DNA from: Malania oleifera
Lineage: Eukaryota; Streptophyta; Magnoliopsida; Santalales; Ximeniaceae
Assembly (NCBI RefSeq): GCF_029873635.1
Contig: NC_080423.1
Span: forward strand, 98,452,397 to 98,516,396
Length of the DNA: 64,000 nt
Direction of reading: 5' to 3'
This document shows positions 1 through 64,000 of this stretch, in pieces. The stretch's first letter is position 1. Every line of letters begins with the position of its first letter. Under the pieces are notes generated by a model that worked only from the letters and a program-made list of their open reading frames with translations, did no database searches and was not told the origin of the DNA. The position numbers and the translations under genes are program-made.

Positions 1-1230
1 CATTTTTTGTTGTCATCTTGCAATATTCAGGTCCTCAGAGAGAAAGATGGTCGGCAGCTATCTTTTCCTTTTAATTTGGGCCAATTGATGAATGAGGTAA
101 CTCATTTTTTCAACTGAGTCCCATCAACCATAAAGTACTCAAAACTTCTAACAGGGAACAAGGTTCTGCTCAGGCCCAACAGGACTCAGTAAAAGCCTAT
201 TATGAAGGAGCATCTTTACAGCAGACCTGTGATGATAGGGTTAATAAAAAAGGGTCAGGGTTATAAAATAGGTATTAAGAATGATTTGGGATGTTTGGGG
301 GGGGGGGGGGATGATGGTGTTCTGCTAGTAGGGTTGATGCAATTGCAGCAGCTGTGTTTTCGTCATGTAGCTTCCTCCTTTTTTTCAGCGAAGGGCACCT
401 TTCCTGTAGGATCAATCACAGCTCAGTGGTGGTGTGGGATTAATGGTCAGAAATCCCATCAATGTCTGGGGTTATTTGGGGTTGCTGCTTTAGAAGACAG
501 GAATCAGTATAATATCATCAATTTAGAGGCGGATAAAGCAGAAAATTCATTGGCTTCTAAAGATGTAAAAATGGATTGTGTCGTCTTATCTTGCTAGTGT
601 GAATAATAGTTCTTTAGCAGAGGGAAAGAGGGGTCAGGAACAACACCAGGATGATATTGACAAATTAAGTGGTCATTATGGAAATAAGCCGTTCCATGGT
701 GGGCGAAAATCTGCTCCTTATGGAGCTACTTATGGAGGGAATTGAGTCTTCAGGGAATTGACTTAATTCTGATCTGCGACTGAAAAAATTTGAAGTGAGA
801 TGATGCATTTTTCTATTGTGGGGACCCTGGCTGATCTGAGTTGCATCAGATGAGAAGGTTAATGGGGTGATGTGTCTGATGATGAGAGTAATTTTGAAGG
901 TGAACTTGTGTGGGATTGGATGAGAATGCTAATGAGGGAGATGAATAAAGAGCTCAAACGATATGGGGTGATGAATCTAATGACAAGTGATTTGGATGGT
1001 GAATAGTCTGAGGGGGATTATTAGTGGATTATTTTTTTGAACGTTATGGGTACATATTGGAGTCTTTCTAATCTGCTCAATGATATTTCTCATGTGTTAG
1101 CAAATCCATTAGAAGGTTTGAATGGTATCCCTATTTCTGAGGATGATGGGGTGGATAAAAGTGGTTACTAACTGGGGGTGTTATTGGTTCAGTTTCATAT
1201 AAAACTGATGACGGAACTGAAGTAACCATT
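1..1230. other. unassigned region, possible retroposon relic
   Basis: No gene is supported. The + strand has short open stretches (202-597) with a G homopolymer at about 298-310. The style, short acidic/Gly-rich reading frames broken by stops, resembles the equally unclear block at 8400-10020. That similarity is an impression only; no conserved motif was found. Confidence 0.3.
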
Positions 1231-1642
1231 TTTTTAAAAAAAGGATTTAAACCAAAACTGAGCTGAAAACCAGTAGGTTGAAAAAACTAAACCGTTGGTT
1301 TGACAATTGATTATTTTTAATTTTTTTATTTGCCTCCCCCTGACACCTGACGGTTGGTCCATGTGATGCATACTTGTTGAGCTCACCAGCTTCACCTGTA
1401 TACCCTGTAAGTAAGAAGTATTGGGTTCATGTGAGGTATACTTCATATGGTCCACTCGACTGTAGCTGCGCTGAGGCCCATGGGGGTGGGTTGGAAGCAT
1501 TCTTCCCTTGCTTGATGTGGAACAAATGCAAGACAGCAATTGGTGCAGGCTGCAAGAGGAGGAGGAGCAGGAGGCTGCATTGGGCCAGGGAGGGGGGGGT
1601 GGGGGGTGAGGAACAGCCCTCCCTTGTTCCACATCTGCAAAA

Positions 1643-1646
1643 GATA

Positions 1647-1679
<33 letters not shown>
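1643..1679. repeat. (TA)n microsatellite followed by G-rich tract
   Basis: An alternating TA tract is followed by a strongly G-rich, pyrimidine-poor run (about 1684-1711). These low-complexity tracts create the overlapping open frames on both strands at 1234-1768, which I do not regard as genes. Confidence 0.9.
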
Positions 1680-1739
1680 TTTTTGGGGTGGGGGGGTGGG
1701 GGTGGGGGGCGCTCCCCTCTTCTATAGAAACCCCATCCA

Positions 1740-2405
1740 TCCTCATAAATTGTGATTCTACACTTCAATTACAAGCGAAATTTAAAGTAGTAAATCTAAA
1801 AATAGACGAAAATTCTTCATGGAATAAAAATATAAGTAAATTATGATTATATAAATATATAAGCAGAAAAATGTAAAATAACATTTATATTTTGGTTTTC
1901 TTGATTTGGTATTCTTCTAAAATTGAAACTGAAACCAAAAACAAATTTTTAAAAAAATTAAAAATCGACGCTGAAAGCTGATCCAAAATGGAAAATGATT
2001 TGCATTTGGTTCGTTTTTTGGTTTTTTAGTAATTTTGTACACCTTATAACTAACCGCAAAAGTGGAGTGGCATTTTGCCTACCCCTCCTGGTGCTGTAAC
2101 AGAGAAGGGGAAGGACATGGAAGCTTAACAATTGCTTGCTTTGTGGTTATTTAATCTGGAGGAGAAGTAGTTTGGTTGGTTTGTGGTAAGAAATAAGGCA
2201 AAGAAAGGGAACACACGTTTGATAATTTTTCTGTTCAACTTCCATATACCACCATATGCCCACATATGCCCAATATTCTATAATGTGCTCATTCTTCAAC
2301 GAGTGTAGCTTAGCAACAACCTTAACTAGTGCCATCAAATCAAAGTGAAAGTCAGGCCTTTCACCCCACTACCAATGTTACTTCATAACTATTGCCTCAA
2401 TTCCT

Positions 2406-2439
<34 letters not shown>

Positions 2440-3299
2440 GGAAGGAACGTCACCTAAGAACTTTGATCCAAATGCCAAGCGTGAATATAATTTCTGCATG
2501 CAAGGGTATTCTCTTACTATTTTGTCCCTTGTTCTCCCTTGTACTTCTTTTTTCCCAACACCCGCCCCCTCTCAGCCTCGCAAAAAATGGAGGGAAAAAT
2601 GAAAATGCCAGAAAGATTGAGTAGGGAAAGTGAATTTTTTCATATAATCATATGCTTAAAACTCTCACTCTTTCACTCTTTCCAATTTCATTTTTTATGT
2701 ATGAAGAACATTAATTTTTCATTTTATTAATCAAGAGAAAGAGAAAGAAGGATCCACTGTGAACCTCAATTTTCTACCCAAGGGAAGGTGAAAAATTAAG
2801 AGGAAGAGAAAAAAATCGAAGGGAAAAGTGTGTCACCTCACCTTTACTATTTCAAGAAACAATTTTGCGTCTTTTCTTTATCTTCTTTGCTGAACCTTCT
2901 TCTCCATATCTTATGACTTCAACGTTATCATTTTATGCATTATAATACCCGTTAAATCATTATAGCACATGAGGTGATGAGGTTAAAGGATCCTTTTTAT
3001 AAAACAAATAGTTGTTTAGAAATGGTATTTAATCATGTCATTTTATGGTCTTGCATTAAATTAATTTCTTTGAATTTGGAAGCTCAAAGCCTCAAAATAT
3101 GTCATTTGTAAGATCAAGAAGTAAACTTTCAAATGGTGATAGTTGTGCAATTTGACTCATTTTGTAGGGAAAGTTATTTCCACTCGATCAAGAGGTGCAC
3201 ATGGAGAGAGTACATGAAACTCTTTGACTAGAATTTGATCATTCACCATTTCCTCACCCTTCTGGCTAGCTACAGATAACATGCCATTGCATCAACACA
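1740..3299. other. intergenic, no gene seen
   Basis: AT-rich spacer with no recognisable protein or RNA. It contains a (GA)n tract running into a G homopolymer at about 2408-2442. Confidence 0.6.
2408..2442. repeat. (GA)n plus poly-G microsatellite
   Basis: About eleven GA repeats are directly followed by about thirteen G residues. Confidence 0.9.
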
Positions 3300-5440
3300 C
3301 AAAGCTTCTTTGTGTTAATCAATGGGTGACCCGTCAATTTCTTTAGCTCCTTCAAAGGTTTGAGACAAGGGGACCCTCTATCCTCCTTTTTGTTCATTGT
3401 AATGATGGAGGTGTTGAGCCTTATGTTGATTAAAGCTACCGGAGAAGGGTTGCTCTAGGAGGTCACACATCTCCTGCTGGCTGATGAAACCATCATTTTT
3501 TGTGATGATGATCATCCACATTCTGAATCTGAGGTGTATCTTGGCTTTGGAGTGGTTTCAAGTTTAAAAGTTAACCTTGGATAAAGTGAAATCATTCCGA
3601 TTGGAGAAAATGTTGACGGGCCTCTCTTTGCTGGTCTTCTGGGCTGCAAAATGGGTGCTTTCCCTATTAACTACCTTGGGCTATTTCTTGACTCCAAATT
3701 CAAAGACAAAGGAGTGTGGGATTGCATCATTGAAAAATTTGAAAAAGGCTGGCTGGATGGAAAAGGAATTACTTATCAAAAGGTGGCAGACCCACTCTCA
3801 TCAAAAGCACCTTGACAAATCTCCCTGTTTACTTCATGTCTCTCCTTCCCCTTCCAACTTCTGTTGCCAAGAGACTTGAAGGACTTCAAAGGAGATTTCT
3901 TTTGGGGAGCTTCGGGGCAGAATTCAAATTTCACCTTGTCAAACGGTGCATGGTGAAAATCCTTTTCATTTAGGAGGCTTGGTTTTGAAGTCCATCTACA
4001 TTTTCAATAAAGCCTTGTTAGAGAAATGGTTACGGAGATTCATGATTGAGAAAGATCACCTTTGGTGGGGAATCATTGCTGTGAAATATGGGCTTCAACA
4101 TAATGATTGGATCTCCCAGCCTAATAGAGGACCTAATGGTGTAGGGCTGTAGAATTTCATCAAGAAAGGCTGGAATGATTTTGCTTGCTATATTAGGTTT
4201 CAAGTGGGGAGGGGGGACAACATTTATTTTTGGCATGACTCATGGTGCAATCAAGCAGCTCTTACGTTTGGTTTGCGGAATGCCTATTCCCAGGATAGAT
4301 TAGTTTTAGTAGGTTAGTTGCCATTAGTTATACAAGAACTTGTATTATTAGTATAAAGAAAATAATAATGTGAAACATTTTACGAGTCCATAATAAGGAA
4401 TAGACAAGGAATAACTATATTCCCAAATTTCATCATGGGGATTCTTAATTCTTATTACATGTTGAATGAAATAATTAGGAATATATAAGGAATAACTATT
4501 CCCTTGATTCCTGAAATTTAAACTATATTCCATCTTATTCCAATGAATAGCTATTTCGCTGAACCAAATGAGCTGTTAGTGTCTTATTCCAGCCATCTAT
4601 AGCTTGGCATGTGATATTGATGCCCGTGTCAGTCAACTCCTTCAAACTTCAGATCAAGGGCTCTTTTGGAACATCCCCTTCCTTAGAAATTTGGATGATT
4701 GGGAACTCAACCAACTCACAGATTTCTGCAGCTTCCTTTACAGCCTCCAACACCATAATAACACAGATCTTCCTATTTGGACCGTGGATGTGAAGGGGGC
4801 TTTCTCTGTTAGATCCTTCTACATGAAGCCCTTCCCTTTGGTGTCAAGCAACTTTATTTTCCCTTGGACTCAAATTTGGAAGACATCAGCTCCCAAAAAA
4901 GTTGCCTTCCTTGCTTGGGAGGCAACCCATGGTAAGACATTGACCATGGATAATTTGCAGAGAAGGGGTCTGTGAGTTTCCAATAGATGTGCCCTTTGCA
5001 TGGTTGATGCAGAATCAGTTGAGCACATCCTCCTTCACTGTGCTTGGACAAGGAATCTCTGGAATATGGTGCTGACTCTGATCGACAAAGGTGGGTTATC
5101 CCTAACTCAGTGGGAGGGGAACTCTGGGTCTGGAAAGGGATTCAGGCCACAAAGGTGAAGAGATAGGTTATGTCCCTCATTCCCTTTGCAATTCTTTAGT
5201 GCATTTGGGAAGAGAGGAATATGTTTGTGTTCAGTGATTCATCCTCAACAATCCAAATCAACAAAGAACACTGGTTTAATGTGGTCAATGGATGGCATAG
5301 TAAGATTGTTATTAATGACTTTGATGTAATCTTTGATTTGTGTAACACCCTTCAGGTTGCTTGATTTAGTGTACCATGGGCTGGCATCCCCTTGATGCCT
5401 CTTCAATAAAGTTTCCTTTACTTATTAAAAAATAAAATCT
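3300..5440 (+). pseudogene. decayed plant LINE (L1-type) reverse transcriptase, 3' half
   Basis: Translating across frames gives a plant non-LTR reverse transcriptase remnant. At about 3350-3410 there is a GLRQGDPLSSFLFI-like RT motif, followed by a degraded catalytic region and the thumb region (NYLGLFLDSKF). The C-terminal part then follows (WLRRF, then about 4604-4975 with ACDIDARVSQLL, and KVAFLAWEATHGK). A zf-RVT-type cysteine region follows at about 4985-5045 (RCALCMVDAESVEHILLHCAWT). Frameshifts and stops occur throughout. The 3' end holds AATAAA and an A-rich tail (about 5400-5440). ORF1, the endonuclease and most of the RT are missing, so the element is 5'-truncated, as is usual for LINEs. 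It is interrupted by the MITE-like insertion at 4265-4583. Confidence 0.85.
4265..4583. mobile_element. MITE-like insertion inside the LINE (PIF/Harbinger-like, TTA duplication)
   Basis: This 319-bp non-coding block interrupts the LINE frame. TTA flanks both sides (4262-4264 and 4584-4586). Removing the block plus one TTA makes the LINE frame run on (…CNQAAL then IPAIYSLACDID…). Both ends carry TTTGGTT-like inverted sequence, reading inward on the left and as its complement AACCAAA on the right, and the interior has repeated GGAATA/TATTCC motifs. TTA duplications and TTTGGTT ends are typical of PIF/Harbinger (Tourist-like) MITEs. The outermost terminal repeats do not align perfectly, so the class is inferred. 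Confidence 0.65.
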
Positions 5441-8399
5441 TTGGAAGTTTAATTTTGGTTGATTTCAGATGTGCATCATCTCAAGATTAAGGGTATACTC
5501 AAGTTCATCCAAACTGTTACTGTGGACTGAACCTCTCAGGGCCAGTTTTGAGACCCACCATTGGGCTTATAGTGTGAGCTCATTTAATTGTAACTGTGTA
5601 ACCCACAAACTATCATTCTGAACCTTCGTAAGACTAGTTTCCAATGGTGGTACATTCTGTGGAGGAAGTTATTGACCTTTTTGTGCAAGTTGTTCAAATT
5701 GAGTAAGTGTTATCCTTAAGAAGACTTAGGTTTTGGTTTTGTTCCTACATTTGTTTAACCTTGGGAAGGTGAAACATTCTTTGAAGATTATAAGAAATCA
5801 AATTTGGTAGCAAGAAGGTGTTTATGAAAGATCCTCTTCTATTTGGTTTAGAATCCCACCAATTGCCTCAATTTATGCTATGTTTGCCTTATTTTCCAAC
5901 ATCAAGTCAAGTAATCTTGTTTGTTTTATAAATTTTTTGTTTAAAGCTATTGTGTGGTTTTGTTTTTGGTTTTAAAAATGGTTCATGAATGAATCAATAA
6001 TCAATCCCTTAAAAAGGTTGACCCTCATCTTCTAAAAAGGACCCTCGAGAAAAGTCAAATATTTCTCCACTTTTATCAAGGGGCAACTTCAAAAAATGAA
6101 TTTTATGAAGTCTTTTGTTAAAATTGTTTACCAAACACAAGGGACTCTAAGCTTGAGATTTTTCTTAATCCATAAACACAAACCTTGAGAAAAGTAGGGG
6201 CCCAAAGAAAAATTAACCTCACTCATTTTTACTAGAAGGTAACTTTCTTTGCCACATTCTTATCTTTTATCATTCAATAATCCCCCAAACATAAAAAAAA
6301 AAAAGTGTTTCACATTTAAGTGCCTAGTTCGCACATGACTCTCATTTTCATAAAACTTTGGGACACAACTTTCCCACACATAAGTGGGTCCTGTTACCAA
6401 AATTTATAGGTACTAGACCTTTTGGAGTCTTATTTACTTCTATTTGCAGAAGTCAGCATATTGGAAGTTGGTTGGTGGTGACTCCAAATCGCATTCTTCT
6501 TCTTCTTTTTCATTTTCCTCCTAAGGAAAAAATCCTCATTCAATATAATCCAACCGAAACTGCTAGTCCATTACAAAGCCTTGGAATTTAATGACTCAAT
6601 ATTCCTGGGGAAAAAAACAAGCAAATAAAAATTGAGAAACCTAAATACTACTAGCATACTTATTACCTAGTAAATAAAACCATTTAATCTATTTTGTGAC
6701 ACTGCCGTAGGGAAATTTTAAAAATCCTGAAAAATAAAAAAAAAAGGCAAAAAACTGCCCAAAAATTCCAAATCTGTTGAATTTATGTAGCAGGCCTCAT
6801 CTGTTATAATGTGTTAGTAGAAGGAAGCTTTTGTGTATGTGGAATCTTTCCTCTGTTGGTAGGGTTGAGTTTATTTTGATGGATGCTCTTTAGGAAACTA
6901 AAGCTGTAGAAGGTTGGTAGGCCTTTTTAGAGAATCCCTTGGTAGGGTTTCCTGTCCTTATTTGATGCTAGCGGGACTCGCTTATGCTTGGACTGTGTGG
7001 CTTCTTTCCCAACACCCCCCACAGGGTTCTTGGTGAGTTGTTGACTAAATTGAAGTGATTATCAAGGGAAGTTCTTCTAGTTTTGGCTACAATTTAAGTA
7101 CAGGTCCAAGGGATATGCGCTTGTTACCCCATGGAAATCTATATCCTTCAGCTTTTGGTGTTGGTTTTCTGTGAGAGTATTCAAGCCATTTCCATAAAAG
7201 GATATAATTGACAACTTGAAGTTGCACATTATGCCCTTCCTGCAGCAAATCCTGTGGGAAGAGTGTTGCTAAATTTATACTGTTGCAACAAATCCTGTGG
7301 GAAAAGTGTCGCTAAATTTATACCATCTGCTATTTTTTCTTGCATGTGTGGCTGCCGTTTGAATCAAAACAAAATACTGTATTTTTGGTTAGTGTAATCT
7401 GTAGGATGGATATATATTCCATTTTTTGATTCCTTGGAATCTGTTTTTCCCATTCCTGTTGATAGGGCTCAGGCAACTCACAAGTGAACTTACCAGGTGG
7501 GCCACTATTTTGATGTTTTAGAGGAGGTTTCTAACTGAATGAGTTGTAATTGGAATTTTTTGGTCACTTCTTACTTTTTCTGGACATCTGGTTGTCTCTT
7601 TCTTTGTGTTGCTTTTGCTTGTAAATAATTACAAGATGACGATGTCACTAAAAATGGAGGCCTTAAAGAATATTTATGGAATTGGAGGCTGTAGAAACTA
7701 GAAAGAGATGCTTACATAATGAATCTTGATTGTAGATACAGCCCAAAAGCAAACTAGAATGAGGGGAATTTTTGTAGTTGATCATTGGTCTGAGTGAGGC
7801 TATTGAGTTTAGCTGAATCGTTTGGTTGTTGAAGACTTGAAGTTCTACATCAACTTCTAGTGAGTTTCATATTTTACGTTAGGGTAAAAAAAAAAGTTGA
7901 TTTAAGTGCTGGGTCAGAATTGACAATGAATTTCGTGCTTCAACAAAGACATTAGGTGTCAGACATGGCAGCTTGCCCACCCAAAGTTGGGAAAGGCATT
8001 TATTGACACCCCAAGAAACAGGTACATTACTACATCAGTTTTTGGCTCAGCCAAAACAAATGGCTACATAGGCTCGTGTATGAGTGTTTGTCCAAGTGTT
8101 AAGTGAAGGAAATACTAAATAACAAAAAAGCGTACCCTTGTCTTCGGCTCCCTCTAAGTGAAAGAAGGTGGGAAGCATCCGCACAAATTTCATGCAGGTG
8201 GATGGGGGTGTCAAGGTAATCAGTTGTTTTAACAAGTCCTTTGTCTTTAGTGATGACAGTGAACTAGGATCTTGCTAGTTGAAGGCCTGAAAGTGCTAGC
8301 GTAGATGCCAAAAGAAGGAATAGTAATATACTTCTGCAAGTGACTTCTGCAAGATTGCAAAGGAAATTGGAAGGAATCTGAGGCTGTAGTTGCAGATGA
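5441..8399. other. intergenic, no gene seen
   Basis: AT-rich sequence without a supportable gene. The only structured item is the small tandem duplication at 7241-7324. Short open frames (for example 6358-6591 + and 8047-8235 -) match no family I recognise. Confidence 0.55.
7241..7324 (+). repeat. tandem duplication, unit about 43 bp
   Basis: Two adjacent copies start at 7241 and 7284. Each reads TGCARCAAATCCTGTGGGAA, then a short purine stretch, then GCTAAATTTATAC. They differ by only a few transitions. Confidence 0.85.
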
Positions 8400-10020
8400 C
8401 TCATCTTGCCCCCAGTCGTGGAGTCAGGTGGTGCTGGGAGGTAAAAAGGGCAAAGGTGTGGGTTGTGGTGGTCAATCTTGCTCTGGAAATCAGGGTATGG
8501 TTGTTGGGAGAGAAGATTGGTGTTGTTGGTGTGGAGGTGTGATGCAGTTGAAGGAACCTGGGTTTTCGAAGTCAGTACCCATCGCAGACCAACCGGAATT
8601 GCTTGATCAGAGTGACAAGGAAGCTAGGGTTTCAGCAGGAGCGGTATTCTCGGATGCAGTTAGGGCTGTATTCAGGAAGGAGAGTGCAAAAGGGAATGGG
8701 CTGGGAGGTATTTTTCTGGTTTTGGGCCTGGCTAAATAATAGAAAAAAGGGTAAATCTTTTTTTAATAAACTGGGCCAGTTATTTTTGGAAAGTCTGAAG
8801 TGGCCTCTAAAGGAGATTCTGATCCTTTGAGCTTCATGCAGATGGGCCAAGGTGGTAGTCAACCTTATCTCTTGGATAATAGTGATTTAGGTACTTCCTT
8901 GCTGGATACCAAAAAATGGGCAGGCCCAAAACACTGTTCCTAGAACCCAGAAGCCAAGAATTGGGGAGGAAGACACCGTGCCTTTTGATAGTACAATACA
9001 TTCCCATTCTACAGATTTCCAACTTTTGGGTCCAATTGATCAAGATCTTCAATAAACTCAGATTAGCAGCAGAGAAGATTTGGAGCAAGATTGTGGTGTT
9101 AAAAATGCAACAAGTTTTGAGGTATTAGAAAGTGACATGGAAAAGACTAAAAAATTATAAGTTGCTCTGGGGGGAGGAAGTCTGAATGTTTTTAATTATC
9201 ACAAATTTGAAGGAAATGAGGTTTATGCTCGTTGGAGGGTGGGCTTGTATGGGTGCTGAAATGAGGAAGGTCTTTGAAGACGAGAGAAAAATCTGGTGAA
9301 TCAGTGGCAAGGTTACTAAAAAGAGATTCGAAAGGAGAGCTTGGTATGGTGGAAGATTGCTAAGGAGGAGGCTGGATGTAGTAATGGGTAAGTAAAGAAA
9401 AAGAGGAAAAGAAATGGGGGAGCTTCTATGATTCAGAAAGGATGACATTAGTGAGTTTGATTGTTGTAGGGGGCTGTTGGATGAGATTCGAGAACAATAT
9501 TTGTATGTTTCAGATTCTTGTGAAGAGATGAGGGATTTATCTTATGTTCATCCACCCCCATTGGAAGGACTTGAGGGAGTTTCTATCTTGGAGAATGATG
9601 ATCTGGTTAACAATTTACAGCGAAGGGATGGAATTTTGCCTACACTCATGGAGGAGGTTCCTAAGAAAGACTTAGAAGCTCAAAAACTTTTGTATAAAAT
9701 GGGATTGAATTTGACTGATTTTGGAGGAAATGAAGTGCGCATGGATGGTGGCAAAAGTCGAAAGTCAAAGGTATGAAGGGAACTAGCGAAGAGCTCGGTA
9801 AATTATGATGGGAAGGGTTTGAAAAGGGGTTTCCTTTGTTGACCTTGTGTACTGTTATTCGATAAGGGGTTGACTACTGTTTTTTGTTTTTATTTATTTT
9901 TTTACCTTTGGGGATTTCTTGTTTTTTTTTTTTTTTGGAATACTTGTGCCTGCATGTTGTATCTTCCTTTCTTTCAATCTAATATAGCTTCTTCTTTTTT
10001 ATTAAGAAAAAAAGAAGTTC
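8400..10020 (+). pseudogene. unrecognised retroposon-like relic with A-rich end
   Basis: Several consecutive + strand open pieces (8428-8739, about 8900-9120 and 9477-9776) read like one long broken coding region, rich in Glu, Lys, Asp and Gly. Downstream at about 9890-10015 lie a T-rich stretch and a TTCTTTTTTATTAAG-type, A-rich end that resembles the 3' ends of plant LINEs. No diagnostic motif (RT, endonuclease, zinc knuckle) is visible. The LINE ORF1 interpretation is therefore inference; a decayed ordinary gene is equally possible. Confidence 0.3.
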
Positions 10021-11789
10021 CATAAAGATGGGTCTGATAGGATTAAGTGCTGACAATGAGTTTATTGAACTCTTCCAAATTTTCTGTGGCAATGTATCTG
10101 AGTTAGTTTGGACTTTAGACTCTATTCCTGTATCTTGTCTGATCTTTATCTTAGTTTCTGTGTCCATCCATTTTAGCATTTACATATTGCTATAGATTTT
10201 CCTGGATGCATCAATTTCTTGATCTGATTCCTTCTTTCCACTCAAAGCATTCTTTTTGCTTTTGGATTAAAAAGTAGATTTGTTCTGCTGTTCACTGAAG
10301 TTTTCTTCGATTTAATCAGGGGCATCAGCTACATAACAAGCTGAATGCAACACCTTTACCTTAGCCACCAACATTTCTAATTCCCAGTGTGACATTGCTA
10401 TTTATCATGCATGGATAGTCATGTTATTGATGGAAATTATTGTGGGAGGTGCAGTCATACAAGAGGTATGTGCAAATAGAAAGGGCATAAACAGACTGAA
10501 GAAATCTAGGGAGAGAGCATGTCCATTCTGTATTGAAATATGGGCTTGTGTGTGGTATTAATAGATGAATGCTGTTGAGATTCCTTGTTAATTATACACC
10601 TGTCAACAAGGTCACCTCAGCGTCAGTATTATCAAATATTCTTGAACCTCTCCTTTTTTCTGGTTGGACTGCAGGATAGCAGGCACAAGTTCTATATAAT
10701 GAACCAGCCAATTGATGACAGTACAAATTAATCATGGTCCACTTGACCTTGTGAAAAATGAATTGTCCCTGTGGAATGAGTGAACACATAACTGACCAGA
10801 AACTGATCGATGTATTTGATTCTACTTGCAGAGGTAGATTTATGCCTTAGCTACAGGGCATAAATCTTGCATGCACCATGTTTTTAAATTTTATTTATTT
10901 TTGTGTGGTTTGATGTGGTATATACTTGGTCCCTAAAAGGCATAAATCTTGCTCTGCCATTTTTACAGAAAAACTCCAAACTTTCCCATGATATTTCTTG
11001 TGGATGTTTACAATGTTAGTTTGTTAATTGTGTCAAGCTAGTAACAAGTTACTAGCTTTTCATTTTTTGTGGCCACTCTGCTGCATTCAACAATCTGTAC
11101 TTAGTGCTTTTTAGGTTTGGTTGATGTTTAAAATCTGTTGATAAACTACAGTTCCACAATGAGTTGACGAGTCTATAATGAAGTGAAGCATGGTGGTTAC
11201 TTATATTATAATTTGATCGCAGGCCATAGATAACTAGCATTATGATTTTTTTGTTATCAAATATTGGGTTTGCAGCCAATTAAAATCAAAGTACAAGTAC
11301 CTCAATCTGAGAACGAAAAAATGTAGCAGTTGCTTGGTTAATATGGTATGTTGCTTACGCAAGTTGGAATTTGACTTCAACACGGATTGTATTCAGTGAT
11401 AAGAAAAAGAAAAAACATAAACGGTGATTGGATTGATGATAAAATAGGATCCTGGGTCGCGAACAGTGATTCGATTGATGGTGAAGAAAGAGAATTCTTG
11501 GTTCAGTTCTCCACCTTAACGACAGAAAAGATTGCGGAGGAAGTCTCTCTGTTTTCACCATAGAATATATGCTGTCACAGTATTGCAGTCATAAATATTT
11601 CCGAATGAATTGCTGAGATGTTAAGTCTGTGATTTTGGTCTGGGATATGTAACAGCCTATTAAAACAGATTTGAATATGCATTTAATTCTAGATATCTTT
11701 TTTGGGGGGCAGGGGCGGGGACGTCGTTGTTTACATTCCTGTATATGATTATTATTATTATAATATTTTTCGTTGTCCATCAAATGCAG
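10021..11789. other. intergenic or intronic, no gene seen
   Basis: AT-rich sequence with no recognisable coding segment. It could be intron or 5' flank of the possible exon that follows. Confidence 0.4.
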
Positions 11790-11971
11790 CCCATTCAAAG
11801 GTCCAAGTTTTGTACTCTCCTCGTGATTATCGTAGCGAAGGAGCTTCAGCTTCTGAATGGAAGGAGATTACGGTTCGATCAAGTACAGAGGCTCTATTTC
11901 AGCCCAAGGATTCCAGCAAAACGCGCAAGTTCAAGCTGTCGTCAGTTGTTTCTATGTCTCTCAGTGCCTAA
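11790..11971 (+). CDS. possible terminal exon of an unidentified gene
   Basis: A T-rich stretch ending in AAATGCAG (a good 3' splice site) at about 11789 is followed by about 60 codons ending in a stop at 11969-11971. The peptide (AHSKVQVLYSPRDYRSEGAS… then EWKEITVRSSTEALFQPKD…) has ordinary, balanced composition, unlike the low-complexity frames nearby. I do not recognise the family and found no convincing upstream exons, so it may be an orphan or pseudogene exon. A second open frame (11727-12074) overlaps it; I judge this frame more protein-like. Confidence 0.3.
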
Positions 11972-13259
11972 AAAACGGGGTCTTTTTATTGACTATTTAC
12001 ATGTTCAAAGGATGCGGTCGGTAAGGGAGGTGATTTCACCCTCGAATTCTCGATCATTGTTGCATCTCTATTAAAGGTTCTTTGTTACTTTGGAAGTATG
12101 CTGTAGATGTGGAGGGAAGTTTGAATTGGTTCCGGTTGAGTTATATCCCTACTCAACTAGACTTGAACAATTAAGTAATACTTACTGCTCAAAGAAAATA
12201 TATGTAATATTCACTGCAAAAAGAATTACCGTGTACACATTTACGCAATTACCGCAGTAAATTTGTCATTTCTTGAACAAGTTTGGCATATTAGATGATC
12301 AAACAAGATCTTATTAGGTGAAACTGAAAACATAACGGATGAACGGTGATAGCTCACCTCATCCTAAAACCTGAGACTGCTTTAAATACAAGCGCTTTGT
12401 GATGAGACTCTGCAGTGGTCTCAGGCGTGACTGCGTGTATTTACAAAATAATGCACGGTCCTCATTTCCAGTAAATAATTAATTTTTAGTATTAAAAATT
12501 TCATCTTCTTGTGGTTGGAGAGGTCTCGAATTTAGATCTTGTAATATGAAATTGTATTGAAATTTATTCTTATTCATCCAAACTTAAATTCAAAATTTGA
12601 AATTCTCTATCCTAAACGCAGCATCAATGTATCAAAATGAGATAATTACTTATCATAATTGTTACTTATGCATAGTTTATCTTAAATTAAAATCAAGGAG
12701 GGAGGTTGGTGAGTCTCTCTACTTATTAATGAAATTGCCACTGCATTAGGATCCTGTCAAACTCAGCAATAAAGACACTACTTTGTTTGGATAACCCAAA
12801 CTTCCTACCAGTTGTGACCAGCTACAAGGAAACGACCTCCCTCTTCGTACAATGGATTCAATGTCCATAAGAACTCGCTTGGAAAAGTCATCTGATCATA
12901 TCTCACCAATTAAAAGTCCCGAGTGAAAGGTTTTATCCATCCGCCGCCCTCTCCTCTTTTTTCAGAATTCATTTTCCCTTGCCCTTTATTTTCTAGTGGG
13001 TATCACGTTCACGTCATGTGGGTATAAGCATTCCGTAGGTATTAAAGGCTTGGAGTCAAAAAACATTTCCAACCGCCGTTATCATCCGCCAGCCCATGAG
13101 ATTTTAGGGCGTGGCTTCAATTGAGCTTTCAACTTTCGTATCTATTTGTTTGGTAACTAAGAATAATAATCATAATTATTATTATAGTTTTTATATTTCT
13201 AATTATCATTTTACTATTATGTTCGCAGTTCATTTCATTCTTATGTGTCAAATACATTG
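11972..13259. other. intergenic, no gene seen
   Basis: AT-rich spacer up to the target-site duplication of the chromovirus. No gene, RNA or transposon is recognised. Confidence 0.55.
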
Positions 13260-13264
13260 CTACG

Positions 13265-13787
13265 TGTCACGGTCCGCCTCTTTTCACACCGTTGTGAAGG
13301 GCCGTGCGGCGCTAGTTAAAGCACTCTTGCTTAATTAGCCAGCCTATCGTTTACCACAACATTCATCCATAAAGCACTTTCATTAAAATTCATTCAGATA
13401 GCAGCGAAAATAATAATCAATTCATGAAAGCTGTGGCAACTAAGCAGTAAACATTGAAGCAAACGTAATTCATTAACAAATCCTCCATTGACATGTTGTA
13501 CTTAGCGAGGGAGGCAAGTAGGCTAAGCACGTTGACAATTGCTAGTGAGTTTTACAATGACTGATGAACACTCACCTTCCCCTAAAGAGCTTTCTGGGCT
13601 ATTCTCACTCTGGCACTAGGAAACATCAGAGTGACCGAAGAGTCATACTGCCTTATTTGGCTTATAATAAAATAAATACTGGAAAATAACCCTACACTAG
13701 TATTTACATGATGGAAACCCATCCCAAACACACGAGGCAAGCGGTCACAGGCAAGCATAATGCCCTAAACAAGCTTAGCTCGTGACA
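13265..13787 (-). repeat. 3' LTR of the chromovirus (element sense)
   Basis: Starts TGTCACGG and ends GTGACA on the + strand. It pairs with the LTR at 16967-17487 over its whole length, with mostly transition differences. Confidence 0.95.
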
Positions 13788-15634
13788 TTCTCTCCCACTT
13801 ATGCGGTTGACGTCCTCGTAGACTTTTGGCGATAGGTACACTTCAACTTTGTCCACGAATGGCTTCAAATCTTCCGCAGAAATCCAGCTAATTTCTTTGT
13901 GATCAAGGCACTTCCACTTCATTGGGAACTTCTGTCGCTTCTTCCTTGAGGATATGAACTTTCTATCTACAAGGATCTCTTCAACTTCATGTTTGTCAAG
14001 TTGCACTGTCTTCAACTCCGCACTGTTTGAATGACTTCTGCTCGGGTCGTTGGTGTTGGCATTGAATGACTTGAGGCAGTTGACATGAAACTTCGGTCTT
14101 CTCTCATGATCTGCCCACTTCTTCATCTGCTCAGAAGCTTTCTCCAGAATGGCTTGGGCAAACTCTGCATTTAGTCTCCATTCTCTGGTGAAGATGCACA
14201 CCTTGGGACTCTTTCGTCTGTACGACTTGCCCACTGTGTGAGGTAACAGCGGCAGCTGGCCTGTAACAAGCTCAAAAGGGCTCTTATTGGTGATTGAGAG
14301 CCTTTGGGCGTTGCCACAAAACGGAGCCACATCAAGTAGTTGCACTCCATTCTTATGGTTGTCGTTGACAAAATGGCACAAGGACTCATCTAGCAGCTCT
14401 CTGAATCTCTTCATCTGTCCGTCTGTCTGTCGATGATAACTCGAAGAGATGTCAAGATGTGACCTGAATATCCTGAAAAACTCTATCAAGAAGTTGTCAG
14501 TGAACATTAAATCTTGGTCACAAATAATAACTTGGGGAACACCCCAACGTTTCACAATAGTCACAAGGAACAATTGTGTCGTCTCCTCTACCGAACAGTG
14601 AAAGTACCATACTTCTTCCGCTCCCCCTTGTCTTGTTGGCAAGTGAGACAAGTTTTGGTATAATCAACCACATAATCCCGCATGTGTGGCCAATAGTACC
14701 TCCCCAGTAGTCCTGTCATTGGAGTCATTCTCTGCGAATACCCCTTAACGAACTTCCTGCAGTATCTAGTAAGGCCAAGAAAGGAACGCAACTCCTTCAC
14801 TATCGTGGGGATCTTCCATTCTTGAATCTTCCTTACCTTCTCCATACCCCTCCGGATACGACCTTGTTCAACGACTTGACCAAGGAATTTGTTGCTCCGC
14901 CGAGCGAAAGAGAAATTCTCCTTCTTCACATCCAGACGGTCTCCCTTCAGCCTGTTGAACACCTTTCGTAGATGCTCTTCATATTTCCTCTGAAACAACA
15001 CCGATACTCCCAATGGTGTTTTGGAAGGGCACATACATCCCGCTTCCAATTCATCAGGCTGTTTCCCCAACTCTACTATCTCTCGAGGCGCAATCCAACA
15101 TGGCCCTTTAGCAGGTGGTTTCACTCCTGATAACAACTCGATCTCTTGCTCCACAGTCCGTCGTGAAGGCAAATTTTGAGGTAGCTTATCCGGCAACACC
15201 TCCTTATACTCATCCAACACCACTTGGATGGTCGTAGGCTCCAGCTCTTGGTCTACTTCTTTGTCTACCACCACCGTGGCTAGACGTGTCTGCTCACCCT
15301 GACCCAATCCTTCATTGAGTTGTATGGCTGAAAGGGACTTCTCGTTGTCTCCTTTCGTTGCAAAGACTTGCACCATGCACGAGTGATCTCCCATTAGACA
15401 CAGGGAACCAGCCGAAGGCATCAGTACTGCCCTCGTCCCCATTAGGAACTCCATTCCTGGAATGATTGGATAGTCATCCAATGGCACCGCTGTGAAATTC
15501 GCATGACCTTCCCACTATCCAAACTTTATAGCCACTTGCTTAACTACTCCTAGAGTAGGTTGGGCTACAGAGTTAACTGCTTTCATGCGTCCTGTATCCT
15601 TCTCTGAGGATAAGTTGAGTCTCCATGCTTCCAA
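13704..15634 (-). pseudogene. chromovirus pol remnant with three internal deletions
   Basis: In element order the segments are as follows. The protease tail and RT N-terminus span 15487 down to about 15005 (PLDDYPIIPGMEFL, then the LPSRRTVEQEIEL-like stretch, ending PLGVSVLFQ). The sequence then jumps to the end of the RT palm/connection (KYEEHLRKVF, then KELRSFLGLTRYCRKFV), so the YxDD catalytic core is absent. Next it jumps from PMTGLL to GRYYWPHMRDYV…TCLTCQQDK, so RNase H is absent and the integrase zinc finger is partial. A third gap plus frame change near 14600-14650 removes the first part of the integrase core. The remainder (PQVIICDQDLMFT, HRQTDGQ) runs on to a C-terminal chromodomain-like stretch (VEEILVDRKF…, then PMKWKCLDHKEISWI) in the frame ending at 13704. 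The polyprotein cannot be catalytically active. Confidence 0.9.
13788..13800 (-). promoter_or_regulatory. polypurine tract (plus-strand primer)
   Basis: On the minus strand, AAGTGGGAGAGAA lies immediately before the 3' LTR, the expected position for the polypurine tract. Confidence 0.85.
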
Positions 15635-16864
15635 CTACGAAACAAAATTATGAATAGCTCCTGTATCCACCATGGCGCGAGTACTCTTCCCATTTATCCT
15701 CAAGTCTACAAACATTAACCCTTTTGCTTGTGTAACTTTTGGTGTTTTTGCCTGCTTTTCCAATGCGTTCACCAACAGAACTGAACCCACCCTCGGGGCA
15801 TCATCCCCTTCCACATCGTCTTCCACTGCCTGCTCTACAATGGAAGCCTGTAAGGCATTAAGTGATGCTTTGTGAGGGCACTCAAAAACTCTATGAGGAC
15901 CTCGACACAAGAAACACTCAAGTTTACTCTTCCCCTTTCCATTGGGTGTGTTGAACCCTTGAGACGACGAAGCTTCCTTTGAGGTTGATGATTTATAGTC
16001 AGCTCCCCCACTCTTGGGTTTGCCATTCTTGAAAGACTTTCCACTGTTTCCCTCTTCGCCAAATCGTTTGGACGAAGCGGTCTCATCACCAGTGTAGTCT
16101 ATCAAGCGTTCTGTAGTCGCTTGTGCAGTTGACAAGTCTTGAACCCTTTGCCCATGAAGTTCAGTTCTTGCCCACGGTTTCATCCCCTCAATAAAATAGA
16201 ACAACTTGTCCTTCTCCGACATATCCCGAATATCTAACATTAAAGCATAAAATTGTTTCACATATTCGCTGATTGACCCCGTATGCTTGAGACCTCTCAG
16301 TTTTCTCCTTGCATTATACTCAACGTTCTCAGGAAAGAATTGGGCCTTGAGCTCTCTCCTCAAGTCTGCCCAACTATCAATTACACAGTTTCCATTTTCA
16401 ATTTCTCTGTACTTGGTACGCCACCACAGTTTGGCATCACCAACCAAGTACATGTTCGCAGTATCCACCTTTGCCTGTTCTGAGGCCATTCTCACAACGC
16501 GAAAGTACTGCTCCACATCAAATAAGAAGTTCTCTAACTCCTTGGCATCTCGAGCACCCCCATACGTCCTAGGTTCTGGCACCTTGGTCTTGCTAACTCC
16601 CAGAGTGTTGGAGTTCCCCATAGCAAGAACCATCACATTCATCTTTGCATCCAGATCTGCCATCCGGGCTTGCAAAGTTTCCACAGTATGGCGAAAGTCC
16701 TCTGACATGTCGCCTATCAAACCTGCTTGACGTTTTTGTGATCCCATCACTTCATCAACAAGTTCTCTCATCTGGGCCACCTCCGCGGCCATAGTGTTGG
16801 TTGTTTCCTCAACCTGTGCTTCTAGCACGCTGATCCTCTCAGCAGTGTTTGGTGCCATGGTCAC
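15635..16864 (-). CDS. chromovirus Gag with start of protease, intact 409-codon frame
   Basis: This is the retrotransposon structural protein that forms the virus-like particle, followed by the start of the aspartic protease. The N-terminal 50 residues form a heptad-like coiled-coil segment (AERISVLEAQVEE…). The Gag capsid-like region spans roughly residues 105-220 (ENFLFDVEQYF, KLWWRTKY, LKAQFFP). A zinc knuckle at about 315-328 reads CFLCRGPHRVFEC, a CX2CX3HX4C form. The protease DTGA active site begins at D400. The frame stops (TAG) just after DTGAIHNFVS, and pol continues downstream in the same frame after further stops. The start at 16864 is the first ATG, about 100 bp after the 5' LTR. 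An intact gag beside a gutted pol suggests a non-autonomous element that might be mobilised in trans; that is inference. Confidence 0.85.
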   Translation of the reverse strand: MTMAPNTAERISVLEAQVEETTNTMAAEVAQMRELVDEVMGSQKRQAGLIGDMSEDFRHTVETLQARMADLDAKMNVMVLAMGNSNTLGVSKTKVPEPRTYGGARDAKELENFLFDVEQYFRVVRMASEQAKVDTANMYLVGDAKLWWRTKYREIENGNCVIDSWADLRRELKAQFFPENVEYNARRKLRGLKHTGSISEYVKQFYALMLDIRDMSEKDKLFYFIEGMKPWARTELHGQRVQDLSTAQATTERLIDYTGDETASSKRFGEEGNSGKSFKNGKPKSGGADYKSSTSKEASSSQGFNTPNGKGKSKLECFLCRGPHRVFECPHKASLNALQASIVEQAVEDDVEGDDAPRVGSVLLVNALEKQAKTPKVTQAKGLMFVDLRINGKSTRAMVDTGAIHNFVS

Positions 16865-16951
16865 TTACCAAAGCTTCCCAAATCCAACAACGAAGGCAAT
16901 CGAATTCACGTAGCAACTCAACCTTGGGCTCTCACCAAGTGTCACCGACTT

Positions 16952-16964
16952 GGCTTTGATACCA
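16952..16964 (-). promoter_or_regulatory. primer-binding site, initiator tRNA-Met
   Basis: On the minus strand, two bases after the 5' LTR, the sequence is TGGTATCAAAGCC. It differs by one transition from the standard tRNA-iMet primer site TGGTATCAGAGCC. Confidence 0.9.
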
Positions 16965-16966
16965 AA

Positions 16967-17487
16967 TGTCACGGTCCGCATCTTTTCACACCGTTATGAA
17001 GGGTCGTGCGGCGCTAGCTAAAGCACTCTTGCTTAACTAGCCAGCTTATCGTTTACCAACATTCATCCACAAAGCACTTTTATTAACATTCATTCAGATA
17101 GCAGCGGAAATAATAATCAATTCATGAAAGCCCTGGCAACCAAGCAGTAAACATTGAAGCAAACGTAATTTATTAACAAATCCTCCGTTGACATGTTGTA
17201 CTTAGTGAGGGAGGCAAGTAGGCTAAGCACGTTGACAATTGCTAGTGAGTTTTACAATGACTGATGAACACTCACCCTCCCCTAAAGAGCTTTCTGGGTT
17301 ATTCTTACTCTGACACTAGGAAACATCAAAGTGACCGAGGAGTCATACTGCTTTATTTGGCTTACAATGAAATAAATACTGGAAAATAACCCTACACTAG
17401 TATTTACATGATGAAAACCCATCCCAAACACACGAGACAAGAGGTCACAGGCAAGCATAATGCCTTGAACAAACTTAGCTCATGACA
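16967..17487 (-). repeat. 5' LTR of the chromovirus (element sense)
   Basis: Starts TGTCACGG and ends CATGACA on the + strand, and is followed directly by the CTACG target duplication. It lies next to the primer-binding site. Confidence 0.95.
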
Positions 17488-17492
17488 CTACG

Positions 17493-18430
17493 CTATGACC
17501 CTCTTTGTGCCCTCAAAGCCCTCTTTTCAAATCTTTGATGATTCCATCCTACATGATTGAGTCGTGAAAACTTTGGGATAAATATCCTATATTTGAGCTG
17601 AATTCTTTCTGATTAAAGAAAAAAAATCTTCTTCTAGTTGCTTTGGAACGATTAGGGAATTCTTTAGAAAAATTACGGGCTTCTACTTCTGATGGCAACG
17701 GCAACGTGTTGAGGGGTCAACTGATGACTATTTATTACTTTTGGATTAAAGGGGACTAGGAGAAGTGGGAGCTGGAAGAGTTGTAATAGTTAAAAATAGA
17801 AAAAGACTTTAACTCCTGTAGTGTTCAAGCTACAAATTACAATTACATGGAGAAGGGATTGCTGGTCTTTTTACAGCAATTGGGACCTTCCCCTCTGAGT
17901 TGGCTTTCCTGTTCATAGCCTTCTTCTCAGGACAGCTGTAGTATAGGACTCTGACCTAGTCCACCTGCAGATCAATCTTTACCTTGACTTTTCTCGTTCA
18001 TTCTTTTCACACCAAGGAAAAGTTAAATTGATTAAAAATGAGGAGGTAACTTATATTTTTATTATCACATTAAGATCCGGTGTGTTTTTCAAAATCACAT
18101 CATAATCTCAAAATCTTTTTTTTTATTGACAGAACAAGTTAGACCAAATATTTGTGTAATCAATTAATCAGACTAAGATATTGATGATTTGATTAAGTTT
18201 AGTTTAAAGTATACAACCTCAATGTTCGTGTATGAGCACGTCAATGACGATATTGTTAGTGACAAGTGGTGAGTTTTTAAAGAGCGAGATAACAATGAAG
18301 CACGTGTTGATAGAATCATGGACAACTAAAAGGCCACTAGCAGTCCGACTTAGATGACGTGGATGTACTTTAGTGAGTAGAGGTTAATTAAGCTTGAAAA
18401 TTTAGTAGATCTTGACCCAATTAATGAATA
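17493..18430. other. intergenic, no gene seen
   Basis: No recognisable gene or repeat between the chromovirus and the SINE. Confidence 0.6.
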
Positions 18431-18439
18431 TTTTAATTG

Positions 18440-18592
18440 ATTGTGTGACTTAGGTCATGGGTTCGAGGCATGGAAATAGTCTCTTATAAAAATGTAAGGT
18501 AAGACTGTATACTATGGACCCATTGTGGTCTGCTCATTCCTCGGGACCCCGCATACACAGGAGCCTAGTGCCCCACCCCCCTTTTTTTTGTT
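18440..18592 (+). mobile_element. Au-like tRNA-derived SINE, 5' end unclear
   Basis: A B-box-like GGTTCGAG lies at about 18460-18467, followed by TAAGGTAAGACTGTATAC, then GACCCATTGTGGTC, then CGGGACCCCGCATAC, GGAGCCTAGTGCCCC and a terminal T run. This order of conserved blocks matches the plant Au SINE family, whose body reads GTAAGGCTGCGTACA…GACCC…GTGGTCC…GGACCCCGC…GGGAGC…GTGCACC…TTTT. The A box and flanking duplication were not identified, so the 5' boundary is approximate. Confidence 0.65.
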
Positions 18593-20225
18593 TTTATTTT
18601 GTGGATAGTATGGTTTTTTACTAACTCTTGCTAATAGAGAATTACATAAATAATATTTTACATAATCTTGAAAAGCACGAGAGTTTAGTTGTGGTAATTA
18701 AGGATACCCTAAATGTGCCTCCTTATTTTTGAGTCAAAGCACATAGGATTTATTCTAATTTTTTCAATTTAAAATTCAAGGGGCTGCAATAAGATTTTGC
18801 GGCGCAAAAACTCAAAGGTGTAGTTAAAACTTTTTCTTACGTCAATAACAAATGTTAAGGTCAAGCACTGACTTACCATACATGCATGGTAGCACAACCA
18901 TGGCTGTCCAGAGATTGAAAGTCATTTTTATTCCCTATGTTTTTCTTCTATTTGTTACATTTTGATAGTAGTTGCATAGTCGAGGCAAGTGCTTTGTGAT
19001 TTTTGATAGTTATGGATAGGAGTGCGCCAGATTCATTAAGAGCTTATTTGATGTATTTCATTGCTATTTTCTGTAATATATTTCTGTTTTTGCATGGAAA
19101 GAAAAAGAAATAGATTATAAAATTGCATTCTTTTATGTTGTCAGTTTTTTGTTTCTTTTGTCGATTTTCATTTGTTTGTGAAACAAGTGAAACATAGATT
19201 TTATTATGATTTTCAATTGTTTTGACAATTTATTATCAGAAATTTTAATATTCAGGAATAGCTCTTTTGGATTAAATCACTTATTTTATACACTTTTAAA
19301 TTTAAATTAAAATAAAATTACATATAAATCTTAATATAATTAAAATAAACATGAACATAAATTTCAAAAATTAATTAAAAGGTAATTACAAAATTTGTTT
19401 ACTATTTCTCAATTGTCATGACCAATAAAATTTTTATTGTAAAAAAATAAAATTAGTTTGAAAGTATAACAATTAAGCAAATCAATTATAACGATTGTTA
19501 TTTTTATTATAGTATTTTTTTAATGTGTATTATTTTATAATTTTATTATTTTAATAATGCTACTTCATTATTTTTTAATCAAAATTTTAATTTATTTTAA
19601 TTCTATAAGTATTAATCAAATAGGTTGCTAGATTTTGAGTTTTAATTTTTGTTATTAGTTTTTCATTTTCGTTTCTATAATTTTTTATAGTGGTGATACC
19701 AAACAACTTCTAAGTTATATATGAATTTTTTAAATTTAATAGCGTACTCACAATGTAAAACATGAAACTATGAAAAGATTTTCAAAATATAATATGAAAA
19801 TTAAACACTAAAAATTTACTATAGCTTTGAAGTATGAATAGTGAGATAAGCCATTGAACAGAGCACTGTTAGTCCGCAACCCAGGGCAAACCTTTAAATT
19901 AGGAGGTCATACTTCATTTAGAGCATGCGCGACTTTAGAGAGAGATCAGGAACAACTGAATTCATTATGAAAAAAATTGTCAACTTTTTCATTCCCAAGT
20001 ACGAAAAATTCAAATCCCTCCTGGCTACGGCACATACAATTATACTTCTACTCACAAATTCATGGTATTGAGTGTGACAAGAGGATCTCTGCAGTTCTCT
20101 CGATTAAGTTTCAATGACCCCATGCCTGCAGTCCCCATACTGCGTTTTCTTTTGACTTTGAACCTTCCAAGTCTCCCATTTGGAAGGGCCATCTCTTCTC
20201 ATTTTAATTCTCGACCACACGTACA
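18593..20225. other. AT-rich upstream flank of the receptor kinase
   Basis: Very AT-rich, especially 19200-19850. No gene is seen. The last few hundred bases presumably contain the receptor-kinase promoter. Confidence 0.55.
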
Positions 20226-20226
20226 G

Positions 20227-20234
20227 TATATATG
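20227..20234 (+). promoter_or_regulatory. TATA-box candidate of the receptor kinase
   Basis: A TATATATG stretch about 70 bp upstream of the chosen ATG at 20301. This is a plausible but short distance for a TATA box plus leader, so it is only a candidate. Confidence 0.4.
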
Positions 20235-20300
20235 TTTATAATATTGTCATCATGCATGCATATGCTAACGAATTCTCCCTTGCAAACAATAGATCTTCCA

Positions 20301-22352
20301 ATGGCTGCATCTGCAACCTCTTCTGCTTTCCTTCTCCTCCTCCTCTTCTTCTTCTTCTTCCCCATTTTCGTTCAACCCCAAAGCACAAATTTCATCTTCA
20401 ACGGTTTTAATGGAAGTGAAGCAAGTCTTGCACGAGAGGGAGCCTCCATTACCAGGCCTGCTGGTGCACTTGAGCTCACAAACAAGTCACAGAACCTCAT
20501 AGGCCACGCATTCTACGCTGAACACATACAAATGCTGCAGCACAGAAACGACTCTTCCTCGGCTCCTTCAACTGCTTCCTCTTTCAGCACAACTTTCGTC
20601 TTCGTAATCATTCCCCCGGGCTCCAGAAAAGGCGGCCATGGCCTCGCCTTCACTCTCTCCCCCTCTGTCACGTTTCCAGGGGCTGAAGCTGGGCATTACC
20701 TGGGACTCTTCAACTCCTACAACAACAACAAATCCTCAAACCATATTCTTGCAGTTGAATTCGATACGGTAAATGGGTTCGGTGAAGCTTCAGACAACGT
20801 GGGAAATCATGTTGGAATCAACATCAATAGCATGTCCTCGGTTGTGACCGAACCGGCTTGTTATTATATCAACAACACAAGTAAAAAGGAGGAGATGCAG
20901 TTGGAGGACGGCGATCCAATCCGTGCTTGGATAGATTATGATGGTGTTAGAAAACTCCTGAATGTAACAATATGTCCTTCTCTCCTAGAGAAACCTACTA
21001 AACCCCTCATTTCCCATCCCCTCGACCTATCGCCTTACGTTAAGGAAGTTATGTTCGTTGGCTTCTCTGCATCCACGGGGAACAAGGCAAGCTCTCATTT
21101 CATTCTGGGATGGAGTTTTTCAATGAATGGAGAAGCTCCTCCACTCGATCTTTCTCTACTTCCTCCTTCACCGCCAAAAGAGGAAGATCCGTCCTCTCTC
21201 GATCATCGAATTATTGGTCTAATCTCAGCCTTAGCTGCTCTGATTGCTCTATTGTTAGGAATACTGTTCTATTTTGCAGTGTATAGAAGGATGGCAAAGC
21301 ATGAGGATCTTGAAGATTGGGAACTAGACTGTCCTCACAGGTTCCATTACAGGGATCTTTACACTGCAACTGGGGGTTTCAGAGACAGCAAGATCATTGG
21401 AATCGGAGGTTTCGGTGCGGTGTACAAGGGCGTGTTACCAACGACTGGAGCTGAAGTTGCTGTGAAAAAGATCACCCGCAACTCAATCCAAGGGCTGAGA
21501 GAGTTTGCTGCGGAGATCGAAAGCTTAGGCCGATTAAGGCACAAGAATTTGGTTAATCTCCAGGGATGGTGCAAGCGAAAGAATGATCTCCTTTTGGTCT
21601 ATGAATACATTCCAAACGGAGGCCTTGACTCGCTCCTCTTCGATCCCAGAAACAACTTTGTACTAAGTTGGGAGCAAAGATTCAATGTTCTTAGAGGCAT
21701 TTCTGCGGGATTATTGTATCTGCATGAAGAGTGGGAGCAAGTGGTGATCCACAGGGATGTGAAGTCTAGCAATGTTCTAATAGATGCAGAAATGAATGCG
21801 CGGTTAGGGGACTTTGGCCTAGCTAGGCTGTACGATCACGGTACCCTTTCACACACCACCAATGTTGTTGGCACAATTGGGTATATTGCACCCGAACTTG
21901 CTCGAAACGGGAAGGCTTCTGCGAGCTCTGATGTTTTTGCATTTGGGGTTTTAGTCCTTGAAGCCGGGACTGGGAGGAGGCCGGTCGATTCAGGAAACTT
22001 CTTCTTGGTGGATTGGGTGATGGATTTGCATGAAAGGGGTCAAATTCTTGATGCTGTGGATCCTATGTTGGGTTCAATCACTGATGTGGCTGAAGAGGTG
22101 AAGTTGGTTCTCCAGCTGGGTCTTTTGTGTTCTCATCACAAGCCAGAATCTAGGCCTAGCATGAGAAAAGTTATGCAGTACCTCAATGGGGAGGAGAGGC
22201 TTCCATTGATTGAGAGCTCTGGTTCCTTTGACTCCATCATTGAGATGAATTCAAGGTTTTTGGAAGTAATTTCTAGTGACATGATCCCGAGATCATATAG
22301 ATCATCTTCCATCAGTGGCTTCTCTGCTGGTTCTTTGGGCACTGGCAGATAG
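20301..22352 (+). CDS. LECRK: L-type lectin-domain receptor kinase, LecRK-VI-like
   Basis: Predicted plasma-membrane receptor-like Ser/Thr kinase of 683 residues encoded in one exon, as usual for this family. Residues 1-27 form a signal peptide (MAASATSSAFLLLLLFFFFF…). The legume-lectin domain spans about 28-275 (NFIFNGFNGSEASL, VEFDT at 152-156, then DNVGNHVGI). One transmembrane helix lies at about 304-328. The kinase domain has the P-loop GIGGFGAV at 367-374, catalytic Lys389, HRD at 484-486, DFG at 504-506 and APE at 530-532, so it should be active and of the RD type. Wording around the kinase (DWELDCPHRFHYRDLYTATG, LVNLQGWCKRKNDLLLVYEY, FFLVDWVMDLHERG) resembles Arabidopsis LecRK clade VI, members of which act in immunity and ABA responses; the role here is inferred. 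The frame is open from an ATG at 20232, but 20301 gives the clean signal peptide. No defect is visible. Confidence 0.95.
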   Translation: MAASATSSAFLLLLLFFFFFPIFVQPQSTNFIFNGFNGSEASLAREGASITRPAGALELTNKSQNLIGHAFYAEHIQMLQHRNDSSSAPSTASSFSTTFVFVIIPPGSRKGGHGLAFTLSPSVTFPGAEAGHYLGLFNSYNNNKSSNHILAVEFDTVNGFGEASDNVGNHVGININSMSSVVTEPACYYINNTSKKEEMQLEDGDPIRAWIDYDGVRKLLNVTICPSLLEKPTKPLISHPLDLSPYVKEVMFVGFSASTGNKASSHFILGWSFSMNGEAPPLDLSLLPPSPPKEEDPSSLDHRIIGLISALAALIALLLGILFYFAVYRRMAKHEDLEDWELDCPHRFHYRDLYTATGGFRDSKIIGIGGFGAVYKGVLPTTGAEVAVKKITRNSIQGLREFAAEIESLGRLRHKNLVNLQGWCKRKNDLLLVYEYIPNGGLDSLLFDPRNNFVLSWEQRFNVLRGISAGLLYLHEEWEQVVIHRDVKSSNVLIDAEMNARLGDFGLARLYDHGTLSHTTNVVGTIGYIAPELARNGKASASSDVFAFGVLVLEAGTGRRPVDSGNFFLVDWVMDLHERGQILDAVDPMLGSITDVAEEVKLVLQLGLLCSHHKPESRPSMRKVMQYLNGEERLPLIESSGSFDSIIEMNSRFLEVISSDMIPRSYRSSSISGFSAGSLGTGR

Positions 22353-23625
22353 ATGAGCTTCAGTACAGTCTTAGCCTTATTTTATTTATTATTTATTTAA
22401 CTTTTTAAAGGCTGCATTTGGGAGGATAACTGGATTTACTACTCCTTTGGACTTAGATTTTGTGGATTTGGGTAAAGGTAAACAAATTTTGTGCTGTGTT
22501 CTATTCGAATAGGCAGAAATCGAAATCCAAGCTTCAAATTAACTCCAAGCTCCCAAACATAGGGTTGGAAATACTTTTTTCCTCATTTTCTTTTCTTGGC
22601 TTGTTAGATTTTAAGATATGTGGATTGTCCTCCACTGTGGGCTGTTTAGGATCTGTGAAATGGTGGAGGATTTTATTTTAAACCATTTGGTCATTCTTTC
22701 TTAACTCATTGTATATCAGAGGAAATACTTTTACAAAAGGAGATGATTGGCACAATTTGTTGGATTCTAGACAGATGCATAAATTATATATGTAATTGAT
22801 GAATTCTAGTGATGATTAACGAACTGGATGTAATCAAGTGCAAATCATAATCAAGAAACAACTTCTGTAGACATGCACTCAGCCTTTCAACAATATGAAG
22901 AAGTCTCATGCATGCCTTAATCAGAAGACTTTCAGCTTAAATTATTGCAGAGTTTGACCTGTAAACTTCATGAATGATCATATTGACAAGTAGCTAGCCT
23001 TTTTTGAGCCTCTCATTTTATTTTATTTTATTTTATTTTACTTATCCTAAACTTCTCTGTCATCAATCCTCCATAGGCTCTGCAGAAACTTATTTGGAAA
23101 TTAGGGTTTAAGAACATACAAGGGGAGGAAAATGATATAAAATGCCACAAACTTTGATCTAAATGCTCAAGCACGCAAGTTTTTGACTGTTTATAAGCTT
23201 TATAAGGGGCCTTCTTGTACATGTTCTTTTACTTACATCCACTAAGGTTCAAGATGAAGGAACACAATATGACCCTTCATCTAAATACATGAGTTGATAT
23301 TTTTAGGACTCAGATATAAAATTAAAAGAACTCATTCACTTAACCACGATAGATTATTTATTCTATCAAGAATAAGTTTAATTTTCAAGACACCCAACAA
23401 ATGCAAATTAAGTCGTCAAGTTGCTCCGCCTTCTACTCCACTTGGTAAAAATGAAAAGGGCTCATACTAATGGGTCCAAGATTAAAACTTTGAGACAGAC
23501 TTTCAACCATCACACAACCATTAAAGATGATACTTGTGAGAGTTTTTTCCTTTTTTGATTTTTTTAATAATAAAATGTTAAATAAAGGTTTGGTGGGAAT
23601 TTTTTTTCCTAATTTAATGCGTCCC
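22353..23625. other. 3' flank of the receptor kinase, no gene seen
   Basis: AT-rich DNA. It contains a (TTTTA)n tract at about 23015-23041. No second gene is recognised. Confidence 0.6.
23015..23041. repeat. (TTTTA)n microsatellite
   Basis: About five perfect TTTTA units. Confidence 0.9.
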
Positions 23626-23790
23626 AAATCTCGCTGGATGATCGAACAAGATTTTAAGGAAAACTTGCTGGACCATCCATCGAGTTTTAAATGACTAGGG
23701 CTGCTAGCTGATTGACGCGTGGCAGCCAAAAATTGTAGTATGGTCCAGCGAGTTTTCCTTAAAATCTTACTCGACCATCCAACGAGATTT
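23626..23790. repeat. long inverted repeat, 51-bp arms and 63-bp loop
   Basis: The left arm 23626-23676 (begins AAATCTCGCTGGATGATCG, ends TTGCTGGACCAT) is the reverse complement of the right arm 23740-23790 with about five mismatches, all transitions. The loop contains a further GGCTGC…GCAGCC pair, so the transcript would form a long hairpin. No terminal duplication or coding capacity is obvious. It may be the inner structure of a DNA transposon or a small foldback element. Confidence 0.85.
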
Positions 23791-24112
23791 GCATTGCCTT
23801 TTTGAAAATGTAATTTTTTTAATTAAAAAAGTTCATTTTTTATGTCCAAGAAATAAAAATAATATCCAATATTGTCATTGTCCCTCTTACTATATAAAAT
23901 TGAAAAAAAAAATATCAAAATGTGGGTTAACAAAAAAAAAAAAAAAAAAACTTCATTAAGAATATGCATATATTCCTTGACCTTAATATGTTAAACAAAA
24001 AATGCAACAATAATTACTTACCAACATATTATTAAAAAGTATTGCACTTGAATAACTTTTGTATTTCAATTAGGACTTTAAATAACTACAATAAATGTCA
24101 TGTTGTATTTCA

Positions 24113-24546
24113 CAACTTTCCTACACATTCACAGTACATCAAATTACTTTAAAAATTTCGACAGTCTCCTTTTAAAATCGAGCATATCCATCCATGCACA
24201 TATTCAAAGAAAACATTTTTTATCAGCAATCGATACCAGTATGTTCACAACTTTCATACACACTCATAGTCTCGAATAACTATAAAAATTTCGGCAAAAT
24301 CTCCTGATCTTAAAATCAAGTATATCCATCTATGCACCTATTCAAAGAAAACATTTTTCATTAGTAGTCGATACCATTATGTTCACAACTTTCATTCATA
24401 ACTTTCATACACATTCATAGTATATCGAATAATTGTAAAAATTTTGGCAGAGTCTCCTCTTAAAATTGAGTATATCCATCCATGCACCTATTCAAAGAAA
24501 ACATTTTTCATCAGAAATACCAAAATGTTCACAACTTTCATTCACA
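24113..24546. repeat. tandem repeat, about three diverged copies of a 125-150 bp unit
   Basis: Each copy contains, in order, ACACATTCATAGTAT-like, CGAATAACTRTAAAAATTT, a GAGTCTCCT-like block, GAGTATATCCATCCATGCAC, ATTCAAAGAAAACATTTTT and ATGTTCACAACTTTCAT. Copies begin near 24113, 24245 and 24395, and the unit length varies through small indels (an extra TTCATAACTTTCA in the third). Confidence 0.8.
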
Positions 24547-24766
24547 TATACATATTGGGGAACAACAAATAAACATTCCCAATTATACAGTAATAGTGCA
24601 ATGTGGCTATACAAATAAAATCAAAATAATCGATGCTATACAAATGAAATAAAAAGAATTAGTCTACTCAAGTGTCGTACAGAGGTCGTCTCCAGTCTCA
24701 AGGTGGCTGTCGTCTACGCCTGCCCTCTCCTTCTGGGTCATCTCCATCCGGTCTCATGACTCGTCG

Positions 24767-25036
24767 TCATCTTGTATGTCTATCATCTCCGCCCTGAGAT
24801 ACTGCATCATCAACATCTATATGAAGTGGATGGAGAGATAACTCATATAATGATGTTGGACAAGAACGAGGTGGCATGGCTAGTGCAACCATGTCCTCCA
24901 CATCTACACTGTCGTCCAACAGGAATGACATGGATGGGCTGGCAGCAAAATCAGATCGGGCGTACGACCTACTATTGTACAATCCCACAATATCAGCTCC
25001 TACCGAACATGCATAGGGTGCTAACAAGCCAAACAT
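24767..25036 (-). pseudogene. C-terminal fragment of an unidentified protein
   Basis: An 89-codon minus-strand open frame of mixed composition (MFGLLAPYACSVGADIVG…, ending GGDDRHTR). After the stop, the same frame runs into RRVMRPDGDDPEGEGRRRR. The Arg/Asp-rich tail resembles C-termini of plant mobile-domain (MAIN-like) proteins carried by some Mutator-like elements, but no diagnostic domain is present. I would not assign a function. Confidence 0.3.
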
Positions 25037-25131
25037 GTACTCACTTTGTACAATAGGCGGCTCACCAGAGCGGCTTTGTGAGCCACTGGATGCGCGTGGA
25101 GCATGTCTTCCTCATACTGGATGTAACGCCC

Positions 25132-26045
25132 CTGTCCCAACTTATAGCCCGAGTGTTACTATAGTGATGTCTGTGTATCTGATATACTTCTACAGATATA
25201 TACGCAGCAGAAAATATAAACATCCATCAAACTGTTACCAGAGTTCTAACTGCCCGATAGATACATATAACTATTCCAACATCCATATACAATACTGTAT
25301 GATACTTGACGCATCCTTGAGTCTTATAACATTTTACAAGTTCTGAAAACCTAACGTAACCTACAAAATTGAGCTCGTGGAGACACTCACTCAAAAACAG
25401 ATTGCTACCCTGCCCTAGTCCTTGCTAATCTCAACCTCGATAAGAACCTGAAAAGAGAGTTTGTATGATAGGGTGAGACACCTCTAAACGATTAAGCTAA
25501 TAACAGTGTGTGGCCAGCATGCTTTAAGTGTTTTAAAAAAACATAAACATATATAATCATCGTTTCCGTAATTGTAAAATATGTAGCCCATTTTCATCAT
25601 ATGAATAACCCCATAGTATATAACAACAATTACATAAATGTACAAATATGCAGGATAGGTCACGCCCTCAAACTCTATACCATGTATAAATCCCCACAAT
25701 CAGAGTTGACCACCCCTACTGTCTCAATACAGTCTGGGTACATGATCAAGAGGCAAACTCACACTAAGACCGCCCCTAGTGTCTCAATACAGCTTGGGTT
25801 CATATAAATCAAAAGTATGGTGTCCTCACTGGCAATGGATCCGTGCCTACACTATCAGTCCCCAGGGTTCCTTAAGTATATCGTGCAATTTAAGCAATTT
25901 AAACACTCTTTTGAAATCATTTCACAAAACACATCATTACGTGAAATCCAGTCCATAGCTTTCAAATGAACTTCCTGCATTTTCACAACAGTTCCAATAT
26001 TTCACAACATTAACACCCGCATCTCATGAATGTGCTTAGTGAATG
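25132..26045 (-). mobile_element. Ty3/gypsy LTR fragment, minus orientation
   Basis: Starts TGTAACGCCC (reverse of the …GTTACA LTR end seen in the 46.8-61.9 kb elements). At about 25445-25485 it has an AAAGAGAGTTTG…GGGTGAGACACCTC block that corresponds, reversed, to the GTGTCTCACCCC…ACAAACT block of gypsy element 1's LTR. A degenerate direct repeat (CCCTAGTGTCTCAATACAG-like, twice) lies at about 25705-25795. The far end is cut where copia LTR sequence begins, so the right boundary is approximate. Confidence 0.65.
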
Positions 26046-26347
26046 AACATGTAAAAACTTATATAGCACATGTGATGATGAAGTGTGGAAGTCAAGACAA
26101 AACTTAGAGATCAAATTAACTTGGGTATTCCTTGGACATACAACGAGCAAGGAACGAAGACTTTACCATGTTTTAATTGTAATAGTACTCAGTTTTTGGT
26201 CTGTAATAATTGCATATCATGTATGATGTGGGTAAATACTCAAACAAAGACCATAGATTGACCCTAAGGAACCAAAGCTTTCATGGAAAATCTTGTCGAT
26301 GAATTATAAGGACAAAAGAGGCAAAAAAACACAAGTTTATTTCATGC

Positions 26348-26665
26348 TCAGTCGACCGACCTATATCAAGCATATTCAGTTCAGTCGACCGACGATACCT
26401 TAGGCCAAAAAATAATTTTTTATATAGCTCAATCGATTGGCCATTTTTCAACTTAACATTCCTTAGTCGACCGACCACCTTGAAATTTGAGTTTACTTTT
26501 TGGTCGGCCGACTGATACTTTGCTTGGTCAATCCAAGTTCATAATTTGGCCTTATATTAGCGCTCAACCTACCGGTGAAATGAGCACAAAGTGTGCTCAG
26601 CCGACCGAGCTACGAACGATTGGAAATCGCCTTTGCTTAGCCAACCGAGCACCATTACTCAGTCA
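26348..26665. repeat. dispersed GTCGACCGAC-type short motif array in the LTR U3
   Basis: Repeated variants of TCGACCGAC/GGTCGGCCGACTG occur about every 35-50 bp (near 26350, 26386, 26466, 26503, 26601 and 26640). They sit upstream of the TATA box at 26777. The motifs are CpG-rich and partly palindromic. Confidence 0.75.
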
Positions 26666-26776
26666 ACTGTGGCTCTCGGGTTGGCTTATTTTTCAGCGTT
26701 AATCGTCATTAATTTTGCAGTTAAACATTTCTAAAATGACGAGAGTATCCCTAACAGTTACATTTTGTGGGAGCTC

Positions 26777-26784
26777 TATATATA
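26777..26784 (+). promoter_or_regulatory. TATA box of the copia LTR
   Basis: CTATATATAGCCC lies downstream of the motif array and upstream of the R/U5-like sequence, the expected place for the LTR promoter. Confidence 0.65.
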
Positions 26785-28149
26785 GCCCATCTCAAAGCAC
26801 AATTAGCAACTTTTGATTAGCTTGATTTTCTCTCAAAATTTATTATGTTATTGTTGCTTATACTCACACAAGCATTCACTCATACTCCTTCATTTATTCC
26901 TTTGCAAAATCATCTTAGAAAGAGTACATATATTCATTCTCTTCATTTTGCACATTTATTGCAACTTGAAGATTGAGTGAATACATTCTTGTGAGCATTT
27001 TATATTCACTTCAAAGCTAATACTCTCTTATACTCCTTATATTTTTGAAAATCATTTTTAAAGAGTTAGCTTGAATTTTTCCTTGATTATTTTCCTTGAT
27101 AAATATTACTTGGGAAAAATCTCTACAGCTTGTGAATCTTTGCATTTTCCTTGCAAGATTCAAAAGTTAAATTTTGTGCTTATTACAAATATTTTGTTAA
27201 GAAGCTAAACTTCATTATCTCTTTATTGTATTGTTGAAAAATATCTTGTGGAGATAAGATTATTCGAAGTATAGATCTTTGAAATACACTTACTGATTTT
27301 TATATTTTTGATTCAAAGATCACTTTAGACATCATCTCTTATATCATCTGATAAATACATTTTGAGAGATAAAATCTATATACTAAGCATAAACTCACAT
27401 CATACAAGAGTGCATTTGAGCTTAACTTTGTACATCATCTGCTTATTGTAGAAGCAAATTTATTTGTACAAAAAACATTTGATATTATTGTATTCTAGGC
27501 GTGGCCTGAAGAAGGTATACTCTGCCCTGTGAAGGAGTGGTTGTAAAGGTTGAGCTCAACCCTAGTAATTGAGCTGGGGTATTCTTCGCTTTGTAAGGAG
27601 AGGGTGTAAACAGTGTCGCTCCACCCGATAAGTGAGCAAAGGTAGTGAATTCTCTAAGCAGTTTTTGCTTGAGGCGGGGACGAAGGCACAGTTGCCGAAC
27701 CTCAATAACATATCCTGTGCTACTTCTTCCCTTGCACTTTTCACATTCCAGTATATGCTTGTTTATACTTATCTGTTGATATTATTGCTTGTGGAAGTTA
27801 GATATTTATCTTTTTGATTAGGATATACTGGAACTGTAATTGCTGTGTAAGTTATTTATACATTCATATATCTGCTATTTTAATACTTGATTAGAAAAGA
27901 TCTTAGGTTGTGGAATACTGATTGTGAATCTTAAAATTAAGTTAAAATTAACCTAGGAATTATTAAATTTCCAATTCACCCCCCTCTTGGGAATACACTA
28001 ATAACATCAGTTAGTTTGTATTTCCCTTTCTTAATTTAATATATGTATTCTTTTTCTATTACAAAATATGTGTGTGTGTGCATGTAAACGTGTAATTTTA
28101 ACCCCATTTGATAAGTAGCAAGGCCAAATCAATGGATTCTATCTTTTTT

Positions 28150-31100
28150 TTAATGGTTTCAAATTTGACTAGCAAGGAGGATATAGATTAATTATTTGAT
28201 CTTGCATAGGCATTAGTTTTTATGATCATTTGATATATTACCCATGCAAGAGCGAGGTGCAGGTTATAAGAGTTTAAGAGAGTTACCCTTTGTTGTTATT
28301 CAATACAAACGGACTAGGTGAACATTAAGTAAAGGCCAAGAATCCTTGGTGGATAAAGACATGTGTTGATTTAGTCCAATTGGTGTCAAATGTAATGGGT
28401 TGTGTTTGGATTGAGAATCTTTTAAGTGCATTGGATCCTTCCTCTGCAATATTATTTGTTAAGATAATGATGCAATCAAAACAAACTCTTAAATAGTAGT
28501 GGTAGAAAAGTTAATTGTACAACTATTACAAATTAGGTTATACGAATCCTTTTCTACCAATTTGCATGGCCTTGAGTAATGTTCTTTGACAAAGTAAGAA
28601 TTGTTAAATCCATATTTACAATCTCATTCAAAGTTATTCTAAATCTATCCCTCTCCACCTCTACTTCCTAGCTACTACCACTAACAGTAACTAGTTCACT
28701 ACATTATTTGACTTACATTACAAGCGTCCAAACCATCTCAGACATTCCTCTTCCATCTTGTACATGTGTTACGCTTAACACCAGTTACTGCGAAAGTTTT
28801 CATTATTGAATTTACCTTTTAGATATGTGTTATAACTCTAGTTACCACAAAAGTTTTCATTCTTGAATTTATCTTTTAGAGTTATACTGTTCATTTATCA
28901 TATCATTCTCATTTGTCAACTTTAGTTTTGAGTATATTATGTTTTTTTAGTTGCTCAAAACATTATGACATGTAGCAAAGCTAGTCCTACAGTCGTCTAT
29001 GAAACTTTTCTTTTAATTTCATGAATATTCTACAATCACAAAATACATATAAATTATGAATTACTTTCTTCTTTATCCAACCTATTTAATTTATCTCTTA
29101 TGTATAACATCTTCTTCAATTAGCATTTAACTTCAGTATGCATAATGGATCCAAGATATTGAAATCTATTACTGTTTTTTTACTTCCTAATATAAAGTTT
29201 AATATTTTCTCCAGTATACCTTTTACCACGACTAAAATTGCATTTTAAATGTTCTTTCGTATTTTTACTTATTTTTAAACTTCTAAATTTTGAAACTTAT
29301 CTCCATAATTCGAATTTAAATTTGATTCCATATGCATCTAATTTCATCAATCAAGACAATATCATTTGCACATAACATAAACATGAGACCTTATTTTGGT
29401 TATTTTTAGTAAGTTCATCTGTCACTAATGTAATGGTAAGACTCAAAATTGACCCTTTGTCTCTATCGTTCTAACACTAGTTACTACTATATCGTTATAT
29501 TTCTAAAGACATTTACATAATGCATACTTTTTTTCCCCCCAAACTCGATAAAATTTCGTAGGTATCCTATCATGAGCTTTTCTTAGGTCAATAAAATTCA
29601 TTTATAAATTCCTATTTTTTTCCTAAACTTTTAAAGTAATCTTCTTTACAAGTATACAACTTTTTCAGTTTATATTTGGGTATTATATCAAACTAATTTT
29701 CTAAAACCTTCATTTCTAAGCTTTATATTAGGTTCAATTGCCATTTCTTAAAGTTTTGACTCATAAATTTAAATCCAAAAAATAGTTATTATAATTTTTA
29801 ATATCTTGTTAATTTCGAAATCATGTATTAAAGTGTTTTTTTCTCCATTCATCCAACATTTTCTTAATTCTTAAAATTATATTAAATTAATTAATTAACC
29901 AAAAAATTCCACTATCACTTAGGCATTTCAAACTTTAATTAGGATTTAGTTTGGTACTATAGTCTTTTGTTTTTCATCTTCTTTAATACAAACTTAACTT
30001 CATTAACTCTAATTTTATAGATAAATCTCAAATTTTTAGCATGTTTTCTCATTTTTCAATTATAAATTTCAGCCTTCTACTTGATTTTTATTTAATATCT
30101 TATTACAATAACTTCATCATTGTTCTTCGTATCTTCTTTTTTTAAGAAAAACATATCATGCATTTTCTATATATTTCTTTCTCTAAATCTAACAAGTTTA
30201 AATATGTCTTTTTCCCCTTATTTTGTATCAATTTTAGTGTGCAAGTCATTATGTGTTCCATGATTAGATTTAACAATTTTATTTTTTTTTCCTTTGCATT
30301 CTAGCTTTTTTTTTTTTTTTGCATTCTTTGTTCTTTATTCTTCTCTCATTTTTTTTTTGGTATTACTATATATTTCTTAGGTCTTAAAAAACATACCACC
30401 CACCACCAACTTTCTTTATTAGTCAACAATCTTTTTGCACATTCACCTAAACCATATTTTCTTATCTCTTTAATTGAATTAGTTATCTTTCTCCAAAAAG
30501 TATTTGTCTACGTCATCTCCTCTTATCTAGTCACTATCTTTTATCTCTTTATCTTTAGATTTTATTATATTTTCTCTCTTTACATTGCACCTACATTGGT
30601 CTATGTTATTCTTTTTATTTCAATGTATGTATCTAACATTAATAATCTATGTTAAATAGATAATTTTGTTATCTAAATTAACATTGTAATCATGATAAAC
30701 GATCTACCCTCTTATTTGAGAAATAAATCTATTTTACTTTATTTTTTATTTGCTATTGAAGGTTATTAAAGATTTGCTTTTGTATTCTTAAGATCATACA
30801 GCTACTGGGCTCATTTATATCTCAATATCCATATCCTTCAAAGATAATTTTTATAATTAACTTGTATTATTCTTCCAATGTGACTATTCAAATTTACTAA
30901 TATGAATATTTTCTCAGAAGCCTACTTGAGGATCATAAGTACTAACGATATTTATTATCTGTTTTTCTAAGATAATCTTGATTGCAGCTTTCACAACATT
31001 GTCTTTTAATACAATTAATCATGCCTTATATTTTTCTTTCCCAGTATACCCAAATTTAAATTCCAAGTTTTCAATTTCTCAAACTTTTTTTCCTTGCCCA

Positions 31101-31350
31101 CTATGTTTCTTAAAGTCAAGTAACTGTTCTATTGTTCCAAGCTTATAATCCAACTCTACTCTTCTAAACTATCTGCAGAAAGCATAGAATACTGACATTC
31201 ATCATTGCACCCAAGACCATCCCCCGAATAATAGATGAGAATTCATTCAATAATCTAATAGGTTATATCGTTGTTAGACACCCAATGCAACCCTCATTGC
31301 TAATAAGCATGATAAGATAAACTTCAAATTAAGTTGAATTAATTAGCATA
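28150..31350 (-). pseudogene. ancient, heavily mutated LINE on the minus strand
   Basis: Reading the minus strand, fragments of a non-LTR reverse transcriptase appear in the right order. A FIDLRKAHD-like motif (the FIDLxKAYDR block) lies at about 29575-29600. A CANDIVLIDE-like catalytic block, where the first Asp of the usual ADD motif is replaced by Asn, is at about 29345-29390. An EECLRWFGRL-like C-terminal block (usual RWFGHV) lies at about 28735-28765. The rest is saturated with stops and AT-rich. Boundaries are approximate; the upstream part (30500-31350) shows no recognisable endonuclease. Confidence 0.6.
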
Positions 31351-31556
31351 TGTAATTAGCATCATTCCACTCAAAAAAGTAACAGAAAAAAAAAAAAAAA
31401 AAAGATACTGTTACTACATTGCTATAGATTGACTGACAACGATACATTCCCACTGACCCAGATGATACACAATTAAGAAAACCTTGGAATGGATTCAAAT
31501 GATCTGATTAAGTTTAAAAAAGAATGGATTATTAATTTTTTAATTTATATGGTATC

Positions 31557-31918
31557 TATTGCTTTTTGTCTCACATTGGTAGATTAGTTCCACATTAGTA
31601 TAAAAGGTTGTTTTGAATTTTTTATATTATTTGTCTCACATTAGAGAGAAGTGTTTTTTGAACTTGAGGTTGAAGCTATATAAAGAGTTCAACTCTTCAT
31701 TTGTAAAATACATTTCAAAGTTATACTTTGTCAAGAAATAGTGGATTAATCATCGGCGCCCGAGGACGTAGGTAATTCTATACCGAACCTCGTAAATTTC
31801 TTGTCTTGTTCTTCTTACTGTTTTATTATTAGTTCCTGCATTACTTTAATTTCTTATATATTCAATAGTAATAGTTGTAGTATTGATGTTTGTTACAAGT
31901 GGGGTGCCCGACACAACA
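31557..31918 (+). repeat. 5' LTR of the copia element
   Basis: 362 bp. It contains TATATAAA at 31677-31684 and the GAGGACGTAGGTAATTC…CCGAACCTCGTAAATT block typical of the R/U5 part of plant copia LTRs. Ends GACACAACA. Confidence 0.93.
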
Positions 31919-31920
31919 AT

Positions 31921-31933
31921 TGGTATTAGAACT
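31921..31933 (+). promoter_or_regulatory. primer-binding site, decayed tRNA-iMet type
   Basis: TGGTATTAGAACT begins two bases after the 5' LTR. It matches the TGGTATCAGAGC primer site apart from C-to-T and G-to-A changes. Confidence 0.75.
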
Positions 31934-32168
31934 AGGTTGAATAGTGTTGATACGGAAGTGTTCCTCTGTTAGGATCCTTGATTCCACGTTTGATGCCTAC
32001 GAAAGATCTTGTCTAAGCGAGTGCTCAGAGACCATTGCAGTTCAGTCGCTCCCTAGAGGTCGGCTTGGTTAAAGTGAAATTTCATAGGATAAAACAAAGT
32101 AGACACAGTTAGTACGTACTATTCATCTTAGGTCTTTTGCTTTGCTGGTTGCTATTGAATATATAGAA

Positions 32169-33120
32169 GATGACAGAAACTAGTGTAGCAATAGAAGAAA
32201 CTCTGTCCACACGAACTCCAACCCCTTCGACTTCGACATCATCATTGAAGACGATAGCTAATGCTCAGTTTGAGATGAAGAAATTTGATGGTACCAATAA
32301 TTTTGGTATGTGGTAATGTGAGGTGATGGACATATTGTATCAACAAGAACTAGATATTGCTTTGAATGATAAACCAATAGATATGGGTGACAGAGATTGG
32401 GAAAAGATCAATCGTCAGGCATGTGGTATGATTCGTTTATGTCTCGCCAAAAATCACAAATCTTGTGTTATGAGGGAGACATCTGCAAAGAAATTGTGGA
32501 AGACATTGGAAGATACATTTATAACCAAGAGTCTGGAAAATCGGTTCTATTTGAAAAAGAAAATGTTTCGCTTTCAGTATCAACTAGGTATTTTTATTAA
32601 TGACCACATAAACGCTTTCAATAAAATTTTGGCTAATTTGTTAAATTTGGATGAAAAAGTGAAAGATGGGGATAAAACTATATTGTTACTAAATTCTCTC
32701 CTTGATGAGTCTGAATATTTGACCACCACTTTATTGTATGGGAAAGATAAAATTACTTATGATGTTGTTTATACTACATTGATTAGTACTGAATGCAGAA
32801 AGAAGGATTAGAGGGTCCATAAGGAAACAGCAGAAGTACTAACAATAAGGGGACCTTCTCAGAGTCGTATGCCTGGAAGGAAGAGTAAATCTCATAGGAG
32901 GAGTAAATCTCATGGGAGACTTGCTAAAGATGAATGCGCCTTTTGTCGTGAGAGAGGACATTGGAAGAAAGATTGTCCTAAATTACAGAAGAAGAATGAG
33001 GGAAAAAGAAGAATAAGGGTAAAGCACATTCTAATGCCAATATAGCCAATGATGATGGAAGTGAGTCAGATTTTTCTCTTGTTGGAACATCTTCGTCACA
33101 TTATTTTGGTGAGTGAATTT
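32169..33120 (+). pseudogene. copia gag remnant with zinc knuckle
   Basis: The frame starts with ATG at 32169. It is broken by TAA at 32314-32316 (the codon after MW) and by TAG at 32809-32811, and otherwise reads as a copia Gag (FEMKKFDGTNNFGMW, then KKLWKTLEDTF). The nucleocapsid zinc knuckle CAFCRERGHWKKDC (CX2CX4HX4C) lies at 32935-32976. A frame change follows before the protease. The particle protein cannot be made intact from this copy. Confidence 0.9.
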
Positions 33121-36100
33121 TGGATTCTGGTTGTTCCTATCACATGTGTCCCAATAGGTAATGGTTTTCTAATTTTGAAGAATTAAATGGTAGGGTTGTT
33201 TTTATGGGAAATGATAATACTTGTAAAACAACTGGAATAGGATTAATATAGTTGAAATGTCAAGATGGAACTATTAAGACTTTAACTGATGTTAGGTATG
33301 TTCCAAGCCTAAAGAAGAATCTGATTTCATTGGATGCCTTAGAATCTAAAGGATCCACTATTATTTTGAAAGATTAAACCTTAAAGATTAAATTAGGTGC
33401 GCTGGTGGTGATGAAAGGAATAAGGAAAAATAACTTGTATTATTTAGAAGGTAGTACAGTTATTGGGTCAGCAACTGTTGTTTCTGAGAAATATGCAGGT
33501 TCAGATACAATCAGGTTATGACATATGCGATTAGCACATGCAGGAGAAAAATCTTTGCAATAATTAGTTGAGCAAGGTTTGTTAAAGAGTGCAAAGGTAT
33601 ACAAACTTGAATTTTGTGAGCATTGCATTCTAAGAAAATAAACTAGAGTGAAATTTGGCACAACAATCCATCATACTGAAGGTATTTTAGACTACATCCA
33701 TATAGATGTATGGGGGCCCACAAAAATGGCTTTCGTTGGGTGATATGCATTATTTTGTCACTTTTGTCGATAATTTTTCTAGAAGAGTTTGGGTGTATTC
33801 TATGAAGCATAAAAATGAAGTGTGTGATATTTTCCTTAAGTGGATAAAATTAGTTGAAACTCAAACTGGCAAAAAGATTAAACAACTCAAATCAGATAAT
33901 GGTGGTGAATACACGAGTGACCCATTTATGAAGGTATGTTAGGATGAAGGTATTGCTCGACACTTCACAGTTCGAAATACACCACAGCAGAATGGGGTGG
34001 CAAAGCGTATGAATCGGACTTTGCTGGAGAAAGTTCGATGTATGTTGTCTAATGCTGGGTTTGACAAAAGGTTTTAGGTTGAGGCTGTTAGATATGCGTG
34101 TTATCTCATCAATCGTCTACCATCATCTGCAATAGGGGAAAAAACACCCTATGAGGTATGGTCTGGAAAGCCTGCTAGTGATTATGATTCTTTACATGTA
34201 TTTGGTATTATGACTTATTATCATGTTAAAGAATCTAAGTTGGATCCAAGAGTCAAGAAAGCAATATTCTTGGGGATAAGTGCAGGAGTCAAAGGATATT
34301 GTCTTTGGTGTCTAGAGACGAAAAAAATGATTTTAAGTAGGGATGTAACTTTTGATGAAGTTGCGATGATGAAGAAAACAATACCCAAGGAATCACAAGT
34401 TGAAGAGAAGACCAGTGGTACTCAACAACAGGTGGAGGTTGAGACAATTTTGGGAAACCCAGTGAGAAATGAGACTACACAAGGTAACTCTCCAGTTACG
34501 GTGGGGAATAGTGTTGAAGAAGAGGAGATTTCAATTCAAGAATCTTCACAGCAACAAGAATCAATTGTTTCTCAAAGGCCAAGACGAGAAATTCGAAAAC
34601 CTACTCGGTATACTGATATGATGGCCTATGCACTTCCAGTTGTGGATGATAATATTCCTTACACTTTCAAAGAAGCAATGAGGAACTCTGAATCAGACAA
34701 GTGGAAAAGAGCATGGATGAAGAAATGCAGTTTCTTCATCAGAATTAGACTTGAGAGTTAGCCCAACTGCCCAAGGGTAAGAAAGCAATTGGTTGCAAAT
34801 GAGTTTATGTAAAGAAAGAAAGATTTTCAGATGCAAATAATGTTCGCTTTAAAGTTAGATTGGTAACTAAGGGCTATGCACAGAAGGAAGGCATTGATTA
34901 TAATGAGGTATTTTCTCCAGTTGTTAAACATTCTTCTATTCGAATTTCGTTGGCTTTGGTAGCATAATTTGATTTTGAACTAGTTCAACTCGATGTAAAA
35001 ACTGCATTTTTACATGGTGATTTGGAAGAGGAAATCTATATGACTCAATCAGATGGATTTCAGGTTGCTGGAAAAGAAAATTGGGTATGTAAACTGGGTA
35101 AATCGTTGTATGGTTTAAAACAGTCTCCAAAACAGTGGTACAAACGATTTCATCAGTTTATGATGGGTCAAAAGTACATCAGAAATAAACATAATCATTG
35201 TGTTTATTTTCGCAGACTACAAAATGGATCTTTTATATATTTACTCTTGTATGTTGATGATATGTTGATAGCTTCAAATAATAGGGAAGAAATCAACAAG
35301 TTGCAAAGTCAGTTAAATCAATAGTTTGAGATGAAAGATTTTGATGAAACAAAGAAGATACTTGACATGGAGATTCGCAGAAACATAATGACCAGAAGAG
35401 TTAGTTTGTCTCAAAAACAGTATTTGAAGAAGGTAGTACAGAGTTTTGGCGTGTCTGAGCAGTCAAAACCAATAAGCACTCCTCTTGCTCCTCATTTCAA
35501 ACTTAGTGCGACTTTATCTCCTAAATCAGACGAGGAACGTAAGTATATGTCACTGGTTCCTTATGGAAGTGTTGTTGGTAGTCTGATGTATGCAATGGTT
35601 TGTACTAGACCTGATATTTCACAAACTATTAGTATGGTGAGCAGGTATATGCATGATCCGGGTAAAGGACATTGACAAGTTGTGAAATGAATTTTGAGAT
35701 ATGTTATGAATACGATTGATATTGGTATAGTATTTGAGAAAAATAATACTATTGATCAACGTGTTGTTGAATATGTGGATTCAGATTTTGCAAGTAATTT
35801 GGATAAATGTTGATCAACTACTGGATATGTTTTTACATTTGCTAATGGTCCAGTGAGTTGGAGGTCTACCTTACAGTCTACCATTACCTTGTCTACAACA
35901 GAAGCAGAGTACATGACAGCTTCAGAGGTTGTTAAGAAAACTATTTGGTTACAGGGTTTACTTGAAAATTTGGGAGTTGTTCAGAAGCACATTGTTGTGT
36001 TATGTGATAGCCAGAGTGCTATTCATTTGACAAAGAACTAAGTCTACCATGCACGAACGAAGCACATCAACGTTCGGTTTCATTTTATGCGGGATATTAT

Positions 36101-36220
36101 TGATGGAGACAAGATACTTCTTCAAAAGATTACTACAACTGAAAATCCTATAGATATGTTGACCAAGATTGTGACAACAATCAAGTTCAAACATTGTTTG
36201 GATTTGATCAATATCTTGCA
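33100..36220 (+). pseudogene. copia pol remnant (protease, integrase, RT, RNase H)
   Basis: Protease ILDSGCSYHM is near 33117-33150. The integrase zinc region is at about 33510-33650 (HMRLAHAGEKSL, then FCEHCILRK). The integrase core is at about 33700-34220 (SDNGGEYTS, then NTPQQNGVAKRMN). The RT is at about 34790-35330 (CKLGKSLYGLKQSPKQWYKRF, YVDDM at 35250-35264). RNase H is at about 35830-36080 (STTEAEYM, then LCDSQSAIHLTKN). At least ten in-frame stops fall at positions where Trp, Gln or Arg is conserved. It is non-functional but collinear, with no large deletion. Confidence 0.92.
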
Positions 36221-36302
36221 AGTCTAAATATTTTTGGAAGGCGTCGATGATGTAGAACTCGAGAAAAAGTTAGTGATTGTAAAATTTGTTGAATTTATCG
36301 TC

Positions 36303-36314
36303 AAAGTGAAGATT
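36303..36314 (+). promoter_or_regulatory. polypurine tract of the copia element
   Basis: AAAGTGAAGAT lies just before the 3' LTR start, as expected for second-strand priming. Confidence 0.6.
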
Positions 36315-36676
36315 TGTTGTTTTTTGTCTCACATTGGTAGAATAACTTCACATTAGTATAAAAGATTGTTTTGAATTTTTTATATTATTTGTCCGACATT
36401 GGAGAGAAGTGTTTTTTGGACTTGAAGTTGAAGTTATATAAAAAGCTTAACTCTTCATTTGTAAAACACACCTCAAAGTTGTACTTTGTTAAGAAGTAGT
36501 GGATTGATCATCTGCGCCTAATGACGTAGGTAATTTAACACCGAACCTCGTAAATTTCTTATCTTGTTCTTTTTATTGTTTTATTATTAGTTTCTGCATT
36601 ACTTTAATTTCTTATATATTCAATAGCAATAGTTGTAGTATTAGTATTTGACACAAGTGGGGTGCCCGACACAACA
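36315..36676 (+). repeat. 3' LTR of the copia element
   Basis: 362 bp, starts TGTTG and ends GACACAACA. It is collinear with the 5' LTR. TATATAAA lies at 36435-36442. Confidence 0.93.
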
Positions 36677-36750
36677 ATATCTGTTCACACTGTACATGGT
36701 TGGACTTTCTTTCTGTATTCATTTATTTGGTTTTTCTTTTTTTTGTGCAG

Positions 36751-36907
36751 TGATGAAAAGGTTATAAACAAAAGTGGTCCAGTGTATAAATGGCCATTTG
36801 CCTCTTCAAATAAGTCATCACACAATCCAACTTCGGATATAAAGCAGCTTTGCCAACTAGAAGCTAGAAGAACTAGATGGGAAATTGGAGCTGGTAAGAC
36901 AAAATGA
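36751..36907 (+). CDS. possible orphan terminal exon
   Basis: A long pyrimidine tract ending TTTTGTGCAG at 36750 is followed by an open frame to TGA at 36905-36907. The peptide includes SGPVYKWPFASSNKSSHN and ends ARRTRWEIGAGKTK. Composition is ordinary and the splice acceptor is strong. No family is recognised and no upstream exon was found; if it had one, the copia insertion would lie in the preceding intron. This is inference only. Confidence 0.3.
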
Positions 36908-37177
36908 ATATCATAAACAAATGGATATCCATTGCCATTTGCCTCTTCAAAGTTCTGCCACTTGGATTGTGATCCTTTTCCTGCCCTAGAAAAAGTAACA
37001 ACAACCATATGCAATGGCGTTACAAAACTATTTTCCCACCCAAGAAAAAAGCAACTGCTTGTTTGTTTTCTATTTGACTTGCAGCATAACTGAACTAATC
37101 AAACTTCAATATACACATTTGAGGAATATAAGTTGTGTCTGCTTGCAATCAACCAAGTGTGCGAATGCAGCAGCAGA

Positions 37178-39569
37178 TCAATCAACCTGAAGCTGAGTGT
37201 TGAACTCCAGCATCAGTTTGTTGAGCTTCTTGTTGCTTATCTTCTGCAGGTGGACCTTTGCATCCTCCTGCATGCTGCAAACAAAGAGGAACAACATAAA
37301 TAACTTTCCCTAGAAAATTTGATGAACCACATGCAAGCAAGGAAAATGATTTTCGATCACTTCAGGCATACGGAATGAGGTGTACACTTAGCTTTGCTCA
37401 TACATAAATACAGAATATGTAATATACTCCATGCACATTTTTAAAAAAAATATGGGGTATGTGTCACTGTTCTGAACAATTTAGCTTTAAAACTCGACAA
37501 ACCTTAGGGGAGGTGAAGTAGAGGAGGGTGGCAACAGCATCCGCGCAAGCTTAACAGCATCCTCATTGCAATTGATGACATGGTTGAAGCACAAATATCG
37601 CCCATACGATGAAATGTCTTCGAAGGCACAGATGTGTGCATCTACAATGAACTGGAGGTCCACAGTAACAAATAACCCATCTTCATACATCTCGGCAGCC
37701 CCTTTCAAGTATGGATTCGTGATCGTTAGATCAGGGCCAATCAGGAGCCCTCCATTTATGGACACCATGTTAACATCTCTGTCCATTGCCAGTGCCCATG
37801 CTGTCTTCTCGGCCAGGGTCTTCGAAAGACCATGCCACAACTGCTCCAGTGTAAATTTTGACAAATGATTTAGAAGGAAAAACTTGGAAAAAATAAATGA
37901 CAAATATGTGAGTTGAAAATATTCTTGCACTGTCATTAGTTACCCCCTTTGGTATTTTGGAGCTCTGGTTTGCAATAAATAATAATAATAATAATAATAA
38001 TTTTGGATTTAATGGTTTCCCTTATTCTACTATACAAAATAATGACATTGATGATCATGATCGTGGCGGTGATGATGAAACTCACTTCAACTTGGCCAGA
38101 AAACTCTATATTATATTAAAATGAAAGTTTTTGTTTTTCAGGTTGAAGTCCACATACACATGCAAACATGTCTGTCTACATACATGCGCATTGAAAAGGG
38201 CTCAAATTAAATAATGAAATCTTTGATATAAAATTATACTACAATGCTTAAACGAAACAAATATAATTTTACATGTCATGGCCATTCAATAGTAGTATCA
38301 TCGTAGGAGTCAACTTTGCATTATAAAGATAATTAAATATAGCAAAGTCATCATTATCCATTATCTGCATCAAAACTCCCATGTTACTTTCATTTTTTAA
38401 ACATTTTCTGATGGGTTGTTTTCAGTACTACAAGCAATGTACTTAAACCTAACTGTGCTCCATTATCATCTACTCAAATCTTTAGGAAGCATTCAACAAT
38501 TTTTTTGAAAAAAACTTCAACAACAAATATTAATTCAACAATTTTTTTCAACACTGAATATATATTTGACTTCTAACAGTATGATACTGATGCAACTCCA
38601 AGCAAAAGAAAGTACCTTGAATTTTTTGCAGAAATTTACGTCGCTCCAATTTCGCTCATCGAGGTCAGATGGAGTCGTGTTGCGGTCATCTCTCCAGATA
38701 ACTGCAGTAACAGAGGAGCTGAACACTACCTTCTCTATTGTGTCCGTCTGTGCACAGGCCTCCAGTACATTGTGTGCTGCTCTCACCTCCACATCTGCCA
38801 TGTATTCCTGCACCGAACCCAGAATCCAGATGCACAATTTTTCACTTGTTGGCACGATATGCAGCAAGAGATAAATAAATTGTATCATTTAAAGATTTTT
38901 ACTACTACAAAACTATAAATCTGTGTGATATGCCCATTAGAATGCAGTATGCACTTTGGGTCCACACGATGCCCGTGTAATATGTCTTTCTTTAATTGTT
39001 TTTTAATAAAATCAACTAATTTTTACATTTCTTTCTGTTCTATACTTTAATTAAATTTTTTTTATATGCCTACCATTTACTCTAGCCCACCATGAAAGAT
39101 TGTAAGTTGCTGGGCAAATATGGTTAAGTAATAGTAATTCTTTATGACTTTAAAAAGTAGATATGGGATATCTACGCGCATGTAATAAATAGTTAAGGGT
39201 ATTTCTATATTTCATTAGCTTGGATGTTAAATCAATATTTACACCAGTTAAAGAATAAAAAATTGACACCGAATTGGGCGGATCCTCTCTCTACATGTGC
39301 AGAATAAATATGAAGTATGCATGATCATTATTAGTCATATTTCCTTTTCATTATTCTTTGAGGTATTTTTGGCTTGCAGAAGCTGAATACAATGAGAAAT
39401 TCAGGAATAATATTTATTCCTTATCTATTCCTTATTATTCCATCCACCATGGATGAAGGAATAGGAAAGGAGGTAATTTTAGAGAATAGTTATTCCTTTT
39501 CTATTCCTTACTGTGGATTCACAAAAAATTTTAGATTGTTATTTACTTTATGATAACAACATATACACA

Positions 39570-39609
<40 letters not shown>

Positions 39610-40845
39610 TATTATTATTATTATTAGAACCATCAAATTCTTCAAATATAACTATACTATTCCTTAGAATAGGCACTTCTTGGGAACCAAACGTGAACAA
39701 AGTTCTTTTGACTTGTACTCTTGCTGTTAAACTACCAAAAAAATGACCACTGAAATGAATGAATAAACTCGCAAGTGCTGAACTTGACTGCTTGAAGCTT
39801 AGTCTTTTGGAACAGTCAGCAAGATGAGGTTTATTTGGTAACCAAATCAAAGAGTATTTCCAGAATCGGCAAGAGGGTTGTCAGATGTTTACCAAATCTT
39901 ACAAGCCTTCGTCTATTGTTCCAGTAAGGCAGGCTTTTCTAGAATTTCAAACTTCCCAATCCAAAGTTATAACACTAATATGGACAAGTAACTTGATTTG
40001 CTTATTTTAAAGACAACTACAGAAGGACTAATTCAAAAATCTCCATCCAACTGGGCATAAACTGGCATGTACATCATAATTCATATGCCTCCCAAATATA
40101 TGCTACCACCTAAGTTTCCCAAGAAATTTATCTCGTAAGGAAGCCGAAAAAAAAAAAAAAAAACAAAATATCATATCACAGAGCAGAAGACGCAAAAGCA
40201 TGAACAAACAGACATAGCATATAAGGTAAATAGTAAAAACCTACATCATAGGTGGGCTGGTCTGGAGGAGGCTCAAATGAATAGAACAAACCACAGCATC
40301 CTTTCAAGGCATCCACAATACTGTGGTAATCCAAAGGGTCTGACTGGAAAATCTTCAACTTCTTGTTATCACAAGAGAGCCCCTCAATCTTTTCCAGTTC
40401 GCCTGAAGACCCACAAAAACATATAGAACAAAATCAAACAACCACGAAATTAAACTAAGGATCTAAATTTCAAAATAAGATTAGGAAGAAATGGGGGAAT
40501 CAAACTCAGCCAGTTTCTTTCATAACAGAGAAATTCCATAAAAGGAAATAAAAAACAATTTCAAAGGACGGATTAAAAGGCATTCATTATAAATAAAAGC
40601 GAAGTTAAACAGGCATCAAACTTAGAAATTTTAAGAAAAAAGAATGGTGTGGCGATTGAGAAGGGGGAAAGAGGGAACAAACCAGGGTACTGGAGAGCAG
40701 CATGAACAGAGTAGCCTCTGTCCAAGAGGCGCTCCACAAGGCCTGAGCCCAGAAGCCCAGATGCATCCATTACGCAAACTGTCTTTGAGGCCTCACCATC
40801 ACCATCACCATCACCGTCACCGCCATTGAAGGAAGCTGTAGCCAT
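37178..40845 (-). CDS. cinnamoyl-CoA-reductase-like / SNL6-like reductase, five exons
   Basis: Exons: 40683-40845, 40245-40402, 38616-38807, 37503-37840 and 37178-37274. All junctions are GT-AG and the phases fit, giving 948 bp and 315 residues. The product is an extended short-chain dehydrogenase (Rossmann fold), probably cytosolic and NADP-dependent by family. The N-terminus has a GDGDGDGDGE repeat (9-18) followed by VCVMDASGLLGSG (23-35), a degenerate version of the TGxxGxxG cofactor loop. SSS lies at 137-139. The YxxxK position reads H174-G-L-S-K178, so the catalytic Tyr is His. The nearest family I recall is the SNL6 / Arabidopsis At2g23910-type CCR-like group, which shares the LWHxLxK wording, so the His seems to be a group trait rather than damage. 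True lignin CCR activity is therefore doubtful. Intron 2 holds a TA microsatellite and MITE-like DNA. Confidence 0.92.
37978..38001. repeat. (AAT)n microsatellite in intron 3
   Basis: About eight AAT units inside the third intron of the reductase gene (37841-38615). Confidence 0.9.
39366..39698. mobile_element. MITE-like block in intron 2 of the reductase
   Basis: Dense in GGAATA/TATTCC motifs like the insertion at 4265-4583. It starts near TTTTTGGCTTGCAGAAG and ends near ACTTCTTGGGAACCAAACG, which are imperfect inverted ends. It carries a (TA)n tract (about 39568-39608) and an (ATT)n tract. No target duplication was found, so boundaries and class are tentative. Confidence 0.35.
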
Positions 40846-40922
40846 TTGCGGAGCCGGAGAAGAAGGTTAGAATGAAAATGAGGATTCAGGTATGAAGAGG
40901 GGTTGATGGGTTTGTGCTAGCA

Positions 40923-40930
40923 TTTATATA
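40923..40930 (-). promoter_or_regulatory. TATA-box candidate of the reductase gene
   Basis: On the minus strand TATATAAA lies 78 bp upstream of the ATG at 40845. It is the only good TATA motif in the immediate 5' flank. Confidence 0.55.
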
Positions 40931-41030
40931 ATCAATTGATGAGAGAAAGGGAGAGGCATTGAAAGAGTGTTGTTGGCAGATGGTTGGGAGAGTGGTAGAT
41001 AGCTGAAGGGAAGAAACACAAGAGGGGAAA

Positions 41031-41034
<4 letters not shown>

Positions 41035-41067
<33 letters not shown>
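41035..41067. repeat. (GA)n microsatellite upstream of the reductase
   Basis: About sixteen GA units (CT on the gene strand) roughly 190-220 bp upstream of the start codon. In plants such tracts are common near promoters. Confidence 0.9.
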
Positions 41068-41071
<4 letters not shown>

Positions 41072-41099
41072 GGGGAAGGGAAGGTGCATTTAATGTACG

Positions 41100-41853
41100 G
41101 GTTCATGAAAAGATGGTTGGTGCCTTGGTGGATGCAGGGAAGGCGTGCAGGTCACGTGCAGAAAGCAGATGTGGAAGGCACATAGAGGCGGGCCGAGGGA
41201 AGCTGGACCCAGATGCCATTGGGCCCTTAGTGGGCTTTGCAAGCTCTTTTGGACTATTTTGGAGCCCCATGTCCAACTCCAACTGAGATGTGCTTTGGTC
41301 ACAGCACTGGCACTGAGGCAACCTGACCTCTGGCACTCTACTGACCACTGTTTTCATTTTTATTTTTTTTAAAAATTCTTTTTCTGCATGTGTTCGGAAT
41401 TACACAACAAAATAAATTTTTTTTTTTTACATGTATATATTTTTAGCTTTTTGAATATTCAAACCTAAAACTTTAATATAGAAGTAAGATTATTTAAAAA
41501 TATTTTAAAATCGAACTCAACCAATAGTCGATATGAAATTAAAACTTGGTCAACTCTTTTTTCCAAATTGATTTCGATTCATCCTCTTTTATTTTTTTTC
41601 CGACTATTAAAAAAGATTTTAATTATTAATGATCTAAGCATAGGATGATTTTTATTTTTTAAACAAAACAAAATAAAGTTGTGACGCTCTTAGAATTAGT
41701 TTAGATAAGATCCTGGATCGGATCGAACTATTTGTTAATCACATCAACGAGTTATTTTCTATTTTATTCACAAAATCACTGAGCCAATGCCTATAATTTG
41801 GTTCGTTATTGAGCAATTTGGTTCGATAACCCAAATCATGAACAACTATACCC
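41100..41853. other. intergenic, no gene seen
   Basis: 5' flank of the reductase gene, then AT-rich spacer. No feature is recognised. Confidence 0.55.
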
Positions 41854-42146
41854 TAAGGTTTCATTTAGGGAAAAAAAAAAAGGAAAATATGAATAAAAAT
41901 AGTTTGGTTATCAAGAAAAGTAAGAAAAAAAATAAAAAGAACATACTAATTAAATGAACATTATTTTGATTTTATGCACCAATAACATTTAATTTTTCTT
42001 AATTTTTAATCATATTAGATCAAATTTTTTATTTTTACGAATATTTGATATAAAGAGAAAATATAATGGAAAACAGTTTACTTTTTATTTTCCTTTACTT
42101 TTTTTTTATTTTTCCAATCAAAATCTTTTACTTAAACGAACCCTAA
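41854..42146. mobile_element. MITE-like element with imperfect terminal inverted repeats
   Basis: The left end TAAGGTTTCATTTAGG and the reverse complement of the right end, TTAGGGTTCGTTTAAG, match at about 12 of 16 positions. The interior is AT-rich and non-coding. No clear target duplication beyond TAA was seen, so the superfamily is unknown. Confidence 0.4.
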
Positions 42147-42297
42147 ATGGAAGTTTCAAACTAGTCATTAAAATTTGTAGGTTGCCACTTTATTTCAATC
42201 CAATGTGGTTTAATGATAACTAGTTGTTGGCATACACTACAAAATTATGTGAATAAATCATTTTTGGGGAAATTATGAGAGTTATATAATATTCAAA
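42056..42297 (+). repeat. dispersed duplicate segment, copy A
   Basis: About 240 bp nearly matching 46461-46691. Shared blocks include ATTTTCCTTTACTTTT, CATTAAAATTTGTAGGTTGC, AACTAGTTGT and GAGAGTTATATAATATTC. It overlaps the right half of the MITE-like element and continues into its flank, so the duplication is not simply two MITE copies. Confidence 0.8.
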
Positions 42298-42688
42298 ATT
42301 TTTAAAATAAATATATTTTATTAAATTACTTTTCTACCCATTTTTTGTAAATCTTTTAAATATGTAAATGATAAGTTGTAAATTAAGGGCATTTTAAGAA
42401 TGGTAAAGAAGGAGACTTTTATTAGAATCTATTTTTCTTCCTTTAGTTAATGATGATAATAATAAATATATATTATTAACTAAAATAAAATTCAAAAAAT
42501 TTATAAATTGGGATATTATCTTCTAGAAAACTTTCATAATTCATATATTAACTCTCAAAATAAAATATTAAAAAAAAAACAAAAATAATTTTAATCTAGT
42601 TTAAAATGGCCTAATTCAAAACTAAAAATAAATATTAAAAATTTATTTTTTTATAATTTTGAAATAAATGATCTTCATTCTCAATTAC
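42298..42688. other. AT-rich spacer
   Basis: No gene or repeat is recognised between the duplicate segment and the solo LTR. Confidence 0.6.
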
Positions 42689-44613
42689 TACTGTGTTGAC
42701 CTTATAGGTCACACCTGATTTGATAATGACAAATACTTGTTGTATTTGACGGTATATAAGGATATGTGCAGGTATATAATTGGTAAATCAAAATGATGGC
42801 ATATGAAGTAGAGCTTGATGACCCTGAAGACCATATTTTTGTTGTATTTTAAATTCATTTTATGTAATATGAGTCTATAATAGTAATTAGGATATAAGGT
42901 TTATAATAATTACTTGCATGTCATGCATATAGGATATATTATAAGCTTAATAACACCCTAGTGAGACCTTAGGTCCCAACACAAATGCACAATCACTCCC
43001 CATAATAACTTACTCAATTAGGGGATCAAATTGAAATGAATTGAACATAATAGACACAAAATGAGAGAGGTCGGGCGACCGAACCCCAGGTATTCAAATC
43101 ACCTCGAGCGCTCGAATCGTTGGGATGTCAACGGTTTGACTAGGCTTTGGGCGACCAAACCCTTAGAAAGTGACTTTTCACCAATTCAGGCTGCCAAACT
43201 TTTTAGTTCAAAATAGGCCTCGGTCGACTGAATCCCTTTGTTCGTTTAACCGAACATATTTTTGGGCACCGGAACCACACACCAAAACTTTTTGACTTTT
43301 GTTCAGTCAGCCAAGTTTGAACTTGGTTACCCAAACCATTTAAAAGGTCTTTTTGAACTGAGTCTATTCAGGCGACGAAACTGAAATTCAGCCACCCAAA
43401 TCTTCTCGAGTTACTTAATTATTTACCGAGGTTAAAAGGGTTAAACCGGGTTAAAAGTCCTAATGTGTTTTAAAACTTTCTTAATAATACCCTACATGTC
43501 CTAAACGACCATTATTTGACCTTGGTCTATATATATGGATTCATTTGTGTGAATTAAGAACTAATTAAGAAAATCATTAGGCAAAAATTCTCTTTATTTT
43601 CAAAATCCTACTTTGAAAATACTCTCATATTTTCATTCCCTTGATACATTTTAGTAATGTGAAAGCTTATTGATTGTGTTTGTGATTACTAGATATTGCT
43701 AATACTCCCATAGTATTGATAGATTATTTGATATTGATTTTAGGGAGTTTGGCTAAGTTTTATCTCACATATTTGAACTTTATAAATCTTGTGTTGGGAT
43801 AAACTAGCAAGCTTAAGGATCTTTGCATTGTCATTGCAAGATTCCTATAGTTTTGTTTTTGTTGTGCAAAAATATTTCCTACAAGTTACAATATCCTTCA
43901 AACTATTCTTATACTCATTTCATTGAAGGAAATCTTTTGAAGATAGTTTGATTATCTGATTATCATCTTTGAAACCCTGATTTGTTATTGAGATTTGATA
44001 TAACTTGTTTCAAAGATATAACTTGTTTAGAACACTCTTGAACATTATTGTGATTACATCCTGTTGAGTGTTGTTTGCACAAATATTCACACACTGAGCT
44101 TACATATTTTATATTGTTGATGTGCTTGTAATTGATTACGTTTGATACATATTTGCTTTATTGAAAAGCATAATCACTATACCTTGTCATATTGTGAAAT
44201 TACTGTTGTATTCTAGGCGTGGCCAGTGGAGGCGGTAATCTAGCCTGGAAGGATTGTTTTGGTTGAGATCAACTCCGCTAATTGACCTGGTGTATTAGGT
44301 GCTGCTCCACCCATTTAAGTGAGCCTTATAGTGGTAATCCTTGTAATTTTTAACCAAGGCGGGGACGTAGGCAGTTTGCCGAATCTCGATAACATTTCTG
44401 GGTATCATCCTTATTTACCGCTTTCTGGTGAATGCTTGGTTAATTTTATTGTGCAATTTAATTTTTCCTACATATTTAAATTGATTTAATTTATCTGCAA
44501 TAGTTGACCATAAGGTTGTATAATACTGTTGTTATGGGATTAACTTAGGATATTAATTTTTGAAAATACTAATTCATTCCCTCTCTTGTGTTCACGGTAA
44601 AGTTAACATACTG
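42689..44613 (+). mobile_element. solo LTR of a large Ty1/copia element, with TSD
   Basis: A 1915-bp LTR (42694-44608) starts TGTTGACC and ends AGTTAACA, flanked by identical TACTG (42689-42693 and 44609-44613). The start TGTTGACCTTATAGGTCACA and the AAGGCGGGGACGTAGGCAG…GCCGAATCTCGATAAC block are typical of long-LTR plant copia elements. No internal region or second LTR is present. The structure is that of a solo LTR left by recombination between the two LTRs of one element. It is related to the fragment at 26046-28006. Confidence 0.9.
43066..43400. repeat. GGCGACCGAA-type motif array in solo-LTR U3
   Basis: Repeated variants of GGCGACCGAAC / GGCGACCAAAC / CAGCCACCCAAA precede a TATATATATGG box near 43529. 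This corresponds in position to the GTCGACCGAC array of the related LTR at 26348-26665. Confidence 0.65.
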
Positions 44614-45525
44614 CTACTACTAATAAAATAAATCATGGTTTATTTCATTAATAGACTGAGACCGTTTCCATGGTTGACCTTATTATTTGTTTTATAAGTT
44701 GTTCATTTTTTACTAAAAAAGATTATAGATTATTTAATCTTTTATATTTTATAGTTTTCATAATTTAACTGAATTTTTTTTTTGTTATGTCACAATTAAG
44801 CTAATATGAATTACCTAAGGTTTTAGACAAATAGGTAATAATATTTTTTATTAATAATAATTTTATTGAAAAAGTAAATATTTTATAAAATAGTATATAA
44901 AGATACAAATGGATCGATGTTCCAAAGTCAAAGAACAAAAGAATAAAAAAAATAGTCAACTTATAGGTGGAGGACAAATTAAGAGATGTTATGGGTGCCT
45001 ACAATGTTGGCATCTTAATTTCATAATTCTTCCTAATCAAGTTCGACATCTTTTGAAAAAGATAAGGGAAAAAAGTATTTTAAAAATCAAATTTGTTGGA
45101 CAATCAATCCAATACATGTTTAAATGAAAAATATCAATGAAAATAATAAAATTATTTGATTTACTCAATGACTAGGTAAGAGAATAATTTAGTTTTTAAC
45201 TTAAGATAAAATTACTAGAGAAAAAATTTCATATGTAGCTATTACGATTAGAAGGTGAGAATATAATAATTATAAAATATTTTAATATATATATATATTT
45301 ATTATTTAATTATTTTTAAAAAATAATGATATTGAAGCCCCTTACATACTTGACTAATTCATTGAGATACGAGTCTACTCTTCTAACCTTATCATTAAAT
45401 TTACTATTCTATCATTTATTGAGAAGAATTTTTTAGGATGTATATATATATATAAGGTGAAAACCAAGGAAGACTTATGTGTGTGTGTGTGTGTGTGTCT
45501 AACAAGGAAGACTTAGTCTGTGACA
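44614..45525. other. AT-rich spacer
   Basis: No gene is supported. The 72-codon frame at 44909-45127 is Lys/Ile-rich and matches no known family. A (GT)n tract lies at about 45478-45499. Confidence 0.55.
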
Positions 45526-46020
45526 CCCGAATTTTTCAATCATTATATATATAACCCTACATCTCTAATACCATAATATCATCATCAAAGTCAATGCAGC
45601 AGAAAAATATAATACTTCTAATCCTTATGTACAATACCAAAGTTCTAAGATCTCCACAGAAATACATATATTGTCATATCATAAAGAACCCAGTGGGGTC
45701 CGAGGTATTGCTGTCCATAACATAATTAAACAAACAACGGAAGCAAATATTTTTCCTAATATCATACGTACTAGAGTACTAACCCAACCAGGACATCATC
45801 CAGTCCCAAAATAATACATATGACCGCCCCAAATATCCAAAAACTTCTAGCATAAACCATACAGTATCCTGCCCACAGTCACCCTCTATGTGATGGTTTA
45901 AGTCCCGCCCTGGAGCTCCTAGGCTCAACTTCCTAAAGGACCTGAAAAGTTAATATTCTGGATGGGGTGAGACACCTCTCAGTAAGATGAAATATATTAT
46001 TATTAATGTGCGGCAAATGA
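45526..46020 (-). mobile_element. Ty3/gypsy LTR fragment, minus orientation
   Basis: Starts TGTGACACCCG and contains GACCTGAAAAGTTAAT…GGGGTGAGACACCTC, the reversed LTR block also seen at 25445-25485 and in gypsy element 1. The right part of the LTR is missing. Confidence 0.6.
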
Positions 46021-46024
46021 GTTC

Positions 46025-46440
46025 TTATAACGTCCCGACCAGCCACGTGGGCCTCGGGGTGCTACTTTAGTAATATCCGTATTCCTGATATCATATTAAT
46101 CACATAAAAGTAACAAAAATAATTTAAATATCCTCAAATACATTACCAGAGTTCTAGACTATCATTATCCACAAGGGTCTCCAAGCCTTTAATATTACAA
46201 CCCAAAAATAAAAGATAGAATTCAACTTCATCCATACAAACCACACACATAAACTAAAAAAACTAAACTCAGCCCCTCCAACCTGCTAAGCACGATCCCT
46301 GGTACCTCCTGAAAAGTCAATGATCATTGGGGTGAGACACCTCTTAGTAAGACGGATTAAGTTAATATCAGAGCGTAACTAACATGAGTTTTAGTAGAAT
46401 TAGAAAATATTCATTTCTTCATTTAATCAAAAATAGCATT
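46025..46440 (-). mobile_element. second Ty3/gypsy LTR fragment, minus orientation
   Basis: Starts TATAACGTCCCGACC, then GCCACGTGGGCCTCGG, the reverse of the CCCACGTGGCGGGTCGGGG…TTACA end of gypsy element 1's LTR. It also carries CTGAAAAGTCAATGATC…GGGGTGAGACACCTC. It lies head-to-tail with the previous fragment in the same orientation and is truncated on the right. Confidence 0.65.
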
Positions 46441-46460
46441 TGTAGAATTGTACTCATACC

Positions 46461-46691
46461 TATATAGTTGAAAATAGTTTACTTCTTATTTTCCTTTACT
46501 TTTCTTTTGTTTCTCCAATCAAAGTCTTTGACCTAAACAAACCATAAATGGAAGTTTAAGACTAGTCATTAAAATTTGTAGGTTGCCACTTTATTTTAAT
46601 TTTAATGATAACTAGTTGTCGGCATACACAACAAAATTATGTGAATAAATATTTTTTGTGAAAATTATGAGAGTTATATAATATTCAAAAA
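46461..46691 (+). repeat. dispersed duplicate segment, copy B
   Basis: Partner of 42056-42297. It ends exactly where the left piece of the split copia element begins, so it marks the left edge of that copia fragment. Confidence 0.8.
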
Positions 46692-46781
46692 TATGCAGCA
46701 CTAGACAGGAAAGTAGTAGAGGAGGTGTATACAAGTAGCACGATAGACTACTCTAGTTTAAGAGTGTTTGGATATCTAGCC
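46690..46781 (+). pseudogene. left piece of a split Ty1/copia element (integrase C-terminal region)
   Basis: Encodes an integrase C-terminal segment of copia type (AALDRKVVEEVYTSSTIDYS, then SLRVFGYLA). The frame is interrupted exactly at TAGCC (46777-46781) by gypsy element 1 and resumes at 61883. Nothing upstream of the integrase remains, since the duplicate segment 46461-46691 abuts it. The copia element was thus already truncated, or was cut later. Confidence 0.85.
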
Positions 46782-48934
46782 TGTAGTAATCCTAAAAAAA
46801 AATTAAAGTTAAATTAAAATTTAAAATTTTAAAAATAATAATAAAAAATATTAATTAATTATTTTTTTATTCAGGTTTCCTGAAGGATCAGGAAACATAT
46901 TATATTTTAGTTTATTTCTTCTTCTTCATCTTCTTCTTTTTCTTCTTTCTTTCTTTCTTTCTTTCTCTACGTCAATGCTCTCCTCAGCTCCTCTCTCCCA
47001 CTCTCCTCCATCTCATCTCCGTTATTCGGTCGATTGGAAATCTGAAAATACCGTTGGGCTCTACTTGCCGCCACTGACATTTCTACTGGGGTGGATCTGT
47101 CATGGGAGTGGCGTAGACATATCTCCTGGGGTAAGGTCAAATTTCAAATTTATCTCAATTTCTCTTAAACTATAAGCCCCATTAACCAACGAAAATTGTT
47201 AGGAGATTGGTGGAGAGATTCTCTACAATCTAGCGCGAGCGAGTTTTCAGATCGGAGTTCTAAGGTACCAATCCTAAATCGAGGGTAAATTTGATAATTT
47301 AGGCTTTTATTAGGCTATTTAGGATATTCTAAACTTAGGAAAATTTTAAGAAAAGTTACTTTAAGAATTATGACGAATAATATGATGAAATTTGAATTTC
47401 AGCGTTCAGGGGTTTTTGAACACCTAGGGCGTAGGCCGGGGTGTTATCGGGTCTTTTTCAAAAATCAGGTAAGGGGATTAAATTAAGTTAGTAATTTTAT
47501 GAAAATTGAATCAATATAATTGTTATGTTTATATAAATATATTTATTTATTTATTCATTTGGGAATTTAAAAGCTATTTTGAAAACCAACCTTTCGAAAT
47601 AGATTTTACAAATTTATGATATATGATATAGTATTTTTGAATAAAATGAACAGTGAACAATTTGTTTATTTATATGAATTTGTTAAAATGTGGAAAATCG
47701 TGTGGCAGATGATTTAATTTGTATGGATTATTGTATACATGGATTTGGGATTTTGAAATACTGAATTGTCTGTGAAATACTGAATTAGTTGAGAAATACT
47801 AGAAATGTTTGTGAAAAATACTAGAACTACATATAAAATGCAGGAGTTTGAACTAATAGCCAATGGCCGGGTGTTATTTGATTGGACAAGAGCCAAGATT
47901 ATTATTTGATGGTCAAGGACCGAGTTTTAATTGGTGGCTATATGCCAGATTGTATTTTGTGACCGGGGGCCAGGTGTTTGGAATAACAGGAAATATATAT
48001 GAATTAATGTTTTAAATGGTGATTTCTATTATCTAAATTGCATGATATGCTTTAGAAACCCTGGGAACTAGTGTATTGTGAGCACGGTATCGTTGCTAGT
48101 TAGACAATGTGCACCCATATTATCTGGATAGAAGTGTAGGGGGTCCAGCCGACTGCCTGCGTGAGGTTGAAGTAAGGGCGTCGGACCTGCAGCTTTGCTA
48201 TGGATGCCTACAGATGTGTTTGCAGAGGATGTTGTTTTTGACTTTGTTTGGGTTTATCACTCAGGCTTAGTCCAGCCTTCGGGCCGCACAACCTGTGCCA
48301 TGGGGATGTAAATGGCGTGTTTGTCACAGGGAGTGTCTTATATGCATATATGTTAATTTATGTGAATAAGTTAATTAATAAGATAACTTCGAGGGTTTAT
48401 TGAGAAAGGTGAGTGCCTTGGTAGCAGTAATGATACTAGAGCAGAGGGAAGTTACTTGTATGGGCGGGTAATCTTCCCTATCCTTGGCTAAATATGTGTG
48501 TGAGTGTAAAATAAGAATGTTTTCATAAATGTGTTTATTTACTTAGTAAACTGGTTATTTTCTGTACACTAAATGCATGTTGGCCACACACTGACATTAA
48601 CTTAGTTTTTCCCTTACTGAGCTGTGTCTCACCCCTACTTTACAAACTATCTTTTTAGGGAATCCTAGAGATAGGGTCTAGCGGGCTAGAGGTGTAAATT
48701 TATGTAGGTGGTGTGTAGATAGAGATTTTATTTTTGTTTAGTTTTATGAGATGTAATTATGTGAAAATGAATATATTTGTGTATAAAGATAGTTAGAACT
48801 CTGATAATGTAATTTGAGGTTATATTTTATTTTCGCTGCGTATGTGTATTTTATATTTGATGAATAAGGTGTCAGGTACACTGATGTCACTAAAGTAACA
48901 CTCCAAGCCCACGTGGCGGGTCGGGGTCGTTACA
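46782..48934 (+). repeat. 5' LTR of gypsy element 1
   Basis: 2153 bp, TG…CA. A CTT/TTTC-rich tract lies at about 46917-46966. The segment from about 47745 onward is repeated in the truncated 3' LTR (51681 onward), with few differences. Ends GGGTCGGGGTCGTTACA. Confidence 0.92.
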
Positions 48935-48936
48935 GG

Positions 48937-48949
48937 TGGTATCAGAGCC
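48937..48949 (+). promoter_or_regulatory. primer-binding site, tRNA-iMet, gypsy element 1
   Basis: Perfect TGGTATCAGAGCC two bases after the 5' LTR. Confidence 0.95.
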
Positions 48950-49381
48950 TAGGTTTGTTAGGTTTTGCAGACTTCGAGGATTGATAATTACCAAAGTATA
49001 GGTTGAGATAAGATAGGGATAGGAGTGGGTAGGTTAAGATGAGTTTTGGTTTGGAAACTTGGAGGCAGAAATCTATTGACAGACTTCTGTGATTTTTTGA
49101 ATCAGTCGCGAGTTCTAGAAAACCATGGTAAATCCATCAATGGTTTCATTTCTGGGTTTAGAGACTAGAACTCAGAAAATTTAGGTTGGAATGTTAAGAT
49201 GAGTGGGTATGTGTGTGAAGTTAATGTTGGGATGGAGATTTTACCTTAATGGTTTAGTGATAGAATTGGAATATGAATTATTAAATTAAAACCCGTACAT
49301 TATATCAATTCCATTATTCCATATTTGCATTAATTGTGTTAAATGCGAAATTACTAAGTTAGGTTATATCCTATTTACAGG

Positions 49382-50556
49382 ATGGATTCCAGGGGAAAAT
49401 ATGTTGTGGTTGGAAGAGATACCTCTAGCGAGGATGATGCTGATGCTTCAACAGTGTTGCAAAATATAGCGCGACAGGCTAGAAAGGAAAACATGAGGGA
49501 CTCTAGAGAGCAAGATCAGCTAGTGGCTGATAGGGGTTACACATTTCAGCAGTTCACCCAGGCGAACCCACCGGCATTTGTAGGTGGATCGAACCCGATC
49601 GCAGCTGAAGATTGGATTCAAGAAATAGAGGAGTTACTGAGGGTATTGGAGTGTACTGAGGAGTGAAAGGTGGAAGCAAAGAGATGGTGGCGATTGGCGA
49701 AATTGGTGGAGGAGCAGCGCCCAGAGCCTGCGGCTATCACTTGGAGCCGATTCATCCCCACTATCACCCGCACAACTAAGGTAGAGGAATTCCTGCAGCT
49801 GACTCAGGGGCCCATGACTGTGCAACAGTATGCGCCAAGTTTGTGGAGTTGTTCCGTTTTGCTCCACACATGGTTCCGAATGAGCCACTGAAGGCACGGA
49901 TGTTTGAGAGGGGACTGAGACAGAGCATACGCACGCAGGTGGTGGCATTGTTGACTCAAAGCTTTTCTGAGTTAGTGGATCGGGCCATGGCAGTTGAGGC
50001 CAGCATTCAGGAGGGGGAGAATGTGGTGAACCAGAAGAAGAGGCCTTTGCCTCAAGGGTTTCAGACTAACACTAGCCATGGCTCTTACAAACGGCCTGGT
50101 AATTTCTCGGGCCAGCGATAGGAGATGGGGTACCAAGGCCATCAGGGGGGTTCCCAGCGCCCTATATGTTTTAGATGCCATCAGAGGCATTCGGGCGAGT
50201 GCAGGGGAGGACCAGTTGTCTGCTATCGATGTGGAGAGGCAGGACATCGGATACGAGATTACCGTGTAGTGTTGAACTATGCGCCGCCACAGCCGGAGTA
50301 TCAAATACATCCAAAGGCACCTCAAGGTGGTCACCAGGGGGGTGCGGCTCAGGCACAAGTATACTCACTTACGCCGGGTGATGCAGAGAACGTCGGTGAT
50401 GTGGTGACAGGTACTATTTCCATATTTTCAGATAGTGCCGTTGTATTATTTGATTCAGGTGCAACCCACTCATTTGTGTCTCGGGGATTTGTTAAACTAT
50501 GCGAGTTAGAGGCTCAATTGATAGAGACTGAGTTAGGAGTCAGTGTTAATATGTAG
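49382..50556 (+). pseudogene. gypsy element 1 gag-protease remnant
   Basis: ATG at 49382 directly after TTTACAG. The Gag N-terminus (open to 49666) has AEDWIQEIEELLRVLECTEE followed by a stop. The capsid region continues in shifted frames to about 50121. The zinc-knuckle region at about 50164-50268 has two fingers; the second reads CYRCGEAGHRIRDY, with the last Cys changed to Tyr (TGC to TAC). The protease active site is FDSGATHSFVS at about 50450-50482. Frame changes occur near 49830 and 50100, so no intact polyprotein can be made. Confidence 0.9.
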
Positions 50557-50569
50557 TAGGGAGATCAGG

Positions 50570-51690
50570 GATTATCCAGTAGAGATTTAGGGGAGAGTGT
50601 TGCCTGTTATTTTGATAGTCCTTGATATTGAGGGTTTTGACATTATTATGGGCATGGACTGGCTAGCATCCAGCTACGCGAGCATTGACTGTCGTAGAAA
50701 GGAGGTGGTATTATGACCTCCTGGGGAGTAGGAGTTTGTAATTGTTGGCTTGTGTGTGCGTTCGGCACCACGGATCCTTTCGGCTATCCAGGCAAAAAGG
50801 TTACTTTTAGGGGGATGCCAGGGTTACCTTGCAATGGTGAAGGAAACGTCGAAGGAATAACCCAAGTTGGAAGATATCCCAGTGATAAGGGAGTTCTCTG
50901 ATGCTTTTCCAGAGGATTTACTAGGATTGCCTCCTGATTGAGAGGTGGAATTTGCAATTGATCTGATCCCAGGTATAGCACCAATCTCCAAAGCCCCATA
51001 CAAAATGGCTCCAGCTGAATTAAAGGAGTTAAAGGAGCAATTACAGGAGCTTCTAGACAGGGGGTTTATCAGACCGAGTGTATCGCTCTGGGGTGCACCG
51101 GTGTTGTTTGTGAAGAAGAAGGACGGGTCAATGAGGATGTGCATCGACTACCGAGAGATTAATAAGGTAACGGTGAAGAACAAGTATCCATTACCTCGAA
51201 TTGACGACCTGTTTGATCAGCTTCAGGGTACGTAGATTTTCTCTAAAATCGATTTGGCAATTTAGATATCATCAGGTGAAGGTTAGATCAGATGATGTAT
51301 CGAAGACTGCTTTTCGGACTCGATACGGCCATTACGATTTCTTGGTTATGTCGTTCGAGTTGAAGAATGCTCCAGCGGTATTTACGGATTTGATGAACAG
51401 AGTATTCCACGAGTACTTAGACCAGTTTTTTATTGTGTTCATAGATGATATTTTGGTCTATTCGAGGAGCCCTGAGGAGCATGAAGCTCATCTGAGACTA
51501 GTACTTCAGGTGCTCAAGGAAAAGAAGTTATTTGCTAAACTTAAGAAATGTGAATTCTGGCTAGAGCAGGTTGCATTTCTGGGTCATATGGTATCCAAGG
51601 AAGGGGTTTCAGTGGATCCAAGCAAAGTGGAGGCTGTAGTTGACTGGGCAAGGCTGAAGAACGTGCAGGAGGTCAAAAATTTTGGGATTT
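50570..51690 (+). pseudogene. gypsy element 1 reverse transcriptase remnant
   Basis: RT from about 50945 ([17 protein letters not shown], then [20 protein letters not shown]) through [12 protein letters not shown] at about 51437-51472, to [17 protein letters not shown] and NVQEVKNF at about 51680. A frameshift lies near 51233, and the region between protease and RT (50570-50940) is also broken. The frame ends where the sequence fuses to LTR-internal DNA, so RNase H and integrase are missing. Confidence 0.9.
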
Positions 51691-52626
51691 TGAAATACTA
51701 ATATGTTTGTGAAATACTGAATTGGTTGAGAAATACTAGAAATGCTTGTGAAAATATTGGAACTGCTTGTGAAATGCAGGAGTTTGAACTAATGGCCAAT
51801 GGTCAATTGTTATTTGATTGGCCAAGGGGCAGGATTATTATTTGACGATCGAGGACCGAGTTTTAATTGGTGGCTATATGTCGGATTGTATTTTGTGATC
51901 GGGCTAGGTGTATGGAATAACAGGAAATATATATGAATTAATGTTTTAAATGGTGATTTCTATTATCTAAATTGCATGATATGCTTTAGAAACCCTTGGG
52001 ACCAGTGTATTGTGAGCACGGTATCGTTGCTAGTTAGACAATGTGCACCCATATTATCTGGATAGAAGTGTAGGGGGTCCAGCCGACTGCCCGCGTGAGG
52101 TTGAAGTAAGGGCGTCGGACCTGCAGCTTTGCTATGGATGCCTACAGATGTGTTTGCAGAGGATGTTGTTTTTGACTTTGTTTGGGTTTATCACTCAGGC
52201 TTAGTCCAGCCTTCGGGCCGCACAACCTGTGCCATGGGGATGTAAATGGCGTGTTTGTCACAAGGAGTGTCTTATATGCATATCTGTTAACTTATGTGAA
52301 TAAGTTAATTAATAAGATAACTTCGAGGGTTTATTGAGAAAGGTGAGTGTCTTGGTAGCAGTAATGATACTAGAGCAGAGGGAAGCAACTTGTATGGGCG
52401 GGTAATCTTCTCTATCCTCGGCTAAATGTGTGTGTGAGTGTAAAATAAGAATGTTTTCATAAATGTGTTTATTTACTTAGTAAACTGGTTATTTTCTGTA
52501 CACTAAATGCATGTTGGCCACACACTGATATTAACTTAGTCTTTCCCTTACTGAGTTGTGCCTCACCCCTACTTTACAAACTGTCTTTTCAGGGAATCCT
52601 AGAGATCGGGTCTAGTGGGCTAGATG
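51681..52626 (+). repeat. 3' LTR of gypsy element 1, first piece, 5'-truncated
   Basis: Collinear with about 47745-48690 of the 5' LTR. It begins inside the LTR at the TTTGGGATTTTGAAATACT junction, lacking roughly the first 960 bp. It ends at the AGATG target duplication of gypsy element 2. Confidence 0.9.
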
Positions 52627-52699
52627 TGTAACAAGTTAGGGATTTTGGAGATAATAATAGTTTGGGATAATAATAATAATAATTTCAAGGAATTTCCAG

Positions 52700-52870
52700 A
52701 GCTCATTGACAAATACAGGGCTTCGTCGACAAGTTCATAAGGAAACTCGTCGACGAGAAAATACCGAGAGGGGTTATGGGGCAGCCTGAAATTCGTCGAC
52801 GAATACAGGGACTCGTTGACGAATTTATTGAAAGATTCGACGACGAGATAACGTGTCTCGTTGACGAAGA
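52700..52870. repeat. CGTCGACGA palindrome array, 5' LTR copy
   Basis: Several copies of the near-perfect palindrome TCGTCGACGA, with variants TCGTTGACGA and TCGACGACGA, spaced roughly 20-40 bp apart upstream of the TATA box. Shorter than the 3' LTR array by roughly 60 bp of repeat. Confidence 0.85.
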
Positions 52871-52876
52871 CAACAG

Positions 52877-52885
52877 TATATAAGG
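52877..52885 (+). promoter_or_regulatory. TATA box of gypsy element 2, 5' LTR
   Basis: TATATAAGG directly downstream of the palindrome array. The same motif is at 59863-59871 in the 3' LTR. Confidence 0.75.
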
Positions 52886-53497
52886 GGAAAACTCAGATTT
52901 TTATCACTTATTCGTGCCCCTCTCTCTCTCCTCTCTCTCTCTACAGCTCTCTCTCACTTCTCTTTTCGTTTCCGGGCTTGTTTCTCGTCAGATCAAAGAT
53001 CTGAGGCTACCACGACTCTCCTGGCGAGATTCTCTGTAAGTCTGCCGGAACTGATCGCTGGAAAAGTTGGGTTGAATTTCGTCCCAATCTCAGGGTAAGA
53101 CATTTTATTCAATATTTGTCTTTCCCTCAGTTATGAAAAATGTTGTAGGTAAGAAAATACTGATGTTTTGTTCTGGGGGATTGTGTTTTTAGGATGTTGA
53201 GTTAGAAATCCTGCAGGTATAGAATCAGAATTATATAGGGGCTTTTTAAAGTTAAGGTAAGGGAAATATGCTATGTTAGAAATTTTATTGATGTTAATAG
53301 AGATTTCATAGACACATATTTATACCAGTTTATTATACAGTTTTTACAGATTATGAGTTTAAATGCTTTTGTGGGTTAAGTAGATTTTCATGTGATGGAG
53401 AATGTATACAATTTTTATAATGTATCATACTATACTAAATATACAGAGAAATTTACATGCATATATAGTTTTTATATGAGTAGTTCATGAAACAGAC

Positions 53498-53498
<1 letters not shown>

Positions 53499-53555
<57 letters not shown>
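53499..53555. repeat. (TA)n microsatellite in 5' LTR
   Basis: About 28 TA units. The 3' LTR has only a short TATATATGCATATGCATG stretch at the same place, so the tract expanded after insertion or contracted in the other copy. Confidence 0.92.
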
Positions 53556-53558
<3 letters not shown>

Positions 53559-54610
53559 TATACTTATTCATATCAGTATTATATCACAGTTTTATACAAA
53601 ACAGTATATGCCAAGTTATAGCATGCCATATTTCCTATTACCATAACATACAGAGTATGTAGGCAGAGATACAGAGGTAGCATCAAGATGCTATAGATAC
53701 AGTATACAAAGATTACAGTATTTATAGTACATAAAGATAACGTTATGGTAGTTTTGGAAAACATTATGAAAACAGTAAAAAAGTATATATGTATATAGTA
53801 TCAGATCCCTGTGGAAAAATTACAGATAGATATAGTTTACAGAACACGCTACCGTTGCTAGATACAGATAGAGTGCAACCACATATCTCAGATAGTATGT
53901 TGGTACCGTCGACTGTTCTCGGAGAATATGCAGCTCCCCAGTTCACTGGGTGGAGGGGGCTGGTTTGATGAGGTAGTAGCTAGACCCGAGCTTAGGAGTG
54001 TATGCAGTTTGGCCGGACTGAGGTAGTGTAGAGTATATTGACTTATCTGGAGGGCCGACCAGGTTAAGTCCCACCTATGGGCCGCACAACCCTGTCATGA
54101 GGGGTCAAATCATGACGTACAGAGTCCCAGGGATAAAACACAGTTATGTGTATGTATACAGTTTTACAGTATATGATGAGTATAGTATGATATTATCAAT
54201 ATGAAAAATAGAAAAACAGACGATACAGTATATTTTAAATCGTGAAAGAAAGATATGCTATATAGATGATTTAATGCATTGCAGTTCAGTTACTATTTTA
54301 AAAGTATCTCTAACTTAGTTGTCACACACAAGTAATAACATATTTCCACTTATTGAGCGTTGACTCACCCCATTACTTTACCATTTTTCAGGTAAACCAG
54401 TTAGGCGAGTAGATTAGGCTTGCGGATAGAAAGTAGTTTGATCACCTTGGTTATAGGGTGAGTTTTTGTTAGAGCTGAGTATTTTTTAGTAGATGATGCT
54501 GGAGGGGTATTTTTTTGTGACTATGGTCTGTATATACAAAATTCTAGTATTGCATAGTAAATATGTAAATGGTTGCATGATATGAGTTTCCGCTGCTTAA
54601 GTATGGATCT

Positions 54611-54612
<2 letters not shown>

Positions 54613-54664
<52 letters not shown>
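54613..54664. repeat. (TA)n microsatellite near the 5' LTR end
   Basis: About 26 TA units. The 3' LTR has only a few at the matching position (about 61566-61574). Confidence 0.92.
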
Positions 54665-54667
<3 letters not shown>

Positions 54668-54703
54668 AAAAAAAATGGTATGAATTTTGAGGTCATTACA
54701 ATT

Positions 54704-54716
54704 TGGTATCAGAGCC
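54704..54716 (+). promoter_or_regulatory. primer-binding site, tRNA-iMet, gypsy element 2
   Basis: Perfect TGGTATCAGAGCC three bases after the 5' LTR end at 54700. Confidence 0.95.
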
Positions 54717-55017
54717 GAGGTTGTTAGGTTTTGTAGACTCTAGAGTGTAGCGGAAAGCAATACCAGAATATAGGAAAGAGATTTGAGGTTTTGTTCTGTG
54801 ATTCGGATACAGGATTTCGTGATTGTTTCTGTGTTTTTCTTGGGGTGATGATTTCAGGAAAACCATAGTAAACTGTCGACGAGTCATGTGTTTGGATTGC
54901 AGGAGTGGATTTTGGGGCTAGGAGCAGGAGGGATTAATAAGGATTTGGAGTTTTAGTTAAATAAGTTGGGTCTGTAGAAGGATAGAATTTTGAAACGATG
55001 TTCTATTTGTTTACAGG

Positions 55018-56290
55018 ATAGACCTAGGAGGCAATAGTGCTGACGCCAGTGGGGATGATGGAGCGAGTCCTTCTAGCGTAGCAAGTCGGGATTCAGATGC
55101 TGTGCTACGCAATGTGGCTTAGCAAGTCATGGCTGAGATAGCGTGGAACTCTAGAGAGCAGGGAGGTCCATCCTCAGCTTAGGGATGTACCATAGAGAAA
55201 TTTATGAAGATGAATCCGCCACCTTTTTCTGGAGCGACTGATCCTGCAATTGCTGAGAATTGGATACAGGAGATAGAAAAGATTCTGACAGTGCTTCACT
55301 ACACCGATGAGCAAAGGGTCTTATATGCTACATATAGGCTGGCAGGCGAGGCTGGGAGATAGTGGTCAGCCACCAGATTGTTGGAGAAGCAGAGGGCGAT
55401 ACCAGTGTAAATGACTTGGACCCGATTTAAGGACATATTCTTTGATAAATATTATCCTGCTTCAGTTAGAGATGCTCGAGTGTAGGAGTTTCTGAGTCTG
55501 TCCTAAGGGTCGTTGACTGTTCAGCAGTACGCTGCGAGATTTATTGAACTGTCGCATTTTTGCCCTTATATTGTCCCAGATGAAGCAAAGAAGGCTAGAA
55601 TGTTTGAGAGAAATTTGAGGCGTGATATTTACAGGAAGGTGGTGGTACTGAGGATCCAGGACTTCTCAGAGTTGGTTAGTAGGGCCATAATAACACAGGA
55701 GAGTCTACCGAAAGAGATTGAGGCATAAAGTCAGAAGAAGAGGACCGCACCCTCGTGCTTTCAGGCGGGTCCCAGCCGAGGCCCTTGGAGGGGAGGTAGG
55801 TCTGGCGGGGGTCAGAGACAGATAGTAGAGCAGGGTGGATCTCAGGGTAGTCAGCCTCCCGCCACTTGTGCCAGATGTGGACGGAGACACCCAGGTGAAT
55901 GTCGATTTGGGGAGGATGTTTGCTACCGCTGCGGGAAACTCGGTCATATGGCTCGATCGTGTCAGATGCCGTCAAATTACGCACAAGATCCCAGACCATT
56001 TCGAGGTGGATATCAAGTGCCCTGTGGTGGTCAGCAGAGGAACACAGCGCCAGCGAGGGTTTATGCGTTGACACCGGGAGACACTGAGACAACTAGAGAC
56101 CTGGTCACAGGTACTCTTACTTCTTTATCATATAGAATGATTGTTTTTTTTTATACAAGTGCTACCCCCTCTTTTATATCAGCGGGATATGTGAAAATAG
56201 CTGGAATAAAGACACAACCATTAGATATAGAATTTTCTGTGGCTACACCAATGGGATCTGTGATTAGACGTAGGAGGGTACTTTAGAATT
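55018..56290 (+). pseudogene. gypsy element 2 gag-protease remnant
   Basis: The expected gag start, ATG after TTTACAGG in element 1, reads ATA here (55018-55020). The Gag capsid region has NWIQEIEKILTVLHYTDEQ, then a TAG where Trp is expected (near 55361). A clear stretch follows at 55513-55728. Two zinc knuckles (CARCGRRHPGEC and CYRCGKLGHMARSC) lie at about 55867-55965. The protease active site is damaged: FYTSATPSF instead of the FDxGAT form, near 56150-56180. Stops and frame changes are frequent. Confidence 0.9.
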
Positions 56291-56299
56291 TTCCAGTAA

Positions 56300-59200
56300 G
56301 TATTCAGGAGAGAGTGCCGTTAGCCAATCTGGTGGTCCTGGATATGCAGGGATTTGATGTGATACTGGTTATGGATTGGTTGGCCATTTATCATGCTAGT
56401 ATAGATTGTCATATGAAAGAAGTAATTTTCAGACCCCTGGGTGAGCCAGAATTTAGATTTACGGGATCACACGTGCGTGCCTCACCACAGCTGGTGTCGG
56501 CTATTCAAGTGACTAGACTGCTACAGGGTGGTTTCTAGGGGTATATTGCATACATAAAAGAATTTTCAAAAGAAGAATTGGAACAAGCTGACATACCAGT
56601 AGTGAGGGAATTCACAGATGTATTTCCTGAAGAATTGCCTGATTTGCCACCAGATCATAAGATTAAGTTCACTATAGACTTGTTGCCGGGATCTACACCA
56701 GTATCTAAAGCACCGTACAGTATGGCATCAGTTGAGTTGAAAGAACTGAAAGATTAGCTACAGGAGTTACTGGATAAGGGTTTTATTAGGCCCAGTATGT
56801 CGCCTTGGGGTGCGCCAGTTTTGTTCGTGAAAAATAAAGATGGAACCATGAGATTGTGCATCGATTGTAGGGAGATAAATAAATTGACAGTCAAGAATAT
56901 ATCCTCTCCCTAGGATCGATGATTCATTTGATCAGCTCCAGGGGACCCAGGTTTACCCTAAGATTGATCTGCGATTAGGTTACCACCAGGTGAAAGTTAA
57001 AGAAGAAGACATCTTGAAGACCGCATTTCGTACCTAGTATGGGCATTACGAGTTCTTAGTGATGCCATTTGGGTTGACTAATGCACCAGCGATTTTCATG
57101 GATTTGATGAATTGGGTATTCCACCAGTATTTAGACCAGTTTGTGGTTGTGTTCATTGATGATATATTGGTCTACTCGAGGAGTATTGAGGAGCACCAGC
57201 ATCATTTGAGGCTGGTATTGCAGATATTGAGAGAAAGGAAATTATATGCAAAATTCAAGAAACGTGAGTTCTGGTTAAGGCAGATTACTTTTCTCGACCA
57301 TGTGATCTCAGAAGCAGGAGTATCAGTTGATCCGAACAAAATAGAGGCAGTGGTGAATTGGGAGAGGTAGGGAAATGTTCAAGAAGTCGGGAGTTTTTTG
57401 GGGTTAGCAGGATATTATCGGCGTTTTGTGGATGGTTTCTCCAGGCTATCAGATCCATTAACACGACTTACGAGAAACAATGTAAAATTTGAATGGACTG
57501 ATGACTGTGAATAGAGTTTTCAAGAGTTAAAGGAGCGGTTAGTTTCAGCTCCAGTACTGGCTATTCTATTAGGGAAGGACAGTTTCGTAATATACAGTGA
57601 TGCCTCTTTGAAAGGGCTTGGATGCGTGTTGATGCAGCACGACAAAGTTATTGCATATGCGTCTAGGCAGCTTAAAAAGTATGAGAAAAATTATCCTGTC
57701 CATGATTTAAAGCTTGCTACAGTGGTGTATGCTCTTAAAATTTGGAGGCATTATTTATATGGTGGAAAGTGCGAGATTTTCACGGATCACAAGAACCTGA
57801 AATATTTATTCACTCAAAAAGAGTTGAATATGCCGCAAATAAGGTGGCTAGAACTTATAAAAGACTATGATTGCACGATTAGTTACCACCCAGGAAAAGC
57901 GAACGTAGTAGCAAATGCTCTGAGCAAAAAATTAGGGGGATCTGTACTGGCAGCCATGGAGATTCAGCACTCAATTTTGGTGGATTTGGAGAGGCTCAGT
58001 ATAGAATTGGTAGAGGAGAGTCCTCAGGTAGTTATTTCTAGTCTAGTAGTGCAACCCACGCTTTACAAGAGGATTAAAGCAGCTCAGGGTGACGATGCAA
58101 AGTTGGCAGCGGTGATGGCTAGAGTACGTAATGGACTGGGTGAGGAGTTCAACATATCAGATGACGGAGCTCTGCGATTCCGTACTAGGCTATGTATTCC
58201 TGCAGATGCTGAGATCAGGAGGACTATACTGGAGGAGGCTCACAGACCCCTATACACGGTCCATCTCGACAAAACTAAAATGTATAGGGACCTGCGAGAG
58301 TATTTCTAGTGGAGTGGAATGAAGAGAGAGATAGCCAAATTTGTTCAGCAGCGCTTGACATGTCAGCAGGTTAAGGCTGAACACCAGAGACCAGCAGGAT
58401 AGTTGCAGCCGTTGTTTATTCCGGAGTGGAAGTGGGTCCACGTTTTGATGGATTTTTTTACGGGGTTACCACCATTGCGGCAGGGATTGAATACAATTTG
58501 GGTAGTTGTTGATCGTTTGACGAAGATTGCTCATTTCATCCCTATTAAAATTGTTTATTCCATGGACAGATTGGTAGAGATATATGTTCAGGAGATAGTT
58601 CGTGTTCATGGAGTACAAGTATCCATAGTCTCAGACCGAGATCCTCGGTTTACTTCATGATTCTGAAAAAGTTTTTAGGAAGCTATGGGTACGCAGTTGG
58701 CTTTCAGCACCGCTTTTCATCGTCAGACTGATGGTTAGACTGAGAGGACCATTCAGATACTAAAAGATATGCTTCATGCTTGTGTACTTGATTTTGGAGG
58801 TATTTGGATTCAATTTATGTCGTTAGTTGAATTTGCTTATAATAATAGCTATCAAGCTAGTATCGGCATGGCTCCATACGAGGCATTATATGGCAAGAGA
58901 TGTCATTCTCCTCTTTTCTGAGATAAAGTAGGTGAAATGCGAGTTTTGGGTCCCGAGATAATACAGCAGGCGTCCGACAAAGTTCGATTAATTAAAGAAA
59001 GAATTAATACAGCACAGAGTCAGCAGAAAAGTTATGCAGACACTCGCCGCCGAGAATTGGAATTTGATATGGGAGATTGAGTATTTTTGAGATAGCTCCT
59101 CTAAAAGGAGTTATGCGGTTTGGAAAGAAGGGCAAGTTGAGCCCTAGGTATATTGGCCCTTTTGAGATACTTGAGAGTATAGGGTCAATTGCCTACAAGC

Positions 59201-59500
59201 TAACTTTGCCGCCAGCTTTGGCTCATATTCATGACGTGTTTCATGTTGCCATGTTACGGAAATACGTTCCAGACCCATCCCACATCATTAGCTATGCAAA
59301 GATAGAGCTTAAGGATTTATTGGCATATGAAGAAGTACCAGTACAGATTTTGGATAGAAATGTTCAGACTTTACGCACTAAAGAAATATAGTTAGTTAAA
59401 GTTTTGTGGAAGAATCATGCTATAGAGGAAGCTTCTTAGGAGCTTGAGGAGCAGATTAGATAGAGATACCCACAGTTGTTCCAAGAGGTATAGAGGTACT
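56300..59500 (+). pseudogene. gypsy element 2 pol remnant with chromodomain-like end
   Basis: The RT spans about 56650-57370, with [12 protein letters not shown] at about 57145-57180 and a frameshift near 56895-56915. RNase H spans about 57480-57950 ([31 protein letters not shown]). The integrase zinc region ([11 protein letters not shown]…CQQ) lies at about 58260-58370. The integrase core is at about 58430-58960 (VDRLTKIAHFIPI, SDRDPRFTS, FHRQTDG). The C-terminal linker ends LTLPPALAHIHDVFHVAML. The chromodomain-like tail is at about 59320-59480 (YEEVPVQILDRNVQTLRTKEI, then VLWKNHAIEEAS). Stops sit mainly at conserved Trp, Gln or Arg codons. All domains are present but none is intact. Confidence 0.92.
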
Positions 59501-59619
59501 CAGGTAAAGTATAATAGTTAGATAGGTTTCTTTTGTAGGCCTTGTATTTGTTGACGACATCGCATTTTGGAGATAATAATAGTTTGGGATAATAATAATA
59601 ATAATTTCAAGGAATTTCC

Positions 59620-59850
59620 AGAACTCGTCGACGAATACAGGGCCTCGTCGATGAGTACATAAAGAAACTCGTTGACGAATACAGAGCTTCATCGACGAGT
59701 ACATAAGGAAACTCGTCGACGAATATAGGGCCTCGTCGACGAGAAAATACCGAGAGGGGTTATGGGGCAGCCTGAAATTCATCGACGAATACAAGGACTC
59801 GTCGATGAATTTATTGAAAGATTCATCGACGAGATGACGTGTCTCGTCGA
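59620..59850. repeat. CGTCGACGA palindrome array, 3' LTR copy
   Basis: About ten CTCGTCGACGA-type palindromes alternating with AATACAGGGC and GTACATAAGGAA-like linkers. The array ends about 15 bp before TATATAAGG at 59863. Confidence 0.88.
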
Positions 59851-59862
59851 TGAAGGACGCAG

Positions 59863-59871
59863 TATATAAGG
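59863..59871 (+). promoter_or_regulatory. TATA box of gypsy element 2, 3' LTR
   Basis: TATATAAGG in the same context as in the 5' LTR. Confidence 0.75.
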
Positions 59872-61618
59872 GGAAAATTTTAATTTTTATCACTTATCCG
59901 TGCCTCTCTCTCTCTCTCTCTCTCTCTCTCTACGACTCTTTCTCACTTCTCTCTTCGTTTCTGGGCCTATTTCTCACCGGATCAAAGATTTGAGGCTACC
60001 ACGACGCTCTTGGCGAGATTCTCTGCAAGTCTGCTGGAGTTGATCGTTAGAAAAGTTAGGTTGGATTTCATCCCAATCTCAGGGTAAGACATTTTATTCA
60101 ATATTTGCGTTTCCCTCAGTTATGAAAAATGTTGTAGGTAAGAAAATACTGATATTTTGTTCTGGGGGATTGTGTTTTTAATATATTGAGTTAGGAACCT
60201 TGCAAGTATAGAGTCAGAATTATACAAGGGCTTTTCAAAGTTAAGGTAAGGGAAATATGCTATGCTAGGAATTTTAATGATGTTAATAGAGATTTCATAG
60301 ACACATATTTATACCAGTTTATTATACAATTTTTACAGATTATGAGTTTAAATGCTTGTGTGGCCTGAGTAGATTTTCATGTGATGGAGAATGTATACAA
60401 TTTTTATAATGTATCATACTATACTAAATATACAGAGAAATTTACATGCATATACAGTTTTTATATGAGTAGTTCATGAAACAGACGTATATATATGCAT
60501 ATGCATGTATACAGTTTTATTCATATCAGTATTATATCACAGTTTTATACAAAACAGTATATGCCAAGTTATAGCATGTCATGTTTCCTGTTACCATAAC
60601 ATACATAGTATATAGGTAGAGATACAGAGATAGCATCAAGATGCTACAGATACAGTATACAGAGATTACAGTATTTACAATACATAAAGATAACGTTATG
60701 GTAGTTTTGGAAAACATGATGAAAATAGTAAAAGAGTATATATGTATATAGTATTAGATCCCTGTGAAAAAATTACAGATAGATACAGTTTATAGAGTAC
60801 GGTACCGTTGCTAGATACAGATAGAGTGCAACCACATATCTCAGATAGTATGTGGGTACCGTCGACCGTGCTCGGAGAGTATACATCTCCCTAGTTCACT
60901 GAGTGGAGGGGGCTGGTTTGACGAGGTAGCAGCCAGAACCGAGCTTAGGAGTGTATGTAGTTTGGCTGGACTGAGGTAGTGTAGAGTATATTGACTTATC
61001 TAGAGGGTCGACCAGGTTAAGTCCAGCCTACGGGCTGCACAACCCTGTCATGAGGGGTCAAATCATTACGTATAGAGTCCCAGGGATAAAGCACAGTTAT
61101 GTATATGTATACAATTTTACAGTATATGATGAATATAGTATGATATTATCAGTATGAAAAGTAGAAAAACAAACGATATAATATATTTTAAATTGTGAAA
61201 GAAAGATATGCTATACAGATGATTCAATGCATTACAGTTCAGTTACTATTTTAAAAGTATCTTTAACTTAGTTGCCACACACTAGTAATAGCATATTTTC
61301 ACTTACTGAGCGTTGACTCACCCCATTACTTTACTATTTTTCAGGTGAGTCAGTTAGGCGAGCAGATTAGGCTCGCGGATAGAAAGTAGTTTGATCACCC
61401 TGGTTATAGGGTGAGTTTTTGTCAGAGCTGAGTATTTTTGAGTAGATGATGCTGGAGGGGTATTTTTGTGTGACTATGGTCTGTAAATACAGAATTCTGG
61501 TATTGCATAGTAAATATGTAAATGGTTGCATGATATGAGTTTCCGCTGCTTAAGTATGGATCTAGATATATATATTTTAAAAATAAAAAAAAATGGTATG
61601 AATTTTGAGGTCGTTACA

Positions 61619-61882
61619 AGATGAGTCGGGCTAGAGGTATAAAACTATGTAGGTGATGTGTAGATGGAGAGTTTATTTTTGTTTAGTTTTATGGGATGTA
61701 ATTATGTGAAAATGAATATATTTGTGTATAAAGATAGTTAGAATTCTGGTAATGTAATTTGAGGATTTTATATTTTATTTTCGTTGCATATGTGTATTTT
61801 ATATTTGATGAATAAAGTGTCAAGTACATTGACGTCACTAAAGTAGCACTTCGGGCCCACGTGGTGGGTCGGGGTCGTTACA
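61619..61882 (+). repeat. 3' LTR of gypsy element 1, second piece
   Basis: Continues the LTR after the nested element (CGGGCTAGAGGTATAAAAC…) and ends GGGTCGGGGTCGTTACA, like the 5' LTR. The TSD of element 2 lies at 61619-61623. Confidence 0.9.
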
Positions 61883-64000
61883 TAGCCTATGTACATGTTT
61901 TTAGTGAGGAGAGATTGAAGCTCAATGCAAAGTCTATACAACATATCTGTCTGGGATATCAGAAAAGGGTGAAAGGTTTCATGCTCTGGGATTCGAAGGC
62001 AAACCAAGTGGTGATCAGTTAAGATGTGATTTTTGATGAGAAAGTCATGTTGTTGTGTACTCAAGAAAAAGAGAAATGGGTGCCAGAAAATTGTAGCAGC
62101 AATGAGCATGTGGTGCAAATGGAGTTAAAGACTCACGGTAGAGGTGACAATATTCAAAATGCAAGGAGTCCTAGCTCATAAGATTAGCAACATCATAGTA
62201 TAGTTATAGACAAGCCCATACTCATTATCAGGCCACCCCCAAGTATGGTTTTAATGATTTGGTTTCTTATGCACTCATTACTAGTAGCAAGGATCCTACT
62301 ACTTTTCAAAAGACGATGCACAACCAAAAGAAAAGTAGATGGATGGGTGATATGGTGGAGGAGATGGAGTCTTTGCATAAGAACCAGACATGGGAGTTGG
62401 TGGAACTTCCAGATGGGAAGAGAGCGATAGTATGCAAATGGGTGTATAAGAAGAAAGAATCAATATCAGCCAAAAAAAAAAAAAAAAAAGGAAAAATTCA
62501 AGGCTCATTTAGTAGCAAAGGACTACTTACAGAGGAAAGGGGTTAATTATGATGAGATCTTTTCCCCTGTTGTCAAACACACTTCCATCAGAGCAGTGTT
62601 GGGACTGGTAGCACATTTTAATATGCATTTGGAGTAGATGGATGTAAAGATAGTGTTTCTCCATAATGATTTAGAGGAGTTGATTTACATGGTATAACCA
62701 AAAGGGTTAAGTCAGCCTAGACAGGAACACTTGGTCTGTAAATTAAGAAAATCACTTTACGGGCTGAAGTAGTCTCTGAGGTAGTGGTACAAGTGATTTG
62801 ACTCCTACATGGTCCAGATTGGCTATAGGAGATGTGAGTATGATTGTTGTATTTATGTGAAGATTCTTGATGATGGTTCATTTATTTTTCTCTTGCTTTA
62901 TGTGGATGACATGTTGATTGCTGGGAAAAGTATGACTGAGGTCAACAACTTGAAAATCACGTTGAGCAAATAATTTGACATAAAGGATTTGGGTGTGGCC
63001 AAGAATATTCTTGAGATAGAGATTCGCAAGGATAGAGCTTCCAAGAGATTGCGGTTATCTCAGCGTAGCTATGTTGAGAGGGTTTTGGAGAGGTTCAACA
63101 TGGATAATGCAAAACCAGTAAGTACATATTTAGCGAATCATTTTAGATTGTCTACTGCCCAGTGTCCAAAAACAGATGATGAAGTTCAATACATGTCAAA
63201 GGTTCCATATGCTAGTGCAGTGGGGTGCTTGATGTATATTATGCTTTGTACAAAATCGGATCTGGCACAAGTTGTCAGTGTGGTGAGCAAGTTTCTATCA
63301 AATTCGGGATGACAATATTAGGATGTAGTCAAGTGGATTTTCAAATACTTAAGGGGTACTATAGATTATGACATCATGTTTGGCAAACAACAGGGCGGTC
63401 TTTAAGTTGTGGGATATGTGAATGCAGACTATGTGAGGAACTTAGATGACAGGAGGTCTACCACAAGCTATGTATTCACTATTGTGGGGGGGCCTATTTG
63501 TTGGAAGTCCATGGTTTAGTCTCTAGTTGCACTATCTACTACTAAGTTAGAGTATATGGCAATGGCTAAGGCTACCAAGGAAGCTTTGTGATTTACAGGA
63601 TTGGTCAATGAGTTAGGTATTCAGTTAGGTGGAGTTCAGTTGCATTGTGATAGTCAGGGTGCCATTTATTTGGTGAAGAACTAGGTGTATTATGCGAGGA
63701 CCAAGCACATAGATGTGAAATTTCACAAGATCAAAGAATTAGTTTCTTCTGGTGAACTATTGCTTGAGAAAGTTTACACGTCTGAGGATGCAACAGACAT
63801 GTTGACAAATTCTGTTACCACAGACAAGTTCAAGCACTGCTTGGACTTGATTAATGTTTCTAGATGCTAGATAGGAGGCGTCCCAACCTATTGTCCCATG
63901 TGGAGCTCCGAATTATGTTTTCGTTTTCTCCTAAGGGGTGAGTATTTTCCAAGGTGGACATTGTTGTAGTTTGTAGCTTATATTGAGTGGAACACATGTA
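61883..64000 (+). pseudogene. right piece of the split Ty1/copia element (integrase end, RT, RNase H)
   Basis: Starts with the TAGCC duplication and continues the integrase frame in phase with 46690-46781 (YVHVFSEERLKLNAKS, then HICLGYQKRVKGF). The RT runs about 62420-63310 (CKWVYKKKE, YVDDM at 62899-62913, SYVERVLERFNMDNAKPVST). RNase H runs about 63370-63870 (HCDSQGAIYLVKN, ARTKHIDVKFHKI, then FKHCLDLINV). A poly-A run at about 62471-62488 disrupts the RT frame, and many stops are present. The purine-rich AAGGTGGACA (63952-63961) is followed by TGTTGTAG at 63962, the likely start of the 3' LTR, which runs off the window. Confidence 0.92.
63962..64000 (+). repeat. possible 3' LTR start of the split copia element (cut by window end)
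   Basis: TGTTGTAG follows a purine-rich tract, about 90 bp after the end of RNase H. The partner LTR is not in the window, so this is positional inference. Confidence 0.5.

Follow-up and report, generated by a model that had tools for sequence, protein, structure and literature searches.

The window analysed here, a stretch of 64,000 nucleotides from Malania oleifera (C7:98452397-98516396, within an assembly of 1,494,336,490 bases in 510 contigs for a 1.49-Gb genome), carries a three-level nest of retrotransposons whose boundaries are exact to the base. An inner gypsy element, E2, lies inside an outer element, E1, probably also gypsy, which in turn lies inside a broken copia element. The parts of the nest, in window coordinates, are as follows.

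46694..46781 (+): left piece of copia, lying 5' of the integrase SH3-like domain; paralogues align from about 46694
46777..46781 (+): TAGCC, left target-site copy of E1
46782..61882 (+): E1 as a whole, with TAGCC on both sides
46782..48934 (+): E1 5' LTR, TGTAG...TTACA, followed by TGGTATCAGAGC at 48937-48948
48935..51680 (+): left part of the E1 internal region, with zinc knuckle, protease and reverse transcriptase in broken frames
51680..51681 (+): E1 deletion joint, where the end of the reverse transcriptase region meets LTR position 47744
51681..52626 (+): left piece of the E1 3' LTR, with AGATG (52622-52626) at its end
52627..61618 (+): E2 as a whole, with AGATG at 52622-52626 and 61619-61623
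52627..54700 (+): E2 5' LTR, TGTAAC...TTACA, followed by TGGTATCAGAGC at 54704-54715
54701..59534 (+): E2 internal region, with zinc knuckle, protease, reverse transcriptase, RNase H and integrase remnants in broken frames
59535..61618 (+): E2 3' LTR, lacking ~70-90 bases at its start; left border set by eye against paralogues
61619..61882 (+): AGATG (61619-61623) and the right piece of the E1 3' LTR (61624-61882), ending in TTACA
61883..61887 (+): TAGCC, right target-site copy of E1
61888..64000 (+): right piece of copia, with the rest of the integrase SH3-like domain and the reverse transcriptase and RNase H region; in-frame stops

Three elements and their losses

All four target-site copies were found at the coordinates claimed in the first-pass annotation, which had placed the boundaries of the nest at base level. 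Its reading of a copia frame that continues in phase when the insert is ignored also holds, the codons running TTT GGA TAT CTA GCC and then TAT GTA CAT. The nest that it had begun at 46690 stands but that left limit does not, as copia homology begins abruptly at about 46694. The copia piece has 42 matches in a genome search, of which the best 20 were used; one was the window itself, leaving 19 paralogues with identities of 78-84% over full-length matches. The alignments of 18 of the 19 start at 46693-46699, and the nineteenth (L018) starts 15 bases before the joint.

Our Pfam scan covered ten pieces of the nest, among which 49358-49666 alone had no match. The copia piece to the right of the insert matches SH3_retrovirus (E 5.4e-10), and further right RVT_2 was found on two pieces (2.2e-06 and 3.6e-06), each below the curated cut-off. 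With the SH3_retrovirus piece at 61888 and these sub-threshold RVT_2 pieces after it, integrase lies upstream of reverse transcriptase as in copia elements. The right piece continues beyond the window end. We searched for the lost 5' part by comparing the 19 paralogues, with upstream flanks of up to ~1.4 kb, to the window; these flanks matched mainly another copia element at 33-34 kb (65-88%). Scattered matches of single copies, not common to the paralogues, were seen at 27 kb (L021) and 44 kb (L025), and the flanks of L020 and L028 match LTR-like stretches that are likewise not shared.

E1 has the marks of an LTR retrotransposon insertion, with a 5-bp TAGCC duplication and TG...CA LTR ends. 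Just 3' of its 5' LTR, as in E2, stands TGGTATCAGAGC, which we take to be the initiator-tRNA-Met primer site. The internal region matches zf-CCHC (6.2e-05), RVP_2 (2e-14) and RVT_1 (2.8e-21), so that protease and reverse transcriptase are seen and everything after the latter is deleted; its reverse transcriptase region matches that of E2 at 68% in DNA. The sequence lost at the deletion joint comprises RNase H and integrase, the remaining 3' end of the internal region, and 962 bp from the start of the 3' LTR. The U3 region is usually copied to both ends of an element, and given this the complete start of the E1 5' LTR argues for a deletion that arose after insertion.

E2 likewise has a 5-bp duplication (AGATG), TG...CA ends and an empty site. 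Its matches are zf-CCHC (2.6e-06), RVP_2 (1.3e-11), RVT_1 (2.1e-20), RT_RNaseH (6.2e-32) and SH3_Tf2-1 (1.4e-23), with Integrase_H2C2 at 18.4 bits, under its cut-off of 25.5. The order is that of gypsy elements: RVT_1, RT_RNaseH, then Integrase_H2C2 (below cut-off) and SH3_Tf2-1. In E2-family paralogues where both LTR ends are readable, 93-119 bases separate the LTR start from a shared ATTTTGG; the distance is 15 bases in the E2 5' LTR, where ~80-100 bp are gone after the first ~15 bases, and ~28 (by eye) in the 3' LTR. Comparison of the 3' LTR with E2's own 5' LTR gives a loss of just 15 bases; this is an artefact, since against the paralogues each LTR has a deletion of its own near its start. 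The E1 deletion, the separate LTR deletions of E2, the copia start and the reversed LTR divergence described below all go beyond the first-pass annotation.

Empty sites and the order of insertion

When the flanks of E1 are joined and compared with the 19 copia paralogues, the alignments cross the TAGCC joint in every case (19/19). In 17 of the 18 alignments inspected for gaps there is none within 10 bases of the joint, the exception being L021 with a gap of 2 bases; L018, which also spans the joint, lies outside these 18. The joined flanks of E2 were compared with six paralogues of the E1 LTR (L003-L008), and all six run through the AGATG joint, five with no nearby gap and one (L005) with a single-base gap ~3 bases to the right.

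One misfit concerns the E1 5' LTR itself:

48681..48693 (+): site where the E1 5' LTR lacks 14 bp that six of six paralogues have

The E1 LTR flanks at E2 thus overlap by 14 bases relative to this LTR, and we considered whether they came from two copies. This is ruled out by the longer form in all six paralogues. Since the six carry the 14 bases, the misfit belongs to E1's own 5' LTR only, and AGATG is a genuine target-site duplication.

The nesting itself, the two perfect 5-bp target duplications and the empty sites in paralogues together support the insertion order copia, then E1, then E2, the same order that had been read from the window at first pass.

A low-divergence block in the E1 LTRs

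A different result was obtained from the LTR pairs. The E1 pair, compared without the 962 bp missing from the start of the 3' LTR, differs at 67 of 1183 sites (K2P 0.0596 +- 0.0074), and the E2 pair at 144 of 1913 with two TA tracts omitted (K2P 0.0807 +- 0.0069) or 150 of 1981 with these kept (K2P 0.0811). The LTRs of the inner element are therefore more diverged than those of the outer one, the reverse of what the first-pass annotation had expected and the outcome that it had named as speaking against its order. At face value this is that refutation. We do not accept it as refuting the order, because E1's low value stems from one block of near-identity and because reversals of this kind are documented in plants. 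The block lies at the following positions.

47979..48594 (+): E1 5' LTR, block of low divergence and probable gene-conversion tract
51913..52528 (+): counterpart block in the E1 3' LTR, ending 98 bases before E2

The limits of the block come from a two-breakpoint fit to the E1 LTR pair and were chosen to maximise contrast. Inside, the pair differs at 13 of 616 sites (2.1%) versus 57 of 568 outside (54 of 567, or 9.5%, in another alignment), and none of 500 shuffles matched this contrast. K2P in the block is 0.0215, which against the 0.0807 of E2 gives z -6.5 for block limits that were set post hoc. Outside the block E1 stands at 0.1042 +- 0.0148 versus 0.081 +- 0.007 for E2, so that without the block E1 is the older in point estimate but not significantly (z 1.4); that E1 is older follows from the nesting, not from the clock alone. 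In a tree, the two E1 LTRs pair with 99/99 support in the block versus 46/80 outside. A query with the central 601 bases of the E1 5' LTR, for which 40 of 6052 candidates were scored, ranks the partner LTR first at 97% identity, ahead of a second copy at 93%.

Conservation alone does not account for the block, since six paralogues differ mutually by 6.7-9.0% across almost the same interval (47971-48615). Their mean distances of 0.079 in the block and 0.136, 0.098 and 0.114 in three other LTR parts indicate that the block evolves more slowly, although these six are the best matches to 48100-48700, which biases the block distances downward and against a reading as conversion. The slower rate accounts for part of the contrast; scaled for rate, the pair is still at about one third of its outside value. 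Relative to its family, then, the E1 pair has a bounded tract of excess similarity, as gene conversion between LTRs would leave.

Three successive insertions, followed after E2 by gene conversion between the E1 LTRs, very probably explain the locus. E1 struck copia in its integrase region, with the 5-bp TAGCC duplication made in the process, and E2, from a different gypsy family that was presumably amplifying at the time, later entered the E1 3' LTR at AGATG. After this, ~616 bp of one E1 LTR would have been copied onto the other, possible in either direction, lowering the E1 divergence below that of E2 so that the LTR clock gives the wrong order. Unequal deletions, to which we assign no place in time, removed the 3' half of E1 pol together with the adjoining start of the E1 3' LTR, and took out sequence close to where each E2 LTR begins. 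We infer both the conversion and its timing from sequence comparison: the timeline would run from copia to E1 (0.104 outside the block), E2 (0.081) and conversion (0.0215, or ~0.03 scaled for the slower block), the last step being placed after E2 by the clock (block versus E2) on the assumption of equal rates in both families.

It is also conceivable that the block gives the true age of E1 and that its outer parts were overwritten by ectopic exchange with family copies. Outside the block, the genome contains better matches than the element's own 5' LTR: four copies score above it for the left part of the E1 3' LTR (40 of 2044 scored) and 21 for the right part (40 of 2133 scored). Over the left part, L008 is closer to each E1 LTR (0.080 and 0.103) than these are to one another (0.121), which is unexpected for a simple pair and leaves room for some exchange with other copies. 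However, the best outer-part matches reach only 91-92%, at least two separate exchanges would be required, one on each side of the block, and E1 (0.02) would be younger than the E2 within it (0.08), which nesting forbids unless the E2 LTRs also mislead. We consider this improbable.

Nor does it seem likely that there was no conversion and that the reversal is scatter of the LTR clock between elements of near-equal age. The overall difference is indeed small (z -2.1, with E1 reaching E2 in 7.7% of block-bootstrap draws), and the E2 LTRs are uneven along their length too (shuffle P 0.0034). The unevenness of E1 goes beyond scatter, though, both in the shuffles already given and by a second measure (P 0.0004), and the 99/99 pairing of its LTRs is limited to the block.

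The kinship of the E2 LTRs raises the further reading that E2 is a recombinant of two copies, whose LTRs were never a pair and whose divergence dates no insertion. With the E2 3' LTR as query, five copies (L033 2714 bits, L030 2679, L043 2678, L045 2623 and L034 2621) beat its own 5' LTR (2606), and for the 5' LTR core L030 ties with the partner at 1504 bits each. Yet the AGATG duplication is perfect, the empty site is clean, and the LTRs are sisters in both trees, at 81/89 (unstarred; 28 paralogues, 1043 columns) and at 93/89 (unstarred; 14 of the 28, hand-picked for full length, 1997 columns). The E2-family tree is star-like and thus suggests insertion during a family burst, in which partner and sisters would be about equally far, so a recombinant E2 appears very unlikely. 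That the nest is a product of assembly joins is scarcely credible: it is seen here in assembled sequence, but the fit of four target-site copies and two empty sites to the base is not expected from a chance join.

With conversion after E2 as the preferred reading, the position of the tract becomes of interest. The E1 block begins 235 bases after the deletion joint and ends 98 before E2, inside the sole contiguous 946-bp LTR stretch between deletion and inner element. As the tract lies within this remaining contiguous homology and appears younger than E2, heterology may have confined it, a tentative idea that its position suggests but does not prove. If this were true of other nested pairs, the reach of later LTR conversion would be bounded by nested insertions and deletions, and nested elements could serve to date conversion events.

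Comparison with known retrotransposons and nests

The host element resembles Ty1/copia in its SH3_retrovirus domain and RVT_2-type reverse transcriptase in copia order, but differs in that only the 3' part is kept in the window, cut off at about 46694. E1 and E2 resemble Ty3/gypsy elements with an initiator-Met primer site in their protease, reverse transcriptase, TG...CA LTRs and 5-bp duplications, E2 also in its RNase H followed by integrase remnants; unlike these, both are broken.

Plant nests described by Jedlicka et al. 2019 (PMC6911290) similarly comprise LTR elements inserted in older ones with target duplications, and Ty3/gypsy elements are reported there as often involved. LTRs are given in the same account as among the least-hit regions, unlike the position of E2 in an LTR, which is an individual exception rather than a contradiction. 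In fifteen plant species, 1042 of 4126 nested pairs (~25%) had reversed LTR divergence, which the authors proposed to ascribe to gene conversion (Jedlicka et al. 2020, PMC7251063). Our locus is like those reversed pairs in its more diverged inner LTRs and in a tract, probably converted, in the outer LTR pair. It differs from the pairs as presented in that account in that the limits of the tract are resolved to the base, paralogues provide the empty sites, and the tract can be dated, on the clock assumption above, to after the inner insertion.

The comparison of LTR divergence is a weak test of insertion order, because a probable conversion block lowers the E1 value and because such reversals are reported in plants. 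The nest is a compact, base-exact case showing that LTR divergence alone can misorder insertions: the true order is given by position, and the probable conversion tract makes the older element appear younger while, being less diverged than the LTRs of the inner element, it provides a relative date for the conversion. The locus is thus ordinary plant genome biology, and a well-resolved case of an already documented type.

Paralogues of the gypsy element 2 LTR

Many of the genomic paralogues of the LTR of gypsy element 2, the element inserted in the 3' LTR of gypsy element 1, look like solo LTRs (loci L030-L058). Exact TGGTATCAGAGC was present within 350 bases past the matched stretch in only 1 of 28 of these paralogues, L040. 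Among the 17 in which both LTR ends were recognised, the flanks agreed at four or more of five bases in 13.

Surroundings of the nested copia

Three features lie to the left of the copia that is split by gypsy element 1:

42061-42298 and 46462-46690: direct repeat of ~235 bp, copies 87% identical, spaced 4.2 kb apart
46034-46174, reverse strand: 76% match to the end of the LTR of gypsy element 1
31559-36678: second copia, 362-bp terminal repeats with 89% identity

The nested copia piece starts directly beside the right copy of the direct repeat, so this repeat may mark the cause of the copia's truncation. The reverse-strand match is probably a piece of a related element. On the other side, the locus that reaches beyond window position 64000 (L009) carries, by eye, a further LTR-like start, TGTAAAAACCCC..., ~460 bases past that position and after the presumed start of the copia's 3' LTR; this is perhaps a further insertion into the same copia.

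Other elements and relationships

13265-17487: additional LTR element, LTRs of ~523 bp with 93.5% identity
20208-22352: open frame of 714 amino acids

The additional LTR element is bordered by CTACG on either side, and minus-strand gag/pol-like ORFs were seen by eye within it. Also judged by eye, the open frame looks like a putative lectin-domain receptor kinase. The reverse transcriptases of the second copia and the nested copia are 62-70% related.
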